Part shown: positions 1 to 64,000 of the stretch, one piece after another
How the letters are laid out: each line of letters begins with the position of its first letter
How positions within the stretch are numbered: the stretch's first letter is position 1
IMG/VR virus record: IMGVR_UViG_3300002052_000634
Span: 36,618 to 100,617 of that record
DNA from: a virus
Direction: 5' to 3' (one strand)
DNA length: 64,000 bases
The notes under the pieces: model-generated
What the model was told of the DNA's origin: nothing
The model's database searches: none
Seen by the model: the letters and a program-made list of their open reading frames with translations, nothing else
Translations under genes and position numbers: made by a program

Positions 1-1371
1 TACCCATTCCGACATAAATTCTTCTCGAACTATGGGCTTACCTTTTTTATCTAATTTGATAGATTTATTAGCATCTTGTTCAAAACCAGAAATCACTTTA
101 TCATTTCCTCTATACCATACTAAATTCTTCTTATATCCTGCTTTTTCAAATTTATCATATAATCCTCTTCCACATGCTTCTCCACAATCAAAACCTAAAA
201 CATTAGCTTGAGTTTGTTCAACTAAATATTTAAAAATTTCATATTGTTCTTGTTCGGTCATATTATATAAAATAATATTATATAATAAATAATATTTATC
301 TCCGATTTCTGATAAAATAATTATATCAGAACCTCCCGCACCGTCGCCTACATCAGAACAAATAAAAATACGGTCTATATTCTTAGGTCTTTCTACTATA
401 ATTAAATTTTTAAAATTTTCAAATTGTTCTTTTTTTAATTCGAATCTTTTAATTTCTCGATTTTTTAAATATGCAAATTTAACTCTTTCCATATCAAAAG
501 TAGAAAAAGCGTCTTCAGCAACTTCGCCCTCAAAATATATTCTGAAATTTAAACTTTCTTTTCCACCGTAATCTTTTTCCGCTTCTAAAATATCTTTATC
601 TGAACAAGTGGGATTAACATATCGAGGTAAATTTAAAATTTTGTCTTTATTTATAGGGTCAAAAAATATTTTACCTATTGGAGAATGTTTAAGAAAATTA
701 GTCATCCCTGCTAATCGAAATATAGACCCTAACTCTGAACAACTATCACGACGTTTCTTATATATTTCTTCATTTTCGAATGAAATTTCGTCCCCCCACA
801 TCTTATCCACATGAAGCTGATAAAAAGCACTTCCAGGAGATTTTCCAGATAAATGCATATTAACGCCATGAAGAGTCCAATTATTTTTTCTACCGTAAAA
901 TTTAATAGCAGGTTTATATCTACAAATAAAATAGAAAATCTTAAAAATAGGATGATATTTCATTGCTTTTTCTACAGCAGTTAGAATACCTCGTAATCTT
1001 TTTTCATCTATAGAATAGAGCAAAGCTTTCAGATTTTTCTCATAAAGAGCAGAAAGGGCGATGTCTATAATAAGAGATATTAATGACTTCCCAAAAAGCC
1101 TCGCTCCAAGATTATATAAATCTCCTATATTTTTTCTTAAATCGAAAGTTTGTTTATCGCTTAATTCATGATATTTTTGCATGGCTTTAAAATCATAAAT
1201 AGATTCATATGATAACATAGGCAATTGGTATTTTCGAATTTTACCATAAGCTTTTTTATCAAAGTGCCCTAAATTATCAAAATCGTCAAATAAACATTCC
1301 GCTAAAGTTACTGGATTATACCATGAAGTTATAAAGTCTAATTCTTTTTTTGAGATTTTTTCTATAAGCAT
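1..1371 (-). CDS. terL: Terminase large subunit (partial, C-terminus beyond left edge)
   Basis: An open frame of 457 codons runs leftward off the window. Near residues 89-96 is a Walker A-like GARLFGKS. A predicted Walker B acidic pair (KMWGDE) follows about 100 residues later. A C-terminal RNase H-like nuclease segment carries acidic residues in ICSDVGDGAGGSD and GFDCGEACGRG. This order matches DNA-packaging ATPase-nucleases that translocate DNA into the prohead. It lies directly downstream of a likely small-subunit gene. The start ATG at 1371 is the first in frame. The family is fairly clear, but the missing C-terminus prevents a length check. Confidence 0.85.
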   Translation of the reverse strand, partial: MLIEKISKKELDFITSWYNPVTLAECLFDDFDNLGHFDKKAYGKIRKYQLPMLSYESIYDFKAMQKYHELSDKQTFDLRKNIGDLYNLGARLFGKSLISLIIDIALSALYEKNLKALLYSIDEKRLRGILTAVEKAMKYHPIFKIFYFICRYKPAIKFYGRKNNWTLHGVNMHLSGKSPGSAFYQLHVDKMWGDEISFENEEIYKKRRDSCSELGSIFRLAGMTNFLKHSPIGKIFFDPINKDKILNLPRYVNPTCSDKDILEAEKDYGGKESLNFRIYFEGEVAEDAFSTFDMERVKFAYLKNREIKRFELKKEQFENFKNLIIVERPKNIDRIFICSDVGDGAGGSDIIILSEIGDKYYLLYNIILYNMTEQEQYEIFKYLVEQTQANVLGFDCGEACGRGLYDKFEKAGYKKNLVWYRGNDKVISGFEQDANKSIKLDKKGKPIVREEFMSEWV

Positions 1372-1427
1372 ACTATTTTAATTAAATGAGCTAAATAGAA
1401 GAAGGTAGCGACAAACAAGGAAGGAAA

Positions 1428-2042
1428 TTATGAAGCACTGTAGAAACGTTTTTCTAGAAAATCTATATATCGAACTCTAGTGTCATAGATTTTAGCTAAG
1501 TCTTCTTTTGTTATTTTTTTGTCTGTTTTATATAATTTCCATAAATAGTCGTTAGTCAAAAATTTACCTTTAAAAAAAGGGTGTTTATTTAAATCATAAT
1601 TTTTTACTTTAAATATAAAAAATATTAATTTTTGACAAAAAGGACAAGGTGCAGTATAATCGGCTTGATTTTCTTCTCTATGTTTTTCAAATTTTTTGTC
1701 TACTTCTTCAAATATTTGATAAGGGTCTTTAGCTTTTTTATCCTCAAATAATCCTAATTTTTCCCGAAGTGTAAGAGTCTGAGTTTCTATATCATTTAAA
1801 CGTTCTAACCATATTTTAGGAACAACTTCGGCATCTGTTACTGTTTTACTTTTAGTTAAATCTTCGATTTTATTTTTTATTCGAAGAATTAAGATTTCAT
1901 GGAATACTAAAGATTCTAACAGTTCTAAGTCGTTTATTTTCTCATAGTTATAAATCTTACAGTATTTGTCAAATTTCCGTTTGGCTCTCTTACGTTCCGC
2001 AGAAGATAAACCTGCTCCCTGGAACTTATAAGCTTTTGACAT
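1428..2042 (-). CDS. Probable terminase small subunit
   Basis: 204 aa, helical and charged, with one Cys pair (CPFC) near residue 134. It is encoded just upstream of the large terminase in the same direction. Position is the main argument for a DNA-recognition role in packaging; I do not recognise the sequence itself. Transcription probably starts at the promoter at 2205-2233, and the leader contains a GC-rich hairpin at 2086-2105. It could be another packaging-associated protein. Confidence 0.5.
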   Translation of the reverse strand: MSKAYKFQGAGLSSAERKRAKRKFDKYCKIYNYEKINDLELLESLVFHEILILRIKNKIEDLTKSKTVTDAEVVPKIWLERLNDIETQTLTLREKLGLFEDKKAKDPYQIFEEVDKKFEKHREENQADYTAPCPFCQKLIFFIFKVKNYDLNKHPFFKGKFLTNDYLWKLYKTDKKITKEDLAKIYDTRVRYIDFLEKRFYSAS

Positions 2043-2085
2043 ATTTACCTTACTTGTTAATATTCAATAAGTTACAAATAAAAGC

Positions 2086-2105
2086 ACCGCCCTAAAATGG
2101 GCGGT
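2086..2105. terminator. GC-rich hairpin in leader of the terminase operon
   Basis: ACCGCCC-TAAAAT-GGGCGGT forms a perfect 7-bp stem in an otherwise AT-rich gap. It is followed by T-rich sequence on either strand (TTATTATTT on plus, GCTTTTATTT on minus). It sits between a strong leftward promoter and the first terminase gene. It may therefore be an attenuator or antitermination target, or a terminator for readthrough. Confidence 0.55.
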
Positions 2106-2204
2106 TTATTATTTATATATAAAGAGAAGATATAATTGTAATAAAATATGATAATATATAATAAGATATAAAAATAGACATACTTTTACCCTCTCCTACT
2201 ATAT

Positions 2205-2233
2205 ATTATATCATATAAATAGCTTGGTGTCAA
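2205..2233 (-). promoter_or_regulatory. Sigma70-type promoter with extended -10
   Basis: On the minus strand, TTGACA (2233-2228), a 17-bp spacer and TATAAT (2210-2205) preceded by TGA. Upstream bases match the promoter at 33002-33030 over 23 bp (2224-2246 against 32989-33011). It faces the terminase genes. Confidence 0.85.
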
Positions 2234-2247
2234 GGGTAGCGAAACAA

Positions 2248-2385
2248 TTATTTTTTATCGTCCTCTTTAAGCATTTGTTCTTTTATTTGTCTAAAAAATT
2301 TAATAGCTTTCTTCGTCTCTTTATCTAATTTAAGATTTCGATAAAATTTATTTAGAGTTCTTCTTATGTTTATTTTGCTCGCCAT
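2248..2385 (-). CDS. Small basic protein, 45 aa, unknown
   Basis: Starts MASKINIRRTLNKFYRN and is rich in Lys and Arg with one amphipathic helix. AAAGGA lies about 9 nt before the ATG. Its first 38 bases overlap the end of the metallophosphoesterase gene. No function recognised. Confidence 0.6.
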   Translation of the reverse strand: MASKINIRRTLNKFYRNLKLDKETKKAIKFFRQIKEQMLKEDDKK

Positions 2386-3013
2386 GTTCTTGTTTCCTTT
2401 TCCATTTATAATATCTTTTCATAATTTCTTCGAAGCTTACAGGATAGAAATTCCAACAATCTACACCAACATTGATAGCATCGGTAAAACCAAAGGAGGT
2501 TTTTATCCGTTTAATTTGCCATGCTAAATGAACATGCCCTACTAGATTTATTTTATAGTTAGGGTCGACGTGAGCAGGATTGTGTACTATATTTATTCTT
2601 TTACCTCCATATCGAATTACTAATCTTTCGATAGGAGTTTTTACTCCATTATTTCCGTCATGATTTCCTTTACAAAACAAAATTTTTCCATTCAATTTCT
2701 TCTCTATTTCTGTAGGTTTAATCGGAAGTCCTTCTCCTTTTTTTCCACCTGGAGAATTCTTAAAAATGAAATCGCCAACAAAAATAACTAAATCTTCTGG
2801 TTTTACTCTTTCATTCCAACGTCTAATTAATTCTTTATTCATTTTATCTAGAGATTCGAAACTAATAGCGAATTTTCGTTGTTCTTCTTGGGATTTATTT
2901 TTATAAATTTCATATAACTCTTTATCTTCTTTAGTCATAAATTCAGTACGACCTACATATTTTAAAATATTAGCATGGTTAAAGTGAGTATCTGCTGAAA
3001 ACCAAAGTTTCAT
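2348..3013 (-). CDS. Calcineurin-like metallophosphoesterase
   Basis: 221 aa. Metal-binding motifs appear in the usual order: DTHFNH (residues 8-13), GDFIF, GNHDG and, near the C-terminus, GHVHLAW. This is a compact single-domain phosphoesterase of the kind common in phages. The substrate is unknown; phosphodiester, cyclic nucleotide or RNA ends are possible. It overlaps the CCA-adding enzyme gene by 4 bases, so translation is probably coupled. RNA-end chemistry with that neighbour is an inference only. Confidence 0.8.
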   Translation of the reverse strand: MKLWFSADTHFNHANILKYVGRTEFMTKEDKELYEIYKNKSQEEQRKFAISFESLDKMNKELIRRWNERVKPEDLVIFVGDFIFKNSPGGKKGEGLPIKPTEIEKKLNGKILFCKGNHDGNNGVKTPIERLVIRYGGKRINIVHNPAHVDPNYKINLVGHVHLAWQIKRIKTSFGFTDAINVGVDCWNFYPVSFEEIMKRYYKWKRKQEHGEQNKHKKNSK

Positions 3014-4005
3014 TTCTTTCCTTTCTCATCTGCTTCTTTCAAAGGACTATCTTGTTCTAAGTGATGTAAGACTAAATTTTTTACAATTTCTCTTCTGTCA
3101 TTAGACCACTTTAAATACAAAGCTAATCTGGTCACAAATTCTACTGCTAACAATTCATGCTTTATATAATTACTTCTATCTTCTCTATCAGTTCTCACGA
3201 AAGGTTTACCAATATCATGTAACAGTCCTGCCCATCTAAGATTTATTTCTTTAGGAGTATTAAGAACTACTCTCTTTGTATGTTCCCACAAAGTAAAGTT
3301 ATGATGAGGGCTGTTTTGTTCATAAGCTATTTGCAAAGATAATTCTGGAAGTATAAAATTCAATAATTTTGTTTTTGCCAAAAATTCTAATCCTACTTCT
3401 GGATGGTCTGCCAATAGTAATTTATCGAGTTCGGCTACCCATCTTTCCTTACTAATCTGTAATATTTTATAATTCATAGAATTTACAGCATGATAAATAG
3501 AAGGATGTATTTCAAATTCTAACTGAGAAGCGAATCTAGCTACTCTAAGCATCCTCAAGGGGTCTTCTTTGAATCTCTCATTTGGCTTTCCAACACATCT
3601 AATAATTTTATCTTGAATATCTTTTCTTCCACCAAAAGGGTCAATGTATCTATCTCCTGTTTTAGCAATAGCGTTAATGGTAAAATCTCTTCTGCTTAAA
3701 TCAGCAGTGATGTCTTTGACAAAAGTAACTTCAGGTTTTCTACTTCCAGATTTATATTTTTCATTTCTAAATGTAGTTATCTCAATTAGATTACCGTTTA
3801 TTTTTACTCCTAAAGTCCCGAATCTTTTTCCTGTCAAATAAGGTCTTCTACCTGCTTTTCTAATAGAAGCTTCAATTTCATCTGGAGTTAAAGGAGTAGT
3901 AAAATCAAAATCTTTAGGAACGTTCCCTAAAATTTTATCTCTAACTGCTCCTCCTACCATATAGAGAGGACTAACTATTTTTTTGACTTCTTCGTATATA
4001 GTCAT
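3010..4005 (-). CDS. cca: CCA-adding tRNA nucleotidyltransferase with HD domain
   Basis: 331 aa. The N-terminal polymerase-beta-like head has GGAVRD and the metal pair DFDF, then RRDFTINA and the RxxRFA region typical of class II CCA-adding or poly(A) polymerases. A C-terminal HD-type segment has HTKR and HDIGK. The family repairs or adds CCA on tRNA 3' ends. The gene lies in the same leftward block as two CCA-ended RNA elements (6910-6972 and 10591-10660), which may be substrates. It overlaps the next nucleotidyltransferase gene by 35 bases. Poly(A) polymerase activity is the main alternative. Confidence 0.85.
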   Translation of the reverse strand: MTIYEEVKKIVSPLYMVGGAVRDKILGNVPKDFDFTTPLTPDEIEASIRKAGRRPYLTGKRFGTLGVKINGNLIEITTFRNEKYKSGSRKPEVTFVKDITADLSRRDFTINAIAKTGDRYIDPFGGRKDIQDKIIRCVGKPNERFKEDPLRMLRVARFASQLEFEIHPSIYHAVNSMNYKILQISKERWVAELDKLLLADHPEVGLEFLAKTKLLNFILPELSLQIAYEQNSPHHNFTLWEHTKRVVLNTPKEINLRWAGLLHDIGKPFVRTDREDRSNYIKHELLAVEFVTRLALYLKWSNDRREIVKNLVLHHLEQDSPLKEADEKGKK

Positions 4006-4948
4006 ATAAAATCCCTATTGTAAATTTTTCGATTTCTTCAGTTCTCGGTTTAGCAGGTAGCGTACTCGATATTGTCAAAGATTCCATTTCTCTTTCTAGT
4101 TGCTCAGAAAATTCCAAGACTTGTTCTACAGTCCATTTGCCTTCTCTAATATCTAGAAGTAATTGTCTTTCTTTCAAAGGGAATTCTAATTTGCCAGTTT
4201 TCAATAATTCTATTCCTTCTAACATTAATCTTATTAAATGACTCGCAAATTTTACATCGAATCCATATCTATTTAACAACCCTCTCCTATTTCCTACTTT
4301 TGATATTCTTTCTTCTAAACTCTTTATAACTTTCTTAATTGGTAACGATGGAGAAAAATTTATATCTCCGATTGAAACAAACTTTACATTATTATATCCC
4401 GATTTTCTTAATTTAATAAAATGAGGACAAGTAGATAAAGTAATAACTTCTATTAGAAATTTATTTTTATCTATTTTCGAAAGATAATTAACTCCATTAA
4501 TCAAGTCAAAATAACAATCTTTCTTTATTATCATTTTGTGTTTTTGAGAAAAAGCATATCCTAAAAATTTTTGTTTTAATCCTTTATGTGGAAAAAGATG
4601 TTTAATATCTAATAATTTCTGTCCTAATTCATTTTTGAATACTATATTTTTTTCGTTTACAAATAATATCTCCAAAATATTAGGGTTATTTGAAAGAGCG
4701 AGTTGGATAAATTTTCTAAATTCGTAGAGTTTTCTATCTATAGCTTTATCAGTATTTTTTCCGTTTTCGTCTTTGGCTTTTATAGAAAGATTAACTTCTT
4801 CACATTTTTTAAATCCCAATATATATTCTATAGGAGATAAGAAAATCCCTATATAATCTTTGTCAGAATTTTCAGTGTTAGTTCCATACAAATGAGACCC
4901 TGATATTATTTCTAAAATTTTATTTTTATCGGCAATTAAAGGATTCAT
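3971..4948 (-). CDS. Predicted nucleotidyltransferase (PF10127-like)
   Basis: 325 aa. The N-terminus carries GSHLYGTNTENSDKDYIG, the GS-x(n)-DxD signature of the phage/bacterial DNA polymerase beta-superfamily nucleotidyltransferases once called YcgL-like. The rest is helical. The likely role is transfer of a nucleotide to RNA or protein, substrate unknown. Pairing with a CCA enzyme suggests RNA work, but that is inference. Confidence 0.75.
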   Translation of the reverse strand: MNPLIADKNKILEIISGSHLYGTNTENSDKDYIGIFLSPIEYILGFKKCEEVNLSIKAKDENGKNTDKAIDRKLYEFRKFIQLALSNNPNILEILFVNEKNIVFKNELGQKLLDIKHLFPHKGLKQKFLGYAFSQKHKMIIKKDCYFDLINGVNYLSKIDKNKFLIEVITLSTCPHFIKLRKSGYNNVKFVSIGDINFSPSLPIKKVIKSLEERISKVGNRRGLLNRYGFDVKFASHLIRLMLEGIELLKTGKLEFPLKERQLLLDIREGKWTVEQVLEFSEQLEREMESLTISSTLPAKPRTEEIEKFTIGILYDYIRRSQKNS

Positions 4949-5103
4949 TTATCCTTCCCCATCAACTCATCGAGTTCCTCATTATTAGTACATTCTTCAA
5001 ATACGTGAGGATAGCATTTTTGGATTCTTGCTAGTATAGTAAATGCAAGAACTAATTGCTTGAGAGTGTGTTCATATTTTTGTATTATTTTTTCAAATGA
5101 CAT
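4945..5103 (-). CDS. Hypothetical protein, 52 aa
   Basis: Starts MSFEKIIQKYEHTLKQLV. Predicted helical with an acidic C-terminus. ATGA overlap with the nucleotidyltransferase gene downstream. No recognised family. Confidence 0.6.
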   Translation of the reverse strand: MSFEKIIQKYEHTLKQLVLAFTILARIQKCYPHVFEECTNNEELDELMGKDK

Positions 5104-5518
5104 TTATCTTTTTAATCTTTCTCTTTAAATTTAAAAATAGATTAACCTCTTTAGAAGGTCTATCATAATAGTAATTATTAGACGTTGCCACCCAATAAGG
5201 ATTAATATAAAATATTTCTTTAATTTCTGCCCACGCAATCGCAGTTAAACACATAGGACAAGGTTCTCCAGAACAATATATTTTAGCTGTTGTTAAAAAT
5301 TCGGTTTTTTCTTTTTTACATACTTTTCTAATAACTTGAATTTCTGCATGGGCAGTTGGGTCATGTTTTAAGGTCACTTCATTAACTGCAAAATACTGTT
5401 TACCTTTATATTCTATACAAGCCGAAAAAGGATAGCCTTTTCTATTTCTATTTGCTAATCTAATTAATTGTTTAGCTATTTTTTGCATTTTAATCCCATT
5501 CATACCAATGTTTGTCAC
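5093..5518 (-). CDS. Nucleoside/nucleotide deaminase (CDA superfamily)
   Basis: 141 aa with the zinc site HAEIQV and GEPCPMC, the HAE...PCxxC pattern of cytidine/guanine/tRNA-adenosine deaminases. The proton-shuttle Glu is in HAE. Length suits a single-domain free-base or nucleoside deaminase. It could deaminate guanine, dCMP or a modified precursor; the motif does not decide. Confidence 0.8.
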   Translation of the reverse strand: MTNIGMNGIKMQKIAKQLIRLANRNRKGYPFSACIEYKGKQYFAVNEVTLKHDPTAHAEIQVIRKVCKKEKTEFLTTAKIYCSGEPCPMCLTAIAWAEIKEIFYINPYWVATSNNYYYDRPSKEVNLFLNLKRKIKKINVI

Positions 5519-5723
5519 GTTTTTCTAAACAGCACCTTATCGCTAATTCTACATCCCACTTATAATATCCACATTCTCCATTAGATAAGATTGGGCAAGT
5601 GTTTATTCCGAATTTTTCGTTAAATACTTTTTCGGAGATATTATAAATTTTAATAATTTTAGAAATTTCTTCTTTAGTATATCCTAATGAGTCTTTAGGT
5701 TCTGGTAAATTAAGTTTTTTCAT
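5490..5723 (-). CDS. Hypothetical protein, 77 aa
   Basis: Contains four Cys (CPILSNGEC and later RCC) and a DxxLGYTKEEI segment. It overlaps the deaminase start. Possibly zinc-binding; no family recognised. Confidence 0.6.
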   Translation of the reverse strand: MKKLNLPEPKDSLGYTKEEISKIIKIYNISEKVFNEKFGINTCPILSNGECGYYKWDVELAIRCCLEKRDKHWYEWD

Positions 5724-5725
5724 TT

Positions 5726-5872
5726 TTATTCCTCTCTATATGCCAATATTTCATATTCGTCATATCGTACATACCAAACTTTATAAATTGTATATCTTTG
5801 AGAAGAAAGAGAATTTAATTCTTTTTCTAATGTTATAGCATGTAGTTTAATTTTATGTATCCATTTTTTCAT
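5726..5872 (-). CDS. Hypothetical protein, 48 aa
   Basis: Begins MKKWIHKIKLHAITLEKEL and has several aromatic residues near the C-terminus. A good AAAGGAG site sits before the ATG. It overlaps the end of the next upstream gene. Unknown function. Confidence 0.6.
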   Translation of the reverse strand: MKKWIHKIKLHAITLEKELNSLSSQRYTIYKVWYVRYDEYEILAYREE

Positions 5873-6152
5873 AATATCTCCTTTTATATTCTCTTGCTTT
5901 TGAAGGCAATAAAGAACACATCAGATTTTCTTCCAACATTCTATCTCTAACAATTTGATATTTTTCTACTATACTTATAGCATAAAGGTCTGTATATCCA
6001 AATTGTATATTAAATTCTTTCAATAAAAAATTATAATAATCTACTAATTTATCTTTTTCACAATAATGACATTGTGCTAAAGTAGGTATATTATGCCATT
6101 TTTCAGGATTGCAATATTCTATTAATATCCTAGCCCAAGATTTTTTATACAT
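5853..6152 (-). CDS. Hypothetical protein, 99 aa
   Basis: Contains a CHYCEK motif near residue 29 and a basic C-terminus (KAREYKRRYYEK). A single Cys pair could be half of a zinc site. No family recognised. Confidence 0.6.
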   Translation of the reverse strand: MYKKSWARILIEYCNPEKWHNIPTLAQCHYCEKDKLVDYYNFLLKEFNIQFGYTDLYAISIVEKYQIVRDRMLEENLMCSLLPSKAREYKRRYYEKMDT

Positions 6153-6154
6153 TA

Positions 6155-6325
6155 TTATAATCCTATTTTCAATCTTTGCATTGTTTCGTATATTTCTAAT
6201 TTTTCTTCATAGGTATAATTACAAATTCCAGAACTATCCAAATGTCCACAGCCTTCACAAAATCTCTCGCTAATATTTTCTTTTTCCCATTCGGGGCAAA
6301 AGTTTTCTAAAATTTCAAATTTCAT
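6155..6325 (-). CDS. Small Cys-rich protein, 56 aa
   Basis: Start placed at MKFEILENFC, which has GGAGG 9 nt upstream and an ATGA overlap with the preceding gene; the longer in-frame start has no site. Cysteines in FCEGCGHL and GICNY suggest a zinc knuckle. Confidence 0.65.
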   Translation of the reverse strand: MKFEILENFCPEWEKENISERFCEGCGHLDSSGICNYTYEEKLEIYETMQRLKIGL

Positions 6326-6471
6326 TTCTCTTCCTCCAATGTAAATAATCCTTGATGACCACAAGGTAAACAACTTGCTCTAATTTTATCCTCATCTTTT
6401 TTAGTAACAACTTTCCAATAAGTTTTCTCTCCACAAATCATACATTTTTGAACTAAAATTCTAACTTTCAT
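6322..6471 (-). CDS. Small zinc-ribbon-like protein, 49 aa
   Basis: Two Cys pairs, CMIC (residues 10-13) and CLPC (residues 34-37), look like a complete four-Cys zinc ribbon. ATGA overlap with the next gene. No enzymatic domain. Confidence 0.65.
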   Translation of the reverse strand: MKVRILVQKCMICGEKTYWKVVTKKDEDKIRASCLPCGHQGLFTLEEEK

Positions 6472-6496
6472 TATATTATGCCTTTCGTTCATTATA

Positions 6497-6691
6497 TTAT
6501 TTATTGTCAGCTACTGTAATTTCTAAATGACTATGTAAAGGAACTAAATAACCATCAGAAGCCCATTTAATAATTTCACTTACTGGAGTATCAGGGTCAA
6601 ATATTTTAGTTTCTCTCCACATATCTCCTACAGTAGTGTTTCCAGCCGAGCAGTGTTTTATAGCTATGATTTTTGGAAAAGTATTATTCAT
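6497..6691 (-). CDS. Hypothetical protein, 64 aa
   Basis: Starts MNNTFPKIIAIKHCSAGN and has VPLHSHLEITV near the end. No recognised domain. Start overlaps the gene upstream by 8 bases. Confidence 0.6.
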   Translation of the reverse strand: MNNTFPKIIAIKHCSAGNTTVGDMWRETKIFDPDTPVSEIIKWASDGYLVPLHSHLEITVADNK

Positions 6692-6896
6692 ATTTCTCCT
6701 TTAGTTCGATTTCATCTACTTCTTTTACTTCTCTAATTATATTGTCTTTTGTAATTGCTATTTTAGGTAAACATGAGTCACAACATAGAAAAACCCTATC
6801 TGTAGTGTCATTCATAGAAAATAGGAAATATTTTTCTTTAATTTTAAGCCCACAAAAATAACAATACCAATTTTTTTTATTAAATATTATTTTCAT
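6684..6896 (-). CDS. Zinc-ribbon protein, paralogue of 8033-8203
   Basis: 70 aa with WYCYFCG, then SMNDTTDRVFLCC and DSC. The same pattern (WYCYxCG, SM-x4-TDRVFLCC, C) recurs in the product of 8033-8203, so this is a local duplication. Likely a structural zinc site; role unknown. Confidence 0.7.
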   Translation of the reverse strand: MKIIFNKKNWYCYFCGLKIKEKYFLFSMNDTTDRVFLCCDSCLPKIAITKDNIIREVKEVDEIELKEKYE

Positions 6897-6909
6897 ATTA
6901 TTCTTTTTA

Positions 6910-6972
6910 TGGTGAGGGACAGTCGAGCAGGAATCCCTACTCCTTGATTATTCCATTAGGAAACTGCCCCTC
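6910..6972 (-). ncRNA. CCA-ended, tRNA-like structured RNA (three-way junction)
   Basis: On the minus strand it starts with the base directly after the stop codon of the 52-aa gene. GAGGGGCAGT pairs with ACTGTCCCTC (10 bp, one G-T pair), and ACCA follows the closing strand, as in a tRNA acceptor end. Inside are two hairpins: TTCC-TAAT-GGAA and GAGTAGG-GATT-CCTGCTC. At 63 nt it is too short for a normal cloverleaf and shows no convincing anticodon loop. Together with the neighbouring Mom-like gene it may be a reduced tRNA mimic. Alternatives are a processing signal or terminator-like structure. Confidence 0.55.
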
Positions 6973-7131
6973 TTATTTTTCTAATTTCGTTAATTCATCA
7001 TCAGTAATGGTACAACATACAACATTCTCATCTTCATTATAATAAACAGCATAACCTTGTCTAACTAGAGCAGTTATAAGTTGGTCTGTATAATTTTTGT
7101 CTAATATTTGGATTTTAAGTTCGTATTTCAT
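6973..7131 (-). CDS. Hypothetical protein, 52 aa
   Basis: Starts MKYELKIQILDKNYTD. An alternating beta/alpha pattern and a CC pair near residue 39. It overlaps the end of the Mom-like gene by 17 bases and ends exactly at the start of the structured RNA. Confidence 0.6.
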   Translation of the reverse strand: MKYELKIQILDKNYTDQLITALVRQGYAVYYNEDENVVCCTITDDELTKLEK

Positions 7132-7720
7132 TTAGAATTTTCTTTCTGGTTTTTTTATTCAATATTTTTATAAATCTTTTTTTTAAAGGTTTTTTCTTTA
7201 ATTCTAATCTATTGCCATAAATTTCTTTCATTTTCCCAACTGCTTGTATTCCATGTTTATCATACAAGGTTCTCGGTGAAATTCTTTTACCATCAATAAA
7301 AAATAAAGGATGACCGTCCTTTCCAATAATTCCATCAAATATCCATCCACTTGCTTTATATACCATTCCATTATGACCAGCAAAAGGGTCTGAATATGTA
7401 ACAATCAAATCATAATTATATGATTTTTTGATTTTTTTTATTACTTCTGCTGTTAAACTACTCATACTCCATTTGTGGTTATCTTTACCGACCATTCTTG
7501 CTAATTCAATAACTTTTATATTTTTTTGACTGTATTTTTTTTCATAAATCCTCGACCTACAATTTGTAAATACCAAACAACCTTCTTCGTGTCCATAAGC
7601 AAATAAAATCCCTTTTACTTCTCCAAGATAATGCCATTTATTTAACATAGTATTTGCTATTTTTTTATCCAATTTGATAATTGGTGGAGTTTTCTGTAAT
7701 CCGCTTAATTTGTAATTCAT
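7115..7720 (-). CDS. Mom-family (GNAT-fold) DNA-modification-like protein, copy 2
   Basis: 201 aa. The core VTYSDPFAGHNGMVYKASGW matches the YxD-x(4-5)-G-x(2)-YxA-x(2)-[FW] signature of Mom-type acyltransferase-fold proteins. These phage enzymes change adenine in DNA to N6-carbamoylmethyl-adenine and so block restriction. The second half differs from copy 1: a lysine-rich tail replaces the KHRYI...PYPKG segment. It may therefore modify another base or act as a different GNAT transferase. Start ATG at 7720, 1 base after the upstream gene. The family assignment is from motif memory. Confidence 0.6.
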   Translation of the reverse strand: MNYKLSGLQKTPPIIKLDKKIANTMLNKWHYLGEVKGILFAYGHEEGCLVFTNCRSRIYEKKYSQKNIKVIELARMVGKDNHKWSMSSLTAEVIKKIKKSYNYDLIVTYSDPFAGHNGMVYKASGWIFDGIIGKDGHPLFFIDGKRISPRTLYDKHGIQAVGKMKEIYGNRLELKKKPLKKRFIKILNKKTRKKILNEIRT

Positions 7721-7721
7721 C

Positions 7722-8036
7722 TTAAATTCCCATAGAATTACATAAATCTTCTAAATATTGTTGTTGTTTTTCGTTTAGATTTAATCTTTGTTGAACTTTA
7801 TATAATCTATCTTTTTGCCAACCTGACCCTGTTCTAAGATAATAATTTTCAGCATGTCTCCATAATAGTGCTAATCTATTTAAAACATTAAATCTTGAAT
7901 ATTTTAATTGTATATTAATAGGAATTGGGCAATTATATTTTTCAGCTAACATCGTCAAATCATGTAATGAATAAGCTACATTATTTTTATCCCATTCCTC
8001 TTGATGTAGACAAAATCCTTTATAATCTGCTTTCAT
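7722..8036 (-). CDS. Hypothetical protein, 104 aa
   Basis: Helical protein containing WRHAENYYLRTGSGW, with no Cys clusters. It is immediately upstream of the Mom-like gene with 1-base spacing, so the two are co-translated and may act together. No family recognised. Confidence 0.65.
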   Translation of the reverse strand: MKADYKGFCLHQEEWDKNNVAYSLHDLTMLAEKYNCPIPINIQLKYSRFNVLNRLALLWRHAENYYLRTGSGWQKDRLYKVQQRLNLNEKQQQYLEDLCNSMGI

Positions 8037-8203
8037 TTTTCCTCCTTAACCTTATTAATAACACAATCTCCTTCTATATTTATTTGACTTATACATTTAG
8101 AACAACATAAAAAAACTCTATCGGTACTTTTTCTCATAGACCATAAATAATAATTATTCTTTAAAATTTTTCCACATAAATAACAATACCACTCTTTTTT
8201 CAT
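8033..8203 (-). CDS. Zinc-ribbon protein, paralogue of 6684-6896
   Basis: 56 aa from MKKEWYCYLCGK; AAAGG upstream supports this start over a longer one that would overlap the next gene. Cysteines YCYLC and FLCCSKC plus SMRKSTDRVF match the paralogue about 1.3 kb away. Confidence 0.7.
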   Translation of the reverse strand: MKKEWYCYLCGKILKNNYYLWSMRKSTDRVFLCCSKCISQINIEGDCVINKVKEEK

Positions 8204-8204
8204 A

Positions 8205-8453
8205 TTAAGCCTTTTCTGTATAACCACAATTCCAACATTTCTTATCATCTCCAAGTATATAATCTATTTCTTGTTTACATTCAGGACAAACCCATATGTT
8301 CTCTTTTCTTCCCCAATCATCTTCATCAACCATTACAATTTTAGTTCCTTTACATGCAGGACAAGTTATTGTTGAAGCACTGCTAACAGGCTCAGGATTA
8401 TCTATTAATCCTCTTCCTCTACAACTAGGACATACTATTGGGTATCTTCTCAT
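8205..8453 (-). CDS. DnaJ-type zinc finger protein, 82 aa
   Basis: Three Cys pairs: CPSCRGRG, CPACKGT and CPECKQ, then CWNCG. The CxxCxGxG repeats resemble the DnaJ cysteine-rich domain, without a J domain. Probable small chaperone-like or RNA/protein-binding zinc protein. Confidence 0.7.
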   Translation of the reverse strand: MRRYPIVCPSCRGRGLIDNPEPVSSASTITCPACKGTKIVMVDEDDWGRKENIWVCPECKQEIDYILGDDKKCWNCGYTEKA

Positions 8454-8794
8454 ATTTTTCTTGATACCTCCAGTCTATAGGAGTCAGAATCAGAGTGAGG
8501 AGTAGAAACTTCTAAAATAACAGATTTAGGAGTTAGAGAACGAAATCTATGGTAGACTCCTGGTTTAATTCTTATTTGCTTTCCTTCTCTTAATTTAATA
8601 ACAAAAGTATAATCGTTTATTTTTATATCTAATTCTACAGTTCCACCTAGTATATAAAAAGTTTCGTCTTTCTTTTTGTGCATATGTAAACTACATTGAT
8701 ACCCTTGAATCAAATTGAGACGTTTTGCACAATACTTATCCGTATTGACTAACCATTCTTCACTGCCCCATAATTTAGGAACGTATTTTATCAT
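8450..8794 (-). CDS. Cupin-domain protein (sugar isomerase-like)
   Basis: 114 aa, single double-stranded beta-helix. SLHMHKKKDETFYILGG gives the HxH...E metal site and PGVYHRF the second His motif, as in the cupin end of mannose-6-phosphate isomerase/guanylyltransferases. A second cupin is encoded at 53777-54178. Substrate unknown. Confidence 0.75.
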   Translation of the reverse strand: MIKYVPKLWGSEEWLVNTDKYCAKRLNLIQGYQCSLHMHKKKDETFYILGGTVELDIKINDYTFVIKLREGKQIRIKPGVYHRFRSLTPKSVILEVSTPHSDSDSYRLEVSRKI

Positions 8795-9003
8795 ATTTGC
8801 CTTAAATTTTTCAGTTTTATTTCCATAATTTTAATTGGTTTATCACTTTCCCATCCGATAAAAACGTCAAAAATAGCTTCTTTCTTCTTTTCATTCCAAG
8901 TTCTAAAAACAACATTTTTAGCAAATACTTTAGTTTCTAAAAATCTTAAAGGAGATAAATAACTGGCTATTAAATTGTCAAATTCTGCATTACACTTTAT
9001 CAT
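8791..9003 (-). CDS. Hypothetical protein, 70 aa
   Basis: Starts MIKCNAEFDNLIASYL and ends in a basic stretch (IKLKNLRQI). Four-base overlap with the cupin gene. No recognised family. Confidence 0.55.
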   Translation of the reverse strand: MIKCNAEFDNLIASYLSPLRFLETKVFAKNVVFRTWNEKKKEAIFDVFIGWESDKPIKIMEIKLKNLRQI

Positions 9004-9020
9004 ATATTCCTCCTACATTA

Positions 9021-9104
9021 TCATGCTAAAAAATCAGTTATCCAATAATTACCGAAACGCCATCGTCCTTTTTTATCAATATGCCAATAAAAAGGACTTT
9101 TCAT
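9021..9104 (-). CDS. Very small protein, 27 aa
   Basis: Starts MKSPFYWHIDKKGRWRFG after a strong AAAGGAGG site. It fills an otherwise empty gap and is rich in aromatic and basic residues. Unknown; the good site is the main support. Confidence 0.45.
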   Translation of the reverse strand: MKSPFYWHIDKKGRWRFGNYWITDFLA

Positions 9105-9118
9105 TATTTATGCCTCCT

Positions 9119-9628
9119 TTATAATAAAGCAATTATTCCTGCTATTCCTACTCCTAATCCTGTCATAAATTCAGTCATATTAATATAAAATCCAAAAATA
9201 AATAAAAGAGGCAAAGGCTTATAAATACAATTCCAATAAATATTATTAATAGTTGCCATAATTATTGAAATAGGAAACAGCCACCAATGACCCATTAAAA
9301 AACAAAATAAACCTACACTACCTCCATATAATAATCCCAATGTGGCACGTGTTAAAAGATTAGCTATTTGATGTTCATAAAATTTTGTCCAAAAAAGATA
9401 AACTGGAGCAGTTTTACCATATCCCGTTGCTATTGCTCCCCATATCAATAAAAAAATTATTGTAATATAGAAAATATTCGTTAGAGTTAATGGGATTTTA
9501 AATAAAGCAAAAATAGTTAATGGAACTGCAACACACATCCATCTCCATTGACCCCCAATATTGCCTCCGATAGCCCAACCAAAAGCACTAATTAAAATTA
9601 TTATAAGAGCTATGATTAAATTTACCAT
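9119..9628 (-). CDS. Polytopic membrane protein, 169 aa
   Basis: Several hydrophobic segments span nearly the whole length, beginning VNLIIALIIILISAFGWAIG, with Gly-rich and aromatic content. It could be a holin-like or envelope protein, but there is no signature. Followed upstream by the palindrome at 9656-9679. Confidence 0.65.
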   Translation of the reverse strand: MVNLIIALIIILISAFGWAIGGNIGGQWRWMCVAVPLTIFALFKIPLTLTNIFYITIIFLLIWGAIATGYGKTAPVYLFWTKFYEHQIANLLTRATLGLLYGGSVGLFCFLMGHWWLFPISIIMATINNIYWNCIYKPLPLLFIFGFYINMTEFMTGLGVGIAGIIALL

Positions 9629-9655
9629 TTTTCTATTTCTCCAGATATTAGGATA

Positions 9656-9679
9656 GAGGGAGAATATATATTCTCCCTC
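9656..9679. terminator. Perfect 24-bp palindrome
   Basis: A self-complementary block with GAGGGAG at one end and CTCCCTC at the other, around an AT core. It lies between two membrane-protein genes and lacks a clear T-run on either side. It could be a terminator, mRNA-processing hairpin or protein-binding site. Confidence 0.5.
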
Positions 9680-9708
9680 GTATTCTATACTTTCCTTATA
9701 AATCTAAA

Positions 9709-9864
9709 TTACCCTTTAATAAAATGACCAACTACAACAGCACCTATTCCTACTAATGCCAATATAGCTACTATAGGATTAATTTTAGCTACCATAATCC
9801 CTGCTACTGCTACCGCAGTAACTCCACTACCCTGAACTATAAGACCTATTTCTTTTCGGTTCAT
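9709..9864 (-). CDS. Small membrane protein, 51 aa (holin-like size)
   Basis: Starts MNRKEIGLIVQGSGVTAVAV. Two hydrophobic segments (residues 8-26 and 30-47) are joined by KINP. GGAGG lies before the ATG. It is the first gene after the promoter at 9918-9946. Size and topology resemble small holins or antiholins, but no family is recognised. Confidence 0.6.
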   Translation of the reverse strand: MNRKEIGLIVQGSGVTAVAVAGIMVAKINPIVAILALVGIGAVVVGHFIKG

Positions 9865-9917
9865 AATTTCCTCCATGTAAACATTACTGTATATAATAAT
9901 TTGTTTCTAGTACCTAT

Positions 9918-9946
9918 ATTATATCATATAATATGTTTGGTGTCAA
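9918..9946 (-). promoter_or_regulatory. Sigma70-type promoter with extended -10
   Basis: Minus strand: TTGACA (9946-9941), 17-bp spacer, TATAAT (9923-9918) preceded by TGA. It lies just after the Mom gene stop and faces the membrane-protein genes. Confidence 0.85.
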
Positions 9947-9956
9947 GGTTTTAAAT

Positions 9957-10196
9957 CTATTTATTTTTGTTTAGTAAATCAAAATTTATCTTATATCTTT
10001 GATTTTTTCCTTTTGGGTAAGGTAATACTTTATATCTTAAATTATGTCTAAATACTGTTTTGTCTGCCTTATTGCCAAGAAATAAGATATACCTGTGTTT
10101 TGGAAACCAGGCTACTCTTTCTGTAAAATCTCCTACATAATGTCTAGGATGTTTTCCTCCTTTTCCTTTTATATGAGTTCTTTTTTTTTCCCACAT
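9957..10196 (-). CDS. mom-like: Mom-family protein copy 1, C-terminal part in -1 frame
   Basis: The open frame carries KKRTHIKGKGGKHPRHY and then KHRYILFLG and LPYPKGKNQRY. These are the conserved C-terminal motifs of Mom-family adenine-modification proteins. They continue in register the protein encoded at 10169-10576 if the ribosome or polymerase slips -1 in the A9 run at 10181-10189. The joined product would be about 206 aa, a normal Mom length. An internal ATG at 10196 exists but has no convincing binding site. Either programmed slippage, a true inactivating frameshift, or a homopolymer read error explains the break. Confidence 0.7.
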   Translation of the reverse strand: MWEKKRTHIKGKGGKHPRHYVGDFTERVAWFPKHRYILFLGNKADKTVFRHNLRYKVLPYPKGKNQRYKINFDLLNKNK

Positions 10197-10576
10197 CCAG
10201 TATATATAAAATTTAATGCTTGATATATATATCCAAAATGATTCATTTTTGTGTCACTATAACTAACAATTATTTTCGTTTTTTCAATTTGTTTTAAACA
10301 TCTAGAAACAAAAAAAGAAAAGCTATTTTTAGGTAAGTTTTCTTTTATAACTAATCTATTAAGTTCTAATACGAATTTTTTAAAAGGTTCTCCGCAAATG
10401 CCTTTGCATACATTAGGACTTGCAAGTTGTCCAAAGGTACATACTCCTATCATTTCTTCTTTATCAAATAACCCAAAAGCTACTGATATAGAAGGTATCC
10501 TTTTAGCGTAATGAATATTTAATAACCATTTTTTAGTATCTTTATATTCTATTCTTCTAACTTCATATTGTATCAT
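10169..10576 (-). CDS. mom-like: Mom-family DNA-modification protein copy 1, N-terminal part
   Basis: 135 aa in this frame, stopping 4 codons after GGG AAA AAA AAA. FVLELNRLVIKENLPKNSFS and VSYSDTKMNHFGYIYQALNF are characteristic of Mom-type GNAT-fold enzymes that convert DNA adenine to N6-carbamoylmethyl-adenine. The sequence continues in the -1 frame (see 9957-10196). The gene starts 14 nt after the CCA end of a tRNA-Gly-like gene and shares its promoter. AAGG is 6 nt before the ATG. Likely role: protection of phage DNA from restriction. The amino-acid donor link is a hypothesis. Confidence 0.75.
   Translation of the reverse strand: MIQYEVRRIEYKDTKKWLLNIHYAKRIPSISVAFGLFDKEEMIGVCTFGQLASPNVCKGICGEPFKKFVLELNRLVIKENLPKNSFSFFVSRCLKQIEKTKIIVSYSDTKMNHFGYIYQALNFIYTGCGKKKELI
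10181..10189 (-). other. A9 slippery run between the two Mom frames
   Basis: On the minus strand GGG is followed by nine A and then GAACTC. Reading GGG AAA AAA AAA then stepping back one base gives AGA ACT and enters the frame holding the rest of the Mom protein. The run is a classic site for transcriptional slippage or -1 frameshifting. Confidence 0.6.
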
Positions 10577-10590
10577 ATTTTGCCTTATTT

Positions 10591-10660
10591 TGGAGCGAAG
10601 AGGTCGATTTTACGCCATCTTAACTCTGGAAGAGTTATGTTTTAATTAAACTATCTTCGC
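10591..10660 (-). tRNA. tRNA-Gly(UCC)-like gene with degenerate D and T arms
   Basis: Minus strand, 70 nt. Acceptor GCGAAGA pairs perfectly with TCTTCGC, followed by T73 and encoded CCA. TA at positions 8-9. D stem GTTT/AAAC encloses only AATTA, with no GG pair. Anticodon stem TAACT/AGTTA encloses CTTCCAG, anticodon UCC. The remaining 19 nt cannot form a five-pair T stem and lack a GTTCRA box. Identity features (U73, UCC, GCG start) fit glycine. The first base lies where the promoter at 10667-10695 predicts transcription start. The missing D-T loop contacts suggest weak use in translation. It may supply glycine elsewhere, or be a regulatory tRNA mimic. Confidence 0.7.
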
Positions 10661-10666
10661 AATTCT

Positions 10667-10695
10667 ATTATATCATATATTACTGTTCGTGTCAA
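10667..10695 (-). promoter_or_regulatory. Sigma70-type promoter for the tRNA-like/Mom unit
   Basis: Minus strand: TTGACA (10695-10690), 17-bp spacer, TATAAT (10672-10667) preceded by TGA. The expected start, 7 nt downstream of the -10 box, coincides with tRNA base 1 at 10660. Confidence 0.85.
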
Positions 10696-10877
10696 GGGTA
10701 CGTATCCTTTTTTTTTTTTCTACTATGTCACATCTCCACTCCGTTCCGTTCCGTCATTTCACTAATCCTTACCCTTCCAGGGGGCTACTTTGTCAGAAAA
10801 ACTATACATCTTTTGTGACAACTATACCTTTACTTTCTGACCATAATACAAACTGCTAATGTTTACCCTACCTCAAT

Positions 10878-10895
10878 GTTCACTAAATAGTGAAC
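10878..10895. promoter_or_regulatory. Operator-like palindrome
   Basis: GTTCACTAAATAGTGAAC is an 18-bp perfect inverted repeat (8-bp arms, AA centre). A half-site CAGTGAACC follows about 10 bp downstream. Typical geometry for a dimeric repressor site. No repressor gene was recognised in the window. Confidence 0.5.
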
Positions 10896-11017
10896 TATAA
10901 TAATCCAGTGAACCTTAATGTCTCATATATAATGGACATTTTGCGACAATGGACTTTTCTAAATAGGGTATTCTAACAGTTATATTACCCCATTTATGCT
11001 AAACGTTACCCCATTAA

Positions 11018-11057
11018 TTACCTAACGAACTGCCGAATTCCGTACCTTGTTAGGTAA
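11018..11057. repeat. Inverted repeat with 9-bp arms
   Basis: TTACCTAAC (11018-11026) and GTTAGGTAA (11049-11057) are perfect complements separated by 22 bases with an EcoRI-like GAATTC near the centre. Could be a hairpin or two half-sites. Confidence 0.5.
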
Positions 11058-11110
11058 GCCCTCTTACGTAGATATAACTAAGTAACGTGGCGTATATACG
11101 TGTATATACA

Positions 11111-11150
11111 GGCTTATATAGGTTTATATAAGTTTATGTACGTTTCCGTA
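11111..11150. repeat. Four tandem 10-bp repeats, array A
   Basis: Successive decamers GGCTTATATA, GGTTTATATA, AGTTTATGTA and CGTTTCCGTA share a TTTATATA-like core at exact 10-bp phase, i.e. on one helix face. Just upstream are two copies of GTATATAC. Confidence 0.6.
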
Positions 11151-11630
11151 TAATTTCGCTTTTAGCGTTTCGCTTAATGTGAAATGGGTATTTAAACGTA
11201 CCGCTAGGGGGCGAGTGTAGCTCTAGGAGCATTATTTAAGGCTTTTAAGGGTAGGGTGACGGTAGTAATTTTAGGAGCGTATGGAACGTAATTGTGTCAT
11301 TTTTTGAGGCGATATGAACCAATTTTAGGGCGTTACAGATGCGATTAGCCGAAGGAACGGAGCGAAGTGGAATCGGGGTATTTGTTATTGTTCGGAGCGA
11401 TAGCGGTCAGAAACGGTTCGTTATGGTTCGTTTTGGAACGTTATTGGCGTGAAATGGGGTGATAGTAGGGGTTTAAAGTATCAAAAAACTAGCTTTTGCT
11501 AATCTTAACCCCTATGGTCTTATATTTATAACTTATTGATATATAAAGACTTATATATATTTACTTTAGGCTATAATTTATTATTATAACCTTTATTACT
11601 TTAAATTCCCATAAAAATATATTTTATATA

Positions 11631-11680
11631 GATTTGCCTATGTTTGTATATGTTTACCTAGCTTTATATACATTTTAATT
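11631..11680. repeat. Five tandem 10-bp repeats, array B
   Basis: Decamers GATTTGCCTA, TGTTTGTATA, TGTTTACCTA, GCTTTATATA and CATTTTAATT repeat with the same 10-bp phase and NNTTTNNNTA core as array A, about 500 bp away. Confidence 0.55.
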
Positions 11681-12089
11681 ATTACCTATTTATTATTTTA
11701 ACTAATTGATACATAAAACTTTATAAAGATATTTAATAACTAACTATTATTTATATTAAAGTGACTTTTACATCTACATAACTAGCTATTTATTATACTA
11801 ATTACTTATTATAGATATTTAATAAATGGACATTTATTATCAGGCTTTTTTAAAGGATTAAATAAGTTAGAGGTATTATCTGACTATTTATTTACTTAAC
11901 ATGAGATAGAATTATTAAAAAAGTTTAAGAAGTAGGGGTTTTATAAAGATATTTAATAAGATAGGTTATTATCTAGCTTTTTATACTGTTAATAGCAGAT
12001 ATCCAAGGAATAAACTGACTTTTTATTTTTTTAATTGTAGGGATAATGTTAAGATAGACAATAGCTTAATTTATTATTTGCCTTTTCGC

Positions 12090-12118
12090 TTGACATAGTG
12101 TATACTTAATTTGTATTT
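12090..12118 (+). promoter_or_regulatory. Possible promoter for the rightward block
   Basis: TTGACA at 12090-12095. The -10 is uncertain: GTATTT follows at normal spacing, while TATACT at 12101-12106 would pair with TTGCCT at 12078. It is the only promoter-like sequence close before the first rightward gene. Confidence 0.4.
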
Positions 12119-12155
12119 GAAAAATAAAAACAAGGTAACAAAGGGGTAAAAAATC

Positions 12156-12371
12156 ATGGTATACGATACGGAAAAGAGCTTACAACATCAGGCAATTAAA
12201 AAGCTGGAAAGTCAAGGCATAAGTACTAATGACTTTTACAAATGGAAATTGTATCACTCCGAAGCCTTTGACAAGTTTATAAAACAAACGGAGATAAGCC
12301 TTGACATTGCTATTGACAGATACAAGGGAAGTATAAAAAAGCATAGATACATAGTACATACAAGAGGATAA
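12156..12371 (+). CDS. Hypothetical protein, 71 aa
   Basis: First gene of the rightward block. Contains QGISTNDFYKWKLYHSEAFD, helical, basic C-terminus. RBS AAAGGGG upstream. No family recognised. Confidence 0.65.
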   Translation: MVYDTEKSLQHQAIKKLESQGISTNDFYKWKLYHSEAFDKFIKQTEISLDIAIDRYKGSIKKHRYIVHTRG

Positions 12372-12406
12372 AACTTTATTAAAAGGTTAAAAAAGGGGGT
12401 TAAAGT

Positions 12407-12550
12407 ATGGAAAAGTTTATTTTGTACCTAATAGTAAAAGGCAAATTGTCAAGGTCACAAAGTAAGCACAAGGGAAGAATTAAGCGGATAATAAAAAACA
12501 ATCCGCAAATAGTAAGCGAATTTTTGAACAGGAAAAAGGCTTACTGTTAG
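12407..12550 (+). CDS. Small basic protein, 47 aa
   Basis: Starts MEKFILYLIVKGKLSRSQSK. A short hydrophobic start, then a Lys/Arg-rich body. GGGGG lies upstream. Followed directly by a strong terminator. Could bind nucleic acid. Confidence 0.55.
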   Translation: MEKFILYLIVKGKLSRSQSKHKGRIKRIIKNNPQIVSEFLNRKKAYC

Positions 12551-12564
12551 GGAAGATTAAAAGG

Positions 12565-12602
12565 CACAAAAGGCAGGTTTTATACTTGCCTTTTGTGTTT
12601 TT
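12565..12602 (+). terminator. Rho-independent terminator
   Basis: CACAAAAGGCA pairs perfectly with TGCCTTTTGTG (11 bp, 11-nt loop) and is followed by TTTTT. It ends the first two-gene rightward unit. Confidence 0.85.
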
Positions 12603-12649
12603 ATCAGGTATACTTATATTAGATTATGATAAAATAGGAGTAAAAGAAA

Positions 12650-12877
12650 ATGACAAAAATAAACAAAAAACATATTAAAAAATTAGATTATTTTCAATTA
12701 TCCGCATATATTACGGAATACAAGGAAAGGCTATCTATAATGACTAACGGAGAATTAAAAGAGGCAAAAAAGATATATAATAGGCTTTTACGATATCAAA
12801 AAAGACTAGCTAAAAGAGATAAAATCGAAACGTTAATACAGATGGAAAATAGAAAATTGGATAAACATATAAAATAG
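12650..12877 (+). CDS. Hypothetical basic helical protein, 75 aa
   Basis: Starts MTKINKKHIKKLDYFQLSAY. Lys-rich, probably two or three helices. Its stop codon overlaps the first base of the pseudoknot RNA. Unknown function. Confidence 0.6.
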   Translation: MTKINKKHIKKLDYFQLSAYITEYKERLSIMTNGELKEAKKIYNRLLRYQKRLAKRDKIETLIQMENRKLDKHIK

Positions 12878-12946
12878 GGAGTATGTAAAAAAGACTAGCG
12901 TATACCTTATAAAGAGGCTAGAGACTACGATATAAGGCATACTCCC
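12877..12946 (+). ncRNA. Pseudoknotted leader RNA, candidate riboswitch
   Basis: Outer stem GGGAGTATG (12877-12885) with CATACTCCC (12938-12946). Inside, CTAGC (12895-12899) pairs with GCTAG (12917-12921), while CCTTATA (12905-12911), within that loop, pairs with TATAAGG (12931-12937). This is an H-type pseudoknot stacked directly on the outer stem. It ends 10 nt before the AAAGGA site of the next gene, a geometry typical of translational riboswitches. I cannot match it to a known class. Confidence 0.6.
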
Positions 12947-12967
12947 CTATATAATAAAGGATAAAAA

Positions 12968-13339
12968 ATGTATACCTTGTATATAGTAAACAATAGCAAA
13001 AAATCGGATATACTAGGTTTATGGTATAATAAAGGTAAATTATATCGGGATTATATACATATAAAGGCATACAGGACTAAAAAAGACTTGCAAGGGGATA
13101 TTGATAAGCTTTTTTTGCAAGGTGAAAATGCCATTTTTTATACTGAAAAAAATCTAGTTGACAAGGAAAGTATGGCATATATAATCAATAGGCAAGAGGA
13201 TATTACTACGTTATACAATAGGCAAGTGTTAAAGCGATATAAATTAAGTATAACAGAGATTAAAAGCTTATTAGAGCAATACGGAGGCTTGACTATATAT
13301 AAGTATGACAAGAGATATATTATAGAGATTTACAATTAA
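12968..13339 (+). CDS. Hypothetical protein, 123 aa, behind the pseudoknot leader
   Basis: Mixed alpha/beta, starts MYTLYIVNNSKKSDILGLWY. The leader structure at 12877-12946 probably regulates its translation. No family recognised, so the ligand cannot be guessed. Confidence 0.65.
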   Translation: MYTLYIVNNSKKSDILGLWYNKGKLYRDYIHIKAYRTKKDLQGDIDKLFLQGENAIFYTEKNLVDKESMAYIINRQEDITTLYNRQVLKRYKLSITEIKSLLEQYGGLTIYKYDKRYIIEIYN

Positions 13340-13357
13340 AAAGGGGAATAAAAAACG

Positions 13358-13546
13358 ATTAAAAAAACTTATGTATCAATAAAAAGTAAGCCCTGTAAAT
13401 TCTGCCAAGCTCCAATAGGATTTATTAGAAGTAAAAGCGGTAAATGGTTTATAGTAGAGGTATATTCTATCAATGGCGAAGAAGTGACCTATTATCACAG
13501 TAAAGGCATATATCCTTTGCATCATTGTAATAAAAATCCTTTATAA
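13358..13546 (+). CDS. Zinc-finger-like protein, 62 aa, ATT start
   Basis: The frame has clear coding character (CKFCQAPIGF, later LHHCNK, a possible C2HC zinc site) but no ATG, GTG or TTG near its start. ATT at 13358 lies 11 nt after AAGGGG, so initiation at AUU is the best guess. Rare AUU starts are autoregulated by IF3 in infC. Confidence 0.5.
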   Translation: MKKTYVSIKSKPCKFCQAPIGFIRSKSGKWFIVEVYSINGEEVTYYHSKGIYPLHHCNKNPL

Positions 13547-13600
13547 TACGCTATTATAGACACGATAATTGACAAGGCTATACCTAGACAAGGGGATAAC

Positions 13601-13774
13601 ATGAAGATAACAAAAAAGCTTATAAAAGAGATAATACAATTACATAATTCTACATTGCAAGATATAGAAGTATTAAAAGATTATATATCTTTATGCCTTC
13701 ATAGCAAGTATGATGATAAACTTTATTATGAAGCTATAAAAAAGTATAATCTATGGAGTGATAGACATGAATAA
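13601..13774 (+). CDS. Hypothetical protein, 57 aa
   Basis: Starts MKITKKLIKEIIQLHN, helical. AGGGG upstream. Its end overlaps the start of the next gene by 8 bases. Confidence 0.6.
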   Translation: MKITKKLIKEIIQLHNSTLQDIEVLKDYISLCLHSKYDDKLYYEAIKKYNLWSDRHE

Positions 13775-14138
13775 AAACAAAGTCACATTATATCATTATA
13801 GCAATAAAGATTTAAAGGTTATAAATCCTTTATACTTCGGAGATAATAACTATACTTTTAATGATGTAAAGGCTTGTGACATAAAACGGACTTTTTTTTA
13901 TCTTAACAATGAGCCTTTGGAATATATTTTTAAAAAAGCGAAATACCTTTACAAGGTGACAATAGATAAAAAAAATCTTTATGACTTGAAGCTTGACAAG
14001 CTAGGACTAAAAGCAAAATATAACGGAGATATTAAAGGCTTATTATCTTACTGTAAGAGGCATTATAAAGGTATTATTTATAATGTAGGCTTTGACATAG
14101 CAAGCTTATTTTATAACGTAAAGGCTAGCAAAGTATAA
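13767..14138 (+). CDS. Hypothetical protein, 123 aa, possibly ADP-ribosyltransferase-like
   Basis: Begins MNKNKVTLYHYSNKDLKV. ATG at 13767 is preferred, with GGAG 8 nt upstream; a GTG 9 bases earlier overlaps that site. The LYHYS start followed by a beta-rich core recalls small phage ART-fold proteins that modify host targets. No catalytic Glu can be assigned, so the function is uncertain. Confidence 0.55.
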   Translation: MNKNKVTLYHYSNKDLKVINPLYFGDNNYTFNDVKACDIKRTFFYLNNEPLEYIFKKAKYLYKVTIDKKNLYDLKLDKLGLKAKYNGDIKGLLSYCKRHYKGIIYNVGFDIASLFYNVKASKV

Positions 14139-14195
14139 AAAAATACCTTCTATAATGCGATTACAGAGGCGATAATTGACAAGGCATACCATAGC

Positions 14196-14220
14196 ATAGG
14201 CAAGCGGTAAACGTGCCTAT
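14196..14220 (+). other. Hairpin with 7-bp stem
   Basis: ATAGGCA pairs with TGCCTAT around an 11-nt loop, followed about 20 nt later by TTTTTT. It may contribute to termination after 14138, but the T-run is far. Confidence 0.35.
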
Positions 14221-14380
14221 AAACGCAAATAAAAGCGATTTTTTCAAGAGGTATAGAGATATACAAGGCGATAATTGACAAGCTATATATAGGTATATAG
14301 TATATAACATAGTATAGTATATATTATATATAGGTATAGTTTAAAATAAATAAAAGGCAGATTTTTTGATAATAGAAAAG

Positions 14381-14527
14381 TTATTAAAAGACTTTAAAAA
14401 GTGGTAAAAAAAGTTTACGGATAAAAAAGTTATTAAAAGACTTTATAAAGATGTTAAGAAAATAAAAAGGAAGATAACTTATTAAAAGACTTAATAAAGT
14501 GGTAAAATAAGAAAAATAAAAGTTAGA
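14381..14527 (+). repeat. Three tandem repeats with exact 49-bp period
   Basis: TTATTAAAAGACTT begins at 14381, 14430 and 14479. Each unit continues with a WAWAAAG-WKGTWAR core and an A-rich tail of lower similarity. Exact spacing in a noncoding stretch resembles iterons or partition/centromere sites. Confidence 0.65.
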
Positions 14528-14544
14528 TTTGACAATATGGCAAT

Positions 14545-14718
14545 ATGGAAAACTCCGAAGTTAATAATATGCAAAAGTCAGAAACTCCGAGATATAATAT
14601 AGAGGTATATTATAATATGGCTTTACAAAAAACTGCTGAGATTTTAAGAGTGACAAAATTTAGTTTTTGCCTATTGACAAAGTTAAAAAAATCCGTATAC
14701 TTTAAAGTGGAGGGGTAA
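14545..14718 (+). CDS. Possible small protein, 57 aa
   Basis: Open frame starting MENSEVNNMQKSETPRYN, spanning an otherwise unassigned gap. No good ribosome site, and its end overlaps a promoter. Weak support. Confidence 0.3.
   Translation: MENSEVNNMQKSETPRYNIEVYYNMALQKTAEILRVTKFSFCLLTKLKKSVYFKVEG
14674..14701 (+). promoter_or_regulatory. Promoter, TTGACA-N16-TATACT
   Basis: TTGACA 14674-14679, TATACT 14696-14701. One of several TATACT-type promoters in this block; followed by the tiny Cys-protein gene at 14722. Confidence 0.7.
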
Positions 14719-14721
14719 AAA

Positions 14722-14820
14722 ATGAATAAACTTTGTAAAAAATGTATAGGAAAATGTAAGCAAAAAATGGCTATTGTTATAATAGCTTGTCCGAATTACC
14801 GAAAACAAAAAAAGGGATAA
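14722..14820 (+). CDS. Tiny Cys protein, 32 aa, paralogue of 16823-16921
   Basis: Starts MNKLCKKCIGKCKQ, later ACPNY. The C-x2-C-x3-C...CP pattern looks like a small metal knuckle. GGAGGGG precedes. Gene and promoter together are duplicated at 16771-16921. Confidence 0.6.
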   Translation: MNKLCKKCIGKCKQKMAIVIIACPNYRKQKKG

Positions 14821-14821
14821 C

Positions 14822-15358
14822 ATGAAAATAGAAAATGGAAAAATAAAATATGAATATAGGACTTGTTGGGATTGCGAAGGCAAAAAGACAGTTGTCCGAA
14901 ATAGGCTTTGTCCGAATTGGGGCAAAAAAACATATCGAAAAAAATGTCCAGTATGCGGAGGTATAGGAAAAAATGGACATAAAACTATAGGACAATATAC
15001 AAAAGTATGCGACACTTGTAACGGGGAAGGCGTAAGACTAGAAAATAGTTGTGACAGTATGACAAAAGCTGAACGGATAAACTGGCTTGAAAATGTAACT
15101 TTCAAATTTGTAGAAAATCAAAAAAAGACTTTCAACGACAGTTATATAGGTATAGGGAATTTATGCGGTATAACAGATTATACCGACCATAGACACGACA
15201 AAGGTATAGTTGAGAAAATTAAAAGTCAGTTATTAAATGATACTACGTTGCAATATACCAAAATAATAAAAAACGGTAAACTTTGTAACGTGGTATATTG
15301 TAAAGGGCAATATGGCGGTTATACTGCAGTTGCAGGTTACGAAAGTGTGGGGGGTTAA
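14822..15358 (+). CDS. DnaJ-type zinc-finger protein, 178 aa
   Basis: N-terminal half has CWDCEGKK, CPVCGGIG and CDTCNGEG, i.e. DnaJ-like CxxCxGxG repeats without a J domain. The C-terminal half is mixed alpha/beta with no known motif. Function unknown; possibly protein or RNA binding. Confidence 0.65.
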   Translation: MKIENGKIKYEYRTCWDCEGKKTVVRNRLCPNWGKKTYRKKCPVCGGIGKNGHKTIGQYTKVCDTCNGEGVRLENSCDSMTKAERINWLENVTFKFVENQKKTFNDSYIGIGNLCGITDYTDHRHDKGIVEKIKSQLLNDTTLQYTKIIKNGKLCNVVYCKGQYGGYTAVAGYESVGG

Positions 15359-15359
15359 T

Positions 15360-16298
15360 ATGAAAAGAGTATTTTCGAGTAACGCTAAAACGGTTGCAAA
15401 ATGGGCAGAGAGAAGTCAAGACTATGGCAGAAATTCCAGAGGTAATATCTTTTTCGAAGGCGATATGATATACTCTTATGGCAGACATTATCCTATAGCA
15501 AGGTTTTATCGAAATTTTGTATTGGTAAACTCTCGAACATATAGCGTAACTACTCAACAGCATAAGAGATTAGTATATTATGCAGTAAGACAGGATTACA
15601 ATATAACTTTGATACCAGATATAGACAATATTGATAATCCTTTAAATTTGCAATATTTAAAATCGGAATATAAGAAATTTTATAAATTGACATTGCGAAG
15701 TAAACGCTTTGGCAGGTATTATTATGAAAGTTATATCGAAGCATTAAACAGTTACAGGCGATTTTGTAACCTATTATATAATAAAAATATACCTTTAATA
15801 TCTGGTAGAAGCGATATATTGAATGAGTTAGAACAGAGACAAAAAGACTTTGAGGCTGACAGAGAAAAAAGGACTATTGACAACGTATTAATGCCGAAGC
15901 CGATTTTTAAAAAGATAGAAAAAAAGACTTTAAAGCCTATTGATATATTTAAGGAGAGAAATGCACAGAGGCGGAGTGTATTATTGAAAATATATACTTA
16001 TGAGAGACTTTTAAAAGACAGCAACGCAAAATTAATCCATAAAGACGGGGATTACGAATTGTTACTAGTGCCTACTCCAAAAACTAAACAGGTTACAAAT
16101 AGATTTTGGGAAAATGGAGAAATGAAAATCAGGACAATCAAATTACCAGAAGATATTATGTTATTGAAAGTCAAATGCCCCTCAACAGGCGTATATTACG
16201 TTTTAAGAGTGCCTCCGACAATGACAAGGTGTAAAGAGGCTTTAGCGTGGACTTTTGACATGACAGAATTGGAATACAAGTTAGAAATGGAAACGTAA
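15360..16298 (+). CDS. Conserved phage protein of unknown function, 312 aa
   Basis: ATG at 15360 (MKRVFSSNAKTVAKW) is preferred over an in-frame upstream start because GGGG lies just before it and it follows the previous stop. The segment FFEGDMIYSYGRHYPIARF near residue 30 is one I associate with a widespread phage/plasmid protein of unknown role. The C-terminus repeats SxTGVYYVLRVP-type beta motifs. It is followed by its usual small partner. Confidence 0.7.
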   Translation: MKRVFSSNAKTVAKWAERSQDYGRNSRGNIFFEGDMIYSYGRHYPIARFYRNFVLVNSRTYSVTTQQHKRLVYYAVRQDYNITLIPDIDNIDNPLNLQYLKSEYKKFYKLTLRSKRFGRYYYESYIEALNSYRRFCNLLYNKNIPLISGRSDILNELEQRQKDFEADREKRTIDNVLMPKPIFKKIEKKTLKPIDIFKERNAQRRSVLLKIYTYERLLKDSNAKLIHKDGDYELLLVPTPKTKQVTNRFWENGEMKIRTIKLPEDIMLLKVKCPSTGVYYVLRVPPTMTRCKEALAWTFDMTELEYKLEMET

Positions 16299-16313
16299 AA
16301 AAAGGAGGATAAA

Positions 16314-16622
16314 ATGAAAAGACAAGGAGAGTTATTAATAATAAAAGTGGACAGCTTTGAAGGGTTAGAACTGAACAAAATAGAGCATAGAATATTAGCC
16401 GAAGGCGAAACGACAGGACATAAGCACGAATTAAACACAGGAGTATTATATCGCAGGGTTTATTCGTGGAAAAATAGGGAATTATTTTTTGAAGTGCCCG
16501 AAAATAAGGTTGCGATATTAAGTCATCCTGAACATAGGGAATTGACTTTTGAGACAGGCAAATATAAAGTCATTACACAAAGGGAATATGAAGAACGGGG
16601 TAACAGATGGGTTAGAGATTAA
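16314..16622 (+). CDS. Conserved phage protein, partner of preceding gene, 102 aa
   Basis: Contains LAEGETTGHKHEL, a His-containing cupin-like strand pair, and HPEHRELTFETGKYKV later. Such small proteins often follow the preceding family in phages (from memory). AAGGAGG before the ATG. Role unknown. Confidence 0.65.
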   Translation: MKRQGELLIIKVDSFEGLELNKIEHRILAEGETTGHKHELNTGVLYRRVYSWKNRELFFEVPENKVAILSHPEHRELTFETGKYKVITQREYEERGNRWVRD

Positions 16623-16637
16623 GAAAGCGAGGTCAAT

Positions 16638-16802
16638 ATGAGATTTGATAAAAAGACGAGAGAAATAGTCCGATTTGTCCGAGATATGCAAGGCACAAGG
16701 CGATACAAAATCAATATCTGGAAAGTAAAGCCAGTTAAAGTTAAGATAGCCAATAGGAAGATTTTTACTCTTGACAAAGTTAAAAAATATGATATACTTT
16801 AA
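16638..16802 (+). CDS. Small basic protein, 54 aa, paralogue A
   Basis: Starts MRFDKKTREIVRFVRDMQGT. Shares an 88-bp identical DNA block with 17908-18057. Its 3' end contains the promoter of the next gene. Probably nucleic-acid binding from charge, otherwise unknown. Confidence 0.6.
   Translation: MRFDKKTREIVRFVRDMQGTRRYKINIWKVKPVKVKIANRKIFTLDKVKKYDIL
16678..16765 (+). repeat. 88-bp perfect direct repeat, copy 1 (copy 2 at 17948-18035)
   Basis: Bases 16678-16765 equal 17948-18035 without a mismatch although the flanking coding sequence has diverged. It lies inside two paralogous small genes, just before TTGACA promoters. Confidence 0.85.
16771..16798 (+). promoter_or_regulatory. Promoter, TTGACA-N16-TATACT
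   Basis: TTGACA 16771-16776, TATACT 16793-16798 preceded by TGA. Overlaps the end of 16638-16802 and drives 16823. Confidence 0.75.
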
Positions 16803-16822
16803 ATAACAAAGGAAAAAATAAA

Positions 16823-16921
16823 ATGAATAAACTTTGCAAAAAATGCACAAAAAAATGTAAGCAAAAAAAGACTATAATTATTATCCGTTGCCCAAATTAT
16901 GAAAAAATAAAAGAGAGGTAA
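16823..16921 (+). CDS. Tiny Cys protein, 32 aa, paralogue of 14722-14820
   Basis: Starts MNKLCKKCTKKCKQKKT, later RCPNY. Same promoter-gene cassette as at 14674-14820, same length. Confidence 0.6.
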   Translation: MNKLCKKCTKKCKQKKTIIIIRCPNYEKIKER

Positions 16922-16925
16922 TATC

Positions 16926-17249
16926 ATGGAAAAAATATTTGACTATGAAAAATTACAAGCGGAAAAAGAAAATATTTACAATGCTATAAAAGCGGAATAT
17001 AAATATATACAAGTCTCTACACTAGGAGGTAAGGAAAATGTAACTTTACTTATTAGATTATCACTTGACAAAAAAGAAACTTGGCAATATGGAATATTTG
17101 AAAATAGCAGATATTATCATTTTCATATTGATAATAATGGAACGGTTGAAAATTTTTCGAAAAGTTATAGGCTAGAAAAAATCAGGAAAAAAAGAGTTAA
17201 AAGCTTAACTGAGGCAATAGAATATATCAATAAAAAAATAGGAGGATAA
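16926..17249 (+). CDS. Hypothetical protein, 107 aa
   Basis: Starts MEKIFDYEKLQAEKENIY; alpha then beta-rich middle (LLIRLSLDKKETWQYGIF). Good GAGAGG site. Unknown. Confidence 0.65.
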   Translation: MEKIFDYEKLQAEKENIYNAIKAEYKYIQVSTLGGKENVTLLIRLSLDKKETWQYGIFENSRYYHFHIDNNGTVENFSKSYRLEKIRKKRVKSLTEAIEYINKKIGG

Positions 17250-17255
17250 AATAAT

Positions 17256-17393
17256 ATGAAATGCGAAAAAATTATAAACGGTAAAAAGTGCGATAGAGAA
17301 GCCACGAAAAAATTGTTGATAGGGTTATTACCATTGCGGTTGTGTGACGAATGTTTTGAAAAAACATGGAGTAAAAAATTAAAAAGAAAGTGA
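17256..17393 (+). CDS. Small Cys protein, 45 aa
   Basis: Starts MKCEKIINGKKCDREATK, then LCDECF: a C-x8-C...CxxC zinc-site pattern. AGGAGG upstream. Confidence 0.6.
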   Translation: MKCEKIINGKKCDREATKKLLIGLLPLRLCDECFEKTWSKKLKRK

Positions 17394-17399
17394 GGTTGT

Positions 17400-17621
17400 A
17401 TGTTTTGTTTAAGTAAATTTGACGGAATACCGACAAAAAACGAAATAGCTTATAAACAATTTTATGATTATATAAACGATAATAAAAAAAGAAGCGATTT
17501 TCTATTAAAAGGTTATCTTGTATTAAAAAGACATGAAACAGGAATATATAAAGGTTTATTATCAACATTTTATTATGTAAATAAGCCTAAAAAAGCAATA
17601 GTTATTTATAAAATAAAATAA
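17400..17621 (+). CDS. Hypothetical protein, 73 aa
   Basis: Starts MFCLSKFDGIPTKNEIAY. Basic C-terminus. No known domain. GAGG just upstream overlaps the previous stop. Confidence 0.55.
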   Translation: MFCLSKFDGIPTKNEIAYKQFYDYINDNKKRSDFLLKGYLVLKRHETGIYKGLLSTFYYVNKPKKAIVIYKIK

Positions 17622-17631
17622 AGGGCAATAT

Positions 17632-17889
17632 ATGACAAATTATATTAAATTAGGTAAATGTAAAATAAAGGGTTGTAATAATTTTATATCTTGGCATTGG
17701 CAAATGACTATTGATAGCGAAAATCCGCTTGTGTTTATACCTCTAGGGTATTTTTATCGGAGTTTTACAGCGATAAATATATGCAATAAGTGTAAAAATA
17801 AAATAAAACAAGGCGAAAGTGTGAAATTTAGTTATAAAAAGAGACAATTTATATTTAAAAATTTCAAATTGATAGAATACAAAATATAA
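17632..17889 (+). CDS. Hypothetical Cys-containing protein, 85 aa
   Basis: CKIKGCNNF near the start and ICNKCKNKI mid-protein make a plausible four-Cys zinc site. Unknown role. Confidence 0.6.
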   Translation: MTNYIKLGKCKIKGCNNFISWHWQMTIDSENPLVFIPLGYFYRSFTAINICNKCKNKIKQGESVKFSYKKRQFIFKNFKLIEYKI

Positions 17890-17907
17890 AACGAAAGTGA
17901 GGGCAAT

Positions 17908-18057
17908 ATGAGATTTGACAAAAAGACACAGGAGATAATAAAATTTATCCGAGATATGCAAGGCACAAGGCGATACAAAATCAATATCTGGAAAGTAAAG
18001 CCAGTTAAAGTTAAGATAGCCAATAGGAAGATTTTGGCTCTTGACAATATCCGATAA
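17908..18057 (+). CDS. Small basic protein, 49 aa, paralogue B
   Basis: Starts MRFDKKTQEIIKFIRDMQGT. Identical DNA to paralogue A over 88 bp. The promoter at 18041-18068 begins inside its last codons. Confidence 0.6.
   Translation: MRFDKKTQEIIKFIRDMQGTRRYKINIWKVKPVKVKIANRKILALDNIR
17948..18035 (+). repeat. 88-bp perfect direct repeat, copy 2
   Basis: Identical to 16678-16765; see that entry. Confidence 0.85.
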
Positions 18058-18068
18058 TATGGTATACT
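18041..18068 (+). promoter_or_regulatory. Promoter, TTGACA-N16-TATACT
   Basis: TTGACA 18041-18046, TATACT 18063-18068, TGG before the -10. Drives 18097 onward. Confidence 0.75.
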
Positions 18069-18096
18069 TGAATTAAGGAAAGGAAAAGGTGATAAT

Positions 18097-18321
18097 ATGA
18101 CATTACGAGATAAATTGATAAACGAAATAATAGATAACGATTTTACACAGATGACAAAAGAAGATTTGGAAAGTCAAGGTTACGACTCTACAAAATTTGA
18201 GGCAGAAGGGTCAATCTGGATTGTGTATATTTACGATTGCATGAGGAATTATTACCAGAAAAATAAAACAGAAATTGATAACAGAGTGAATGAAATTTTG
18301 AAAGAGAATATAATAGAATAA
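18097..18321 (+). CDS. Hypothetical acidic protein, 74 aa
   Basis: Starts MTLRDKLINEIIDNDFTQMT; helical, acidic. AAAGGTG before the ATG. No family recognised. Confidence 0.6.
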   Translation: MTLRDKLINEIIDNDFTQMTKEDLESQGYDSTKFEAEGSIWIVYIYDCMRNYYQKNKTEIDNRVNEILKENIIE

Positions 18322-18336
18322 CAAAAGGAAAATAAA

Positions 18337-18525
18337 ATGAAAATTAAAGCAATATCACAAGTTAAAACAAAAAACGAAGCAAGGACAATAGCTATAAACT
18401 GGCAAATATGGCAAAGTAAAAAATCGTTAAGTTATAAGGAAATAATAAACTGGTATAATTATTTTATATCATTAGCCGAGAAATTTAATTTAAAAAAGGA
18501 ATTTAGAGAAAACGCTATAATATAA
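18337..18525 (+). CDS. Hypothetical protein, 62 aa
   Basis: Starts MKIKAISQVKTKNEARTIAI. Short helical protein with WQIWQSKKSLSYKE. This pattern is common in small phage proteins. Unknown. Confidence 0.6.
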   Translation: MKIKAISQVKTKNEARTIAINWQIWQSKKSLSYKEIINWYNYFISLAEKFNLKKEFRENAII

Positions 18526-18540
18526 CAAGGAGATGAAAAA

Positions 18541-19086
18541 ATGAAAACTATTGACGAAATAAAAAAAGAATATGCAGAAAAATATAGACTAGAGTTAAGC
18601 GATTATCAGGCAAAAATTGCCCAGAAGCATGAAGTTATTGATAATGACATAAAATTAAATGGTTGTGACGTTGTTAGAATTAGCTTTTATTCTGACGAAG
18701 CAAAAAAAGCTATAAAAGAATATATCACTAATAACGAAATACCTGTTATAAGAGACGGAAAAGTAAATGCTGGTTGGTATTTTGGCAATTATTGTCTCTG
18801 TTTTTTAAGAATAAAAGACGCCGATAGGCTCATAGAGGTATTAAAAGACCATAAAATAGTAAAGGACTTGACAAGGCATTATATAGGCAAAAATGACGTT
18901 AAGGACTTCAAAATAGGCGATAAAGTGTATTGTTACGCTGAAAACTTTTTCGGCGGTATATCGCAAAGTAAAGGCACAGTTTACAATATTACAGATAATA
19001 ATATCACTATACGGAAATATAGAAGTAAAAGCAAAGGGTGGATATTAAATTTTGGAGATGTAGGTAAAATAGAAAAAAGAAAGTGA
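18541..19086 (+). CDS. Hypothetical protein, 181 aa
   Basis: N-terminal helical part, then KIGDKVYCYAENFFGG...KGTVYNITDNNITIR, a small beta-barrel (SH3/KOW-like) pattern near the C-terminus. Possibly nucleic-acid binding. AAGGAG site present. Confidence 0.6.
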   Translation: MKTIDEIKKEYAEKYRLELSDYQAKIAQKHEVIDNDIKLNGCDVVRISFYSDEAKKAIKEYITNNEIPVIRDGKVNAGWYFGNYCLCFLRIKDADRLIEVLKDHKIVKDLTRHYIGKNDVKDFKIGDKVYCYAENFFGGISQSKGTVYNITDNNITIRKYRSKSKGWILNFGDVGKIEKRK

Positions 19087-19093
19087 GGACAAT

Positions 19094-19513
19094 ATGACCA
19101 CTAAAGAATTGAAAAACATTATAACAGACTTGAAACAGAATTTTGATAAAGATGAACGAAAAGAGATAATCGAAAATATGCAAAATGAGGAAACTGACTT
19201 TGAAGTTGCAGATTATCGCTTTATTCACAAAGATAATATTGACGAAATTTTAAAAGATGAGTTGTTAAGTGATGAGTATATGTTAGGGTGTTTTTCGGCA
19301 TGTTTTATAGCTGATATTACAGGACTTGACTATAATATCGTTGAGAAGGCACAGAAAGCCGAGAATTTTGAGTTATTAGGGGCTTTAATGGCTCAAAAAA
19401 TAGATGATGTAGTTGACGGATTTATTTCAAATGACGGATACGGACATCATTTTGGACATTATGACGGTACGGAATATGAAACGGGAGAATATTATTATTT
19501 TCGTATTAACTAA
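19094..19513 (+). CDS. Hypothetical acidic protein, 139 aa
   Basis: Helical, acidic; C-terminus GYGHHFGHYDGTEYETGEYY resembles phage proteins of unknown role annotated next to ssDNA-binding genes (memory, weak). GTGAGG before ATG. Confidence 0.6.
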   Translation: MTTKELKNIITDLKQNFDKDERKEIIENMQNEETDFEVADYRFIHKDNIDEILKDELLSDEYMLGCFSACFIADITGLDYNIVEKAQKAENFELLGALMAQKIDDVVDGFISNDGYGHHFGHYDGTEYETGEYYYFRIN

Positions 19514-19524
19514 TAGGGGCATAT

Positions 19525-19869
19525 ATGGAGATTAAAAAATTATATAAATTTAGAGATTGCATATCTGAAAGTCAACGAGTATATCATTATTTAAAAAATA
19601 AAGGATATAATCCTTATATGATAGAGGGATATGTAGAAGTAAATAATCCTCTTGACATTTTACCAGATAAAGAATTTTTATTTTTCTTTTATCCCGACGA
19701 ACTCAAAAAAGTTGAACAGGATATATATTATGAAGATTATCCGAAAGTATTAAAACATACTTGGATAGAAGTTAATAATCATAAAATAGATATTACAAAA
19801 AATCAATTTGATATTTATAATGGAATATCAAAATATTATTCATTAGAAAAATATAATATAGAGGTATAA
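19525..19869 (+). CDS. Hypothetical protein with possible papain-like fold, 114 aa
   Basis: Cys in FRDCISESQRV and later HTWIEVNNHKIDITKNQF. The HxW-E...ID-T...QF pattern occurs in small transglutaminase/papain-like phage and bacterial proteins. Catalytic assignment is tentative. Confidence 0.5.
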   Translation: MEIKKLYKFRDCISESQRVYHYLKNKGYNPYMIEGYVEVNNPLDILPDKEFLFFFYPDELKKVEQDIYYEDYPKVLKHTWIEVNNHKIDITKNQFDIYNGISKYYSLEKYNIEV

Positions 19870-19873
19870 TATT

Positions 19874-19978
19874 ATGAAGTGTAAATATTGCGATGGAGAA
19901 GTAAACGAAAAAATTTGTATTAAATGTTTAATGCCCCAAGATATACCAGAAAAAGAAAAGGAAAAAAATAATGAATAA
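19874..19978 (+). CDS. Tiny zinc-ribbon protein, 34 aa
   Basis: CKYC and CIKC in MKCKYCDGEVNEKICIKCLM form a minimal four-Cys site; acidic-basic tail. Ends overlapping the next start. Confidence 0.55.
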   Translation: MKCKYCDGEVNEKICIKCLMPQDIPEKEKEKNNE

Positions 19979-20147
19979 TATGACTTTATTTTCATTAGCA
20001 TATTTACAGTTAAAAAGAGAGGGTAAACTTGACGCTGATAATTTTATGGAATTGCTTTTTGATAGAACCGAAACTATTGGCAAATATATGAGCAAACAAA
20101 GGTGGAGTGAAGGGTTAAGAAAAAGAAAAGTTGGCTTAAAAAACTAA
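19971..20147 (+). CDS. Hypothetical protein, 58 aa
   Basis: Starts MNNMTLFSLAYLQLKREGKL. Helical with basic C-terminus. Overlaps the previous gene by 8 bases. Confidence 0.55.
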   Translation: MNNMTLFSLAYLQLKREGKLDADNFMELLFDRTETIGKYMSKQRWSEGLRKRKVGLKN

Positions 20148-20220
20148 CTTTTGAGAACAAGTTGTCCGTTAAAATAGACAATAGATAGTTTTTTCGACGA
20201 AAGAAAAATTTTGTGAGGAC

Positions 20221-20249
20221 TTGACAAGTTAGGAATATTCAAGTATACT
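20221..20249 (+). promoter_or_regulatory. Promoter, TTGACA-N17-TATACT
   Basis: TTGACA 20221-20226, TATACT 20244-20249; followed by AGAGGTG and the gene at 20269. Confidence 0.75.
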
Positions 20250-20268
20250 ACAATTAGAGGTGATAAAA

Positions 20269-20424
20269 ATGAAAGTAAAATATGAAACTATAAAATTATA
20301 CTCCGAAAGAGATTTTGAAAGAGCCGAAAATCTAAAACATAGAGGATATAAAATAATATCAGTAGGATTTGAAACTGTAACTTTAATGAAAAAAGGAATA
20401 CAATATGACTATAAAAGAAATTAA
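20269..20424 (+). CDS. Hypothetical protein, 51 aa
   Basis: Starts MKVKYETIKLYSERDFERAE. Compact alpha/beta pattern with NLKHRGYKIISVG. Overlaps the next gene by 20 bases. Confidence 0.6.
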   Translation: MKVKYETIKLYSERDFERAENLKHRGYKIISVGFETVTLMKKGIQYDYKRN

Positions 20425-20671
20425 AAAAAGTATAAGACAGCTTAATAAGCTAAAAAAGAATACACAAGTAGGCACAGAAGCTAGGCGAGATATTAACCGC
20501 CATATACGGAAATTAAAGAATAAACTTGACAATATAATACATTGTGACAATCCTGAAAAATTAGAGTTAATACAAAAAATAAATACTATAAGACCGTATT
20601 TTACAGATTTAAGGAAGTTTACAGTTAAGCAGTTGCAATATCACTATAATAAAATAAAGGAGGAAAAATAA
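20405..20671 (+). CDS. Hypothetical basic helical protein, 88 aa
   Basis: Starts MTIKEIKKSIRQLNKLKKNT. Probable coiled helices, Lys-rich. The weak site overlaps the previous gene; translational coupling is likely. Confidence 0.6.
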   Translation: MTIKEIKKSIRQLNKLKKNTQVGTEARRDINRHIRKLKNKLDNIIHCDNPEKLELIQKINTIRPYFTDLRKFTVKQLQYHYNKIKEEK

Positions 20672-20672
20672 A

Positions 20673-20834
20673 ATGACAAAAGAAGAATTGTTACATGGTA
20701 TTTATGAAATTGGGGAATGGATTTATGGTGTTAGTGACGTAGCAGATGAAGATATTGAAACAGAAGAAAACGCCCATATATTGTATTTTTATAAAATATT
20801 AAATGAATTAGAACAAAAATTAAGAAAAAACTAA
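20673..20834 (+). CDS. Hypothetical acidic protein, 53 aa
   Basis: Starts MTKEELLHGIYEIGEWIYGV. AGGAGG upstream. All-helical, acidic. Unknown. Confidence 0.6.
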   Translation: MTKEELLHGIYEIGEWIYGVSDVADEDIETEENAHILYFYKILNELEQKLRKN

Positions 20835-20850
20835 AAAAGGAGAAAAAATA

Positions 20851-21447
20851 ATGAAAGCCACAAAAAAAGTAACTTATCAAGTAGAAGATTTTGAAACGAC
20901 CTTTGAGCCGATTGAAGATAGTATCACGATAGAAAAAACAAAAGAAGGTTATACTATGAAATATCTTGTTAGAGATGATATACCATTAAGCCCTAGAGAA
21001 TGGGATAATCTTGGCACAATGGTATGTTTTCATAGGCGTTATGACTTAGGAGATAAACACGACTATACAGTTGAGGATATAAAGGAATTAGTAAAGAGAG
21101 AAGATATTATATCCTTACCTTTATATCTATATGACCATAGCGGTATCTCTATGAGGACATATCCTCATGGACACCACGTTGCATGGGATTGCGGACAGGT
21201 GGGGTATATATTTGTTACTAAGGAACGGATAAAAAAAGAATATGGAAAAGTTACTAAAAAGACTATTGAAAAGGCAATAGAAGTATTGAAGGGAGAAGTT
21301 GAAAATTATGACCAGTATATTCAAGGTGACGTTTATTGTTGTGTAGTAGAGACATATGACAAGGAAAAAAATCATCTTGATTATGACGTTGTAGGCGGTT
21401 ATTATGGTGTAGATTATGCTTTACAGGCATTAAAAGAGGAATATTAA
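20851..21447 (+). CDS. Conserved phage/plasmid protein of unknown function, 198 aa
   Basis: LSPREWDNLGTMVCFHRRY and LPLYLYDHSGISM, then AWDCGQVGYIFVTKE, are motifs of a family found in many phages and plasmids whose role is undescribed as far as I know. Good AAAGGAG site. Length is normal for the family. Confidence 0.75.
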   Translation: MKATKKVTYQVEDFETTFEPIEDSITIEKTKEGYTMKYLVRDDIPLSPREWDNLGTMVCFHRRYDLGDKHDYTVEDIKELVKREDIISLPLYLYDHSGISMRTYPHGHHVAWDCGQVGYIFVTKERIKKEYGKVTKKTIEKAIEVLKGEVENYDQYIQGDVYCCVVETYDKEKNHLDYDVVGGYYGVDYALQALKEEY

Positions 21448-21462
21448 AAGGAGGATAACATT

Positions 21463-21651
21463 ATGGCTAACGATATTGATATGTGGAGAGATATTGAAGA
21501 ATATGGGCAAGACCCTAACTCTACTCACGAATTTAATCAAGATTTGTTAGATTGTTATACAGCAAAGTATATTGAAGGGAATGAAGAAAACGCAGAGAAG
21601 TTTAAAGAAATGTTTATTGACAAGTATAAATTTTGGAATAATTGGTATTAA
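21463..21651 (+). CDS. Hypothetical acidic protein, 62 aa
   Basis: Starts MANDIDMWRDIEEYGQDPNS. Acidic, aromatic C-terminus. AGGAGG upstream. Confidence 0.6.
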   Translation: MANDIDMWRDIEEYGQDPNSTHEFNQDLLDCYTAKYIEGNEENAEKFKEMFIDKYKFWNNWY

Positions 21652-21668
21652 AAAAAGGAGGGAACGCT

Positions 21669-21845
21669 ATGAAAAAGTATCAGGTACGGATAACTTACAA
21701 TGGAGATATTACTTTAGAAATTTTAGCTGATAGTAAAGAACAGGCTAGATTTTTTGCTGACGAAGAAATTAACAATATGAACGATAAAGAATATCTTGAA
21801 CATCTGAATTTAGAAATAGACAACGCAGAAATTACTGAAATATAA
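21669..21845 (+). CDS. Hypothetical protein, 58 aa
   Basis: Start at MKKYQVRITYNGDITLEILA, which has AGGAGGG upstream. Beta-alpha-beta pattern similar to small DUF proteins of T4-like phages. Unknown role. Confidence 0.6.
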   Translation: MKKYQVRITYNGDITLEILADSKEQARFFADEEINNMNDKEYLEHLNLEIDNAEITEI

Positions 21846-21848
21846 TAC

Positions 21849-21879
21849 TTGACATAAACAAGTAAGAATATGGTATACT
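21849..21879 (+). promoter_or_regulatory. Promoter, TTGACA...TATACT with 19-bp spacer
   Basis: TTGACA 21849-21854, TATACT 21874-21879 preceded by TGG. The long spacer is unusual; the extended -10 may compensate. Confidence 0.6.
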
Positions 21880-21900
21880 TTAGATATAGGAGAAGATGAA

Positions 21901-21942
21901 ATGAATAATAACTATTCTTGTAAAAAATGTAAAAGAATATAA
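21901..21942 (+). CDS. Micro-ORF, 13 aa, truncated Cys-protein relative
   Basis: MNNNYSCKKCKRI follows a promoter and AGGAG site exactly as the 32-aa Cys proteins do. It may be a remnant or a leader peptide. Confidence 0.35.
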   Translation: MNNNYSCKKCKRI

Positions 21943-21971
21943 CGATAGAGGATTAAACGAAAGAGAATAAA

Positions 21972-22295
21972 ATGAAAAAATTTAAATTTTATTGTCCTAA
22001 TTGTGGTTGGGAAACAATGTTAGAAGAAGATTATTTAGAGCAGGGTGAACGTTGCTCTTTATGTGGAAAAATTTTAGTGTTAGACGAAGATAGCCTTGAT
22101 AATTTGATAGCAGAAGATATAGAAAGAGAACAATTAGAAACTATGCGAGAAAATATACAACGTAGAGGAAACGACGCAACGTGGTATGCTATTGAAAATA
22201 ATATAGACAATCCTTATACCAGAATGATGTTAAGGGGGCAGTTTTTTAGGGCAAGGGGACATTGTCCAGAGAAAGAAAATTATGAACAAATATAA
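21972..22295 (+). CDS. Zinc-ribbon protein, 107 aa
   Basis: CPNCGW and CSLCGK in the first 40 residues form a zinc ribbon; the rest is helical with a basic C-terminus. Its end overlaps the HNH endonuclease gene. Confidence 0.65.
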   Translation: MKKFKFYCPNCGWETMLEEDYLEQGERCSLCGKILVLDEDSLDNLIAEDIEREQLETMRENIQRRGNDATWYAIENNIDNPYTRMMLRGQFFRARGHCPEKENYEQI

Positions 22296-22854
22296 AATTT
22301 ATCAAAAACAATATCGAGAAAATCATAAAGAATATTTTAAAGAATATCAAAAGGAATATCAGAGAAAGAATAAACAAATCCTAAAAAAGAAACAAAAAAG
22401 ATATAGGCTTAAAAATAAAGAGAAAATTAAAATCAATAGAAAAGAATGGGTTAAAAATCATAAATATTATCAACATTATCATGGAGCAAAAAGACGTTGT
22501 AATAATATCAATAATAAAAACTATAAAAATTACGGAGGTAGAGGTATTAGATTTTTGATGACATTGACTGATTTCAAGTATTTATGGTATAGAGATAAAG
22601 CATATAATATGAAACAAGCAAGTATTGACAGAATAGATAATAATGGAAATTATGAATTAAGTAATTGCAAGTTTATAGAATTTACAGAAAATAATAGAAA
22701 AGATAAATGTAAATTAACTAAGTCACAAGTAAAAACGGTAAGAAGATTATATAAAAAAGGAAATATAACGCAAAAACAGCTAGAATTAAAATATAATGTA
22801 ACTAGAGAGGCTATAAAAAATATAATAAATAGAAAGACGTGGAAACATATTTAG
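22282..22854 (+). CDS. HNH homing endonuclease-like protein
   Basis: 190 aa. N-terminus is a Lys/Tyr-rich repeat region, then RRCNNINNKNYKNYGGRGI and SIDRIDNNGNYELSNC, the core of an HNH family seen in free-standing phage homing endonucleases. A helix-turn-helix-like C-terminus follows (QLELKYNVTREAIKNIINR). Such genes copy themselves into cognate sites. It interrupts a run of small genes. Confidence 0.75.
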   Translation: MNKYKIYQKQYRENHKEYFKEYQKEYQRKNKQILKKKQKRYRLKNKEKIKINRKEWVKNHKYYQHYHGAKRRCNNINNKNYKNYGGRGIRFLMTLTDFKYLWYRDKAYNMKQASIDRIDNNGNYELSNCKFIEFTENNRKDKCKLTKSQVKTVRRLYKKGNITQKQLELKYNVTREAIKNIINRKTWKHI

Positions 22855-22862
22855 GAGACGTT

Positions 22863-23045
22863 ATGAATAAATTTAGAGTAGCAATTATGACAGACAAAAA
22901 AGTAATGAGCAAAAATTGTGATACGAGAGAAGAAGTTGACCAATTTATACTCGAAAATGACGCTAAACGGTTTAGGATATTAGATAGAGATTTGAATAGA
23001 GTTATTGAAAGTGATAAGGGAATAATTATAAAGGAGGAAAAATAA
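22863..23045 (+). CDS. Hypothetical protein, 60 aa
   Basis: Start at MNKFRVAIMTDKKVMSKN with GGAG 7-10 nt upstream; a longer in-frame start overlaps the HNH gene. Beta-alpha pattern. Unknown. Confidence 0.55.
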   Translation: MNKFRVAIMTDKKVMSKNCDTREEVDQFILENDAKRFRILDRDLNRVIESDKGIIIKEEK

Positions 23046-23046
23046 C

Positions 23047-23220
23047 ATGGATAAAACTAAACAATTAGATTATATCATTAATAGTTACAAAGGAATAACT
23101 TTACTATTGGAACAAGTAAGAGATAAAAAAATTACACCTGAACAAGCATTAAAATATTCTGATAGATATTTAAGAGACGAAGTTTATAGTGCGTTAGATA
23201 ATGCAGGGTATTTCGAGTAA
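23047..23220 (+). CDS. Hypothetical protein, 57 aa
   Basis: Starts MDKTKQLDYIINSYKGITLL; helical. AAGGAGG upstream. Unknown. Confidence 0.55.
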   Translation: MDKTKQLDYIINSYKGITLLLEQVRDKKITPEQALKYSDRYLRDEVYSALDNAGYFE

Positions 23221-23228
23221 AAATAAAT

Positions 23229-23259
23229 TTGACATAGTAAAGTAGGAATATGGTATATT
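23229..23259 (+). promoter_or_regulatory. Promoter, TTGACA...TATATT with 19-bp spacer
   Basis: TTGACA 23229-23234, TATATT 23254-23259 with TGG before it. Same design as 21849-21879. Confidence 0.55.
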
Positions 23260-23276
23260 ATAATTAAGGAGAAATT

Positions 23277-23438
23277 ATGCAAATAATTTTGTTGAGTTTT
23301 TTAGGATTAACTTTGCTTGTTTTTTGTGTAGTAGACTTATATCATCTAAAACAAATATTAAAAACTTTACGGAGTATAGAGTATTATATAAGCAATATGG
23401 AAGAATTTGAAAGGATTAAATTAAATAATTGGAAATAA
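23277..23438 (+). CDS. Small membrane protein, 53 aa
   Basis: Starts MQIILLSFLGLTLLVFCVVD; one N-terminal transmembrane helix, then a charged tail. AAGGAG upstream. Type unknown. Confidence 0.6.
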   Translation: MQIILLSFLGLTLLVFCVVDLYHLKQILKTLRSIEYYISNMEEFERIKLNNWK

Positions 23439-23439
23439 T

Positions 23440-23556
23440 ATGGGAATATTTCAAGATGTATGTAATTTAATAGAAATGATTTTTAAAAGTATATTTATAT
23501 TTACAGCATGGTTGTGTATGATTAAATATTTAACAAAAGATGACTTGACACAGTAA
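23440..23556 (+). CDS. Small membrane protein, 38 aa
   Basis: Starts MGIFQDVCNLIEMIFKSIFI; one hydrophobic helix. ATG one base after the previous stop. Its last codons contain the next -35 box. Confidence 0.5.
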   Translation: MGIFQDVCNLIEMIFKSIFIFTAWLCMIKYLTKDDLTQ

Positions 23557-23574
23557 ATAATAATATGATATAAT
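23545..23574 (+). promoter_or_regulatory. Promoter, TTGACA-N18-TATAAT, extended -10
   Basis: TTGACA 23545-23550, TATAAT 23569-23574 preceded by TGA. Confidence 0.75.
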
Positions 23575-23593
23575 AAAAACAAAGGAGAATAAA

Positions 23594-23965
23594 ATGAAAT
23601 ATAAAGTAGCGGATTTACAAATTAATGGAAGATATTTCAATGACGGACACATATTTGACGGTATAGAAGAAGTAGCCGACCACCTGATAGATTATCATAG
23701 CGTAGATTTTTCTGGTGCTGATGAAAACGATAATGAATTAGAAATTGAAGAATATTTAAAACATTATGGAATAATTACGCCAGAACAAAGACTTAATTGG
23801 GTATTAGAATATGGACAATGGGAGCTTGAAGAAGTGCCTGACTATGATAAAATAAGAGACATAATTGATAATTTCATAATATATGTTACTAGCAATGATG
23901 AATATAGAGAAGAATTAAGAGAAGCATTGGATATGTATTTGGAAGAAGGAGAACCGTTTTTTTAA
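23594..23965 (+). CDS. Hypothetical acidic protein, 123 aa
   Basis: Starts MKYKVADLQINGRYFNDGHI; strongly acidic C-terminal half. No domain recognised. Good AAAGGAG site. Acidity might suggest DNA mimicry, but nothing specific supports it. Confidence 0.6.
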   Translation: MKYKVADLQINGRYFNDGHIFDGIEEVADHLIDYHSVDFSGADENDNELEIEEYLKHYGIITPEQRLNWVLEYGQWELEEVPDYDKIRDIIDNFIIYVTSNDEYREELREALDMYLEEGEPFF

Positions 23966-23979
23966 ATTAGGAGGATAAT

Positions 23980-24228
23980 ATGAAGAAAATTTTACTATTA
24001 ACGTGGTTAATATTGTTGACTATTGTTGCATTAGCTTTTGCTAATCCTATTTGTGACAGATGTGGACACGAAATGACTAGAGTGCCATGTGAAATAGGAG
24101 ACTTATATATTTGCAGGGATTGTGCGAAAGATATTATTGTTGACGTGGAAATTGAAGATGATACGAGAGAGAAAATAGATGAAAAGAATAAAGAAAGGAA
24201 AAATTATGAAAATATCGAGAAAAATTGA
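23980..24228 (+). CDS. Exported zinc-binding protein, 82 aa
   Basis: N-terminal signal peptide MKKILLLTWLILLTIVALAF followed by ANP (probable cleavage after AFA), then CDRCGHEMTRVPC and CRDC cysteines. A zinc-ribbon protein sent to the membrane or periplasm is unusual. The charged tail overlaps the next gene. Confidence 0.6.
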   Translation: MKKILLLTWLILLTIVALAFANPICDRCGHEMTRVPCEIGDLYICRDCAKDIIVDVEIEDDTREKIDEKNKERKNYENIEKN

Positions 24229-24415
24229 TTGTCCTTATTGTGGAGTTGGAATAGTATATCATAATATAAACTTGGCGTATTTAGGCGAACAAGAAAAAGT
24301 TTTAACTTGCAATCTTGATGAGGAAGGTTGTGACAGGACTTTTGTGATAAAACTTAAACCTTCTTTAAATATCGAAGTAGGGAGAATAGAATATGACAGT
24401 CAGAAAACTACTTAA
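24206..24415 (+). CDS. Small Cys protein, 69 aa
   Basis: Start MKISRKIDCPYCGVGIVYHN with AAAGGA upstream; CPYC plus CNLDEEGC give a probable zinc site. A beta-rich fold is likely. Confidence 0.6.
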   Translation: MKISRKIDCPYCGVGIVYHNINLAYLGEQEKVLTCNLDEEGCDRTFVIKLKPSLNIEVGRIEYDSQKTT

Positions 24416-24545
24416 AAAATATCAGCGAATTCAAAAGGACGGATTTGAAATGGTTATTGTTCATCAAGTAGTAAATGACCTTTATCAAATAGTTAGAGAA
24501 TTAGATTATAAAAAGTATAAAAGGAGAGAAAGATATGGCAAATAG
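24393..24545 (+). CDS. Hypothetical protein, 50 aa
   Basis: Starts MTVRKLLKKYQRIQKDGFEM; amphipathic helices with basic tail. GGGAG upstream inside the previous gene. Confidence 0.55.
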   Translation: MTVRKLLKKYQRIQKDGFEMVIVHQVVNDLYQIVRELDYKKYKRRERYGK

Positions 24546-24675
24546 AAAGAAAAGAATAGGTTGGCAATTACTTCCTTTAAACAAAAGATTAACATTTGCA
24601 CAAAAAAAGAAACGTATTAAAAAAATAAATAGACGTAAAGAAAAATACGAATATCAAGAAAAGAAAGGGGAATAA
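24535..24675 (+). CDS. Small very basic protein, 46 aa
   Basis: Starts MANRKKRIGWQLLPLNKRLT; about one third Lys/Arg. AAAGGAGAG upstream. Likely nucleic-acid binding. Confidence 0.55.
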   Translation: MANRKKRIGWQLLPLNKRLTFAQKKKRIKKINRRKEKYEYQEKKGE

Positions 24676-24676
24676 T

Positions 24677-24856
24677 ATGATTAAACATGAAATAATTAAC
24701 AAAACAGAAGGGCATATAATAATTTATGCGAATGAACCTATCAGATTTGAAATATTAAAAGGGGCAGATAGTGGTTATTTAGTGTATGGATATAAAGGAA
24801 CAAAAATTAATAAAGAACAAGAGCCAGATTTTATTTACGACACTTTGCAAGATTAA
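24677..24856 (+). CDS. Hypothetical protein, 59 aa
   Basis: Starts MIKHEIINKTEGHIIIYANE; beta-rich. Starts one base after the previous stop. Unknown. Confidence 0.55.
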   Translation: MIKHEIINKTEGHIIIYANEPIRFEILKGADSGYLVYGYKGTKINKEQEPDFIYDTLQD

Positions 24857-24857
24857 T

Positions 24858-24887
24858 TTGACATAGAAAAGAATAATAGGATATAAT
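24858..24887 (+). promoter_or_regulatory. Promoter, TTGACA-N18-TATAAT
   Basis: TTGACA 24858-24863, TATAAT 24882-24887. Drives the block from 24922. Confidence 0.7.
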
Positions 24888-24921
24888 ATAAATAGGAATA
24901 AAGAAATAAAAGAGGTAATAA

Positions 24922-25158
24922 ATGCTAACAAAAGAAAAATTATTAAAAAAATTAGATAGATTTTTACCTGATACTGTTTTGGAATTAGTAAATTCTGGCG
25001 GTCATCTTTGTCTAATTATATTAGAAAGTGGAAAAGTATTATATAACACGAAAACAGAAATTTTAGGGTATAAATGTCCAAATAATTCAATGATATGTAA
25101 TCAGCAATATGCGTGTGACGCTTGTCCATATAATGAAGATTTAAAAAAGGAGAAATAA
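24922..25158 (+). CDS. Hypothetical protein with C-terminal CxxC module, 78 aa
   Basis: C-terminus KCPNNSMICNQQYACDACPY closely matches the tail of the DnaQ-like exonuclease at 38778-39449. This suggests a mobile four-Cys zinc module shared by two phage proteins. The N-terminal 50 residues are of unknown type. Confidence 0.65.
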   Translation: MLTKEKLLKKLDRFLPDTVLELVNSGGHLCLIILESGKVLYNTKTEILGYKCPNNSMICNQQYACDACPYNEDLKKEK

Positions 25159-25160
25159 TT

Positions 25161-25409
25161 ATGAAATATCCAGAACATGAAAAATTGCAAAAAATACAAG
25201 ATAAATCTCAAACTATTGGAGAATTTTTAGATTGGTTAGGATATGAACATGAATATTTTATTTGTGAAAAATCTGGAAAATATCAAGAATGGTATCCTAT
25301 TTCACAAAATCATCAAAAATTACTGGCACAATATTTTGATATTAATTTAGATAAATTAGAACAAGAGAAAAAACAAATGTTAGAAGCATTAAAAAATGAG
25401 AGACGTTGA
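25161..25409 (+). CDS. Conserved small phage protein, 82 aa
   Basis: Starts MKYPEHEKLQKIQDKSQTIG; contains FLDWLGYEHEYFI and an NxLLAQYFDID-like helix, a pattern common in phage proteins of unknown role. GGAG upstream. Confidence 0.65.
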   Translation: MKYPEHEKLQKIQDKSQTIGEFLDWLGYEHEYFICEKSGKYQEWYPISQNHQKLLAQYFDINLDKLEQEKKQMLEALKNERR

Positions 25410-25560
25410 ATTATTAGAAATTTTATATGGATTGGGTTGTCAAGGGGATAAAATAGCCTCTAATTATTATAACAGTTTAATTATGCCAAATTCACGATTT
25501 ACTTATGAAGAATATAAAACATTGAGAAAAATGGCAGAAAGGTATATTAATGAGACTTAA
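25396..25560 (+). CDS. Hypothetical protein, 54 aa
   Basis: Starts MRDVELLEILYGLGCQGDKI; helical. Overlaps neighbours by 11-14 bases on each side, indicating coupled translation. Confidence 0.55.
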   Translation: MRDVELLEILYGLGCQGDKIASNYYNSLIMPNSRFTYEEYKTLRKMAERYINET

Positions 25561-25753
25561 AACTTATTTAATTTGGGATTACAAAAATAGTAAAGTTACT
25601 TTTCAAGATGATTTGCCAGTTACTCATGCGGGAATAGAAATAGGGAAAATAATTAATGTAAAATTTAGTAAATTAACTGGTGTAGCAAAAATAGAAATGA
25701 AAATTTATGATAATAACGTGAAAAGAGTTAAACAATTATTGGAAAAAAAATAA
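25550..25753 (+). CDS. Hypothetical protein, 67 aa
   Basis: Starts MRLKTYLIWDYKNSKVTFQD; beta-rich. Ends overlapping the next ATG. Unknown. Confidence 0.55.
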   Translation: MRLKTYLIWDYKNSKVTFQDDLPVTHAGIEIGKIINVKFSKLTGVAKIEMKIYDNNVKRVKQLLEKK

Positions 25754-26331
25754 TGTTTACTTTTATTTATGCAAGACATAAAATACACCCAAAAGTAGAT
25801 AAATTACATGAACAATGGTATTTATTAATAGATTCAATACTCTCTTTTAATCAATTTATAGATAGAAGAAGTAAATTATTAGTCCAAAAATATTGGAATT
25901 TGAAAACCCGAAATAAAACTTTTGTTGGACATTTATCTGATACCGATGAAATACTTATCGAAACTGTTATGGAAAATAGACCTTTAAGAAAAACAATAGT
26001 AGATGACTGTACTACTTTAGATACTTTATTAGAAGGCTATTTTAATATATTTTTAAGAGAAGGTAGATTTGTGGTTAGTCCTAATAACGCTTTTAGAAAT
26101 ATTGACAGTAGTTTTAAAATTTTAAATAAAATAGAAAGAGAAGAATTAATTTTCCCAATTACTTCTGAGAAAGATATTCGTATATTAAAATGGAACAATG
26201 GAATTCACTATTACGCAAAGATAGGAAATCAGGACGTTATTTGGAATAGAAAACAAAAATGGAATAGCCATGAGGAAGCTTATGCCTGTGCTAATTTTTA
26301 TCTAAATAATTTATTAAAGGAGAATAAATGA
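25753..26331 (+). CDS. Hypothetical protein, 192 aa
   Basis: Starts MFTFIYARHKIHPKVDKLHE; contains ERPLRKTIVDDCTTLD-like alpha segments and a C-terminal HYYAKIGNQDVIW beta pair. No family recognised. One of the larger unknowns in the block. Confidence 0.65.
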   Translation: MFTFIYARHKIHPKVDKLHEQWYLLIDSILSFNQFIDRRSKLLVQKYWNLKTRNKTFVGHLSDTDEILIETVMENRPLRKTIVDDCTTLDTLLEGYFNIFLREGRFVVSPNNAFRNIDSSFKILNKIEREELIFPITSEKDIRILKWNNGIHYYAKIGNQDVIWNRKQKWNSHEEAYACANFYLNNLLKENK

Positions 26332-26525
26332 CAAAACCGAAACTAAATAAATGGAAAATTGAAATAGAAGTTATAGATAAAGGAGACCCTTTACTCTCTA
26401 ATATTTTAACTAATAAAAGAGACCGATATTATATAACTAAACGAGATATAAAAAATGATTTAAACTATTTTTTTAGAAAGATGAACCCATATTACAAAAT
26501 CAAGAACATCAGGAAAATAATATGA
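26328..26525 (+). CDS. Hypothetical protein, 65 aa
   Basis: Starts MTKPKLNKWKIEIEVIDKGD; basic C-terminus. ATGA overlaps at both ends. Unknown. Confidence 0.55.
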   Translation: MTKPKLNKWKIEIEVIDKGDPLLSNILTNKRDRYYITKRDIKNDLNYFFRKMNPYYKIKNIRKII

Positions 26526-26695
26526 AATACGAGCTATATAAATATTTTGAAAGTAGATGTAATTACTTAGAAGCACAAAATCAAGCGTTAATTGATTTTA
26601 TATGTGCTTTTATTAGAAACGACTTGCCTAAAGATTGGGTAGCTGATAATTGGATTAAAAAACGAACAGAACAATATCTAAAAAATAAATATTAA
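26522..26695 (+). CDS. Hypothetical protein, 57 aa
   Basis: Starts MKYELYKYFESRCNYLEAQN; helical. ATG overlaps the preceding stop. Unknown. Confidence 0.55.
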   Translation: MKYELYKYFESRCNYLEAQNQALIDFICAFIRNDLPKDWVADNWIKKRTEQYLKNKY

Positions 26696-26696
26696 C

Positions 26697-26948
26697 ATGA
26701 ACAAATGTAAAAAATGTAATAATCAATTAGTAATAATCCCTCCTACTGAACGATTGCAGGGGAAAGCTAAGGGGGATTTTTGGTGTAGAAATTGCCAGAA
26801 ATACTTTGATAAAGACGAAATAAAAACAGAGCCAGATTATATAACTCTCTGTCCTTATTGTAAAAAATATTTGGCAGATTGCGGATATATTTTTTGTTAT
26901 CATTGTGGAGAAAAATTAAAAAACCGATTAATAAAGGAGGTATTATGA
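26697..26948 (+). CDS. Double zinc-ribbon protein, 83 aa
   Basis: Cys pairs CKKC/CRNC and CPYC/CYHCG give two predicted zinc ribbons in series. ATGA overlap with the next gene. Possible adaptor for nucleic acid or protein. Confidence 0.65.
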   Translation: MNKCKKCNNQLVIIPPTERLQGKAKGDFWCRNCQKYFDKDEIKTEPDYITLCPYCKKYLADCGYIFCYHCGEKLKNRLIKEVL

Positions 26949-27688
26949 TTAGAGTATTTTTTATAGGAATAATTGTAGCAATTTGTCTCTTTTTTGTTTC
27001 TTTATTTGCTTATGGAGAAGATTATTTAGATAATTATGGATTTTATCAATTCACCGACGAGAAATCTGCAAAAGATTATTTAATTGATAAAGAAATAGAT
27101 TACATTTATGACTATGAATATCCGAGTAAAAATGCAGGAGGAGAATATATACCTAGAGGAGATTATTATATTCCTATAAGATATTGGGATTGTAATGGAA
27201 GTAGAGTTGTTGATGAGGATTATATTGCAATAAAAGATTTTATGAATATTCCTTCTGACTATGATGAAAGACAAGATATTACTATAAATAATAATACCTC
27301 TATATTAAACGACCATAACAACATACTAAATAATCATTCTTCAAGATTAGATAATCACGAAAATCGATTAGATAGCTTAGAGGACACTCAATTTAATTTA
27401 ATGGGAGAAGTTAATATCTTGCAAGGAAAACGTTGGAAATTTGGAGCGTATGGTAAATATAATCTAAACAGAAACGTAACTTCGGAAGTTGGTCTTAAAA
27501 TTACAATAGATTTAGATAAATCTTGGAGTGTTAAGGAATTAGAGAAAGTTAATAAGAGATTAGAGGCACTAGAGTCAAAATTGAATAGACATAATATCAA
27601 GACCGAAACGGTAAAGACAGGCGACAAAACTTGGAGTATTAGAATTAAGGACAAGACCGACGCTATGAAAGTTATCAAGAGGTTTTAA
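26945..27688 (+). CDS. Exported coiled-coil protein with YadA-like C-terminal region
   Basis: 247 aa from ATG 26945 (AGGAGG upstream). Signal peptide MIRVFFIGIIVAICLFFVSL to about residue 21. Then a hydrophilic head and heptad-like repeats (ILNDHNNILNNHSSRLDNHE), then KFGAYGKYNLNRNVTSEVGL, a beta-strand pattern like small outer-membrane barrels, then another coiled coil. This layout suggests a trimeric surface or envelope protein and a diderm host. It is followed 2 bases later by the GGDEF gene. Confidence 0.55.
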   Translation: MIRVFFIGIIVAICLFFVSLFAYGEDYLDNYGFYQFTDEKSAKDYLIDKEIDYIYDYEYPSKNAGGEYIPRGDYYIPIRYWDCNGSRVVDEDYIAIKDFMNIPSDYDERQDITINNNTSILNDHNNILNNHSSRLDNHENRLDSLEDTQFNLMGEVNILQGKRWKFGAYGKYNLNRNVTSEVGLKITIDLDKSWSVKELEKVNKRLEALESKLNRHNIKTETVKTGDKTWSIRIKDKTDAMKVIKRF

Positions 27689-27689
27689 T

Positions 27690-28208
27690 ATGCCAACTGG
27701 ATATGGAGAAGCAATATACTTATCAGAATTAGAGGCAAAAGTTGAACGACTTGAAGCAGAGGTTAAGAAGTATAAACGTTTGTCTCTAAAAGACCCTCTC
27801 ACGAATTTATGGAACGAAAGAAAACTGAAAGAAGATTTAAAACGTTATGTTGAAATTCAGAAAAGGTCAGAAATAAAATTTACTGTTGCTCTGATAGATA
27901 TAGATAATTTTAAACAATATAATGATAAATACGGACATGAATATGGAAATAAAATTTTAAAACAAGTAGCTAAAGTATTGAAAAATTCTATAAGAAAATA
28001 TGAAAATGTTTATCGAATAGGAGGAGGGGCTGATGAATTTATAATAATATTATCTCACAGTAACAATCCTTTATTTGTAATTGAACGAATAATAGACCGA
28101 TTATTAAAAAAAGATATTAATTGTAGTATAGGGTATGCTACTTTAGATAAAGATATATTAAAAACAATAGACGAAAGAATGTATGACTTTAAACAAAAAA
28201 AGAAATGA
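27690..28208 (+). CDS. GGDEF-domain protein (diguanylate cyclase-like)
   Basis: 172 aa. N-terminal coiled coil (residues 12-30), then a GGDEF domain: DPLTNLWNERKL, metal site ALIDIDNFKQYNDKYGHEYG (D70, D72), and the signature RIGGGADEF at 109-117. That signature has two extra residues (GG-GA-DEF) compared with canonical GG[DE]EF. Fold and metal residues are intact, so nucleotide cyclase activity is possible but altered substrate or loss of activity must be considered. A phage-borne GGDEF could change host c-di-GMP or feed a defence or counter-defence signal. It is co-translated with the exported coiled-coil gene. Confidence 0.8.
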   Translation: MPTGYGEAIYLSELEAKVERLEAEVKKYKRLSLKDPLTNLWNERKLKEDLKRYVEIQKRSEIKFTVALIDIDNFKQYNDKYGHEYGNKILKQVAKVLKNSIRKYENVYRIGGGADEFIIILSHSNNPLFVIERIIDRLLKKDINCSIGYATLDKDILKTIDERMYDFKQKKK

Positions 28209-28455
28209 AATTTGTGGAATATGCAAATTACCTATCCATGAAACAAATTTGCATAAAATTAGCAAAGGGTATGTTCATTATATCTGTTGGTTACAATTTG
28301 AACAGAAAATTGATAATATGATAAAAGAAGATATAAAAAAACGCAGACCTATTATGTGGCTTAAAGCCATTGGAATATCAATAATTATTAATTTCTTTTT
28401 ATGGTGGGCTATATTGGAATTAATTAAACGAGCAATTAATATTTGGGGAGGATAA
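28183..28455 (+). CDS. Membrane protein with N-terminal Cys cluster, 90 aa
   Basis: CGICKLPIHETNLH and HYICW form a possible LIM-like zinc site; residues 61-85 are a transmembrane helix. Overlaps the GGDEF gene end by 26 bases, so the pair may work together at the membrane. Confidence 0.55.
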   Translation: MTLNKKRNEICGICKLPIHETNLHKISKGYVHYICWLQFEQKIDNMIKEDIKKRRPIMWLKAIGISIIINFFLWWAILELIKRAINIWGG

Positions 28456-28456
28456 T

Positions 28457-28570
28457 ATGAGTAATAGAAAAAGATTAACGCATAATACTCGTATAGCTAA
28501 ACGTAAGAGACGCAGGAAACAACGTAAAAGATTAGGATTGCGTAGAGGAAGAAAGCACTTGACAAAGTAA
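28457..28570 (+). CDS. Tiny Arg/Lys-rich protein, 37 aa
   Basis: Starts MSNRKRLTHNTRIAKRKRRR; more than half basic residues, like a short ribosomal-protein tail. AGGAGG upstream. Likely nucleic-acid binding. Its end overlaps the next -35 box. Confidence 0.55.
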   Translation: MSNRKRLTHNTRIAKRKRRRKQRKRLGLRRGRKHLTK

Positions 28571-28588
28571 GTTATAATATGATATACT
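28559..28588 (+). promoter_or_regulatory. Promoter, TTGACA-N18-TATACT, extended -10
   Basis: TTGACA 28559-28564, TATACT 28583-28588 with TGA before it. Followed by AGGAGG and the TTG-start gene at 28606. Confidence 0.75.
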
Positions 28589-28605
28589 AGAAGTAGGAGG
28601 ATATT

Positions 28606-29082
28606 TTGCAAACATTTTTACCTTATTCCGATTTTAATAAAACTGCTAAATGCTTAGATTATAAACGTCTCGGAAAGCAACGTGTCGAAACGTGGCAAAT
28701 ATATAAAGCATTAACAGAAGAAGAATATGGGTGGAAAAATCATCCTATTGTTCGGATGTGGAAAGGATATGAAACCACTCTTTTATGTTATGGAATGGTA
28801 ATATGTAAAGAATGGATTTCAAGAGGATATAAAGACAATATGTTTAGCAAATTTCTATTAGAATATATGACATTACAAAAATTAGATGTAGTTTATGAAC
28901 TTTTAAAATATTTAAATAATTTCGGAAAATGTTTAAAATATCCTTCATGGCTCGGCAATAAAAAATTTCACGCTAGTCATAGGTCAAATTTATTACGTAA
29001 GAATAAAGAGTATTATTCTCAATTTGATTGGACAGAACCTGATAATTTACCGTATGTGTGGATAACAGGAGATAAAAAATGA
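28606..29082 (+). CDS. Pyrimidine dimer DNA glycosylase-like protein, TTG start
   Basis: 158 aa. The N-terminus MQTFLPYSDFNKTAKCLDYK then RLGKQRVETWQI and HPIVRMWKGYE match a bacterial/phage family annotated as pyrimidine-dimer DNA glycosylase (MSMEG_6728-like). Initiation at TTG 28606 is strongly supported by GGAGG 6 nt upstream and by the family start. Role in UV repair is inferred from family annotation. Confidence 0.7.
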   Translation: MQTFLPYSDFNKTAKCLDYKRLGKQRVETWQIYKALTEEEYGWKNHPIVRMWKGYETTLLCYGMVICKEWISRGYKDNMFSKFLLEYMTLQKLDVVYELLKYLNNFGKCLKYPSWLGNKKFHASHRSNLLRKNKEYYSQFDWTEPDNLPYVWITGDKK

Positions 29083-29228
29083 AAGTCCAATTAAGATATA
29101 AAATGAATGGGCAATTATATGGATTAAAACAAAATATATCTATAAAAGAAGCAAAAAAATTATATAATAAAAGATTACAAAACAATCCTAACATTAAAGA
29201 AGTTTATTTAATTAGATTTGACGGTTAG
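29079..29228 (+). CDS. Hypothetical protein, 49 aa
   Basis: Starts MKVQLRYKMNGQLYGLKQNI; alpha/beta. ATGA overlap with the glycosylase gene. Unknown. Confidence 0.55.
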   Translation: MKVQLRYKMNGQLYGLKQNISIKEAKKLYNKRLQNNPNIKEVYLIRFDG

Positions 29229-29266
29229 AAATGGATAAGATATAAAACCTTAAAGGGTTAAATAAT

Positions 29267-30355
29267 ATGCTATTTTTAATTCTAACAATAATATTTATAG
29301 TTATATCTCTTTACCTGACAGGTAAAGCATTATTAGCATTTATATTCAGACCTATCGAAAATACGCCTATAAACGCCTCGTCTGACGAACCTCAGAAAAT
29401 GATTATTAAAGAGGCACAGATTAACGTGGATAACATTATAGAATATGAGGGAGAAGGAATTAAGAGCTTTGAATTTAGACCTCAGACTTGGGAGCAGTTT
29501 ATTGGTCAGGAAGATGCCAAAGAAAGAGCAAAAACTATATTAAGAAAAGCCAGAAAAAAGATGAAATGTCACTTTCTCGTAGATGGTATAAAAGGACATG
29601 GGAAAACTACCTTCATAGAACTCGTAGCAAAGAGTTTAAATGCCCATATCATTGAAAGGATAGGTAAGCAAATAGACGAGGAAAATATAGTAGATATAAT
29701 TAATGAAATAAATCAAAGTGCAGAAGAATATGTAATGCTTTTCGTAGATGAAATTGATACTATGGATTGGAAAGTGGTTAAAATTCTTAATCCTATTATA
29801 GAGTCTTTTAAGATTAATAATAAAAAAATAAAACCTTTTATATTCACAGGGGCGACCATCAGTAAACATATTCTTATCAAAAATAATCCAGATACCCTTG
29901 ATAGAATTCCTACCCACATAAAATTCACTCGATACAATGAAAAAGAAATTGCAAAAATTTTAACACAATATAAACAGCAGATGTATTCTGGCGAGCTTGT
30001 AACAAAAAAGGTAGTGGAAATAATATCAAAAAATTGTAAATTCAATCCGAGAACTTCTATTGCTCTCCTTGAGGAATATATTGTGGAGAAGAATATGGAC
30101 AAAGTTTTAAAAAATTGTAGAATAATATATGAAGGATTAACAAAAACAGATATTAAAATATTGAAAATTTTGGAAAAAGCTACACGTCCAATGGGAGCAA
30201 ATGCTGTTGCTTTAAGGGCAGGTTTATCTCAGTCAGAATATATTAGAGAATTTGAACCTTATCTTTACGAATTTGGCTATATTAATCGAACCCCAAGTAG
30301 AGTATTAAGTGATAAAGGTAAACAAATATTGGAGGAAATAAATGAAGTTAAGTAA
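29267..30355 (+). CDS. RuvB-like AAA+ ATPase with N-terminal membrane anchor
   Basis: 362 aa. Residues 1-28 form a hydrophobic anchor. FRPQTWEQFIGQ then matches the RuvB start, followed by Walker A GIKGHGKT (107-114), Walker B VMLFVDEID (about 156-164), a sensor segment, and a C-terminal winged helix with GYINRTPSRVL as in RuvB. RuvB drives Holliday-junction branch migration. A membrane-bound form is unusual and might link recombination or packaging to the envelope. No RuvA was seen; RuvC-like resolvase is at 48072. Confidence 0.8.
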   Translation: MLFLILTIIFIVISLYLTGKALLAFIFRPIENTPINASSDEPQKMIIKEAQINVDNIIEYEGEGIKSFEFRPQTWEQFIGQEDAKERAKTILRKARKKMKCHFLVDGIKGHGKTTFIELVAKSLNAHIIERIGKQIDEENIVDIINEINQSAEEYVMLFVDEIDTMDWKVVKILNPIIESFKINNKKIKPFIFTGATISKHILIKNNPDTLDRIPTHIKFTRYNEKEIAKILTQYKQQMYSGELVTKKVVEIISKNCKFNPRTSIALLEEYIVEKNMDKVLKNCRIIYEGLTKTDIKILKILEKATRPMGANAVALRAGLSQSEYIREFEPYLYEFGYINRTPSRVLSDKGKQILEEINEVK

Positions 30356-30704
30356 ATGTTTACAAGAAAAAAGTATAACATATTTAGAACATTATATTAC
30401 AAAGAAAAGAAAAAGACCTTTGCCATATTGGAAAGAAAAAAAGATAAAGACTTTAATTAAAAGAAAACAAAAAGGATTAAATAAACTTACTACTCAAATC
30501 TTAAATTCTCCTTTATATAAATTGGCAGAAGCAGAAATAATAAGGGAAGGAAAAGTTCATAAATTTACTGTAGACGGACAATTAAAATATGAAATCCCAC
30601 CTGCTCAAACTTTATTAATGATGTTAAAAATAGTAGATGTAACAAATAAACAAGGACAAAAAAATAAATTAGACGAATATTGTAGGAATTATTATGCTAA
30701 CTAA
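30342..30704 (+). CDS. Hypothetical protein, 120 aa
   Basis: Basic N-terminus (KKRKRPLPYWKEKKIKTLIK) and helical C-terminus. Overlaps the RuvB-like gene by 14 bases and the recombinase gene by 11. Possibly DNA-binding. Confidence 0.6.
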   Translation: MKLSKCLQEKSITYLEHYITKKRKRPLPYWKEKKIKTLIKRKQKGLNKLTTQILNSPLYKLAEAEIIREGKVHKFTVDGQLKYEIPPAQTLLMMLKIVDVTNKQGQKNKLDEYCRNYYAN

Positions 30705-31485
30705 ATTTAAAAATTGGTTGACAGTAAATGGCAAATCCGAAGCTACTATTATAGCTTATCTTCAAAGAATAAAAGAATTTTTAAAAGAAAATTCTATTGA
30801 CGATATAACAGAAGAAATTATAATTAATTATTTGTTAAAATTAAAAGAAACTAATTCTAATTCAACTGTAAACGGTTATAGATGTGCTATTAAATCCTTT
30901 TTGGAATTTCTAAAAAAAGATATAACATTACCTAAACAATTAAAAATAGAAGAAAAATTACCAGAATTTATTACCAGAGATATATTTGAAAAAGAAGTAA
31001 TAAAAGTAGCAGAATGTATATGTCCTAATCCTATGCGAACTAAAGCAGTATTATATTTTCTATTTTTTACAGGAATTAGAGAAAATGAATTGTTATCTCT
31101 TAAAAGAAAAGATATAGATTTAGAAAATAGAACTGCCAAAATTTATAATAAAAAAGGAAAAAAAGAAAAGATAATTATCTTTACTGAAAAAGTAAGAGAT
31201 ATATTAAAATACTATTTCTCCGTAGAGATAGAACAAAATAACGCTTTTAATATTACTGATAAACAAATAGAATATATATTTAATTTATTGAAACCTAAAT
31301 TTAAAAATATAAATTTACACCCTCATATGTTTAGACATTCTTTTGCTACTTATCTAAGAAATAGAGGATTTTCTATTGAAGATATTAAAGAACTGTTAGG
31401 ACATAAAAGTATTCAATCAACTATGAGATATGCTCATGCAGATATTAAAGATATTAAAGAAAAATATGATAAAAAAATAAAGTAG
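30694..31485 (+). CDS. Tyrosine recombinase (XerC/D-type)
   Basis: 263 aa. N-terminal SAM-like core-binding domain, then catalytic motifs: Arg in FTGIRENELLSL, HPHMFRHSFATYLRNRGFS (HxxR), LLGHKSIQSTMRYAH (His/Trp position and the nucleophile Tyr). Acts in site-specific recombination. It could integrate the phage or resolve multimers; no att site was identified nearby. Length is close to XerC/D. Confidence 0.85.
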   Translation: MLTKFKNWLTVNGKSEATIIAYLQRIKEFLKENSIDDITEEIIINYLLKLKETNSNSTVNGYRCAIKSFLEFLKKDITLPKQLKIEEKLPEFITRDIFEKEVIKVAECICPNPMRTKAVLYFLFFTGIRENELLSLKRKDIDLENRTAKIYNKKGKKEKIIIFTEKVRDILKYYFSVEIEQNNAFNITDKQIEYIFNLLKPKFKNINLHPHMFRHSFATYLRNRGFSIEDIKELLGHKSIQSTMRYAHADIKDIKEKYDKKIK

Positions 31486-31493
31486 GAGTAAAC

Positions 31494-31850
31494 ATGTATT
31501 ATCAAATTAATTGTCCTGAATGTGGAAGTTTTAATGTAAAAATTTATGAGAAAGACCTTAATCCTTTTTTACAAGAACATTATTATATTTGTAATGCTTG
31601 TGGCAATATATGGAAAGAAACAATAAAAACTATGCCAGATTTAAATACCTATAAAAGAGAACAATTAAATAAAAAAATAGAAATGCTTAAACAAGAACGA
31701 CTACAATATATTAAATGGGGTAAAATTAAAATTGACGATATAATAAATTGTTTAATAGATTTATTTGAAATGGGAAGCAATAAATTTTCTAAACATAAAA
31801 AAAGGAATATAAAAAATGGCGAAAATAAAAGGAATAATATTAGCAGGTAA
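31494..31850 (+). CDS. Zinc-ribbon protein with helical tail, 118 aa
   Basis: CPECGSFN and CNACGN form a TFIIS-type zinc ribbon at residues 8-42; the rest is Lys-rich helix. AGGAG upstream. Could bind RNA polymerase or nucleic acid. Confidence 0.6.
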   Translation: MYYQINCPECGSFNVKIYEKDLNPFLQEHYYICNACGNIWKETIKTMPDLNTYKREQLNKKIEMLKQERLQYIKWGKIKIDDIINCLIDLFEMGSNKFSKHKKRNIKNGENKRNNISR

Positions 31851-32178
31851 TTATGAACAATATAAAGAATGGTGTGCAAAATATTATCTAAATTTAGACG
31901 AGTATATTTATGTCTCAGAACCTAAAGATATTAAAGGAATACATAACGTATCTGTTTATTATGTAGGGCAATATTGGGATAATTTAATGTGGGGAAATCC
32001 TGATATTGCTAAGATTAACTGTAGAAATAATAGGAGAAAAAATATGAAAAATTATACTTTTTTACAAACTACTTTTATTATTCTAATTATAGTTTTAATG
32101 TTATTTGTAGCTATATTTGGAATATGGAAAGTAATTGATTTATTAGAAAAATTAAATATTACTTATTTTATTAGATAG
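31816..32178 (+). CDS. Hypothetical protein with C-terminal transmembrane helix, 120 aa
   Basis: N-terminal soluble part (starts MAKIKGIILAGNYEQYKEWC) joined to a C-terminal membrane helix from about residue 83. An internal ATG at 32044 has AGGAG upstream, so the membrane part may also be made alone (44 aa). Confidence 0.55.
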   Translation: MAKIKGIILAGNYEQYKEWCAKYYLNLDEYIYVSEPKDIKGIHNVSVYYVGQYWDNLMWGNPDIAKINCRNNRRKNMKNYTFLQTTFIILIIVLMLFVAIFGIWKVIDLLEKLNITYFIR

Positions 32179-32179
32179 T

Positions 32180-32306
32180 ATTATATTATATAATGTATTA
32201 CGTATACGTATTATAATATATTATAAAAACGTAACGTAACGTTATATATAATATATACGTTACTTATACTCGTAATTACTAACGTAATTACTCGTAGGAG
32301 ATAAAC
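32180..32306. repeat. CGTA-rich palindromic intergenic region
   Basis: About 125 bases of TA/CGTA words including TACGTATACGTA, an AACGT...ACGTT dyad around a TA-rich core, and a tandem CGTAATTACT pair close to the next RBS. No other intergenic gap in this block looks like this. Confidence 0.6.
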
Positions 32307-32307
32307 A

Positions 32308-32646
32308 ATGCTAGAGAAAAAATTAAAGTTAAATATTTATTCTTATCTTTACAAACATGAGAAAAAAAGGAAATTAACTTTTCTAAGAAATTTTGTTGGA
32401 TATTTCAGAGATGTAGAAGGTAAAAAAGTAAAAATAGGTAGAAAAGGATTTTCCGATTTCACAGTATTTTTAAAGACAGGTAAAGTCCTATTTATAGAAT
32501 TGAAAACGGAGACAGGAACTATATCGGAAGAACAAAATAAATTTAAAAGTTTAATTGAAAATTTGGATTATGAATATCACATAGTAAGGTCTACTTCTGA
32601 GTTATATTATATATTTAATAATAATAGAGTTTATGTAGGGGAATAG
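32308..32646 (+). CDS. VRR-NUC-type nuclease
   Basis: 112 aa. GRKGFSDFTVFLKTG followed by VLFIELKTETGTISEEQ gives the D...ExK core of PD-(D/E)XK VRR-NUC nucleases, structure-specific enzymes common in phages. Sits in a repair/nucleotide block. Length normal for a minimal domain. Confidence 0.8.
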   Translation: MLEKKLKLNIYSYLYKHEKKRKLTFLRNFVGYFRDVEGKKVKIGRKGFSDFTVFLKTGKVLFIELKTETGTISEEQNKFKSLIENLDYEYHIVRSTSELYYIFNNNRVYVGE

Positions 32647-32658
32647 AAAAGAAACAAA

Positions 32659-32985
32659 ATGGATTTTAACGAATATCAAGAAAAAGCATTAACAACTTTA
32701 ATAGAAACGAAAGACAAAGATAAAATTATTGCTAGACTTACTTTAGGAATAGCAGGAGAAAGTGGTGAAATTGTTGAGAAGGTAAAGAAATATATGAGAG
32801 GCGATTATCCAATAGATTTTTTATCAGAATATTTATTTGGAGAGTTATCGGATTGTTTATGGTATATTGCAATTTTAGCTCATATTTTAGGTTTTAATTT
32901 GGATACTATAGCAAAATATAATATACGTAAGTTACAATCTCGTAAGGAAAGAGGTAAAATTAAAGGGTCTGGAGACATTAGATAA
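32659..32985 (+). CDS. MazG-like nucleotide pyrophosphohydrolase
   Basis: 108 aa. LGIAGESGEIVEKVKK and GELSDCLWYIA carry the ExxE...ExxD metal motif of MazG-type enzymes that hydrolyse (d)NTPs to monophosphates. It may tune the nucleotide pool or ppGpp. Stop lies directly before the promoter at 33002. Confidence 0.8.
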   Translation: MDFNEYQEKALTTLIETKDKDKIIARLTLGIAGESGEIVEKVKKYMRGDYPIDFLSEYLFGELSDCLWYIAILAHILGFNLDTIAKYNIRKLQSRKERGKIKGSGDIR

Positions 32986-32988
32986 ATC

Positions 32989-33030
32989 TGTTTCGCTACC
33001 CTTGACACCAACGATATTATATGATATAAT
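32989..33030 (+). promoter_or_regulatory. Promoter with conserved upstream box and extended -10
   Basis: TTGACA 33002-33007, 17-bp spacer, TATAAT 33025-33030 preceded by TGA. Bases 32989-33011 are identical to the complement of 2224-2246, so the upstream TGTTTCGCTACC box is conserved between two distant promoters. Confidence 0.85.
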
Positions 33031-33054
33031 AGAAATGAATGTAAGGGGTGTATA

Positions 33055-33288
33055 GTGGCACGTCATTTAAAAAGTAAGGGAAGGTCTTACAGGACTAACC
33101 AGAATAAGCTTCGAGCATTAAAGAAGTTTTATCGGTTGACCTATAGACATTCTAAAGAAAATCACAAACGTAATGAGGAGAAAGGTTATAAGAAGCCTGA
33201 CTCCTCTTATTTTTTTATGAAGTATCCAGATGAGAAATCTTTTTTAAAAACTGTAGAACTAAAAAAGGTATCGGAGAAAAGACAGTGA
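33055..33288 (+). CDS. Hypothetical basic protein, 77 aa, GTG start
   Basis: Starts (GTG) MARHLKSKGRSYRTNQNKLR; Arg/Lys-rich. AAGGGG 9 nt upstream. First gene after a strong promoter, so it may be highly expressed. Possibly nucleic-acid binding. Confidence 0.6.
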   Translation: MARHLKSKGRSYRTNQNKLRALKKFYRLTYRHSKENHKRNEEKGYKKPDSSYFFMKYPDEKSFLKTVELKKVSEKRQ

Positions 33289-33551
33289 AAAAGAAGAAAA
33301 ACTTAATTTGGATAACCGATATAGACACTATATTAGAAGTATATGATTTAGCAAAAAAGAGAGGTAAAAATGCAGGAGATAGTGTCGAAAAAGAATTTAT
33401 GGAAATAGTAAAGAAGAAAAAAAATAAAGCCAAAATAATAGGAACGACTAATAAAAATATTGACCTTATAGCAGGTGAATGTCGAGAAAATGGTCTTAAA
33501 GTTTTTAATATGAAAGAATATGAAAGGAAACATGGTAAAAGAAAAAGATAA
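33285..33551 (+). CDS. Hypothetical basic protein, 88 aa, GTG start
   Basis: Starts MKKKKNLIWITDIDTILEVY; alternating beta/alpha with IIGTTNKNIDLIA. GTGA overlap with the previous gene. No recognised family. Confidence 0.55.
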   Translation: MKKKKNLIWITDIDTILEVYDLAKKRGKNAGDSVEKEFMEIVKKKKNKAKIIGTTNKNIDLIAGECRENGLKVFNMKEYERKHGKRKR

Positions 33552-33693
33552 AAGATTAAGTGAAACTGACAAAAAGTTAGGTGTGAAAATTTTAAACTGT
33601 CAGAATTGCAATAGAGAGTTTTATACTCTTCATAGAGAAGATAAATATTGTCCTTATTGTGTATTGTACAAAGAATTTAAAAATCCTAAATAA
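33532..33693 (+). CDS. Zinc-ribbon protein, 53 aa
   Basis: CQNCNREF and CPYC form a four-Cys ribbon after a charged N-terminus (MVKEKDKRLSETDKKLG). Unknown role. Confidence 0.6.
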   Translation: MVKEKDKRLSETDKKLGVKILNCQNCNREFYTLHREDKYCPYCVLYKEFKNPK

Positions 33694-33701
33694 AAAAAAA
33701 A

Positions 33702-33950
33702 ATGAAAAGAAATAAATTATTTAATAATTTGGCTTTATTTTTATCAGAAAATTTATTTCCCATTTTAAGTATTATTTTAATTTTTGTGTTCTTTTGGAAT
33801 GGCATAAAATTATTGATTTTTTTTACTGGTATATCAATTTTAAAAACTTTAATTTTATTAATTGGAATATTTACAATAATATCTATTTATAAGTGGGCAA
33901 ATATAAGGACAAAAAATTATTATAAAAATATACTCAAAGGAGGAAAATAA
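33702..33950 (+). CDS. Membrane protein, 82 aa
   Basis: Two hydrophobic segments (about 12-30 and 37-62). Starts MKRNKLFNNLALFLSENLFP after an A-run. Unknown type; could be lysis-related by size. Confidence 0.55.
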   Translation: MKRNKLFNNLALFLSENLFPILSIILIFVFFWNGIKLLIFFTGISILKTLILLIGIFTIISIYKWANIRTKNYYKNILKGGK

Positions 33951-33978
33951 AATTAGTTGGAATAAAAATACTATTAAT

Positions 33979-34260
33979 ATGAGTGCTATAGACGGAACAA
34001 TATCTATTCTTGAGAAATTAGGGATTTCCTATAAAGTGACAGAATTAGGTCGTATATTGGGACTAGGACTTAATGATGATTATCGAGAAGAAAAGGATTA
34101 TCCTATCAGAAAGTTAGAATATAGAGATACTATTTTATTAGAAAAAATGATGAGAAATTCTGATTGTGATATGGATGATTATATAATATCTTATGAATTT
34201 GTGAAAGGACATGAACCTAAAAATTGGAAAATAGAAGAAAGAGAAGAAGAAAATGATTAA
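33979..34260 (+). CDS. Hypothetical protein, 93 aa
   Basis: Starts MSAIDGTISILEKLGISYKV; acidic C-terminal tail. Overlaps the next membrane protein gene by 8 bases. Unknown. Confidence 0.55.
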   Translation: MSAIDGTISILEKLGISYKVTELGRILGLGLNDDYREEKDYPIRKLEYRDTILLEKMMRNSDCDMDDYIISYEFVKGHEPKNWKIEEREEEND

Positions 34261-35029
34261 TTTTTTATTTGGAATATTATCCTTTGTAATTATAATAGTT
34301 ATATTTTTTGCTGTTAGAACTTTTATAATAAAAAAATCTCTTAAAACTTTTGACAAAACTTTAACAAATTGTTCCATAGGAAAAGTTTATGGCAAAGATG
34401 GTAGAGAAATATTTTCATGGGCGAAATTTAGAAACGGAATATTTAATTTATTAAATTCAGTTGAATGGGCAAAATCTTTAAAAGAGATATTAGATTTACG
34501 CAAATTAATAATATATCTTTTAATAGCAAGTTCTATATTTGCATTTGCGTGGTATCGGGGAAGATTAGGTGCTCCCGTTCAAGTAGATTTAGGGCATGGC
34601 AAAGAAGCCTACATACGCTTAAATAACCATTTTTTACATATAGATAAAGATGGTTATCTTTTTATTGAGGATAAATTAGGAAATAAATTAAAACAAATTG
34701 CTGTTAAAGATATACCTGCTCTTAAAAAGAAGCTATCTCCAATAGGGCTAGAACTGAAGCCCGTTGGTGTTATCGGAGGAGGAACAGATATTATAGGACA
34801 TGGAGCTTTAGAAGCAGGCATTGGAGTAAGTTTTTTCCGTTTCTATAAGGCAAGGTTAGAAGCGTTTGTAACTAGTTATCCTGCTATTTATATAGGAACG
34901 AGTTATAAATTAGATGGTATAGGACTTGAAAATTCTAGGATAGGAATTGGTATAGGTAAAGGAATGAGAGATTGGAAATTAGACCAAACGGAAACAAGAG
35001 CTATAATATATTTTGCTGTGGAGTTTTAA
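34253..35029 (+). CDS. Membrane-anchored protein with beta-barrel-like C-terminus
   Basis: 258 aa. Transmembrane helix at 1-25 and another near 85-103. The C-terminal 80 residues are Gly/aromatic beta strands (IGIGIGKGMRDWKLDQTETR) ending in ...YFAVEF, like outer-membrane proteins with a terminal Phe. Together with 26945-27688 it hints at a diderm host and an envelope-spanning role; lysis (spanin-like) or superinfection exclusion are guesses. Confidence 0.5.
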   Translation: MINFLFGILSFVIIIVIFFAVRTFIIKKSLKTFDKTLTNCSIGKVYGKDGREIFSWAKFRNGIFNLLNSVEWAKSLKEILDLRKLIIYLLIASSIFAFAWYRGRLGAPVQVDLGHGKEAYIRLNNHFLHIDKDGYLFIEDKLGNKLKQIAVKDIPALKKKLSPIGLELKPVGVIGGGTDIIGHGALEAGIGVSFFRFYKARLEAFVTSYPAIYIGTSYKLDGIGLENSRIGIGIGKGMRDWKLDQTETRAIIYFAVEF

Positions 35030-35030
35030 A

Positions 35031-35168
35031 ATGAAAGAAATATTGATTCCTTTTTATATTATAATATATATTCTTAATATTTTCTTAGCTTTATGTCTAG
35101 CAATTTGTATAATTAATTTATTATGTTGCACAACTGCTCATTTTTTGTATTGGCTTATCACTTTATAA
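35031..35168 (+). CDS. Small membrane protein, 45 aa
   Basis: Starts MKEILIPFYIIIYILNIFLA; hydrophobic nearly throughout with CC residues. Unknown; possible lysis accessory. Confidence 0.5.
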   Translation: MKEILIPFYIIIYILNIFLALCLAICIINLLCCTTAHFLYWLITL

Positions 35169-35177
35169 GGAAATTAT

Positions 35178-35324
35178 ATGAAAAAGAAATTAATTAAAAA
35201 AGTAAGGAAAGAAATTCGTAAAAAAATGAAAAAATATAGAGGAAATTGGATAGCTATTCATAGAAACACTGCCAATCACATTCTAGAAGTTACAGATAAA
35301 AGGAAAAATAAATATGCGAGATAG
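35178..35324 (+). CDS. Small basic protein, 48 aa
   Basis: Starts MKKKLIKKVRKEIRKKMKKY; Lys/Arg-rich amphipathic helix. AAGGA upstream. Unknown. Confidence 0.5.
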   Translation: MKKKLIKKVRKEIRKKMKKYRGNWIAIHRNTANHILEVTDKRKNKYAR

Positions 35325-35562
35325 TCTCCTTCTTATGGACATATATAAACGTTATCTTAATGTTACTCATGATTTAATAAGTATATTAGAACGTAATTAT
35401 GAAAAAGAAATTAATAATGGGGATTCTGAAGAATTAAAAGTAAAATATAAAGAATTTAGACAACACGCACATAGACTTATAGAAAGTTTGAATGAAGATT
35501 TGCATAAATTATTGAGGCTAGATTGGGAATTAAAAGAATTGGAAGATAAGGCAGAGCATTAA
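35314..35562 (+). CDS. Hypothetical helical protein, 82 aa
   Basis: Starts MRDSLLLMDIYKRYLNVTHD; two or three helices likely forming a coiled coil. Overlaps the previous gene by 11 bases. Confidence 0.55.
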   Translation: MRDSLLLMDIYKRYLNVTHDLISILERNYEKEINNGDSEELKVKYKEFRQHAHRLIESLNEDLHKLLRLDWELKELEDKAEH

Positions 35563-35835
35563 TGAAGATTGGGGAATAGGGAGTAGGTGAAAGTATAATA
35601 CTAGTTTTACCTAGAGTATTTGTGTGGGGATACTGCATGTATAGGTTGTTATAAAACTGGGGGATATGGAAGTACGCTGACATGGAGAATATGGGATGGG
35701 AACTATTACCGTATGCACACTTTTTATATTGGAGAGAACGGGATAAAAGCGAATACAGCATATAAGTTTATTGATGGGAAAATTAAGAAAGTTTAGCCAG
35801 TCATAATGGATAAAAGGGGAAGGAGATGAAGAAAA
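35563..35835 (+). pseudogene. Possible gene remnant in a gene-poor gap
   Basis: The frame 35620-35796 reads through with protein-like character (TWRIWDGNYYRMHTFYIGEN) and several Gly and Trp, but its only start is TTG without a ribosome site. Local base use is richer in G than its neighbours. Either the 3' part of a decayed gene or a gene with an unusual start. The rest of the gap shows nothing clear. Confidence 0.35.
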
Positions 35836-36285
35836 ATGCCTTACATAAAACGAAATAGACGTGAACAATTAGAACCTATTATACAATTGATAGGTACTTT
35901 AGATATTCTTGGAGATACTTGTCCAAAAGAAAACAACTGGAAAAGAAAAGCAATAGTACAACTGATGATAGATTTAGAAGTGAAAGTAGATGGAGATTTG
36001 AATTATATTATATATTCAGTTTGTAAACGATATGTTAAACCGAGTTATAATAATTATAAAAAATTCTTAACCAGGTTAAGTTTTTATAATCATAATATTG
36101 AACCTCAAGGAGAATTGGACGATATTTTGTATAAATTTTTTAATGATTATAGTCTAACCTGTAAAGATTATATAAAATATAATAATTTTATTGGAGAAAT
36201 AGATTGTTGTGTTCTAGAAATATATCGTAGATTAATAGCAAAATACGAGGATGAAAAAATAGTCGAAAATGGAGATATAGAATGA
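35836..36285 (+). CDS. Conserved phage protein (DUF6899-like), 149 aa
   Basis: Starts MPYIKRNRREQLEPIIQLIG and has DGDLNYIIYSVCKRY, then NNFIGEIDCCVLEIYRRLIA and EDEKIVENGDIE. The MPYI start and GxLNY...E...EFYRR...YEDxKIxENGD pattern is a family I know from many phages and bacteria, function unknown. GGAG upstream. Confidence 0.7.
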   Translation: MPYIKRNRREQLEPIIQLIGTLDILGDTCPKENNWKRKAIVQLMIDLEVKVDGDLNYIIYSVCKRYVKPSYNNYKKFLTRLSFYNHNIEPQGELDDILYKFFNDYSLTCKDYIKYNNFIGEIDCCVLEIYRRLIAKYEDEKIVENGDIE

Positions 36286-36500
36286 AATTAGGACAAGATT
36301 TATCAATTATGTTATTAGGAATAGGTTTTGTTCTTGTTATTATTCATGGAATTATTTGGTTAATAGTTAAGGGGATAATATGGATGACCTACGAGCTATT
36401 TAATGTTAATTGGTATTCGAAATTTTGGATAGTTTATATGGGTCTTATATTAGCTAAGTGTATAATTGGAACTACAATAAAAATTAATTATAAGAGGTAA
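36282..36500 (+). CDS. Small membrane protein, 72 aa
   Basis: Hydrophobic segments around 10-32 and 47-66. ATGA overlap with the previous gene. Unknown. Confidence 0.55.
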   Translation: MKLGQDLSIMLLGIGFVLVIIHGIIWLIVKGIIWMTYELFNVNWYSKFWIVYMGLILAKCIIGTTIKINYKR

Positions 36501-36503
36501 AAT

Positions 36504-37103
36504 ATGTCAGAAAAAATAAAATATACTACTTATACCGCAGGATATATAGAAGCAGACCCTCAAGGAGCGGGGGATTGGAGAGATGAAATATATAATTCTC
36601 TTAATCATCCAGATTTAGAAATTTATGACCCTGTTAGACGTGAAGCTCAAAAGACAAGTAAAAAATCTGGCGAGTATGTAGATTATGTTATTGGATTGAA
36701 AAAAGCAGGACGTTGGGAACAGTTTATGAAAGAAATGAATAAAATTTGGCTTGGTAACATTCACCCAACACACGACCTTCTGGAAATTTTTAAGTTATTG
36801 AGATACAGAAAAATTATTGACGGAAATACCAAACCTGAGATGGACGTATGGGCTGATTATGAAGCGGTTATTCGCTCCGATTTTGTAATTGCTTATATGA
36901 AAAAAGGAGTGCAAACTGTAGGAACTGTTATTGAAATTTTCTTAGCTATGTTATTTAGAATCCCTGTTTATCTAATTTTAGATGCTCCGAAAACGGAAAC
37001 AAATTCTACTCTTGTAATGATGGTTATGTATTCTGGAGGAGAATTTTTTTATTCAACGAAGGACTTAATTAAGTATATAAAAGAGAAATATAATTTAGAA
37101 TAA
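36504..37103 (+). CDS. Nucleoside 2-deoxyribosyltransferase-like protein
   Basis: 199 aa. N-terminal YTAGYIEADPQGAGDWR (substrate loop), then EIYDPVRREAQ, a conserved acidic residue in WADYEAVIRSDFVIAYM, and GVQTVGTVIEIFLAMLFRIP. This is the order seen in deoxyribosyltransferase/DUF4406-type enzymes that act on deoxynucleosides. Near a dATP/dGTP diphosphohydrolase-like gene, it fits nucleotide-pool remodelling or synthesis of a modified base precursor. Confidence 0.7.
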   Translation: MSEKIKYTTYTAGYIEADPQGAGDWRDEIYNSLNHPDLEIYDPVRREAQKTSKKSGEYVDYVIGLKKAGRWEQFMKEMNKIWLGNIHPTHDLLEIFKLLRYRKIIDGNTKPEMDVWADYEAVIRSDFVIAYMKKGVQTVGTVIEIFLAMLFRIPVYLILDAPKTETNSTLVMMVMYSGGEFFYSTKDLIKYIKEKYNLE

Positions 37104-37113
37104 TGGAGGAATA

Positions 37114-37476
37114 ATGACAGGGAAAATAAGAAAGTTCGCAGGTGGAGCTACTAGAGATACTGACGAAAATAAATATGATTATGAAGGATTTTTAAGTCCT
37201 TTAGTATTAAAACGTTATGGTGAATATATGAATAAACATAGAAAGCAATCGGACGGTAGTCTAAGAGATTCGGATAATTGGCAGAAAGGGATACCTCTTG
37301 ATGCTTATATAAAATCAGGATGGAGACATTTTCATGACTGGTGGATGGAACATAGAGGATTTGGAAGTAGAGAAGGACTAGAAGACGCTTTAATGGCAAT
37401 ATTATTTAATGTAATGGGTTATGCTCATGAGATTTTAAAAAGAAAGGAGAGTAATAAAGAAAATGTGTCAGGATAA
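37114..37476 (+). CDS. dATP/dGTP diphosphohydrolase-like protein (MazZ/DUF5664-type)
   Basis: 120 aa. GGATRDTDENKYDYEGFLSP, then WRHFHDWWMEH and LEDALMAILFNVMGYAHEIL match the N-terminal domain family that includes phage MazZ, a dATP/dGTP pyrophosphohydrolase acting in 2-aminoadenine (Z) genomes. No PurZ homologue was seen in the window, so Z-DNA is not implied. Confidence 0.7.
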   Translation: MTGKIRKFAGGATRDTDENKYDYEGFLSPLVLKRYGEYMNKHRKQSDGSLRDSDNWQKGIPLDAYIKSGWRHFHDWWMEHRGFGSREGLEDALMAILFNVMGYAHEILKRKESNKENVSG

Positions 37477-37618
37477 TCGTGATGTCATTGGATTTTGCGT
37501 CTACTGTAAAGACGAAATCTATGACGGTGACGATTATGTTGTAGTTAAGGATAATAGTTATCATATATATTGTTATAATTTAATTAAAGAAGAATTAGAG
37601 GATGAGGATGAATTTTAA
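37463..37618 (+). CDS. Small Cys protein, 51 aa
   Basis: CVYCKDEIYDGDDY and HIYC give a LIM-like zinc half; acidic tail. Overlaps both neighbours by 14-17 bases. Confidence 0.55.
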   Translation: MCQDNRDVIGFCVYCKDEIYDGDDYVVVKDNSYHIYCYNLIKEELEDEDEF

Positions 37619-38420
37619 GGAAAAAGTCATCGTAATAGATTGGTCTTTATTATTGCATATGAGCGTACATGCTTCTAGAACTGCTAATATGTATGCTCCA
37701 TATATGGCAACTACTATGTTACTAGGTAGTTTAAAAAGGATAGGATTAGAACCCTGCGATGAAGTAATTATAGCATGTGATGGTAAACATAATTGGAGAA
37801 AAGATTTAATTCCTCAAATTAAAGCAGATAGAGTTCCTTTAGATAAAGAAATATATCAAAAATTTAATGAGTTATTAGAACGATTAAAAGAAAGTACCTT
37901 TTTTCATGTTCTTTGGTTAGACCATATAGAAGCAGATGATATTGCTTCAGTTTGTTGTAGATATTATAAGGATAAAGAAGTGATATTAATTAGTTCAGAT
38001 GGAGATTGGGAATTACTATGGAAATATGATAACGTAAAAATTTATAGCCCTCATGCTAAAATGAAACGATATAAAGTTCGTCCTAATAATTTTAATGTAT
38101 ATAAAGTTATTGTAGATATGGTAATGACAAAAGGACATAATAATTTAAATATTCCCATAGAAAACGAAGATAATTATAAATTAAAAGAAAAATGTATAGA
38201 CCTTACTAACTTACCAGAATGGGTAGAAGAAACGGTTAAAAAAGAATTAGATAAACTTGAACCTAAAGAAGATAATATAGACTTATTTCCTTTTCATAAA
38301 TTAAAAGAGAGATATGGTAGTCTTTATAATTGTAAAAAAAATATAATTACGTATGAACAATGTGTAGCAAAAGAAGAACGTAAAAAGAGACGTAAGAAAA
38401 AACAGAAGGTAAAGAAATGA
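37602..38420 (+). CDS. 5'-3' exonuclease (FEN/RNase H-type)
   Basis: 272 aa. N-terminal VIDWSLLLH, EVIIACDGKHNWRKDLIPQI, then EADDIASV and ISSDGDWELL, the acidic clusters of the FEN/T4 RNase H nuclease fold. Basic tail (KKERKKRRKKKQKVKK-like). Removes RNA primers or flaps during replication. Two ATGs six bases apart; either may start it. Confidence 0.85.
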   Translation: MRMNFKEKVIVIDWSLLLHMSVHASRTANMYAPYMATTMLLGSLKRIGLEPCDEVIIACDGKHNWRKDLIPQIKADRVPLDKEIYQKFNELLERLKESTFFHVLWLDHIEADDIASVCCRYYKDKEVILISSDGDWELLWKYDNVKIYSPHAKMKRYKVRPNNFNVYKVIVDMVMTKGHNNLNIPIENEDNYKLKEKCIDLTNLPEWVEETVKKELDKLEPKEDNIDLFPFHKLKERYGSLYNCKKNIITYEQCVAKEERKKRRKKKQKVKK

Positions 38421-38776
38421 TAGAATGTGTCAGTTTAAATCTTGCAAAAAAACTTAAAAAAATAGGATATAAGCAACAAGGGTCTTGGTGGTGGGATTTA
38501 GTAAGAAAAAAAGAAGATTGTGATATTGGAGATACATCTAAAGATGAATGGCAATTGGCTTATGAAGAATGTTATCATGGAGACCGAGATGATTTAGTTG
38601 TCGCTCCAACGATAGCAGAATTATTATCTAGAATAACTAAAAAAACGCATATAAATATTAATATATCTCATGATTTACTTACAATTTATACTAAAACTAT
38701 CCGATTAACTGGAAAAAATCTTGTAAATAGTTTAGCAAAAATATATATTTATTTGGTAGAAGAGGGGATACTTTAA
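38417..38776 (+). CDS. Hypothetical protein, 119 aa
   Basis: Starts MIECVSLNLAKKLKKIGYKQ; contains ASTIAELLSRI-like (APTIAELLSRITKKTHINI) and a C-terminal alpha segment. A pattern common to phage proteins of unknown function. ATGA overlap with the exonuclease. Confidence 0.6.
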   Translation: MIECVSLNLAKKLKKIGYKQQGSWWWDLVRKKEDCDIGDTSKDEWQLAYEECYHGDRDDLVVAPTIAELLSRITKKTHININISHDLLTIYTKTIRLTGKNLVNSLAKIYIYLVEEGIL

Positions 38777-38777
38777 T

Positions 38778-39449
38778 ATGAAAATATTTTGGAACGACGT
38801 AGAAACTTCGGGATTAGACCCTAAAAGAAATGATATAATATCTCTCGCAGGAATTATAGAAGTAGACGGAAAGATTAAAGAAGAATTCAAATTTAATATA
38901 CAACCGTTTGATTGGGATAATATAGAATTATCTGCTCTTAAAGTCAATGGAATTACTGTAGAGCAATTAAAAACTTTTATGACTCCAAAAGAAGCACATA
39001 AAAAATTAACAAATATTCTTGGTAAATATGTAAATAAATATGATAGAAATGATAAATTCCAATTCGCAGGATATAATAACGATTTTGATATTAAATTTAT
39101 GTCTGAATTTTTTAAGAAGTGTGGAGATAAATATTTTGGTTCGTGGATAGATTATCATCGATTAGACCCACAAGTATTACTTCAATTTTTACATTTAAAA
39201 GGCGACATAGACTTACCGAATTATAAATTGGAAACAATTGCAAAATATTTTGACATAAAATTAAACGCCCATGACGCAATGAGCGATATAAAAGCGACAA
39301 GAGAAATAGTGTATAAACTTATACCTAGAATAAAATATTTACAAGATGAGAATTTTTATTGTCCTAATACTAATGGAGATAATATAATCTGCAATAAAAG
39401 ATATGCTTGTGACGCATGTTCTCATAATAAGGATAAAAAGGAGGAATAA
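38778..39449 (+). CDS. DnaQ-like 3'-5' exonuclease with C-terminal zinc module
   Basis: 223 aa. ExoI WNDVETSGLDPKRNDII (DxE), ExoII region FAGYNNDFDIKFM, ExoIII LNAHDAMSDIKATREI (HxAxxD): a DEDDh exonuclease. After residue 195, FYCPNTNGDNIICNKRYACD adds a four-Cys module also found in the 78-aa protein at 24922-25158. Possible proofreading or DNA-processing role; the module may direct it to a partner. Confidence 0.8.
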   Translation: MKIFWNDVETSGLDPKRNDIISLAGIIEVDGKIKEEFKFNIQPFDWDNIELSALKVNGITVEQLKTFMTPKEAHKKLTNILGKYVNKYDRNDKFQFAGYNNDFDIKFMSEFFKKCGDKYFGSWIDYHRLDPQVLLQFLHLKGDIDLPNYKLETIAKYFDIKLNAHDAMSDIKATREIVYKLIPRIKYLQDENFYCPNTNGDNIICNKRYACDACSHNKDKKEE

Positions 39450-39450
39450 A

Positions 39451-39819
39451 ATGGACGTTAGAAAAGAAATGCCTAATGAAGTAAAAAATGAAATTGTTGA
39501 TGGTAAAAAAAAAGTAGTTACTGTTCTTTTACCCGAAAAACAAAAAACAGTCATTGAAGCAAAGCGAGAGGAGAGAAATAAATTAGCACAACGATTCTAT
39601 CAAATCAGTATTAACGTTACTAAAGGTCAGCGAATGTTAAATGAAATTTCTATACGAATGGAAGAAATTGATACTCTAATTGGAGATAGAATAAAAGAAG
39701 GTTTTAAAAAATTAAAATTAGATAAGCAAAAAGAAAGACAATGGAGATTTGATGGAAGAGATAGTTTTATAGGTATCTATAATCCACCACCAAAAAAGAA
39801 AGAAGAAGGAGGAAAGTAA
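39451..39819 (+). CDS. Hypothetical helical protein, 122 aa
   Basis: Start MDVRKEMPNEVKNEIVDGKK with AAGGAGG upstream. Long basic/acidic helices (TVIEAKREERNKLAQRFYQI), then FIGIYNPPPKKK. Possibly a recombination or ssDNA-associated helper; no family recognised. Confidence 0.6.
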   Translation: MDVRKEMPNEVKNEIVDGKKKVVTVLLPEKQKTVIEAKREERNKLAQRFYQISINVTKGQRMLNEISIRMEEIDTLIGDRIKEGFKKLKLDKQKERQWRFDGRDSFIGIYNPPPKKKEEGGK

Positions 39820-39820
39820 C

Positions 39821-40273
39821 ATGATATTTAAAGTAGCATATTCTAAAGGAAATAGAAATTCAATTAAAGTTGTAGATAATGAAGGAAAAGAAGTTTGGAT
39901 GGGTTGTTCTAAAAATGTTTATAGTTGGTGTAAGAAAAATTATAACGAAGGTGATGAAGTTGATGTAGAATATACAGTTAAAGATGGACAATATACCGCC
40001 ACTAGAGTTACAAATAAAAGACAAAGTAATTACAATCCTCTTCCTAAAGATGAGACTAGACCTTCTAAGCCAACACCTTCTGCACCAACAAAAAAATATA
40101 CTGGCAATTATATGAACAGAAAACATCCAGAAGAATCTAAACAGATAAGAGCCTTGAGTATCTTATCTTCTATTTGTGAAGCTATTCAAGGTCTTGCAGG
40201 ACATATAGACCCAAACAATATAGGGGAAATTATTGAAACTTTATTTGACCGTTTTGATAAAAAACTTCCATAA
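39821..40273 (+). CDS. Hypothetical protein with OB-like N-terminus, 150 aa
   Basis: Residues 1-65 are beta-rich (KVVDNEGKEVWMGCSKNVYS, DEVDVEYTVKDGQYTATRVT), followed by a Pro/Thr linker and a helical C-terminus. The layout resembles small ssDNA-binding or RPA-like proteins, but no signature confirms it. AGGAGG upstream. Confidence 0.5.
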   Translation: MIFKVAYSKGNRNSIKVVDNEGKEVWMGCSKNVYSWCKKNYNEGDEVDVEYTVKDGQYTATRVTNKRQSNYNPLPKDETRPSKPTPSAPTKKYTGNYMNRKHPEESKQIRALSILSSICEAIQGLAGHIDPNNIGEIIETLFDRFDKKLP

Positions 40274-40295
40274 ATAATAGTTAGGAGGTAACTGA

Positions 40296-41270
40296 ATGAA
40301 AAAATATAAATGGCTGACGTATATTTTGTTAATTTGTATATCGTTGACTTTATTTAGTCAGCAACTAGAAATAAGAAGTTATAATTCTTTGATAAAAGGA
40401 AATCAAGAAGTGATTACAGAACTTCAGGGATATACAGAAATGATAATAGGATTACTTCTACAGTTGGCTATAAAACAAAATATCATAGCTAATCAGGTAT
40501 CTGTCTTACAGGAAGAATCAGTAGAAAGAACCATCTACCCTGCTATCAGAAAACTTACTCACGTGATTTTGCAGTTAGTAAATAATCAGAAAGAAATGGC
40601 AACTTATTTAAGACAGAATATAGACCCGAAGCCTTTCTTTTTGAAATTAAAAATTGCTACAGTTGAAGTGAGAGTAGGTAAAGCAGGTGGAGCGGGGACA
40701 ATTATTAAAGTAACTGACGATTATCTTTATATTTTAACAGCTAAACATGTGGTAGATTGTAAAGGTGAAATTGAGATTCAGGCAACTAACGTTGAAAATC
40801 AATGCTTTGTAAGAATCAAAGATATTAATAGAGAAAATGTTTACAAAAGCGACGAAATAGATATGGCAGTTATTAAAGTTCCTAAACCAGAAGGTAAGTT
40901 TATTACGTTAGATTTAGCGACGGAAAGACCTGAAATCGGAACTAAAATTTATACAATAGGACACCCTCTTAGTATAGGTTATACTGTTCAAACAGGTATA
41001 GTTTCTAACTATACTAAAAGAAATTTTGGAGATAATAAAAAAGAATATATGATAATTTCTGCTCCTGCATTTAATGGTAATAGCGGAGGAGCATGTGTGA
41101 ATTGTTATAATGAAGTAATTGGTATAGTAGTTGGCATAGCGTATATAAGAGAAGAAAAATTATTTAATGATAATAATTTTTATATAACTCATATGGTATT
41201 TGTTGTAACGATAGATGATATAAATAAATTTATAGAGGAAGTAGAAATTGAAATATCCGATAATAACTGA
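40296..41270 (+). CDS. Membrane-anchored trypsin-like serine protease
   Basis: 324 aa. Signal/anchor WLTYILLICISLTLFSQQLE at the N-terminus, a helical stretch to about 120, then a chymotrypsin/HtrA-like fold: His in LTAKHVVD, Asp in DMAVIKV, Ser in NGNSGGACV. Probably acts outside the cytoplasm on envelope or host proteins. Next to deformylase and metallopeptidase genes. HtrA without PDZ domain. Confidence 0.8.
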   Translation: MKKYKWLTYILLICISLTLFSQQLEIRSYNSLIKGNQEVITELQGYTEMIIGLLLQLAIKQNIIANQVSVLQEESVERTIYPAIRKLTHVILQLVNNQKEMATYLRQNIDPKPFFLKLKIATVEVRVGKAGGAGTIIKVTDDYLYILTAKHVVDCKGEIEIQATNVENQCFVRIKDINRENVYKSDEIDMAVIKVPKPEGKFITLDLATERPEIGTKIYTIGHPLSIGYTVQTGIVSNYTKRNFGDNKKEYMIISAPAFNGNSGGACVNCYNEVIGIVVGIAYIREEKLFNDNNFYITHMVFVVTIDDINKFIEEVEIEISDNN

Positions 41271-41676
41271 TATTAATTTTCTTAGAAAAAGAAGTGAACC
41301 AGTTGAACAAGATAGAGTAACTTCTATAATTAAAGCTTTAGAAGATAGTCTTGATATTAAAAAGGGAGTTGGGTTAAGTGCTATACAAATAGGATTGCCT
41401 TTACGAGTAGGAATAATAAGATTACCTAATTGTAAATTTGATTTATGGAATTCTAAAATAATAGAAAAAAGTTATCGTTTTAGATTTCAAGGAGAAGGAT
41501 GTTTAAGTATTCCAGGAATTTATGTAGATACTATTAGATATAAAGAAATATTATTAGAGAATGGAGATGGCAGAAAATATTATTTGGAAGGAATAGAAGC
41601 TATAGTTTGCCAGCATGAAGTAGACCACTGCAACGGTATCACTATGTTAGATAGAAAATGGCGAAAGAGAAGATGA
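41248..41676 (+). CDS. def: Peptide deformylase, TTG start
   Basis: 142 aa. Three canonical PDF motifs: GVGLSAIQIG, EGCLSIPG (metal Cys) and QHEVDH (metal His pair). Removes formyl groups from nascent proteins; phage PDFs are known in marine phages. Starts at TTG 41248 inside the end of the protease gene. Shorter than host PDFs at the C-terminus, as in other phage enzymes. Confidence 0.85.
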   Translation: MKYPIITDINFLRKRSEPVEQDRVTSIIKALEDSLDIKKGVGLSAIQIGLPLRVGIIRLPNCKFDLWNSKIIEKSYRFRFQGEGCLSIPGIYVDTIRYKEILLENGDGRKYYLEGIEAIVCQHEVDHCNGITMLDRKWRKRR

Positions 41677-42110
41677 AAAATATTGATAAAGAAAAAATAA
41701 AGTTTTTTGGAAAAACTACTTATAAATTCTGTTCTAATTTTAAAATTAAAAAACCTATATTTATAAAACAAGACAGAAGACTAAAATCAACAACTGCTGG
41801 AATTTGGTTAGTTAATCATAAAAAAAATAATAGAAAGGGATACTGTATTAAATATAATCCTGAACATATATCTAAAATAGCATATTGGAAAATAACCTAT
41901 GTAATTTTACATGAATTAGGTCACGTTAAAACTAAACAATCTGGAAATGAATTTGATAATGAATATCGAGCAGAAAAATTTGCTCATGATATGATTAAAA
42001 AACATTTTTCTTTGCAGTATCCTAGATATTGTGAATATGTAGACTGGTATATAAATTATGCTAAAGAAGATATTTATAAAAAGGTATTTAGAAAATTAAG
42101 AAAGAATTAA
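41673..42110 (+). CDS. Zinc metallopeptidase (HExxH)
   Basis: 145 aa. VILHELGHVKTKQSGNEFDN carries HELGH with a downstream Glu (YRAEKFAHD), as in minimal gluzincin/M78-like peptidases. ATG 41673 overlaps the deformylase stop (ATGA); an earlier in-frame ATG at 41658 is possible. May cleave a repressor or host protein; substrate unknown. Confidence 0.75.
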   Translation: MKNIDKEKIKFFGKTTYKFCSNFKIKKPIFIKQDRRLKSTTAGIWLVNHKKNNRKGYCIKYNPEHISKIAYWKITYVILHELGHVKTKQSGNEFDNEYRAEKFAHDMIKKHFSLQYPRYCEYVDWYINYAKEDIYKKVFRKLRKN

Positions 42111-42113
42111 TTA

Positions 42114-42275
42114 ATGAAAAGCAATTGCTTATTTTGTAATCGAGTTATAAAAGAAAAGAAAAATACTCTTTGTTTCGAATGTAGAGTCAAAATGGTAAAA
42201 GAGGTCTTAAAACCTTCTTTTGAGTTGATTGTGGATTATAAGAATAAAATTTATAAAGTGGTAGAAAAAAAGTAA
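42114..42275 (+). CDS. Small zinc-ribbon protein, 53 aa
   Basis: CLFCNRVI and CFEC form a four-Cys ribbon; the rest is Lys/Val-rich. Ends at the start codon of the transporter. Confidence 0.6.
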   Translation: MKSNCLFCNRVIKEKKNTLCFECRVKMVKEVLKPSFELIVDYKNKIYKVVEKK

Positions 42276-43502
42276 ATGATAAGAAATAAAATCAATAGAA
42301 AAATACCCCTAACGATAGCTTTATTATGTATTATTCAATATTTTAATCAAGGTATCAGTAGTTTACCTCAACAGAGTTTGTACTATTTGTTAAGAGAATA
42401 CTGGAACTTGTCAGCCAGTATAATAGGATTAATAAGTTGGATAATAGGATTAGCTTGGTATTTAAAAATTTTTGCAGGATATTTGATTGACAATGTAAGT
42501 ATAAAAGGAAAACGGACTACATATTATTTAAGAGGTAGTTATATTGGATTATTATTAGTTTATTTATATATCATCTTTTTTGGTTTTAATTTAATTAGTC
42601 TTATTATTACAGGAATAATTATAAATCTTTGTATAACATTTGCCGATGTTTCAGTTGATAGAGAAATGGTTATAGCTGAGTGTAAGTATAATTTACATGG
42701 ACGATTGCAATCGCTCCAATGGACAAGTCTTGGTATAGCAGGATTGATAGTAGCTCTTGGAGGAGCTTGGATTGCAAAATATTTTCCTGAACATATCAAT
42801 TATAAAATTGCTTATGGATTATCAAGTTTAGTTCCTTTAGGAATGTTAATTTATTTAATTAAAGGATTTAAAGAGAAAACGGTTAGAAAAATAAAGAAGA
42901 TTCTTTTTTTTCAGATATTAAAAAATAATTTGAAAAAAATTAACAATAAAAAATTATTATTAGGATTATTATTTGTTACTTGTTTACAGTTTTGTCCTTC
43001 TTTTGGAACAGTTTTAATGATAAAGATAAGAGAAAACTTACACATTGATAAAATGTTTTTAGGTTATTTAGGGGCTATGGGAACTGTTTTAGGAGTGGTC
43101 GGATATATTCTTTATTATAAATGGGCTTATAAATTTCCAATGAAACAATTATTATATTTTATGATATTATTTTCAACAATTACAAATTTATTTTATTTAT
43201 ATTTACCTAATAAATGGATTTTATTAGTTTATAATTTAGCGTTTGGGGCTTTTGGAGGAATTACTTTTATGACTTTATTAGCTTTCTTTGTAAAAATTAT
43301 TCCTATTGGTAGTGAAGCTTTTTTTTATGCCTTAATAACTTCAATTTCAAATTTTGCTTCCAGAGGAGGAAATTTTATAGGAGGAATTATTTACGATTGC
43401 AGTAATTATTCTATAACTGTAATCGTTAGCAGTATATGTACATTTCTATGTATATTTTTCATTCCTCATTTAAAAATTGGAGAAACACATGTTAATACCT
43501 AA
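42276..43502 (+). CDS. BT1-type (folate/biopterin-like) MFS transporter
   Basis: 408 aa with about 12 hydrophobic segments. IQYFNQGISSLPQQSLYYLL, then GLAWYLKIFAGYLIDNVSI, TFADVSVDREMV and GRLQSLQWTSLGIAG match the folate-biopterin transporter (BT1) family. Complete transporters of this size are rare in phages. Probable substrate is a pteridine or folate, but BT1 members also carry other compounds. Followed by a SemiSWEET and a KdsA gene. Confidence 0.7.
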   Translation: MIRNKINRKIPLTIALLCIIQYFNQGISSLPQQSLYYLLREYWNLSASIIGLISWIIGLAWYLKIFAGYLIDNVSIKGKRTTYYLRGSYIGLLLVYLYIIFFGFNLISLIITGIIINLCITFADVSVDREMVIAECKYNLHGRLQSLQWTSLGIAGLIVALGGAWIAKYFPEHINYKIAYGLSSLVPLGMLIYLIKGFKEKTVRKIKKILFFQILKNNLKKINNKKLLLGLLFVTCLQFCPSFGTVLMIKIRENLHIDKMFLGYLGAMGTVLGVVGYILYYKWAYKFPMKQLLYFMILFSTITNLFYLYLPNKWILLVYNLAFGAFGGITFMTLLAFFVKIIPIGSEAFFYALITSISNFASRGGNFIGGIIYDCSNYSITVIVSSICTFLCIFFIPHLKIGETHVNT

Positions 43503-43749
43503 TTTGCTCTATGTAATTTCAGGTACATTATGGGCGATAGAATTATTACCTCAACTTTTACGAACCTATAAACGAAAAAAAGTAGGAGATATATCCTTAT
43601 TATTTTCTTTAATATGCTTTATATCATTTTTATGTTTTATGACAGCTATTATACTCTGTAAAAATTGGGTATTAGTATTTACTCATATATTTCCTTTTAT
43701 TTGTAATATTTTATTTTTGTTACAAGTACTTACATATAGGAGAAATTAA
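43489..43749 (+). CDS. SemiSWEET / PQ-loop small transporter
   Basis: 86 aa, three transmembrane helices, with the PQ motif in LLPQLLRTYKRKKVGDIS. SemiSWEETs dimerise to pass sugars. ATG 43489 has GGAG upstream; a TTG 12 bases earlier is less likely. Overlaps the BT1 gene by 14 bases and abuts kdsA, suggesting a sugar-related cassette. Confidence 0.75.
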   Translation: MLIPNLLYVISGTLWAIELLPQLLRTYKRKKVGDISLLFSLICFISFLCFMTAIILCKNWVLVFTHIFPFICNILFLLQVLTYRRN

Positions 43750-44540
43750 TGAAAAAATTAATTTTTATATGCGGTCTTTGTGTTATCGAGAACAAAAAAG
43801 AAACCATAAACATTGCTAAAAAATTGAAGGAGATAACTGACAAATATCCTGTTGAATTTATTTTTAAAGCGAGTTATGATAAAGCAAATAGAACTTCTGA
43901 CCTTTCATTTAGAGGAATCGGATTGATGCAAGGTATATATGTTTTAAGTGAAATTAAAGAAATGGGTATTAAAGTTTTGACAGATATTCATTGTTCTCAT
44001 CAAGTTAAAATGGCAGGGTGTTGTGCTGATGTTATTCAGATACCTGCATTTTTATGTAGACAAACTGATTTAGTTAAAGCAATCGGGGCGACAGGAAAAA
44101 CTGTCAATATTAAAAAAGGGCAGTTTCTTGCTCCAGAAGACGTAAAATATATAATTCAAAAGATAGAACATACAGGTAACAATGATATAATGATTACAGA
44201 ACGAGGTACGTGTTTTGGTTATCATAATTTAATCGTAGATTATCGTTCTTTTTTGATATTAAAGAAAATGGGTTATCCTGTCATTTTCGACGCAACTCAT
44301 GCCCAACAACGACCATCGGCAGGGGATGGAATATCAGAAGGTAATCGAGAATTTACAGAACCTATGATATTTGGAGCTATTGCTTGTGGAGTAGATGGAA
44401 TATTTATTGAAATCCATCCTGACCCGACAAAAGCAAAATCTGATAGTGCTACATCTCTTTATCTCGATAACGTAGAATCCTTATTGAAGAAAATGGTAGC
44501 AATTAAAAATGTTATCGAAACTTTGACAGAAAGCAAATAA
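43749..44540 (+). CDS. kdsA: 3-deoxy-D-manno-octulosonate 8-phosphate synthase (KdsA)
   Basis: 263 aa TIM barrel. FKASYDKANRTS, VLTDIHCSHQV, DVIQIPAFLCRQTDLV, NIKKGQFLAPEDVK, MITERGTCFGYHNLIVD and FIEIHPDPTKAKSD are KdsA signatures (PEP + arabinose-5-phosphate to KDO-8-phosphate), the first step to the LPS inner-core sugar. KDO use implies a diderm host or surface modification during infection. Slightly shorter than cellular KdsA (about 280 aa). Other enzymes of this DAHP/NeuB-like superfamily are possible but the match is good. Confidence 0.85.
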   Translation: MKKLIFICGLCVIENKKETINIAKKLKEITDKYPVEFIFKASYDKANRTSDLSFRGIGLMQGIYVLSEIKEMGIKVLTDIHCSHQVKMAGCCADVIQIPAFLCRQTDLVKAIGATGKTVNIKKGQFLAPEDVKYIIQKIEHTGNNDIMITERGTCFGYHNLIVDYRSFLILKKMGYPVIFDATHAQQRPSAGDGISEGNREFTEPMIFGAIACGVDGIFIEIHPDPTKAKSDSATSLYLDNVESLLKKMVAIKNVIETLTESK

Positions 44541-44551
44541 TATGATATAAT
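44523..44551 (+). promoter_or_regulatory. Promoter, TTGACA-N17-TATAAT, extended -10
   Basis: TTGACA 44523-44528 lies in the kdsA 3' end; TATAAT 44546-44551 preceded by TGA. Followed by AGGAG and the ClpP-like gene. Confidence 0.8.
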
Positions 44552-44561
44552 AGGAGAAACA

Positions 44562-45194
44562 ATGGAAAACAAAAAAAGAAATCGTAGAAAGGCAGATAGA
44601 AAAGAGACTCCATTAAATCCTAATGCGATACTTGATAAAAGAAGGATAATTACTTTGTTTGGAGAAATCAATAAAGAACTCAGTAAAAAAGTTATAAAAG
44701 AATTAATTAAATTGGAAAATGTGTCTGATAAACCTATAACTTTATTAATAAATTCTCCAGGTGGAGATTGCACCGAAGGACTTGCAATCGTAGATGCTAT
44801 GAAGATGAGCAATAGCCCCATTAATACTATAATCACAGGAATGTCTGCTTCAATGGCAGGAATAATATCTATCTGTGGAGATATAAGAATGATAACTAAA
44901 AATGCTTTCTGGATGGCTCATCCAATGGCAGGGGGTACTTATGATTATAAACAACACGTAATAGATTATATAGATTTTTTGAAAAGATTAGACAAAAAAA
45001 TGGAAATAATATTAAACCAACATACAAAATTGACAGAGGAAGATATTGAAAAATTTACTCATGGACAGTTATGGTTAGATGCAGAAGACTGTATTAAGAA
45101 AGGCGTTTGTGACGAAATAATTAATAATGAATATGTTCAGCAGAGAATTCCATTATCGTTTCAAGTACAGAAAAAAAAGAAGGGAAAGAAATGA
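44562..45194 (+). CDS. clpP-like: ClpP-like serine protease
   Basis: 210 aa with a basic N-terminal extension. ITLLINSPGGDCTEG (oxyanion Gly), TGMSASMAGIIS (nucleophile Ser) and FWMAHPMAG (His) match ClpP. Phage ClpP homologues often act as prohead proteases, or could work with a host unfoldase. C-terminal KKKKGKK tail. Confidence 0.8.
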   Translation: MENKKRNRRKADRKETPLNPNAILDKRRIITLFGEINKELSKKVIKELIKLENVSDKPITLLINSPGGDCTEGLAIVDAMKMSNSPINTIITGMSASMAGIISICGDIRMITKNAFWMAHPMAGGTYDYKQHVIDYIDFLKRLDKKMEIILNQHTKLTEEDIEKFTHGQLWLDAEDCIKKGVCDEIINNEYVQQRIPLSFQVQKKKKGKK

Positions 45195-45400
45195 AACATC
45201 CTGTATTAAAGTTAAAGAAAAAAACGAAATTAAAAGGAATTCGTAAAATAAAAAACGAAATTCGAGAAATAGTCCATGATTGCCTCCTAGATATAGAAGA
45301 CTATATTCTAAATGATATTATGAGTTATTTAAAAAAGATAGGGGTTATCTATGCGGAAAAGAAGACGAAGAATAAAAAGAAAAACAAAAGGAAAAAATAA
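45191..45400 (+). CDS. Small very basic protein, 69 aa
   Basis: Starts MKHPVLKLKKKTKLKGIRKI; helical middle, C-terminal Lys run. ATGA overlap with the ClpP-like gene. Unknown. Confidence 0.55.
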   Translation: MKHPVLKLKKKTKLKGIRKIKNEIREIVHDCLLDIEDYILNDIMSYLKKIGVIYAEKKTKNKKKNKRKK

Positions 45401-45557
45401 AAATAGGAGAAAACGTAACTGGTGGATAAAACGGTATGATGTTCCAGTTACTCATAAATATACCCGACTTACTACAGAGTTAATTATTTTGTTGGAATTA
45501 TTATGGATAGCTATCGAAGTATCTTGGTTTGTAATTGATGTATTTATAAAGAGATAA
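45351..45557 (+). CDS. Basic single-pass membrane protein, 68 aa
   Basis: First 25 residues are almost all Arg/Lys (MRKRRRRIKRKTKGKNKNRR), then a C-terminal transmembrane helix (about 40-64). GGGG 8 nt upstream. Unknown. Confidence 0.5.
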   Translation: MRKRRRRIKRKTKGKNKNRRKRNWWIKRYDVPVTHKYTRLTTELIILLELLWIAIEVSWFVIDVFIKR

Positions 45558-45558
45558 A

Positions 45559-45996
45559 ATGGAAGATATATATATTCAATTAATTAAAATAGGACTATCA
45601 GTTTTTTTAGGTTTGTTTATAGGATTTGAAAGAGCACAGCAAGATAAACCTACAGGATTAAGAGACGTTGCTATGGTTACTTTAGGAGCTACGTTATTTG
45701 CAATTATAGGATTTGAATTTCATAACGAAATGAATATGGACATGACTCGTTTATTATATGCTCCTGTTATAGGTATTGGATTTATGGCAAGTGGCGTTAT
45801 CTTACAGAGCAAAACAAAAACCAAAGGACTAACGTCAGCAGGGGTGTTATGGGTTATGGTTGCAGTAGGGCTTCTTTGTGGTATAGGTAAATATATTTTA
45901 GCTATAATATCTTCTATAGTCATATATTTGTTACTTAAATTAAAATATGTAACTGTTAAAATAAGAAAGAGAAAAAAGAGATGCAAAATTCTATAA
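45559..45996 (+). CDS. MgtC family membrane protein
   Basis: 145 aa, four to five helices. GLFIGFERAQQDKPTGLRDV, IGIGFMASGVI and KGLTSAGVLWVMVAVGLLCG are MgtC/SapB signatures. Bacterial MgtC inhibits F1Fo-ATP synthase and helps at low Mg. A phage copy may alter host energy state. Lacks the C-terminal ACT-like domain, i.e. the short form. Confidence 0.8.
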   Translation: MEDIYIQLIKIGLSVFLGLFIGFERAQQDKPTGLRDVAMVTLGATLFAIIGFEFHNEMNMDMTRLLYAPVIGIGFMASGVILQSKTKTKGLTSAGVLWVMVAVGLLCGIGKYILAIISSIVIYLLLKLKYVTVKIRKRKKRCKIL

Positions 45997-46172
45997 TTAT
46001 AAAAAGAAATGGGCACACTGTAGAATATATTCCTATTATAAAAAAATGTACTTATTATAGTCCCAATGAGAATGGAATATGTAGAAATTGTAATGGAACT
46101 GGCAAATATATTGATGGTTATTATATGATTTTGGATGGCATCGTAGGATTTATAGTAGATACTATTAAGTAG
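45981..46172 (+). CDS. Small DnaJ-zinc-like protein, 63 aa
   Basis: CTYYSPNENGICRNCNGTGK contains a CxxCxGxG unit preceded by another Cys. Overlaps the MgtC gene by 16 bases. Unknown. Confidence 0.55.
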   Translation: MQNSIIIKRNGHTVEYIPIIKKCTYYSPNENGICRNCNGTGKYIDGYYMILDGIVGFIVDTIK

Positions 46173-46191
46173 ATTAAAGTAAGGATAAAAA

Positions 46192-48072
46192 ATGACGAAT
46201 ATTTCCAAACAAATAATTTTAAAATATTTGTTACCGTATCTCAAAGCGAAAGATATACCTTACAGAAAATGCGGTAAAGTAACAATGGTAAAATGTCCTT
46301 TCTGTGGGAAAGAACCTTTTACTGCTAATATACTTCCTAATACTAATATTGTAAAATGTTTACCATGCGAAAAGACATATAATCTTTTAGGTATTGTTAA
46401 AGAAGTTGAATTTAAAGATAAAGATAGTACAGAAGAAGACCTTATTCAACACGTAAAAGAATTATTAAATATAGATGTTACTACTGCAAAAGATGAAAAA
46501 GAAATAAGAAGACATTTAAATTTTTATGAACAACAAGGATTTGATTTAGTGCCCATTGTAAAAGGTAAGAAAATCCCTTGTGAAGCTGGATGGACAAATA
46601 AATCTCATAAAGATAAATCAGAATGGATACGTTGGTTGAATGACGGACTCAATATAGGAATTAAAACTGGTAGTAAAAGTAATATATTAATTCTAGATAT
46701 AGACCAAAAACCAGTACCAGAAGAACTAAAAAAATTATTAGAAAATACTTTAGTACAAGAAAGCACCAATGGATTTCATTATTTTTATAAATATGACGAA
46801 GAAATTCCTAAGACACGAATAGATGAATTTAAAATTGATGTAGAATCAGAAGGTGGTCAGGTGGTGATTTATCCAAGTATAATTCAAGGAATACAAAGAA
46901 AAATTTTAGAATTAAAGCCTATAATATCTTTACCTCCAGAATTAAAAAAACTGATAAAAGAAAAGATAACAGTAGCTAGAAAAACAGATAGCGAACAAAT
47001 AAGAGAAGATATAGAGACTGAAGCTTTCAATATGGGAATAGGAGTTCAAGGAAAACGGAATTCTTCTCTTATTAAATTAGGAGGAATAATTCGCAAACAT
47101 TTAAATGCGAAAAATACAGAAGCAATGCTTCATATAATAAATAATCACATATTTAAGACTCCTCTACCATTTAGAGAAGTTACTGCTATGGCGACTGAAT
47201 TAGATAAATATATCAAAATGGACAATCAAGAATTAGCTCACGAAATTTTGAAGTATTTAAAAGAAGTGGAAAGTTCTACTAAGAACGATATAGAATTGGC
47301 GGTAGTGGGAGGATTCACTTCTGGAGAAAAGAAAAAAATTGTAAATTCCACATTAAATTATTTACAGAGGGAAAATAAAATTATAAGAAAAGGGAAGTAT
47401 TATAAAGCTCTAAAAAGTATGGAATGGAAAGATAATATTTTGGATGCAGGTGAACCTGTTAAATTTAATGTTCCCTATTTACATGACATAGCTTTTTTCC
47501 AATATGAAGATTTAGTTGTCATAGGTTCTCAAAATAAATACGGGAAAACAATTCTCTGTATGAATATTATTAAAAGATTGGTTGAACAAGGATTAAAACC
47601 TTACTACATTTATAATGAAACAGGAGCAAGGTTCGCAAAGACAGCTTTGAAATTAGGAATGAAAGACGGAGATTTTAATCACGTCTTCGTAACTGACCCT
47701 GAAGAAGTTATATTTGAACATAATTCATTAGTTATTTTCGATTGGGTAAAGCCAACTGATTTTGCGAGAACTGATAATGTTTTTGCTAAGTTGATAGAGA
47801 AAGCGAAAAAGACCCATAGTTTTCTTATCTGTTTCGTTCAATTAAAGAAAGACAATTCTTTCTTTGCTCAGAATATGATAGGACAATTCCCTGCTTTACT
47901 TTGTAGATATTTATATGAAAAAGAAGACGACGGGACTTACACAAAATTCCAAATAGACGCTATGAGAGACCCGAAAATATTGAACGGAAAAAAGACATTT
48001 GAAATACCTTGTATGTATGATTGGAATACCAAAGAAGTCAAAACTATAGAAGAAATTAAAGGCGAAAAATAA
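46192..48072 (+). CDS. Primase-helicase fusion (zinc ribbon, AEP prim-pol, DnaB-like ATPase)
   Basis: 626 aa. Zinc ribbon CPFC/CLPC at residues 35-59. AEP prim-pol domain about 110-245 (GFDLVPIVKGKKIP, ILDIDQKP with the catalytic DxD, ESTNGFHYFYK, GGQVVIYPSI). A helical linker, then a RecA/DnaB-like ATPase about 430-620 with IGSQNKYGKT (Walker A) and SLVIFDWV (Walker B). Makes primers and opens DNA at the fork. Adjacent RuvC-like, RecA and PolB genes complete a replication module. Confidence 0.8.
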   Translation: MTNISKQIILKYLLPYLKAKDIPYRKCGKVTMVKCPFCGKEPFTANILPNTNIVKCLPCEKTYNLLGIVKEVEFKDKDSTEEDLIQHVKELLNIDVTTAKDEKEIRRHLNFYEQQGFDLVPIVKGKKIPCEAGWTNKSHKDKSEWIRWLNDGLNIGIKTGSKSNILILDIDQKPVPEELKKLLENTLVQESTNGFHYFYKYDEEIPKTRIDEFKIDVESEGGQVVIYPSIIQGIQRKILELKPIISLPPELKKLIKEKITVARKTDSEQIREDIETEAFNMGIGVQGKRNSSLIKLGGIIRKHLNAKNTEAMLHIINNHIFKTPLPFREVTAMATELDKYIKMDNQELAHEILKYLKEVESSTKNDIELAVVGGFTSGEKKKIVNSTLNYLQRENKIIRKGKYYKALKSMEWKDNILDAGEPVKFNVPYLHDIAFFQYEDLVVIGSQNKYGKTILCMNIIKRLVEQGLKPYYIYNETGARFAKTALKLGMKDGDFNHVFVTDPEEVIFEHNSLVIFDWVKPTDFARTDNVFAKLIEKAKKTHSFLICFVQLKKDNSFFAQNMIGQFPALLCRYLYEKEDDGTYTKFQIDAMRDPKILNGKKTFEIPCMYDWNTKEVKTIEEIKGEK

Positions 48073-48659
48073 TGATACTCACTTTGGACTTATCCACGAA
48101 ATGCACAGGATGGGCAAAGTTTACTAAAGACGGTAAACTGGTAAAAAGAGGACAAATAATTCCTGACAAAGATATTGGCATCTATCATAAGATTCAATAT
48201 ATCACTGACCAAGTTAAAAGCTTGTATGCAGGTGTCAATGAATTAGTGATAGAAGGATTATATTATGGAATAAATGTTAAAAGCCTTCTATTGCTTGCTA
48301 GATTAAGCGGAGCAGTTATTTACAGTTGGATGAGTTACAAATTTAGATTACCCATTATTTACACAGCGTCCCACGCTAGAAAATTGACAGGGATAAAAGG
48401 GAATTCTCATAAAGCAGAAATACAAATCTATGTGGTAAAAAAGTACAAGTATGCACCTAGTAGTGCAATTAGACATTATGAGAAATTGATAGAAGACAGT
48501 AGATTTGCATTAAAATTTAAGGAAATAAAAAAGAGCGGTTATAAATATCGTTTGAATAAAATCAGTAAGTTAATAATGGAAGAAACAGGAATCGGTGAAG
48601 ACCAAGCGGATGCGATAATCCTCGGACTTGCTTATATGGAGGATAAAAATGAGTCTTAA
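48072..48659 (+). CDS. RuvC-like Holliday junction resolvase
   Basis: 195 aa, RNase H fold. LTLDLSTKCTGWAKF (first Asp), LVIEGLYYG (Glu) and GIGEDQADAIILG (terminal acidic pair) follow RuvC/poxvirus-A22 order. Resolves branched DNA before packaging. ATG overlaps the primase stop. Confidence 0.8.
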   Translation: MILTLDLSTKCTGWAKFTKDGKLVKRGQIIPDKDIGIYHKIQYITDQVKSLYAGVNELVIEGLYYGINVKSLLLLARLSGAVIYSWMSYKFRLPIIYTASHARKLTGIKGNSHKAEIQIYVVKKYKYAPSSAIRHYEKLIEDSRFALKFKEIKKSGYKYRLNKISKLIMEETGIGEDQADAIILGLAYMEDKNES

Positions 48660-48846
48660 TAATAAAACTTTGACATTTAAAAAATTAATAGAAGAAATTA
48701 TTAAAGAACATAATGAAATTTGGGGCGATATTTCTTGGAATTTACCGTTTCACCGTAGACCAAAAGGATACAATAATATGAATTTAAAAGAAGAAGATAT
48801 TATTGTAATAGCTTCTGGATTAAGTAGAAAGTTAAAAAATGAGTGA
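48649..48846 (+). CDS. Hypothetical protein, 65 aa
   Basis: Start MSLNNKTLTFKKLIEEIIKE, preferred because GGAGG lies upstream; overlaps the RuvC-like end by 11 bases. WNLPFHRRPKGYN segment. Unknown. Confidence 0.55.
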   Translation: MSLNNKTLTFKKLIEEIIKEHNEIWGDISWNLPFHRRPKGYNNMNLKEEDIIVIASGLSRKLKNE

Positions 48847-49171
48847 TAGAAAAAACAGTTTAGAAAGATACATTGTAGAGAAATTGTTACCTCTCGACCC
48901 TTACGCAAGACCAACTAGAGGTTCGGGTTGTGGTAATGAGAATTTAGACGTATCTAATAAATTCTTCTACATAGAATGTAAACAGAAACTTACAAAAGAT
49001 AATATTATAGTTGACTATAAAAAAGAGTGGTTAAAATCTCTCAACTCTATGCCAGTAAATACATTAAAACCTCTTATAATCGTGACCGAAAATAAACATG
49101 GAGAACGATTTGTAACTTTAAGTGCAGAAGATTTTTTTGAATTAGTCTATGAGGCAAAAGATGACAGATAG
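48839..49171 (+). CDS. PD-(D/E)XK nuclease, Holliday-junction-resolvase-like
   Basis: 110 aa. RPTRGSGCGNENLDV then FFYIECKQK gives the D...ExK core of small resolvase-type nucleases. Sits beside the RuvC-like resolvase, so it may process different structures. Confidence 0.7.
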   Translation: MSDRKNSLERYIVEKLLPLDPYARPTRGSGCGNENLDVSNKFFYIECKQKLTKDNIIVDYKKEWLKSLNSMPVNTLKPLIIVTENKHGERFVTLSAEDFFELVYEAKDDR

Positions 49172-49532
49172 CGAAATATTAAAAAAAGCTATAGAAAAAG
49201 CTATTGCTAGTGGTTGGAATTATAAAGAAATCTATTGTAATTGGCTAATAGAAGATTTCTTAAAAGGGAAATTAAAATTGAACGATAACCATATTAATGA
49301 CTATAATGGTATGGTTAATATTAATGAAATCATTTTTAATCGTAATTTCGCTAAAGTATTTTGGGGAGACATACAAATAAACGAAGAAGATGAAAATGGA
49401 AATGTAATATCTTATTTTACATTTTCAGATGTCTCTCCAGAAGTTAGATATGATTGGGAAGCTCATTTACAGAAAATGGTATTAGAAAAAGAACCTTTAA
49501 AATATCTTGAAAGGTTTTTAGATGAAGATTAG
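49161..49532 (+). CDS. Hypothetical protein, 123 aa
   Basis: Start MTDSEILKKAIEKAIASGWN with GAGG upstream. The pattern ILKKAIEKAI..GW is frequent in phage proteins of unknown role; C-terminus helical. Overlaps both neighbours by about 11 bases. Confidence 0.6.
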   Translation: MTDSEILKKAIEKAIASGWNYKEIYCNWLIEDFLKGKLKLNDNHINDYNGMVNINEIIFNRNFAKVFWGDIQINEEDENGNVISYFTFSDVSPEVRYDWEAHLQKMVLEKEPLKYLERFLDED

Positions 49533-49689
49533 TCCTTATTTTACTATATCACAAGCTAAAAAAGCGATAAGACCAACTTTATATTGGGTTAGACGAAAAT
49601 TAGTTAGACAATTATATTTTTTAAAACAAGAACTGATTCAAGAGTTAAACAAATCTTGGCTAACAAAATGGATGAAAATATTTATATGA
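49522..49689 (+). CDS. Hypothetical basic protein, 55 aa
   Basis: Starts MKISPYFTISQAKKAIRPTL; basic/hydrophobic helices. Overlaps the RecA-like gene start by 34 bases. Moderate support. Confidence 0.45.
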   Translation: MKISPYFTISQAKKAIRPTLYWVRRKLVRQLYFLKQELIQELNKSWLTKWMKIFI

Positions 49690-50387
49690 ATAATTTTCAA
49701 GACAAAATAAAAGCATTAGAACAACAATATCGTAATATACCTAATTTCAAAACTTCTAAACTTATTCCTACTGGTATAAAAGAGTTAGATGGAATATTAG
49801 ACGGTGGATTTCCAAGAGGTAATATTATAGAAATTTTTGGAGACCATTCGGTAGGAAAGACAACACTTGCTTGGCAAATAATTAAATCGGCTCAAAAACA
49901 AGAACTTATTAGTCTTTATTTCGATTGTGATTATAGTTGGAATTCTAAATATGCTAAACAAATAGGCATAGATATAGATAAATCTGATGTAGTAATAGCT
50001 AAACCTAATGAACAATGGTTACAAGCCATTACTCATTTAATTAATAAAGGACTTATAGACGTATTAGTAATAGATACGGTATCATCTTTAGCAATAGATA
50101 AAGAGAGATTGTTAGATATTTTGAAGAGATTATCGAAAAAAATTAAAGAAAATAATGTTTTGGTAATTTTATTGAATCAAGTTCGCACTAGTTTTAATCA
50201 TAAAATTGTTGTAATGTATGAACAGTTAATGAAATTATATGGAACGATTAGGATATACTTAACCCATAAAGAATATAAGACAAAACATTTTAATAATATA
50301 ACGAAAATTATTCAGGCAGATATTATACAGAATAAATTGGATAATTGTCAATCAGCAACTTTTACAATAGAAGTGCAAAATGGATAA
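49656..50387 (+). CDS. RecA-family ATPase, paralogue 1 (TTG start)
   Basis: 243 aa. LIPTGIKELDGILDGGFPRG, Walker A FGDHSVGKTT, Walker B VLVIDTVSSL, and an L1/L2-like LNQVRTSFNH. Shorter than RecA; lacks a C-terminal domain. It could be a RecA mediator or a KaiC/RadA-type ATPase. Initiates at TTG 49656. One gene separates it from the larger paralogue. Confidence 0.75.
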   Translation: MANKMDENIYMNNFQDKIKALEQQYRNIPNFKTSKLIPTGIKELDGILDGGFPRGNIIEIFGDHSVGKTTLAWQIIKSAQKQELISLYFDCDYSWNSKYAKQIGIDIDKSDVVIAKPNEQWLQAITHLINKGLIDVLVIDTVSSLAIDKERLLDILKRLSKKIKENNVLVILLNQVRTSFNHKIVVMYEQLMKLYGTIRIYLTHKEYKTKHFNNITKIIQADIIQNKLDNCQSATFTIEVQNG

Positions 50388-50595
50388 TAAATGGATTAAA
50401 GAATTTGAAGATGAATTAGTCATTTTTAGAGGACATATTGACCCTGATTTTAATAATCATAGTCTATTAGCTTTATTAGAAAAAAATTTAAATTGGAATA
50501 CTAACGAAGAAAATAAATTTTTACGTTCAACAATTGAAGTCAGAGTTAGTTCTAGTAAAGGAGCTATATTGATTGAAAGGATAAATAATGAATAA
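50380..50595 (+). CDS. Hypothetical acidic protein, 71 aa
   Basis: Starts MDNKWIKEFEDELVIFRGHI; small alpha/beta. Overlaps both RecA-like genes by 8 bases, so co-translation is likely. Unknown. Confidence 0.6.
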   Translation: MDNKWIKEFEDELVIFRGHIDPDFNNHSLLALLEKNLNWNTNEENKFLRSTIEVRVSSSKGAILIERINNE

Positions 50596-51667
50596 AAAAT
50601 TAACAAAAGAAGAACGACTCACTTTGCTCAAAAAGAGTATGCAAGAGATAAATAAATCAGCCAAAGAGGACGTTATTCATTTTGGAAAAGACGAAGATGA
50701 TGTAGAAAAATTGCCTACGTCTATTCCAGAAATAGATGGCCTTTTAGGCGGTGGAATAGCATACGGACGAGTAACGACAGCATGGGGAAGTGAAGGATGT
50801 GGGAAAACAAGTCTAGCATATTATCTTACAGCTTCTGCTCAGAAACAAGGTAAGATAGTTTATTATATAGCTTTAGAGCCTTTCGATAAAGAAAGAGCTA
50901 AAAAATTTGGCGTTAAATTAAATGATTTAGTAATGGGTCATTTTCCAAAAGCGGAACAATCTTTAGATAGTATAGTAAAATTTGCTAGAGAAGGATTAGT
51001 AGATGTTATAATTTTAGATAGTATACATGCTCTTTCTCCTAAAGGAGAACAGGAAGAAAAAAGCGGTAAACAAAAAAGTTTAGATACTGATACTATGGCT
51101 TTATTAGCTCGTAAACTGTCTCAATTTTTTAGAGTGGCTATTGACCCTATAGGAAGAAATAAAGTGGCTCTATTCCTCATAGGACAAGCTAGAATGAGCG
51201 TAGGATTTATAGCATTAGAAAAATTAAGTGGAGGATTTGCTTTAAAACACTATTCTAAAACTATTATACGTATGAGACGTGGTACTAAAGCTGATTCTCC
51301 AGTAGAAAAATATAAAGAATATTTTACTAAAGATGGTAAACAATGTTATCGTACTAAAAATGAAATAGTAGGTTTTGATTGTGTAGTCGAATTAGAAAAG
51401 TCCCAAATTACAGGAGCAAAATCTGAACGTACAAAAATACACCTTCCATTTTATTATGAATCAGGATTTACAAAAATAGATAAATCTATATGTCCTAAAT
51501 GTGGAGATAAATTTGGAGAAGATGGGCTTTGTAAATGTCAGAGAGAAGAATTAAGGTATCCTCCCAAAGTAGAAGAAACTAAAACTTCTGGAGACACTGG
51601 AAATGACCAATCTCCACCAAAAAAACGTAAAAGAGGAAGACCTAAAAAACAAAAGGAAAATAAATAA
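50588..51667 (+). CDS. RecA/UvsX-like recombinase with zinc ribbon and AT-hook tail
   Basis: 359 aa. LPTSIPEIDGLLGGGIAYGR, Walker A WGSEGCGKTS, Walker B VIILDSIHAL, loop segment IGQARMSVG and GGFALKHYSKTIIRM. After about residue 300: CPKCGDKFGEDGLCKC (zinc ribbon), a Pro-rich linker and KRKRGRPKKQK, an AT-hook. Strand-exchange ATPase for repair or recombination-dependent replication; the tail should favour AT-rich DNA such as this genome. Confidence 0.8.
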   Translation: MNKKLTKEERLTLLKKSMQEINKSAKEDVIHFGKDEDDVEKLPTSIPEIDGLLGGGIAYGRVTTAWGSEGCGKTSLAYYLTASAQKQGKIVYYIALEPFDKERAKKFGVKLNDLVMGHFPKAEQSLDSIVKFAREGLVDVIILDSIHALSPKGEQEEKSGKQKSLDTDTMALLARKLSQFFRVAIDPIGRNKVALFLIGQARMSVGFIALEKLSGGFALKHYSKTIIRMRRGTKADSPVEKYKEYFTKDGKQCYRTKNEIVGFDCVVELEKSQITGAKSERTKIHLPFYYESGFTKIDKSICPKCGDKFGEDGLCKCQREELRYPPKVEETKTSGDTGNDQSPPKKRKRGRPKKQKENK

Positions 51668-51816
51668 TGTCTAAACAAGGACACGTAGAAGAAAAAGACG
51701 GAATACTATGTTGGATATGGAATAAAGTTAAACCTAAAAAATATAACTATACCAAAGAAAAAGCACGTAGACATAGACAAATTGCTAAAGGAATATTAAA
51801 AATTAAGGAGAAATAA
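51667..51816 (+). CDS. Hypothetical basic protein, 49 aa
   Basis: Starts MSKQGHVEEKDGILCWIWNK; C-terminal KARRHRQIAKGILKIKE. The ATG overlaps the previous stop region (TAATG). Unknown. Confidence 0.55.
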   Translation: MSKQGHVEEKDGILCWIWNKVKPKKYNYTKEKARRHRQIAKGILKIKEK

Positions 51817-51962
51817 TGGCAGAAAAAAATGAATGTTATTGTTGTCACGAAGAAAATGAAGGTAAATGGATAAGAACTACTGAATCAATAAAGTTAAAAG
51901 ATGGTACGTATTCCGAAAAACGTTGGGTATGTAATAATTGTAATCAGATAGAAGGAGAATAA
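51816..51962 (+). CDS. Small zinc-ribbon protein, 48 aa
   Basis: CYCCHEEN and VCNNCNQ make a four-Cys ribbon. TAATG overlap with the previous gene, AAGGAG upstream. Confidence 0.6.
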   Translation: MAEKNECYCCHEENEGKWIRTTESIKLKDGTYSEKRWVCNNCNQIEGE

Positions 51963-51963
51963 T

Positions 51964-52155
51964 ATGAAGATAATACTTGAATATGACGAAACTAAAAGAG
52001 TAGAAATTTTAACTGATGCTGAAGTTATTCATGATGTTATGGATGAAATAGAAAAAGCATTAATAGCTTATGGATTTCATCCTGAGACTGTTAAAGACGG
52101 ATTTGTAGGAAAAGCCGAAGAGATTGAAAGTGAGAATAAAAAATATGAAGATTAG
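51964..52155 (+). CDS. Hypothetical acidic protein, 63 aa
   Basis: Starts MKIILEYDETKRVEILTDAE; ferredoxin-like alpha/beta with HDVMDEIEKALIAYGFHPET. Common small phage fold, unknown role. Confidence 0.6.
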   Translation: MKIILEYDETKRVEILTDAEVIHDVMDEIEKALIAYGFHPETVKDGFVGKAEEIESENKKYED

Positions 52156-52462
52156 ACTAAATGCTTATGACCCAAAAAAAGATAAAGAAGTTTTTGCTGG
52201 TATTTATAATGCAGAAACTAAAACTTTTGTTAAAAATGTAACGAAACGTCATTATATGATTTTGGAAGTTGGTTATGGAATTCAATTAGAAGTAATGGAT
52301 AATTTAGCAAGATGGGGGTGTAAAAAAATAGAAATAAGAACTAAAACCTTAATCTATACGGTTCTATTTGAAACATGGTATAAACAAGGAAATCATAAGA
52401 ATTATGGACATGGAGAGCAAGTATTCTTTCCAGTTAGATTTATGAATAAGGAGGAAAAGTGA
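52145..52462 (+). CDS. Hypothetical protein, 105 aa
   Basis: Start MKIRLNAYDPKKDKEVFAGI; beta-rich with KRHYMILEVGYGIQLEVMD. Overlaps neighbours at both ends. Unknown. Confidence 0.55.
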   Translation: MKIRLNAYDPKKDKEVFAGIYNAETKTFVKNVTKRHYMILEVGYGIQLEVMDNLARWGCKKIEIRTKTLIYTVLFETWYKQGNHKNYGHGEQVFFPVRFMNKEEK

Positions 52463-52920
52463 GAATTTTAGAAATAGAAAAATATTTTCAACAGGACGAT
52501 ACTCTAAATAAAGTATTAGAAGCTTTAAGTGAAGATATTGACAAAATAGATTATTGGGCAGGGTTGATGAAACAAGGAATTACAGTTAATCCAGAGGAAG
52601 CTAAAAACGCCCTCAACGATTTGACTGGACGTTTCATGAGTCTCAAAACTGCCTTATCTATCGCAGAGACCGAAAAGAAGAACAGAGAAACCAGAGCTTA
52701 TAATCAAATTAAAATAGATACTGAGAACGAAGGAAAAAAGTTTGTGTCTGCCTCTGCTGAAAAAGAAGCAAGTGGACGAGTGGCAGATTATAGAAGAATT
52801 AGAAATATAATTCAAGCTTACGTTGATAGTTGTGAGAAAGCTCTTTCTACGCTCCAATCACTTTTAAAGTACATGGGCGAAGAGATAAAGTTACAAGGTT
52901 ATAATAAAGGAGAAAAATAA
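52459..52920 (+). CDS. Hypothetical helical protein, 153 aa, GTG start
   Basis: Almost entirely helical, starts MRILEIEKYFQQDDTLNKVL. TAYNQIK/ETEKKNRE-like coiled segments recall phage proteins found beside ssDNA annealing/RecT-type genes. GTGA overlap with the upstream stop; AAGGAGG upstream. Confidence 0.6.
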   Translation: MRILEIEKYFQQDDTLNKVLEALSEDIDKIDYWAGLMKQGITVNPEEAKNALNDLTGRFMSLKTALSIAETEKKNRETRAYNQIKIDTENEGKKFVSASAEKEASGRVADYRRIRNIIQAYVDSCEKALSTLQSLLKYMGEEIKLQGYNKGEK

Positions 52921-52928
52921 TAGTAATT

Positions 52929-53777
52929 ATGAAAAAGATTTGTAACAGTTGCAAAAAAAGCAAAAAATTACAAGAATTTTCTAAAGATACTTCTGCTAAA
53001 GATAATCATTCTTATATTTGTAAAAAATGTAATAAACAAAAATGTAAAATTTGGTATTTAAGAAATAAGAATAAGATTGTAGCTTATAGAAAAAAATATA
53101 GAAATAAAATATTAAACTATCATAAAGAATATAGACAAACTCATAAAAAATATTTTATAACATATCGAAATATAAATAGAAAAAAAATAATAGCTAAATC
53201 TAAAAAATATTACCAGGAAAATAAAAAAAAAATGAAACGAAAAAGACAGAAAAATAAACATAAAAAAGCAAGCTATGATAAAAAATATCGTCAATTAAAT
53301 AAAATTAATTTGGCTAAGTCTCATCATGAATATTATTTAAAACATAAAAAATATAAACAATTATATGACAAAGAATATAGAAAGAAAAATAGAGAAATTA
53401 TAGCTAAAAAAGCTAGATTAGCTTATCATAAAAATAAACATCAACGATTAAAAAAACTTAAACAATACAGGTCAATTTTACAAAATAAAGTAGCTCATAA
53501 TTTAAGAGCAAGAATACGATTATCTTTAAAAAATAATTCTAAAAAACTTTCTATGAAATTATTATTAGGATGTTCTATAAAGTTTTTAAAGAGACATTTA
53601 GAAAAACAATTTAAAAAAAGTATGACTTGGAATAATTATGGGAAATGGCATATAGACCATATAAAACCTTGTTGCAGTTTCGATTTAAGTAAGCCAGAAG
53701 AACAACGCAAGTGTTTTCATTATACTAATTTACAGCCTTTATGGGCTAGAGAGAATTTAATAAAAGGAGGGAAATAA
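52929..53777 (+). CDS. HNH endonuclease (homing type)
   Basis: 282 aa. N-terminal zinc ribbon CNSCKKSKKLQEFSKD...CKKC, a long run of Lys/Tyr repeats (about 40-190), then the HNH core WHIDHIKPCCSFDLSKPEEQ and CFHYTNLQPLWARENL. Typical of free-standing phage HNH enzymes near recombination genes. The repeats are probably DNA-binding. Confidence 0.8.
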   Translation: MKKICNSCKKSKKLQEFSKDTSAKDNHSYICKKCNKQKCKIWYLRNKNKIVAYRKKYRNKILNYHKEYRQTHKKYFITYRNINRKKIIAKSKKYYQENKKKMKRKRQKNKHKKASYDKKYRQLNKINLAKSHHEYYLKHKKYKQLYDKEYRKKNREIIAKKARLAYHKNKHQRLKKLKQYRSILQNKVAHNLRARIRLSLKNNSKKLSMKLLLGCSIKFLKRHLEKQFKKSMTWNNYGKWHIDHIKPCCSFDLSKPEEQRKCFHYTNLQPLWARENLIKGGK

Positions 53778-54178
53778 TGGCAGATTCTATTTTTAAAATT
53801 TGGGGAGAAAGAAGGAGAATGTTATTAGGTAAACAAGTCGAAATAGATTTACTATATTTAAAGAAAAATGGGTTTTCAAGCACTCATTCACACGTGAATA
53901 AGATAAATAGGTTCTTCATTATATCAGGTAAATTAAAAATAGAAACAGATTATGGTACTAAAATATTATATCCTAACGAAAGTTGGGACGTATATCCTCC
54001 AAGAGTACATCGTTTTTATGCCTTAAAAGACAGTATAGTTGTGGAATTGGCCTTTGTAAATGGAAATAAAAAGATAGACCCAAAGGACATTAATAGGAGA
54101 AGTCAAGGAGGGCGTGTTATTGATGGGAAGGAATATACGTTAGATGAAATGGAAGAGAAAGGAATGTTAGATTTATGA
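53777..54178 (+). CDS. Cupin-domain protein (mannose-6-P isomerase-like)
   Basis: 133 aa. SSTHSHVNKINRFFIISGKL then YPPRVHRFYALKDS form the two cupin metal motifs. KTDYGTKILYPNESWDVYPP fits the PMI/ManC C-terminal cupin. Second cupin in the genome; substrate unknown. Confidence 0.75.
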   Translation: MADSIFKIWGERRRMLLGKQVEIDLLYLKKNGFSSTHSHVNKINRFFIISGKLKIETDYGTKILYPNESWDVYPPRVHRFYALKDSIVVELAFVNGNKKIDPKDINRRSQGGRVIDGKEYTLDEMEEKGMLDL

Positions 54179-54357
54179 GAAAAATAAATTCTCAACAAAT
54201 CAACTTCAAAAATATATGCGATGTAATGTACGAACCTGATAAAGATAGATATTCAATTTTAGAATATAATGGAACAAGAAGAGAGATTGATAAGATGACT
54301 TTTTGTAAGATAATAAACGTTAAATTATGTAACTGCCATGTAGGGAAGTTAAGGTAA
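54175..54357 (+). CDS. Hypothetical protein, 60 aa
   Basis: Starts MRKINSQQINFKNICDVMYE; possible C...C-C pairs (NVKLCNCH). ATGA overlap with the cupin gene. Unknown. Confidence 0.55.
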   Translation: MRKINSQQINFKNICDVMYEPDKDRYSILEYNGTRREIDKMTFCKIINVKLCNCHVGKLR

Positions 54358-54360
54358 AAC

Positions 54361-54729
54361 ATGAAGATAATAATTGCAGGAAGTACGACTATAAACGACC
54401 CATTAGAAGTTGCAGATGCAGTAGCATGTGCTATGATAAAATGGAAAAAAGATTATCACGATATTGATGAAATTATCAGTGGAAATGCAAAAGGAATAGA
54501 TGAGTTAGGAATACAGTGGGCTATGAGACATAATAAAGTTTATAGAATATTTCCTGCACATTGGGAAAAATATGGGAAAAAAGCTGGCTATCTTAGAAAT
54601 TTAGAAATGGCTAATTATGCTAGTCATTTAATTGCAATATGGGATGGTAAATCTAAAGGAACTAAACATATGATAGATATTGCTAATAAGAAAGGACTTA
54701 AAGTTTATGTCTACAAAGTATCAAATTAA
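54361..54729 (+). CDS. SLOG-fold (YspA/DUF2493-like) protein
   Basis: 122 aa Rossmann-like. MKIIIAGSTTINDPLEVADA, IISGNAKGIDELGIQWAMRH, then YGKKAGYLRNLEMANYASHL and WDGKSKGTKHMIDIA. Family members bind nucleotides or their derivatives; SLOG proteins act as sensors in some defence systems. Role here unknown. Confidence 0.75.
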   Translation: MKIIIAGSTTINDPLEVADAVACAMIKWKKDYHDIDEIISGNAKGIDELGIQWAMRHNKVYRIFPAHWEKYGKKAGYLRNLEMANYASHLIAIWDGKSKGTKHMIDIANKKGLKVYVYKVSN

Positions 54730-54946
54730 AAAAACAAAAAAATTAATAAAAAAATTAAAACCTTACTGGAAAGAACTCTTAGAAATAGAACTACAATATT
54801 ATAATGCCGTTTATAGATTAGAAAAAAGAATGTCTAGAGAAATAGGTATTAAAGATTTAGAATTTTTTATGTGTGATAATGAACATGTAGGAATAGGAAA
54901 TGCTGAAAGAACTATGCCACTCATACATGGAGAAGAATTAGAATAA
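54707..54946 (+). CDS. Hypothetical helical protein, 79 aa
   Basis: Start MSTKYQIKKTKKLIKKLKPY, within the end of the SLOG gene; a longer in-frame start is less plausible. Helical. TAATG overlap with the next gene. Confidence 0.55.
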   Translation: MSTKYQIKKTKKLIKKLKPYWKELLEIELQYYNAVYRLEKRMSREIGIKDLEFFMCDNEHVGIGNAERTMPLIHGEELE

Positions 54947-55197
54947 TGAAATTTGAGATTAAAGTACCAAAAGAAGTTTTACAAGATATAGATAATTTAG
55001 GATTATATTTATTTCAAAAATTAATTGAAAAAGAAAATATTGATAACGATTATTACGAAGTAATTATTTTAAGAACTCACTGGATTAAAGATGGAAGTTT
55101 TCTTGGTGATATTTTTACTTTAGTGTACGATTTAAAACTTAGAGAATGTTGGAATAATCTAGAAGAATGTGAAGATAGATTAAAAGTAGGATTATAA
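54946..55197 (+). CDS. Hypothetical protein, 83 aa
   Basis: Starts MKFEIKVPKEVLQDIDNLGL; alpha/beta. TAATG overlaps on both sides. Unknown. Confidence 0.55.
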   Translation: MKFEIKVPKEVLQDIDNLGLYLFQKLIEKENIDNDYYEVIILRTHWIKDGSFLGDIFTLVYDLKLRECWNNLEECEDRLKVGL

Positions 55198-55352
55198 TGA
55201 AATTACCTTTTTATTTTAGAAAATCAAAACCATATATTAAAGATGGTAAATTATGGATAGAAATAAAAATGAATAATTTTGACAAATTATGTTTGGCTGT
55301 TTCGTTTATAATCGGAAGGATAATAAAATATGCAACTTATAAATATTTTTAA
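55197..55352 (+). CDS. Hypothetical protein, 51 aa
   Basis: Starts MKLPFYFRKSKPYIKDGKLW; short basic/hydrophobic. Overlaps the polymerase gene start by 23 bases. Confidence 0.5.
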   Translation: MKLPFYFRKSKPYIKDGKLWIEIKMNNFDKLCLAVSFIIGRIIKYATYKYF

Positions 55353-57675
55353 TCAAGGTCGGAAATTATCTATTTTTTGTCGTAATGACAAAGGAGAACT
55401 AGAAATAAACACAGTTAATAGTTTTTTCCCTTATTTTTACGAGAAATCAATAGATGGAACTTTTAAAAGTTATAAAGGAGATTATTTAAGAAAAATGTTC
55501 GTCTCTACTCCTGGCGATGTTAAAAAACAACGCAGTAAAGACGCATTTGAAGCTGATATATTATTTGTCAAACGATATATGATAGATAAAATAAAAACTC
55601 TTGATAAATGCCCAATTAAATACGCTTTTATAGATGTTGAAGTATTATCTGATGAATTACCAGACGTTACAAAAGCAAATAAACCAATAAGTTGTATTAC
55701 TGTTTATAATTCATTTTCGAAAGAATATAAGCAATTTTATTTAGGCGATTATGAAACTGAATTTCAGTTAATTGATAATTTTGTGGACTATATGAAACAA
55801 GAAAAATTTGACTTATGGCTGTCGTGGCATGTAGGATTTGATTATAATTATCTTTATAATAGAATTCCTGATTTTGCCCAAAAAATAAGTCCTATTGAAA
55901 GAACAAGATATGCAGGTGAAGACTTGTCCTATCCAGCAGGTATTAGCATTATTGATTATCTTTCGTGTTTTAAAAAAATAACTCTTAATAAAGAAAAAGA
56001 ATATACTCTTGACCACATTGCAGAAAAATATTTAGGAACAGGAAAAAAATATAGAAAAATAGATTTTTCTACGTTATCTGATGATATTAAAAAACGTAAT
56101 ATGGAAGATGTTCAAATTATGGTAGAATTAGAAAAGAAATTTAAACTTATTTCTTATTATGATGAAGTTAGACGACTAGCCAAAGTAGAATGGGAAGACC
56201 TTATATGGAATTCCAGAACGATAGATATGCTTCTATTGCAGGAAGCCCATGAACAGAAAGTTGTTCTACCAATGAAACCAGCCGAAGAGAGAGGAACGCT
56301 TTATGAAAAGAAAGAATTTGCAGGAGCATATCGGGAAGCTTATGGTACAGGGGCATTTTATAACATAGGGAAATATGATTTATCATCTGCCTATCCATTC
56401 AGTATAATAAATTTCTGCCTTGACTCTGCTAACATTATATCTATGTCAGAAGGTTTAGCTCTTAACGATACTCCTCTTGATAATCCTCCTATATTTATAG
56501 AAAATACTTATTTCGAACAAAACCCCAATGCTCTATTACCAACTATCGTTAAAAAAATGATTTTACTTAAAAATAAAATTAAAAAAGAATTAAAATCTTA
56601 TCAATTAGACACTCCAGAATATAAAGACACAGAAATCAAATACAACGCTATTAAAAGTATAGTAAATTCTTGTTACGGAGTCATGGGTAATAGATTCTTT
56701 CGTCTTTATGATAAAGCAGTGGCTTCTGCAACTACTTTTATTGTACGTGACCTTTTACATTACGTTAAAGACAATATTGAAAAAGATGGATACAAAGTTA
56801 TTTATGTGGATACTGATTCGGTATTTATTCAGAGTAATATAGACTTGACAGATAAATTAAACGCTCTTATACAGAAATGGGCAAAAACTAAATATAATAA
56901 AGACCATGTAGATATAGAGTTTGAATATGAAGGAATCTTTAAAAAGTTATTAATACTTACGAAGTGTAGATATATAGGATATATTGATACTGGACATGGT
57001 ATAAAAGAAGAGATTAAAGGAGTAGAAGCAAAGAGAAAAGATTCAACGATATTTATGAAAACATTTCAAAGAACACTAATTGACAAAATTCTTGATAAAG
57101 AACCAAAAAAACAAGTAATTACTTGGATAAAGGAACAAGTAAAAGAATTACGCAACCGACCAATTGCCGAGATAGCATTTCCTTGTAAATTAGCACGTTC
57201 TCCAGAAGAATATAAAAATACGCCTATTTTTGTAAGAGCGTTAAATTGTACTCCTAATTTTTCTAAGAAAGTGGGTAATTCTTTTTATTATATTTATATG
57301 CAACCATTTGGATATGAAGAAAAAGAAAAAGAAATATTTTTGATTGGAGAAGGGGAGAAATTTACTTCTTCTAAATTAAAAAAATATTGGAAAAACTTTT
57401 ACGGTGAGGATGTCCTAGTAAAAAATATGGATATAGAACGTAAAGAAAAATTAATGGCACATCTTATTGAAAAAGGAGAATTAACCGCAACTATAGATAT
57501 TATAAAAGGCAAAGTCAAAAATGTTATGGCATTTGATGATGATAATTTTGAACATATAGAAAAAAGCAAAATAGACTGGAAAACTATGACCGATAGAAAT
57601 ATTTATATGAAACTTGATACTATTTTTACAGCAATGGGATGGAGCATAGGAGAAGTTATTCATGAAAAAATGTAA
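55330..57675 (+). CDS. Family B DNA polymerase with 3'-5' exonuclease
   Basis: 781 aa. ExoI FIDVEVL (about 101-107), ExoII WHVGFDYNYLYNR, ExoIII in MEDVQIM. Motif A YDLSSAYPF, motif B IKSIVNSCYGVMGN, motif C IYVDTDSVF. Full set of active-site residues, so it is the likely replicase. Length fits phage PolB enzymes without a protein-priming insertion. AGGAGG-like site upstream (GGAAGG). Confidence 0.9.
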   Translation: MQLINIFNQGRKLSIFCRNDKGELEINTVNSFFPYFYEKSIDGTFKSYKGDYLRKMFVSTPGDVKKQRSKDAFEADILFVKRYMIDKIKTLDKCPIKYAFIDVEVLSDELPDVTKANKPISCITVYNSFSKEYKQFYLGDYETEFQLIDNFVDYMKQEKFDLWLSWHVGFDYNYLYNRIPDFAQKISPIERTRYAGEDLSYPAGISIIDYLSCFKKITLNKEKEYTLDHIAEKYLGTGKKYRKIDFSTLSDDIKKRNMEDVQIMVELEKKFKLISYYDEVRRLAKVEWEDLIWNSRTIDMLLLQEAHEQKVVLPMKPAEERGTLYEKKEFAGAYREAYGTGAFYNIGKYDLSSAYPFSIINFCLDSANIISMSEGLALNDTPLDNPPIFIENTYFEQNPNALLPTIVKKMILLKNKIKKELKSYQLDTPEYKDTEIKYNAIKSIVNSCYGVMGNRFFRLYDKAVASATTFIVRDLLHYVKDNIEKDGYKVIYVDTDSVFIQSNIDLTDKLNALIQKWAKTKYNKDHVDIEFEYEGIFKKLLILTKCRYIGYIDTGHGIKEEIKGVEAKRKDSTIFMKTFQRTLIDKILDKEPKKQVITWIKEQVKELRNRPIAEIAFPCKLARSPEEYKNTPIFVRALNCTPNFSKKVGNSFYYIYMQPFGYEEKEKEIFLIGEGEKFTSSKLKKYWKNFYGEDVLVKNMDIERKEKLMAHLIEKGELTATIDIIKGKVKNVMAFDDDNFEHIEKSKIDWKTMTDRNIYMKLDTIFTAMGWSIGEVIHEKM

Positions 57676-57859
57676 ATGTAAAATAAAAGACCATTATATA
57701 GTTATACATGGCAAAGGTGTAAGATGTTGTAAATGTAAGAAATGGATAGGCAAAATAAGGTCTTCTTTTTATAAAAGAGTTAGTATTAAAAGTAATAACA
57801 AAAAATACAATAGGAAAAAACAGAAACAAATTTTACGTAAAGAATTAAAGGAGGATTAA
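57662..57859 (+). CDS. Basic Cys protein, 65 aa
   Basis: CKCKIKDH and CCKCKK give a knuckle; the C-terminus is Lys/Arg-rich. Overlaps the polymerase end by 14 bases. Likely nucleic-acid binding. Confidence 0.55.
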   Translation: MKKCKCKIKDHYIVIHGKGVRCCKCKKWIGKIRSSFYKRVSIKSNNKKYNRKKQKQILRKELKED

Positions 57860-57860
57860 T

Positions 57861-58034
57861 ATGGATTTGATATTGATTGGTACAAGTGTAGGAATTGCTT
57901 TAGTAATTTTTTTAATTGGATATTTTACAGGAGTAAATAGAGCTAAATCTAATTTTATTAAATTATCACTGAAGCATAAAATATCTTTATTAAAAAAGAA
58001 TAAACCAGAAGATTTAGAATACGGAAATAAATAA
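57861..58034 (+). CDS. Small membrane protein, 57 aa
   Basis: Starts MDLILIGTSVGIALVIFLIG; one transmembrane helix then a basic tail. AGGAGG upstream. Unknown. Confidence 0.55.
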   Translation: MDLILIGTSVGIALVIFLIGYFTGVNRAKSNFIKLSLKHKISLLKKNKPEDLEYGNK

Positions 58035-58058
58035 TATAAAACCAAAGGAGGAAAAGCT

Positions 58059-58265
58059 ATGATTAGGTCAGAGCATGTTAGAGAAGATTTGAAGAAAATC
58101 GAAGAAACTAAAGAAGTCACGTTAAAAGAAGTCGCTCATGTGATGTCTTTAATTGCTAAGATTCTGCTAGATGTAAGACAGAATCAAGTTGCGATAATGG
58201 AGAAACAGGGTATCAAGCTTAGAACTGGTAAAAAGAAGACTCCTAAAGCTGAGGATGAAGAATAG
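58059..58265 (+). CDS. Hypothetical helical protein, 68 aa
   Basis: Starts MIRSEHVREDLKKIEETKEV; coiled helix with KTPKAEDEE tail. AGGAGG upstream. Followed by a hairpin terminator. Confidence 0.55.
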   Translation: MIRSEHVREDLKKIEETKEVTLKEVAHVMSLIAKILLDVRQNQVAIMEKQGIKLRTGKKKTPKAEDEE

Positions 58266-58273
58266 AATAATTG

Positions 58274-58305
58274 GCCGAGAGGGGGTTTTTAAACCCCCTC
58301 TCGGC
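58274..58305 (+). terminator. Strong GC-rich hairpin
   Basis: 15-bp perfect stem (GCCGAGAGGGGG arm, CCCCCTCTCGGC partner) with a 2-nt loop between TTT and AAA. The downstream T-run is weak (TTATTCT). Ends the polymerase operon before the promoter at 58329. Confidence 0.75.
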
Positions 58306-58328
58306 TTATTCTAAATGTTTCTGTACTC

Positions 58329-58357
58329 TTGACACGAAATTTTAAATATGATATAAT
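58329..58357 (+). promoter_or_regulatory. Promoter, TTGACA-N17-TATAAT, extended -10, conserved upstream box
   Basis: TTGACA 58329-58334, TATAAT 58352-58357 preceded by TGA. The TGTTTC box at 58316-58321 resembles the 2224 and 32989 promoters. Confidence 0.85.
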
Positions 58358-58395
58358 ATAAGTAGAAAGACCATATAATATAAGGAGGATTTTAC

Positions 58396-59418
58396 ATGGG
58401 AAAAATCGACACAAAAATTTTTATTGAATTGTATAACGCAGGAAAAACAGATTATGAACTCGCTCAATTATTTGGGGTAGGGGAACGAACTATTTCTAGA
58501 CACGCTCAAAGATTGAGAGAAAAGAAACAAATTAAAACTCGAAAAGTTTTACAAGCCAGAAATAAATTAAACATTCCTAAATTAGGACAAATCAAACCAG
58601 AACAAATTTTTAAAAAAGCGAAAGATATTTGGAAAATTCCAATAGCTTCCTCTAAAAAAATTAAAGAGAAAGACTTTAAAATATATTTATACATAGCCGA
58701 CCAACACGTACCAGAATATAGCATCCCTGCTAACAAAGCAGTACTTAAATTAATGAATGATATTAAATTTGATGGATTTAGAATCGTGGGCGATTTTATG
58801 GACATGTCTCCTATCAGTCATTGGAACGAAAACAAACGTAAAACTTTAGAAACACAAAGATTAAAAGAACATTATATAATCGGAAATGCGTTATTAGATG
58901 AATATGATAAACGCCTTCCTAAAAACTGTGATAAAGCTTATTTTTGGGGAAATCATGAAGATTGGTATAATCAGTTGTTAGAAAAAATGCCAGTATTAGA
59001 GGGATTATTAAGTCCAACAGAAGAACTTCATCTAAAAGAGCGAAAATATAAAGTTTATGATAAAATTAATTATGTAGAAAGAATTGGAAGGCTTTCTGTC
59101 TGTCATGGAATGTACGCTACTGTTAATGCTGTTAGAAAACACATCCAAGAATTTATGACTAATGTATTGTTTTTTCATACTCACAGGATAGGGTCGAGGT
59201 CGGCAAATTCAGATGTCAAAGAAATAGCTATTATTGGTTATAATGGAGGATGTCTATGTAATAAAAATCCCGACTTTTTAAAAAATAGACTTAATAAATG
59301 GTCTCATGGGCTGGTTATTGTTTATTATATGCCCGATGGTTATTTTTATGTAGACAACATAAGAATAATAAAAGGGCGGTTTATTTATAATGGCAAAATT
59401 TACGATGGAAATGAATAA
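58396..59418 (+). CDS. HTH-metallophosphoesterase fusion
   Basis: 340 aa. N-terminal helix-turn-helix (DYELAQLFGVGERTISRHAQ) then a calcineurin-like phosphoesterase: IADQHVPEY, IVGDFMD, WGNHEDW, VCHGMYA, FFHTHR. Such HTH-phosphoesterases are seen beside phage recombination genes and may act on DNA ends. First gene after a strong promoter; AGGAGG upstream. Confidence 0.75.
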   Translation: MGKIDTKIFIELYNAGKTDYELAQLFGVGERTISRHAQRLREKKQIKTRKVLQARNKLNIPKLGQIKPEQIFKKAKDIWKIPIASSKKIKEKDFKIYLYIADQHVPEYSIPANKAVLKLMNDIKFDGFRIVGDFMDMSPISHWNENKRKTLETQRLKEHYIIGNALLDEYDKRLPKNCDKAYFWGNHEDWYNQLLEKMPVLEGLLSPTEELHLKERKYKVYDKINYVERIGRLSVCHGMYATVNAVRKHIQEFMTNVLFFHTHRIGSRSANSDVKEIAIIGYNGGCLCNKNPDFLKNRLNKWSHGLVIVYYMPDGYFYVDNIRIIKGRFIYNGKIYDGNE

Positions 59419-59440
59419 AAAACAACAAATGGAGAATAAT

Positions 59441-59815
59441 ATGATTAAAAAGCAAATAATTAAAGGATATGAAAAAGTTAATGACACCACTGCTCATATT
59501 TTATTAGAAGCCACTGATGAAGTTACTTTAGATAAACTATTAATTGATAGAAAGGCAATGCAAGGCATATTAGACGACGCTAAAGATAAATTAGAAAAAA
59601 TGGAAAAAGAAGGAGATGAATTGATAGAGGTTCAAATAGAACGTCTAAAAATTGCTTTTAATAATCAAAAAAAGAAATTACAGCAAACTATAGAAACTCA
59701 TATTCAAAGATTAGAAAACTTAGATATTGTTATTGCAGAAATTAAGAAATTAGGGATTATTGTGTCAGTTAAAAAGGAGGATAAAAATGTCAATCCATCC
59801 GAGTCTAAAAAGTAA
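59441..59815 (+). CDS. Hypothetical coiled-coil protein, 124 aa
   Basis: Start MIKKQIIKGYEKVNDTTAHI placed where GGAG precedes; longer in-frame starts lie in the previous gene. C-terminal two-thirds is a coiled coil (DKLEKMEKEGDELIEVQIER). Next to Rad50-half genes, which also carry coiled coils. Confidence 0.6.
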   Translation: MIKKQIIKGYEKVNDTTAHILLEATDEVTLDKLLIDRKAMQGILDDAKDKLEKMEKEGDELIEVQIERLKIAFNNQKKKLQQTIETHIQRLENLDIVIAEIKKLGIIVSVKKEDKNVNPSESKK

Positions 59816-60062
59816 TAGATGGAAACAGAATAGAAGTGTTCGAAAGAGATGGGAACGTCTTGAAAAATTAAACCGAACTAAAGATTGGATTGAGAAAAAC
59901 GCCACTGCTTACGGACTGCCCAAAGAAAAAATAGATAAAATAATTTTTAAAATTAAAGATGAAAAAAATCACATAGAAAAAAAAGAACCTACAGAAAATC
60001 TTTCTATAACAACTAATAAAAAAGCAAAAAAGAAAAATAAAGATATAACAGGAATTCGTTAA
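59787..60062 (+). CDS. Small basic protein, PVC-family-like, 91 aa
   Basis: MSIHPSLKSNRWKQNRSVRK, then RWERLEKL and AYGLPKEKI, matches from memory the 'small basic protein' (Chlam_Ver_rRNA-type) of Planctomycetes, Verrucomicrobia and Chlamydiae: MS[IL]HxSL...HRxVxxRxER...xFGLPK. If true, it links phage and host lineage. The extra Lys-rich C-terminal tail is unusual. AAGGAGG upstream. Confidence 0.6.
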   Translation: MSIHPSLKSNRWKQNRSVRKRWERLEKLNRTKDWIEKNATAYGLPKEKIDKIIFKIKDEKNHIEKKEPTENLSITTNKKAKKKNKDITGIR

Positions 60063-61193
60063 ATGATATTACGAAACATTAAAATTAAAAATTTTCAAAA
60101 GCACAGTCATCTAGAATTAGATTTTACTCCTGGCGTAAATGTGCTTTATGGAGCTACAGATGCAGGGAAAAGCTGTGTTAGACGAGCAATTACATGGGTC
60201 TTTTTTAATACTCCATCTGGAGACGTAATACGTAAAGAAAATACTAAAAAAACATCGGTTACAATAGCTCTTGATAATGGAATTATCGTAGAACGAATAA
60301 AATCACAAAGTATTAACGCTTATATCTTACAAATAGGAAAAGAAAAAAAACGCTTTGATGCAATTGGACGTTCAGTGCCTGAAGAAATAGCTAAAGTTTT
60401 AAAGACTTCTCTAATAGAAATAAATGGAGAAACTATTAATCTTAATATTGCCGACCAGATAGCATTTCCTTTTTTGATGGACAAATCAGGAACATTTAGA
60501 AGCAAACTTTTTAATAAACTCACTGGCTCAGAAATTACAGATAAGGTGCTTCAAGATTTAAATAAAGATATTTTAAGAATATTGCGAGAAGAAAAAACGA
60601 TACAAGAAGACTTAGTTCAAAAAGAAAATCAGCAAAAGGATATGAAAAATGAAATTAACAAATTGGAAAAAAAATATAATGAGGCTTCTGAACAATATAA
60701 AGATTTAGAAACAAAAAAAGGCAGATTCATTAAAATGAATGATACTTTCAATAAATTGAACAATAACAAAGAACGGACGAAACTTTTAGAACAAAAAATA
60801 ATTAAATATCAAAAACCGCTTCCCGATATAGACGAACTTAAAATTAAAACGCAACGACTTAAAGATTTAAATAATCTTAAAAATTTGAATGACCTCAATA
60901 AGACCAATACTAAAAATTTACAATTTAGATTTAAAAATTTAAAAAAACTTCCAGAAACTACAATAGAAATGTTAAAAAATATATGGAGTAAATTAGATAT
61001 GTTTAAAAATTTAAATAATAAAATATCTATACGTAAAACTAAAGAACTAGAACTTAAAAAGAAAAAAGAGAAAACCAGTATTGTTCTAGAAAAATGGATA
61101 GAACGTTATAAAAATGAATTAAAAACAAGAGGAATATGTCCTACTTGTAAACAAACTATAACGGATGAAACTGTAGAAAAAATAAAAGCATAA
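60063..61193 (+). CDS. Rad50/SbcC N-terminal half with terminal zinc-hook
   Basis: 376 aa. IKIKNFQKHSHLELDFTPGV, Walker A YGATDAGKSC (30-37), Q-loop-like region, then coiled coil from about 160 and a C-terminal CPTC (359-362) followed by QTITDETVEKIKA. It ends right after a zinc-hook-like CxxC, where intact Rad50 would continue into the returning coil. The matching half with signature and Walker B is at 62714-63328. End-processing and recombination role with the Mre11 subunit between them. Confidence 0.8.
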   Translation: MILRNIKIKNFQKHSHLELDFTPGVNVLYGATDAGKSCVRRAITWVFFNTPSGDVIRKENTKKTSVTIALDNGIIVERIKSQSINAYILQIGKEKKRFDAIGRSVPEEIAKVLKTSLIEINGETINLNIADQIAFPFLMDKSGTFRSKLFNKLTGSEITDKVLQDLNKDILRILREEKTIQEDLVQKENQQKDMKNEINKLEKKYNEASEQYKDLETKKGRFIKMNDTFNKLNNNKERTKLLEQKIIKYQKPLPDIDELKIKTQRLKDLNNLKNLNDLNKTNTKNLQFRFKNLKKLPETTIEMLKNIWSKLDMFKNLNNKISIRKTKELELKKKKEKTSIVLEKWIERYKNELKTRGICPTCKQTITDETVEKIKA

Positions 61194-61202
61194 GGAGAAA
61201 AA

Positions 61203-61373
61203 ATGAAAAGAGAATTTAAACTGAGTAAAGGAGAAAAAGTTAGAGAAGTTTATATTAACGGAATTAGAAACTTAGAAAACGAAGACTATTGTATTAAAAA
61301 CAATAAACTTCGTCTTAATGTTCCTGTAGAAAATTCAGAATACGTAACAATCGTTAAAGAAATAACCCTATAA
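61203..61373 (+). CDS. Hypothetical protein, 56 aa
   Basis: Starts MKREFKLSKGEKVREVYING; beta-rich. AAGGAG upstream. Located between the two Rad50 halves. Unknown. Confidence 0.55.
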   Translation: MKREFKLSKGEKVREVYINGIRNLENEDYCIKNNKLRLNVPVENSEYVTIVKEITL

Positions 61374-61392
61374 TTAATAAAGGAGGTAAACA

Positions 61393-61587
61393 ATGGCAAA
61401 GTATATCATTCTGATTGGAACTGGCAAAAATAACTGGTTTGAAGAAGTGTTTGAAGAAATGAGTGGCAGAACTATTCGAGAAAGAGTTGATGAGATTCAT
61501 AGTAAAGGATTCACTCATACAAGTACAACTGGTAGTGTCGTAGTAAAGCCAGAAGATATTGTTACCGTTAGAACTGATAGGCAGTAA
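61393..61587 (+). CDS. Hypothetical protein, 64 aa
   Basis: Starts MAKYIILIGTGKNNWFEEV. Small alpha/beta. AGGAGG upstream. Unknown. Confidence 0.55.
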   Translation: MAKYIILIGTGKNNWFEEVFEEMSGRTIRERVDEIHSKGFTHTSTTGSVVVKPEDIVTVRTDRQ

Positions 61588-61588
61588 A

Positions 61589-62518
61589 ATGCGTTTTTTA
61601 TATATCCAAGATACTCATATTCGAGGAATAAATCCATCCTCTAGAAAGGGAGATTATTATTCTGATATTATGAATAAAATATCTGAAGTTATTTCTTTTT
61701 CTAAGAGATTAAATGTAGATTGTGTAATACATGGGGGAGATTTATTTGATTCTGCTATAGTAAGTAATACTATAGTAGACGATTTTGTAGATAAAATAGA
61801 AGATGTGGGTATTCTTTGGTATATAGTACCTGGTAATCATGATATGGTTGCTCACAATTGGGAAGTTTCAAAAGCATCTAGTTTAGCTCATATTTTTAGA
61901 AGGTCAGATTTAATTAGAGAATTTACTTTATTAACGGATAAGTCAACTCATATTCAAGGTTTTAGATATTGGCACAATATAGAAGAAGATATAAAACAAG
62001 GAATGTTATGTAATGCAAATGTAGAAAAATATTCGTTTACTATAGCTATAGTTCATGCTTTAATTACTTTAAAATCGTTACCATATCAAGCTATGCACGT
62101 AGTAGCTAAAGATATTAAGACTAATTATGATGTAGTTTTAGTAGCCCATAATCATCAAGCATGGGGTATTAAAGATGTTAATGGAACGACATTTATTAAT
62201 ATGGGAAGTTTAGGTAGAAGGAAAATAGACGAAGCTGATGTAAAACCTTCCATTTTATATGTCGATACTGAAAAAAAAGAATTAAAAATTATCGAATTAA
62301 AATCGGCTAAACTAAAAGAAGAAGTGTTTGATTTGGATAGAATAGAACAAGCAAAAGATTTTAATGCTGATATAGAATTATTTATAAAATCGTTAAAGGA
62401 AACTAAAGTTTCAGGCTTAGACCTTCGTGGGATTATAGAACACATTGCCTCGCAACGAAATATCGACAGAATAATAATAAAAGAGGTTATAGAGAGGATA
62501 GGAAAATATGAATTTTAA
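61589..62518 (+). CDS. Mre11/SbcD-type nuclease
   Basis: 309 aa. Start MRFLYIQDTHIRGI. Metal motifs D8-x-H10, HGGDLFDS (49-54), PGNHDMV (82-85), later VAHNHQAWG. Nuclease partner of Rad50; here between the two Rad50-half genes, suggesting one complex. A start 30 bases earlier is possible but overlaps the previous gene. Confidence 0.85.
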   Translation: MRFLYIQDTHIRGINPSSRKGDYYSDIMNKISEVISFSKRLNVDCVIHGGDLFDSAIVSNTIVDDFVDKIEDVGILWYIVPGNHDMVAHNWEVSKASSLAHIFRRSDLIREFTLLTDKSTHIQGFRYWHNIEEDIKQGMLCNANVEKYSFTIAIVHALITLKSLPYQAMHVVAKDIKTNYDVVLVAHNHQAWGIKDVNGTTFINMGSLGRRKIDEADVKPSILYVDTEKKELKIIELKSAKLKEEVFDLDRIEQAKDFNADIELFIKSLKETKVSGLDLRGIIEHIASQRNIDRIIIKEVIERIGKYEF

Positions 62519-62744
62519 AGACGAACTAAATAAAATTGAAGAACAAATTAATATATATAAAGAAGAAAAAATTCGATTAGAAGAACAGGGAAAACAACTT
62601 GAAAAAGAAAGGCAAGAAATTCTAGCACAGCTTAAAGAAGAAGATGTAACGGAAGATACAATACGAGATAAAATTCATGAATTAGAAATCGAACTTCAGG
62701 AAGGAATAGCGAAATGTCAGAATATACTGAAGTCGGACAGTTAA
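62508..62744 (+). CDS. Coiled-coil protein, 78 aa, between Mre11 and Rad50-C
   Basis: Starts MNFKDELNKIEEQINIYKEE; almost pure coiled coil with one Cys near the end. It overlaps both Mre11 and Rad50-C genes. It might replace part of the returning arm of the split Rad50. Confidence 0.6.
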   Translation: MNFKDELNKIEEQINIYKEEKIRLEEQGKQLEKERQEILAQLKEEDVTEDTIRDKIHELEIELQEGIAKCQNILKSDS

Positions 62745-63328
62745 AAGAAAAACTCGACGAAATTAAATCTAGATTAGATTCTCAGCGAGGACAATTTTCT
62801 CTTTTAACTAGACAAATTAATATCCAAAAAAATAAATTAAATAATTTAGAATTAGATAGAGAAAAATATAAAAAAGTAATTGAACTATTAAATTTTGTTC
62901 AACAAGTTACTAAACAGAAAACCAAAGAAAGCTTTGAACGTTTAGTAACATATGCTTTACGATTTATATACTCTAAAGAATATAAATTTGAATTGGAATT
63001 TGGAAGAAGAGGTAATTTGTCTGAAATTAATTTCAATGTTAAAACTCCAGAATTTGCAGAAGCTTACGACCCTCTTGATTCTAGTGGCGGTGGAGTATTG
63101 GATATTTTATCATTGGCATTAAGAATTTGTCTTCTAGAATTAACAAGACCAAAAATAGAAGGGTTTTTAGTATTAGACGAACCTTTTAAACATCTAAGTT
63201 CAAATTATTTAGAAACTGCTATAAAATTTTTAGAAGCTATTACAAAAAAAATCGGAAGGCAGATAATTTTAATTACTCATAAACAAGAACTAATAAATAA
63301 CTCAGACTATAAAATAGAGATAAAATAA
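62714..63328 (+). CDS. Rad50/SbcC C-terminal half (signature and Walker B)
   Basis: 204 aa. Coiled coil (7-60), then LDSSGGGVLDILSLALR (ABC signature, about 121-137) and IEGFLVLDEPFKHLSS (Walker B and D-loop, 148-163), ending ILITHKQEL. Complements the N-half at 60063-61193. Split SbcC C-type ATPases are known in some phages; the pairing with a separate N-half ending at a CxxC is noteworthy. Confidence 0.8.
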   Translation: MSEYTEVGQLKEKLDEIKSRLDSQRGQFSLLTRQINIQKNKLNNLELDREKYKKVIELLNFVQQVTKQKTKESFERLVTYALRFIYSKEYKFELEFGRRGNLSEINFNVKTPEFAEAYDPLDSSGGGVLDILSLALRICLLELTRPKIEGFLVLDEPFKHLSSNYLETAIKFLEAITKKIGRQIILITHKQELINNSDYKIEIK

Positions 63329-63336
63329 AGGTTATT

Positions 63337-63510
63337 TTGAATAAATATTATACTATTCAACAAGGATGCCAAAAATGTAATCATATTTGGTGGTTAATAT
63401 CCGACCAACCTATCGATTATTACTTATATATTACTTGGATAATTACAATTTCAACAGAGCATCAAATAATAAAACAGGAACGAGATAATAATGAAAATGA
63501 TTCCATGTAA
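63337..63510 (+). CDS. Possible small Cys protein, 57 aa, TTG start
   Basis: TTG at 63337 with AAAGG upstream. Contains GCQKCNHIWW. Overlaps the next gene by 20 bases. Moderate support from base use and spacing. Confidence 0.45.
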   Translation: MNKYYTIQQGCQKCNHIWWLISDQPIDYYLYITWIITISTEHQIIKQERDNNENDSM

Positions 63511-64000
63511 AAAATGTAAAGGACATGGAGTAAAATTTAATAAGTTTATGGAAGCTATTCCTTGTAAGAAATGTCAAGGAGTTGGCTATTTTTTAAAAGA
63601 TTTAGATATAAAAAATAAAAAATATGTAATAGCTGTGGATTTTGATGCTGTAATTTCTAGCTATAAACGACCCTGGAAACATGACGATATTGGAGAACCA
63701 ATTCCTGAAATTATAAATACAATGAGACATTATCATGATAAAGGATATTATATTTTAATTTTTACTGGTAGACATTCGACTCCAAAACTAACGAAGTGGC
63801 TTAAAAAATATAACATTCCTTATGATGGTTTTAATATAAATCCGAGACCCACTCCGTATGCTTCAAGATTTAAACCATATTACAATGTTATTATAGATGA
63901 TAAAGCGATTAATTTTGATTGGAAAAACAATAGGAAAACCGAAAAGCACTTAAAAGAAGAGATTGATAGAATTATAAAACTCACACAAGAAGAAAATTAA
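63491..64000 (+). CDS. DnaJ-zinc/HAD-like phosphatase fusion
   Basis: 169 aa. N-terminal CKKCKGHGVKF and CKKCQGVGYF (two DnaJ-type CxxCxGxG units), then IAVDFDAVISSYKRPWKHDD, TGRHSTPKLTKWLKKYNI and VIIDDKA: HAD motifs I, II and IV. The first Asp pair (DFD) is retained. Substrate unknown; phosphatase or kinase of nucleotides or polynucleotide ends is possible. The stop is the last codon of the window. Confidence 0.7.
   Translation: MKMIPCKKCKGHGVKFNKFMEAIPCKKCQGVGYFLKDLDIKNKKYVIAVDFDAVISSYKRPWKHDDIGEPIPEIINTMRHYHDKGYYILIFTGRHSTPKLTKWLKKYNIPYDGFNINPRPTPYASRFKPYYNVIIDDKAINFDWKNNRKTEKHLKEEIDRIIKLTQEEN

What the first reader, a model, noticed from the sequence alone, without database searches (positions are those of the whole stretch)
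9957..10695. tRNA-Gly(UCC)-like gene fused by transcription to a Mom-family DNA-modification gene
A minus-strand promoter has its predicted start exactly at base 1 of a tRNA-Gly(UCC)-like sequence with perfect acceptor and anticodon stems, U73 and encoded CCA. A Mom-family gene starts 14 nt after the CCA. The D loop has no GG and the T arm cannot form, features that would hinder normal translation. The known Mom base is N6-carbamoylmethyl-adenine, i.e. adenine carrying the atoms of glycinamide. This suggests, as hypothesis only, that glycyl-tRNA made here is the amino-acid donor for a DNA base modification. Alternatives: a regulatory tRNA mimic, or a decayed tRNA that drifted next to mom.
Basis: partly seen in the sequence, partly recalled or inferred. 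Interest (0 to 1): 0.95.

Follow-up and report, generated by a model that had tools for sequence, protein, structure and literature searches.

The report
Private glycine tRNA for DNA modification
Next to a gene that decorates viral DNA sits a gene for an odd glycine tRNA, and the same pairing recurs in about 180 other viral contigs and in bacterial genomes, which suggests that this tRNA hands glycine to the DNA-modifying enzyme instead of to the ribosome.

Summary
The RNA is real: window 10660-10591 (-) forms a full cloverleaf (69.8 bits, E 8e-15) 14 nt upstream of a Mom-family gene, behind a perfect sigma-70 promoter. One detail of the finding is wrong. The T arm does form, with one bulged A, and that bulge is the hallmark of a widespread, undescribed RNA family. 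Two DNA-pattern scans that ignored Mom found 98 and 83 virus contigs with such RNAs; 97 and 81 also carry Mom, nearly always abutting or overlapping the RNA. In whole bacterial genomes the bulged RNAs lie beside Mom every time (14/14 and 8/8) and ordinary tRNA-Gly genes never (0/16 and 0/21). Glycine-identity positions are kept, stems covary strongly, and the T stem that EF-Tu contacts is interrupted. Best reading: a dedicated glycyl-tRNA that donates glycine to Mom, a GNAT-fold enzyme without the CoA P-loop, to make the known glycinamide adenine. This is inferred, not shown. Caveats: the window's mom carries a -1 frameshift at an A9 run, belongs to a Mom clade whose other sampled members lack the RNA, and a second Mom gene lies 3 kb away. 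No paper in the library links Mom to tRNA; papers not held could.

The parts
10591..10660 (-). Mom-associated glycine-tRNA-like RNA: acceptor GCGAAGA/TCTTCGC, anticodon UCC at 10630-10628, U73, encoded CCA
   Evidence: sequence; MFE cloverleaf; model R1 69.8 bits; coordinates checked
10604..10604 (-). bulged A in the 3' strand of the T stem, diagnostic of the family
10667..10695 (-). perfect sigma-70 promoter TTGACA-17-TATAAT with TG; predicted start at RNA base 1
10169..10576 (-). Mom1, N-terminal 135 aa
   Evidence: Pfam PF25680 E 1.5e-31, PHROG 1384 E 2.2e-46
10181..10189 (-). A9 run at which a -1 shift would join the two Mom1 frames (slippage, recent mutation or sequencing error)
9957..10196 (-). 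Mom1, C-terminal part in the -1 frame
   Evidence: PHROG 1384 E 7.7e-8, Pfam Mom E 0.02
7115..7720 (-). Mom2, a second, divergent Mom-family protein; possible alternative user of the RNA
   Evidence: Pfam PF25680 E 2e-19, PHROG 1384 E 3.5e-29
3010..4005 (-). tRNA nucleotidyltransferase (CCA-adding type) of the phage; could maintain the RNA's 3' end (speculative)
   Evidence: Pfam PolyA_pol E 2e-32, PHROG 2244 E 4e-73

Best explanation
The RNA is a dedicated, non-ribosomal glycine tRNA. Host glycyl-tRNA synthetase charges it through its kept identity positions; the bulged A in the T stem and the odd D, T and anticodon loops keep it away from EF-Tu and the ribosome; and Mom, a GNAT-fold transferase, uses the glycyl ester as the source of the glycine unit placed on N6 of adenine. 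Glycyl transfer to N6 would give N6-glycyl-adenine, an isomer of the known Mom base; attack of the glycine amine on C6 (a Smiles-type rearrangement) would convert it to the known glycinamide form. Shown here: the RNA, its structure, identity positions and near-exclusive genomic pairing with Mom. Inferred: charging, EF-Tu avoidance, transfer and rearrangement.
For: Association: two Mom-blind DNA patterns gave 98 and 83 virus contigs with the RNA; 97 and 81 hold Mom, 117 distinct RNAs in all; control pattern 0/13. Whole bacterial genomes: bulged RNA beside Mom 14/14 and 8/8, ordinary tRNA-Gly hits 0/16 and 0/21. Structure: 92.4% of cells paired, 17 of 22 pairs with changes on both sides, covariation 0.631 against 0.194 shuffled and at most 0.144 slid. 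Glycine identity: G1-C72, C2-G71, U73, C35, C36 (partly required by the search). RNA lies 5' of mom in some loci, 3' in others, with overlapping frames. Chemistry: the Mom nucleoside is named a glycinamide (Swinton 1983, cited in PMC3874153). GNAT-fold enzymes that use aminoacyl-tRNA exist (PMC2922099, PMC4964394, PMC10115844). Mom has the GNAT fold, but none of 229 Moms shows the CoA P-loop Q/RxxGxG/A in the loop before helix 3; 11 regex matches lie inside the helix by my reading. S. aureus tRNA-Gly(UCC) with odd D and T loops is charged but poorly bound by EF-Tu and feeds cell-wall synthesis (PMC8007984).
Against: No biochemistry was possible. Many Moms, Mu included, have no such RNA nearby; they would have to use host tRNA-Gly. 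Mom's nearest solved folds after Mu Mom are CoA-dependent acetyltransferases, not Fem-type enzymes. A review reports that Mu Mom binds acetyl-CoA and iron (PMC10002423), and another assumes glycyl-CoA (PMC7824862). In the window, Mom1 is frameshifted and falls in a clade of 88 sampled Moms without the RNA. One RNA of the family (L141) lacks an NCC anticodon.
Confidence: 0.78

Rival explanations
1. The RNA is a tRNA-shaped control element of mom expression: its fold or processing sets how much Mom protein is made.
For: In 29 of 30 distinct loci with the RNA 5' of mom, the mom frame runs open through the whole RNA, most often from a start codon 10 or 13 nt before it, so RNA excision and Mom translation would exclude each other. 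Mu mom is also controlled at the mRNA, by Com (PMC6483171).
Against: In many loci (51 in one scan, 79 in the other) the RNA lies 3' of mom, and in one it is on the opposite strand. Control alone does not explain kept glycine identity positions or an encoded CCA in many members.
Confidence: 0.12
2. The RNA serves phage counter-defence or RNA biology instead, for example as a decoy for anticodon nucleases or for host tRNA quality control.
For: This phage also encodes a CCA-adding enzyme and an RlaP-like RNA-repair protein.
Against: Does not explain near-exclusive linkage to Mom across about 180 virus contigs and several bacterial phyla.
Confidence: 0.05
3. An ordinary or decaying phage glycine tRNA that drifted next to mom.
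For: D loop without GG, odd T arm; phages such as A511 carry normal tRNA-Gly genes.
Against: Strong covariation, the same bulge in 117 distinct phage RNAs (required in part by the patterns), ordinary tRNA-Gly never beside Mom in the control genomes, no other tRNA gene found in this record.
Confidence: 0.02

Closest known systems
Mom DNA modification of phage Mu (Pfam PF25680, PHROG 1384, PDB 8bv8)
   Same: Mom-family protein with GNAT fold; invariant H-Y, R, S, D, G, Y residues shared with Mu Mom
   Different: Mu has no such RNA beside mom or elsewhere in its genome; donors named in held papers are glycyl-CoA or acetyl-CoA
Non-ribosomal tRNA-Gly(UCC) of Staphylococcus aureus used for pentaglycine bridges
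   Same: Glycine tRNA with UCC anticodon and altered D and T loops, used by a GNAT-fold transferase (PMC8007984, PMC4964394)
   Different: Here a bulged A in the T stem, often a 6- or 8-nt anticodon loop, gene overlapped with the enzyme gene, and DNA rather than peptidoglycan as proposed acceptor
Aminoacyl-tRNA-dependent GNAT-fold transferases (FemABX, L/F transferase, MprF, VlmA, ATE1)
   Same: GNAT fold taking an amino acid from a charged tRNA, as proposed for Mom (PMC2922099, PMC10115844)
   Different: They modify proteins, lipids, small molecules or cell-wall precursors; fold search places Mom nearer CoA-dependent GNATs

Membership tests
Mom family (PF25680) | profile match over the curated cut-off | tested here: met
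   Mom1 N-terminal part 110.1 bits against cut-off 27.1; Mom2 70.5 bits
Mom family (PF25680) | intact reading frame | tested here: inconclusive
   Mom1 split by a -1 shift at A9; slippage or sequencing error not excluded. Mom2 is intact
Mom family (PF25680) | makes N6-carbamoylmethyl-adenine in DNA | not testable with these tools
   needs LC-MS of phage DNA
Mom-associated bulged tRNA-Gly-like RNA (defined here) | cloverleaf with one bulged A between the inner and outer T-stem pairs, beside a mom gene | tested here: met
   window RNA 69.8 bits; MFE shows the bulge; mom 14 nt downstream
canonical bacterial tRNA-Gly | GlyRS identity set: G1-C72, C2-G71, U73, C35, C36 | tested here: met
   all present in the window RNA; identity set from established knowledge
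canonical bacterial tRNA-Gly | G18-G19 in the D loop and regular 5-bp T stem | tested here: not met
   D loop AAUUA; T stem 4 bp with a bulge; ARAGORN and Rfam tRNA model do not call it
non-ribosomal tRNA-Gly (S. aureus type) | charged by GlyRS but poorly bound by EF-Tu | not testable with these tools
   predicted from identity positions and interrupted T stem only
CoA-dependent GNAT acyltransferase | P-loop Q/R-x-x-G-x-G/A before helix 3 (PMC4964394) | tested here: not met
   no P-loop match at that place in 229 Moms; 11 regex matches lie inside helix 3 by my reading. Some real CoA-dependent GNATs also have atypical P-loops (PMC4964394)

The most novel reading that the evidence does not exclude
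A tRNA-dependent DNA modification system: an encoded, ribosome-shy glycyl-tRNA is the amino-acid donor for a DNA base, with its gene overlapping or even embedded in the reading frame of the enzyme that uses it.
Probability: 0.75. Interest if true: 0.97.

Novelty: categorically new. Interest (0 to 1): 0.93.

Why it matters
The source of the glycinamide on the Mom base has been given as glycyl-CoA or acetyl-CoA. A conserved glycine tRNA beside Mom makes the question directly testable, would give the first use of aminoacyl-tRNA to modify DNA known to me, and supplies a covariance model with which such systems can be found in any genome. It also shows a tRNA gene sharing its sequence with the coding region of its partner enzyme.

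Tried and rejected
(1) Mom1 alone as viral-contig query: no relatives; solved with an alignment. (2) The 80 virus loci closest to Mom1, and 45 whole records of such phages including Mu, A511 and LP65: no bulged RNA, apart from a weak 33-bit hit inside a second Mom of L086. A511 and LP65 hits are ordinary tRNA-Gly. (3) Blastn of the RNA against named phages gave only ordinary tRNAs. (4) gltS and other Rfam hits at the window: chance. (5) The nearest relative of this phage found (L290, 86% identical Mom2) has two Mom genes but no RNA in 64.8 kb. (6) Fold search does not favour Fem-type enzymes. (7) Exceptions: L243 has the RNA and only what looks like a mom N-terminal remnant (my reading); L286 holds a Mom cut by the contig end; L395 and L416 lack Mom. 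(8) The first tree had 18 loci mislabelled; redone. (9) Literature: ten searches; none links Mom to tRNA. The Karambelkar 2020 paper on Mu Mom is not held, and the search for the paper behind PDB 8bv8 did not find it, so prior discussion of glycyl-tRNA there cannot be excluded.

Full report
What is in the window. The window is the last 64 kb of a 100,617-base virus record. On the minus strand a perfect TTGACA-17-TATAAT promoter (10695-10667) is followed, at its expected start, by a 70-nt RNA (10660-10591). Its minimum-energy fold is a cloverleaf: 7-bp acceptor, 4-bp D arm, anticodon stem around the loop CUUCCAG (anticodon UCC; the fold closes two further loop pairs), and a T arm GGCG-UAAAAU-CG-A-CC with one bulged A. 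U73 and CCA are encoded. A mom ATG follows 14 nt after CCA. ARAGORN and Rfam miss the RNA, and no other tRNA gene was found in the record.

Mom genes. Mom1 (10576-9957) is split by a -1 shift at A9; both parts match Mom. The conserved C-terminal part beyond the shift suggests a recent change, slippage or a sequencing error. A second, divergent Mom (Mom2, 7115-7720) lies 3 kb further along the same strand.

Is there a family? Mom homologues from 80 bacterial contigs were scanned for a GCG...CGCU acceptor with an NCC anticodon hairpin; no T-arm feature was required. Hits clustered at Mom in Chloroflexi, Acidobacteriota, Bacteroidota and others. All but one of those beside Mom (L144) share the bulged A that the window shows. 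A DNA pattern without any reference to Mom was then run over IMG/VR: 98 contigs matched, 96 had Mom by HMM, one more had Mom cut by the contig end (L286), and the last (L243) shows what I read as a mom remnant. A second pattern for a different sequence type found 83 contigs, 81 with Mom. A control pattern gave 0 of 13. The patterns fix the acceptor ends and parts of the T arm, so conservation of those positions in these sets is partly by construction; the Mom linkage is not.

Structure and specificity. On 38 distinct sequences (A3) 92.4% of cells are paired and 17 of 22 pairs show changes on both sides; covariation is 0.631 against 0.194 in shuffles and at most 0.144 for slid pairings. A covariance model R1 was built. 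In nine whole bacterial genomes it hits bulged RNAs (14, all beside Mom) and ordinary tRNA-Gly genes (16, none beside Mom); most of these nine genomes were chosen because they hold such a pair, but further copies found in them also adjoin Mom. In 301 genomes of the Chloroflexi locus's phylum the top hits split the same way, 8 of 8 bulged beside Mom (one, L307, is the query genome's own); all 21 ordinary hits, one of them from the Bacteroidota search, lack Mom. Bulged and ordinary classes were assigned by reading the sequences. In 395 Bacteroidota genomes only the query genome had a bulged RNA. In one lineage (L334, L341) the outer T-stem pairs GG/CC are replaced while the bulge stays. Rfam's tRNA model passes 6 of 20 loci tested, so most such RNAs go unannotated.

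Gene arrangement. The RNA either follows mom (51 loci in the first scan, 79 in the second) or precedes it (44 and 2), one being opposite. When it follows, the mom stop codon often lies inside the RNA's 5' end. When it precedes, in 29 of 30 distinct cases the mom frame is open through the entire RNA, the frame is fixed relative to the RNA's 3' end, the other frames have stops in 24 and 28 of 30, and the nearest start codon is most often 10 or 13 nt before the RNA. Mom may thus be translated through the tRNA sequence; this is inference. The window differs: RNA and mom1 are separate genes behind one promoter.

Phylogeny. Mom1 falls within a clade of 88 sampled Moms with no RNA beside them (FastTree, many weak branches). 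The pairing in the window thus looks like an independent association of RNA and Mom, or the RNA serves Mom2. Whole records of 45 phages of that kind, including Mu, A511 and LP65, lack the bulged RNA; such Moms would have to draw on host tRNA-Gly.

Mechanism. The Mom nucleoside was named a purinyl-glycinamide (Swinton 1983, listed in PMC3874153). Reviews assume glycyl-CoA (PMC7824862) or report acetyl-CoA and iron (PMC10002423). The GNAT fold includes enzymes that take amino acids from tRNA. The Mom model (pLDDT 90) matches Mu Mom (8bv8) best and then CoA-dependent GNATs, yet the CoA P-loop is absent at its usual place. S. aureus shows that a tRNA-Gly(UCC) with odd D and T loops can be charged, escape EF-Tu and feed a non-ribosomal pathway. 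From established knowledge, EF-Tu contacts the T stem, where the bulge sits, and bacterial GlyRS reads G1-C72, C2-G71, U73 and C35-C36, which are kept. Glycyl transfer to N6 gives an isomer of the known base; a five-membered-ring Smiles-type rearrangement would yield the glycinamide. These chemical steps are my inference.

Verdict. The pairing of a bulged glycine-tRNA-like RNA with Mom is established by comparison. The donor role is the best explanation (0.78), ahead of a control element (0.12). No held paper describes it; the papers most likely to bear on Mu Mom's donor are not held, so the novelty of the donor idea itself is less certain than the novelty of the RNA family.

Noticed in passing
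window 10181-10189: A9 run splits Mom1 by a -1 frameshift; a Staphylococcus phage (L008) also has a split Mom gene.
   Followed up: partly
window 7115-7720; L290 1063-2302; L086 399-3306: Tandem or paired divergent Mom genes in one phage genome; in L086 the second Mom overlaps a weak RNA hit (33 bits).
   Followed up: partly
window 3010-4948: Overlapping genes for a tRNA nucleotidyltransferase and an RlaP-like RNA-repair nucleotidyltransferase in a phage without ordinary tRNA genes.
   Followed up: no
window 8450-8794: Small cupin protein, PHROG annotation cysteine dioxygenase, between the two Mom genes.
   Followed up: no
window 9918-9946: Second perfect promoter of the same type just after mom1; similar copies elsewhere in the record.
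   Followed up: no
L200 6822-7550, L257 903-1541, L131 2857-3567: mom reading frame open through the whole tRNA-like RNA with a start codon about 10 nt upstream: a tRNA possibly embedded in a coding sequence.
   Followed up: partly
L125 3593-4237, L131 3554-4189, L149 3575-4204, L141 2426-2953: ParB_N-domain gene adjoins mom in bacterial loci; L155 has a terminase gene, so at least some are prophages.
   Followed up: partly
L141 3577-3649: Clostridial member of the RNA family without an NCC anticodon.
   Followed up: no
L144 3607-3681: tRNA-Gly(CCC)-like gene overlapping a Mom gene's 3' end but with a regular T stem.
   Followed up: no

Follow-up and report, generated by a model that had tools for sequence, protein, structure and literature searches.

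Genes for KDO synthesis are already known from phages (PMC5332604); among tailed cyanophages and huge phages, Synechococcus phage S-SCSM2R encodes KdsA and KdsB, and LR756500 encodes KdsA together with KdsB-like and KdsD-like proteins. MgtC/SapB proteins with the PF02308 membrane domain occur as sporadic phage copies, such as gp262 of Bacillus phage G, and ClpP-like head maturation proteases (phrog_94), which have the Ser and His of the ClpP fold, are encoded between portal and capsid genes. The nearest described counterparts of the two transporters are the BT1/folate-biopterin family (PF03092, TIGR00788), with a 12-TM MFS fold, and the bacterial SemiSWEETs (4rng, 4qnc), proteins of ~90 aa with a PQ-loop repeat and a PQ motif. 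Neither BT1 nor SemiSWEET gave a match in 50,697 INPHARED phage records, in agreement with the original prediction that such transporters are rare in phages. No description of an Omnitrophota phage was found in the literature.

The 64,000-nucleotide stretch analyzed (the window) is part of a 100.6 kb contig of an uncultivated tailed phage that encodes a tape measure protein, a baseplate-type protein, PolB and an integrase. Five host-like genes for a BT1-type transporter, a SemiSWEET, KdsA, ClpP and MgtC had been predicted at 42276-45996, and all five are intact open reading frames on the plus strand. However, these coordinates cut the locus short, as a variable island extends from 40296 to ~46172 and only its right half is covered. 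The left edge is formed by an ssb-like core replication gene (39821..40273, +), whose order after the flap exonuclease gene is conserved in relatives, and the right edge by a Prim-Pol primase gene (46192..48072, +; PF09250, 2e-16) with 43-55% identity in relatives. The genes for BT1, SemiSWEET and KdsA are tightly packed, with overlapping or abutting ends, and GGAG-type ribosome binding sites precede those for SemiSWEET, KdsA and ClpP. No Rfam family or tRNA was found in scans of the window. The contig belongs to a group of tailed phages of roughly 100 kb that has not yet been described; the closest phage isolates by PolB and Prim-Pol reach only ~23-30% identity and therefore give no clue to the host.

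The BT1-family MFS transporter (42276..43502, +) has 12 predicted TM helices and clearly exceeds the PF03092 gathering cutoff (65.3 versus 22 bits; 5.7e-18). TIGR00788 was the top-scoring model for every phage and Omnitrophota BT1 scanned, and assignment to the general MFS or to AmpG was dismissed, as the BT1/fbt models score best. The predicted folate/biopterin-type transporter thus holds with respect to family and branch, but not to substrate: with 47.3 bits against the TIGR00788 cutoff of 216.4 (47-80 bits for the phage BT1s) it was not filed as a folate/biopterin carrier. A profile search of PDB sequences gave no significant match, and a fold search with the AF2 model (pLDDT 81) retrieved generic MFS proteins only, so that no substrate can be read from the structure. 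Homologues with 53-73% identity are present in nine other phage contigs. Of the proteins compared between these phages, BT1 is the best conserved (69-73%, versus 43-55% for Prim-Pol), and dN/dS values of ~0.2-0.3 for BT1 and KdsA indicate that both genes are under purifying selection.

In the cellular sample, which comprised three phyla and 16 mixed genomes, BT1 matches were obtained in 96 of 384 Omnitrophota genomes (E-values down to 3e-72), in 12 of 199 Elusimicrobiota genomes (best 3.5e-36) and in none of 287 genomes from the phylum of a Syntrophaceae genome (G013). The first BT1 alignment, whose patterns were specific to phages, had for that reason given no matches in a scan of genome contigs. 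Among cellular BT1s, the closest found are those of Omnitrophota, with a chromosomal context of pgk-tpiA-secG-BT1; they are only 30-34% identical to the phage proteins, which sit on a long branch. In the tree, the phage BT1 clade groups with Omnitrophota BT1s (support 100/97). Two relatives (L296 and L297) carry a different BT1-family transporter in the same slot, also beside a SemiSWEET, and this protein groups with another Omnitrophota lineage (100/99). The tree demonstrates two separate BT1-family origins at one slot.

The neighboring SemiSWEET-type PQ-loop protein (43489..43749, +) likely starts at the ATG at 43489 behind a GGAG motif and not at the TTG at 43477 of the initial open reading frame. 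It matches PF04193 (6.3e-9; 35.9 versus 22 bits) and the structure 4rng (6.8e-5), but stays below the NCBIfam cutoff (SemiSWEET_2, 26.8 versus 80 bits). Trp48 and Asn64 of 4qnc, which we take to form the sugar-substrate pocket, are replaced by Phe54 and His70 (numbering of the TTG-started frame). As both pocket residues are lost, a sugar role of this protein is weakened; a His at the pocket position is common to four of the five phage SemiSWEETs read. Regarding Omnitrophota as a donor, only weak matches (21-34%) were obtained.

The third gene encodes a metal-dependent (class II) KDO-8-phosphate synthase (43749..44540, +), which exceeds the curated equivalog cutoffs of TIGR01362 (346.4 versus 314 bits) and PRK05198 (356.8 versus 242). 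The transporter and KdsA assignments, which failing HMM searches would have overturned, are all supported (PF03092, PF04193 and TIGR01362). The best PDB match is the Aquifex enzyme (1fwn, 4e-75), and Cys11, His184, Glu221 and Asp232 align with its metal ligands, presumably Cys11, His185, Glu222 and Asp233, so the protein is probably an active enzyme. KdsA is 55-60% identical to proteins of ~25 Omnitrophota genomes and at most 53% identical to those elsewhere (best 80 loci, GTDB scan). Donors in Nitrospirota, Aquificota and others were rejected, as their best identity was ~50% compared to 60% in Omnitrophota. The present KdsA and that of one relative (L096) form a clade with Omnitrophota sequences (98 SH-aLRT in a quick tree, 98/95 in a careful tree); an alternative tree in which the phage pair groups with all non-Omnitrophota sequences narrowly escaped rejection (p-AU 0.065). 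The gene order read from the donor sequences is kdsB-kdsA-kdsD-kdsC. In contrast to S-SCSM2R and LR756500, to which it is at most 44% identical, the present kdsA stands beside transporter genes, and no KdsB, KdsC or KdsD was found among the window proteins scanned. A single-protein scan of viral contigs yielded no KdsA relatives, whereas an alignment-based scan did; such relatives are present on at least 548 viral contigs of IMG/VR.

The remaining genes are mainly proteolytic or membrane-associated. At the left end, a trypsin-like protease of the HtrA/DegS type (40296..41270, +; PF13365, 8.9e-20) has a hydrophobic N-terminus and a GNSGG motif; its match to DegS (TIGR02038, 3.9e-13) is below the cutoff. 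It is followed by a peptide deformylase (41248..41676, +; PF01327, 3e-28) and a weakly assigned ImmA/IrrE-like metalloprotease-like protein with the HExxH-type motif HELGH (41658..42110, +; PHROG metallo-protease, 0.006), which has homologues in several relatives. Behind kdsA, a phage-type ClpP-like serine protease (44562..45194, +; PF00574, 9e-37) matches the head maturation proteases of phrog_94 (2e-44). The family alignment retains Ser and His, but Phe occupies the canonical catalytic Asp position; with this incomplete triad and 77 versus 309 bits for TIGR00493, the protein does not qualify as an ATP-dependent ClpP. Unlike phrog_94 genes, it lies in a replication-side island with the trypsin-like protease and MgtC genes; in relatives it is usually located upstream, beside the trypsin-like protease, and has moved in the present contig. 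A small basic protein (45191..45400, +) is a recurrent neighbor of MgtC, 50-65% identical in L002, L008, L096 and L176 and also present in L294, L296 and L297. The MgtC/SapB protein itself (45559..45996, +; PF02308, 1.7e-28; 99.9 versus 31.4 bits) has 145 aa and aligns with just residues 14-123 of the NCBIfam MgtC model (231 aa). The C-terminal domain of virulence-type MgtC, an ATP synthase inhibitor, is missing, and scores stay below the equivalog cutoffs (60-63 versus 214-255 bits); a PDB search with the MgtC profile gave no significant match. In contrast to sporadic phage copies, this membrane-domain-only MgtC is a core gene of the group (8 of 11 contigs).

Island synteny was observed in ~10 contigs, among which genes for an RseP-like site-2 protease (S2P), an M42 aminopeptidase and LOG were gained or lost. 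Besides the nine contigs with BT1, at least seven each, from independent assemblies, have SemiSWEET and MgtC homologues. As the genes recur among phage genes in independently assembled relatives, chance, an assembly chimaera or a piece of host genome was ruled out. Each island gene has its own presence/absence pattern, and the co-inheritance as one unit that would define an AMG cassette was not seen in the related phages. Recurrent pairs are limited to SemiSWEET with KdsA and BT1 with SemiSWEET: KdsA was seen only in the present contig and in L096, in both with SemiSWEET close upstream (one gene lies between them in L096). In L096, the RNase T gene is differently placed. On a further contig (G217:C94, L257) the island is absent, and the ssb-like gene directly precedes Prim-Pol with a gap of 182 bp.

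Omnitrophota bacteria are the likely host, because KdsA and BT1 show affinity to this phylum and a close Prim-Pol is found on G217:C94, which was binned into an Omnitrophota MAG. This contig has just 4.1 kb and could be misbinned. Another relative (a contig of 3300035698) comes from an Antarctic-lake co-assembly that yielded described Omnitrophota MAGs (PMC8542988). Tracing donor lineages, as originally suggested for all five genes, supported a host-like origin for KdsA and, less closely, for BT1, but MgtC and ClpP did not prove host-like. BT1 was found in none of the 27 Omnitrophota genomes with the closest KdsA; the two genes therefore stem from different donors, or the hosts are not the same.

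At the level of sequence comparison, homology, synteny, mosaic gain and loss and the affinity of KdsA and BT1 to Omnitrophota are established. We hold it somewhat more probable than not that the locus is a variable host-interaction island between core replication genes of undescribed ~100-kb tailed phages, most likely of Omnitrophota. Such an island would stack genes whose products work at, or act upon, the envelope and proteome of the host, namely DegS-like and ClpP-like proteases, deformylase, MgtC, BT1, the PQ-loop protein and KdsA, with S2P and M42 in relatives. BT1 and SemiSWEET may move a small metabolite across the inner membrane of a small-genome host during infection, and KdsA may add flux through the step that commits PEP and arabinose-5-phosphate to KDO synthesis, with host KdsD, KdsC and KdsB completing the pathway. 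The added flux would sustain or alter outer-membrane synthesis, while MgtC might adjust membrane energetics.

The original proposal of one functional metabolic cassette, with two transporters that supply KdsA for LPS precursors and thereby envelope change or receptor masking, draws on the gapless and apparently translationally coupled BT1, SemiSWEET and KdsA genes, on the repeated succession of SemiSWEET and KdsA in L096 and on the KDO genes of other phages. It appears unlikely, since most BT1-bearing relatives lack KdsA, L096 has KdsA and no BT1, and SemiSWEET is confined to a minority of relatives. KdsA acts on substrates that are either phosphorylated or produced within the cell and thus has no need of a sugar facilitator; in addition, the PQ-loop protein has not retained the sugar pocket, and no KdsB, KdsC or KdsD was among the window proteins scanned. 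With MgtC as a core gene, a phage-type ClpP that has moved and KdsA seen in a single relative, the genes are, judged by their distribution, separate gains and losses in a variable island and not one acquired metabolic cassette. Of the set, only KdsA can plausibly be linked to the feeding of LPS synthesis; receptor masking and the altered ATP synthase activity originally proposed are hypothetical effects.

Equally doubtful is a takeover of envelope stress, in which a DegS-like/RseP-like/ClpP-like cascade, as in RseA destruction, would switch stress regulation or clear membrane proteins, with the transporters, KdsA and MgtC acting on the same envelope. Trypsin, S2P and ClpP types do adjoin in five relatives (L003, L004, L005, L006 and L008), S2P matches RseP (TIGR00054, 7.8e-24) and has the HExxH motif, and the phage trypsins begin with a hydrophobic anchor and mostly contain GNSG. 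However, no S2P homologue was found in the present 100-kb contig, DegS matches are below cutoff, the ClpP is devoid of the canonical Asp and resembles phage head proteases, and neither a phage ClpX nor an anti-sigma target was identified. Still less probable is an insertion-tolerant site that stores unrelated morons, where each gene would be independent cargo, nothing would unite the set and some members would be neutral. The mosaic presence and absence, the moved ClpP and the position of the RNase T gene would fit this, but these gene types are found again and again in many divergent phages and are subject to purifying selection, one slot has gained a BT1-family transporter on two occasions, and replication proteins are less conserved than BT1.

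We tentatively raise a further possibility, which we regard as rather unlikely as a whole: phages of the uncultivated phylum Omnitrophota may possess a dedicated envelope-takeover island, one slot of which received BT1s of the host phylum in two or more independent captures. Next to this slot would lie a PQ-loop carrier put to a new use and, in most relatives, a set of DegS-like, RseP-like and ClpP-like proteases. If true, this would be a new class of auxiliary system that combines phage-supplied nutrient uptake with control of envelope proteolysis for small-genome hosts. The genes known to be carried by phages are extended by BT1-type MFS transporters and SemiSWEET-like proteins, the two separate captures at one slot speak for selection, and a candidate group of Omnitrophota phages with hallmark genes becomes recoverable from IMG/VR. 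The supply of nutrient or cofactor uptake by phages to small-genome hosts would thereby become directly testable.

All five genes of the metabolic cassette named in the original prediction (BT1, SemiSWEET, KdsA, ClpP and MgtC, 42276-45996) are present and intact, and their family names were right. The proposed boundaries were too narrow, as the genes make up the right-hand half of a larger block (40296-46172, plus strand) flanked by an ssb-like gene and a Prim-Pol gene. This island opens with a DegS/HtrA-like trypsin, a peptide deformylase, an ImmA-like HExxH protein and a small zinc-finger-like protein, followed by BT1, SemiSWEET, KdsA, ClpP, two small basic proteins, MgtC and a DnaJ-type zinc-finger-like protein. 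Given the GGAG ribosome sites of SemiSWEET, KdsA and ClpP and the overlapping or abutting ORF ends, BT1-SemiSWEET-KdsA-ClpP is probably expressed as a single transcript.

The window covers bases 36618-100617 of the 100,617-base IMG/VR record. Outside it, tape measure, baseplate-type and further structural genes are encoded on the minus strand; together with an integrase and a PolB inside the window they identify the record, by gene content, as that of a tailed phage that may be capable of integration. The tyrosine integrase (30694-31485, plus strand; PF00589, 1.6e-30) suggests a temperate or integrating life style. A Mom-family protein of the DNA-modification anti-restriction type (7115-7720, minus strand; PF25680, 2e-19) and a stand-alone GGDEF domain with the motif GGGADEF (27690-28208, plus strand; PF00990, 3.8e-30), possibly a phage-borne diguanylate cyclase, are also encoded. 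Two adjoining RecA-like genes (49656-50387 and 50588-51667, plus strand) share 29% identity, and several relatives carry a single copy. Despite a CCA-adding type nucleotidyltransferase with an HD domain (3010-4005, minus strand), no tRNA genes were found in the window.

Searches with BT1 profiles yielded nine further phage contigs (L002-L008, L291, L292; 53-73% identity). Relatives were added by Prim-Pol (L176, 101.6 kb, and L178), KdsA (L096, KdsA 65% identical) and SemiSWEET (L294, L296, L297). Apart from substitutions, the relatives keep one gene order: flap exonuclease, ssb-like gene, ClpP, one or two trypsins, peptide deformylase, M50/RseP-like site-2 protease, ImmA-like, calcineurin-like, LOG-like, BT1, SemiSWEET, M42 peptidase, KdsA, small basic protein, MgtC and Prim-Pol. 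MgtC and BT1 each occur in 8 of the same 11 contigs, and SemiSWEET in 4 of 8 tested plus L096, L294, L296 and L297. Only the window and L096 yielded KdsA, in searches that covered whole contigs for G000-G003 and the fetched flanks for the others. The contig G217:C94 (4.1 kb), assigned by binning to an Omnitrophota MAG, contains flap exonuclease, ssb-like gene and Prim-Pol; judged by the mere 182 bp separating the latter two, it is without the island. L291 and L292 keep subsets together within other flanks (S2P, BT1 and ClpP; BT1, M42 and MgtC), which argues for a functional set rather than solely a tolerant insertion site.

The site-2 protease of the relatives matches PF02163 (1.1e-35) and TIGR00054 (7.8e-24); a PHROGs search assigned it no family. 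ClpP-, DegS- and RseP-like proteases adjoin in L003 (5320-8688), L004 (6947-9049), L005 (6720-8877), L006 (4785-8108) and L008 (4683-7854), the same three protease types as in the sigma-E/RseA cascade. Intein-like or homing-endonuclease-type inserts were observed in the flap exonuclease of L003 (2819-4669), the calcineurin-like gene of L008 (7858-9438) and a structural-region gene of G000 (L186, 14847-16262).

BT1 is 69-73% identical among phages whose Prim-Pol and MgtC share 43-55% and 37-48%, with a dN/dS of about 0.2 (simple counting; synonymous sites near saturation). As predicted, such transporters are rare in phages: BT1 and SemiSWEET match none of 50,697 annotated phage records. The predicted structure of BT1 is a 12-TM MFS model, whose nearest solved folds are generic MFS. 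The BT1 family assignment holds, but the score lies below the folate/biopterin subfamily cutoff and therefore no substrate is claimed. BT1 matches occur in 96 of 384 Omnitrophota genomes (about 60 at E < 1e-56), where the chromosomal gene follows pgk-tpiA-secG, in 12 of 199 genomes from the phylum to which an Endomicrobiia genome belongs (lowest E 3.5e-36), in none of 287 from that of a Syntrophaceae genome, and in one of 16 mixed genomes, itself Omnitrophota. Since phage and Omnitrophota BT1 share just 30-34% identity and the phage clade sits on a long stem, either the capture is old or evolution was fast. In L296 and L297 a BT1-family protein adjoining SemiSWEET occupies the BT1 slot; as it is only 28% identical to the window BT1 and clusters with another Omnitrophota lineage (support 100/99), sequence affinity indicates two origins.

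KdsA reaches at most 53% identity among the best 80 loci of a GTDB scan and 55-60% in about 25 genomes when 384 Omnitrophota genomes were searched directly. The window and L096 proteins fall inside an Omnitrophota clade in two trees (98 SH-aLRT; 98/95), a placement that is strong but not absolute, as the AU test gave p 0.065 for the opposite arrangement. Another virus contig, L099, also places its KdsA there (98/95 tree) and is possibly a further Omnitrophota phage. The genomes with the closest KdsA show an apparent kdsB-kdsA-kdsD-kdsC order. Its dN/dS is about 0.26 (simple counting; synonymous sites near saturation). The closest solved structure is the Aquifex metal enzyme, with which 4/4 metal ligands align; an active enzyme is the default reading. 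KdsA alone is ordinary, because KDO genes are already known in phages and relatives occur in no fewer than 548 viral contigs. The kdsA-bearing record 'Acinetobacter phage MD-2021a' (L010, CAKLQF020000008.1) resembles a bacterial chromosome (pyrG-kdsA-eno, pca genes) and therefore does not count as evidence for phage KdsA.

SemiSWEET retains the PQ-loop fold with Trp48/Asn64 of 4qnc replaced by Phe/His; the His is common to L096, L008 and L004, while the G001 copy retains Asn. ClpP is closest to phage head proteases and has Ser and His without Asp. MgtC of the window consists of the membrane domain only. Full-length MgtC has an ATP-synthase role, which cannot be carried over to the phage protein. 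L006 encodes a different small membrane protein in the MgtC slot (14122-14478), which weakly matches SWEET/MtN3 (0.0035).

The gene identities, the make-up of the island and the affinity to Omnitrophota are shown or well supported. During infection, this accessory island is proposed to act on the envelope and proteome of the host. In the inferred Omnitrophota host, BT1, alone or together with the PQ-loop protein, would transport a small molecule; KdsA may support outer-membrane synthesis via host KdsD/C/B, with a putative effect on LPS, and MgtC may act on membrane energetics. The literature searched appears to hold no description of a BT1-type transporter that is conserved best among the genes of a phage group, of the double capture of such a gene, or of a phage group tied to Omnitrophota. 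BT1 matched none of 27 genomes carrying the closest KdsA (hypergeometric 3e-4, uncorrected for kinship). If these genomes are the hosts, the phage would supply a transporter absent from its host, which we regard as a lead.
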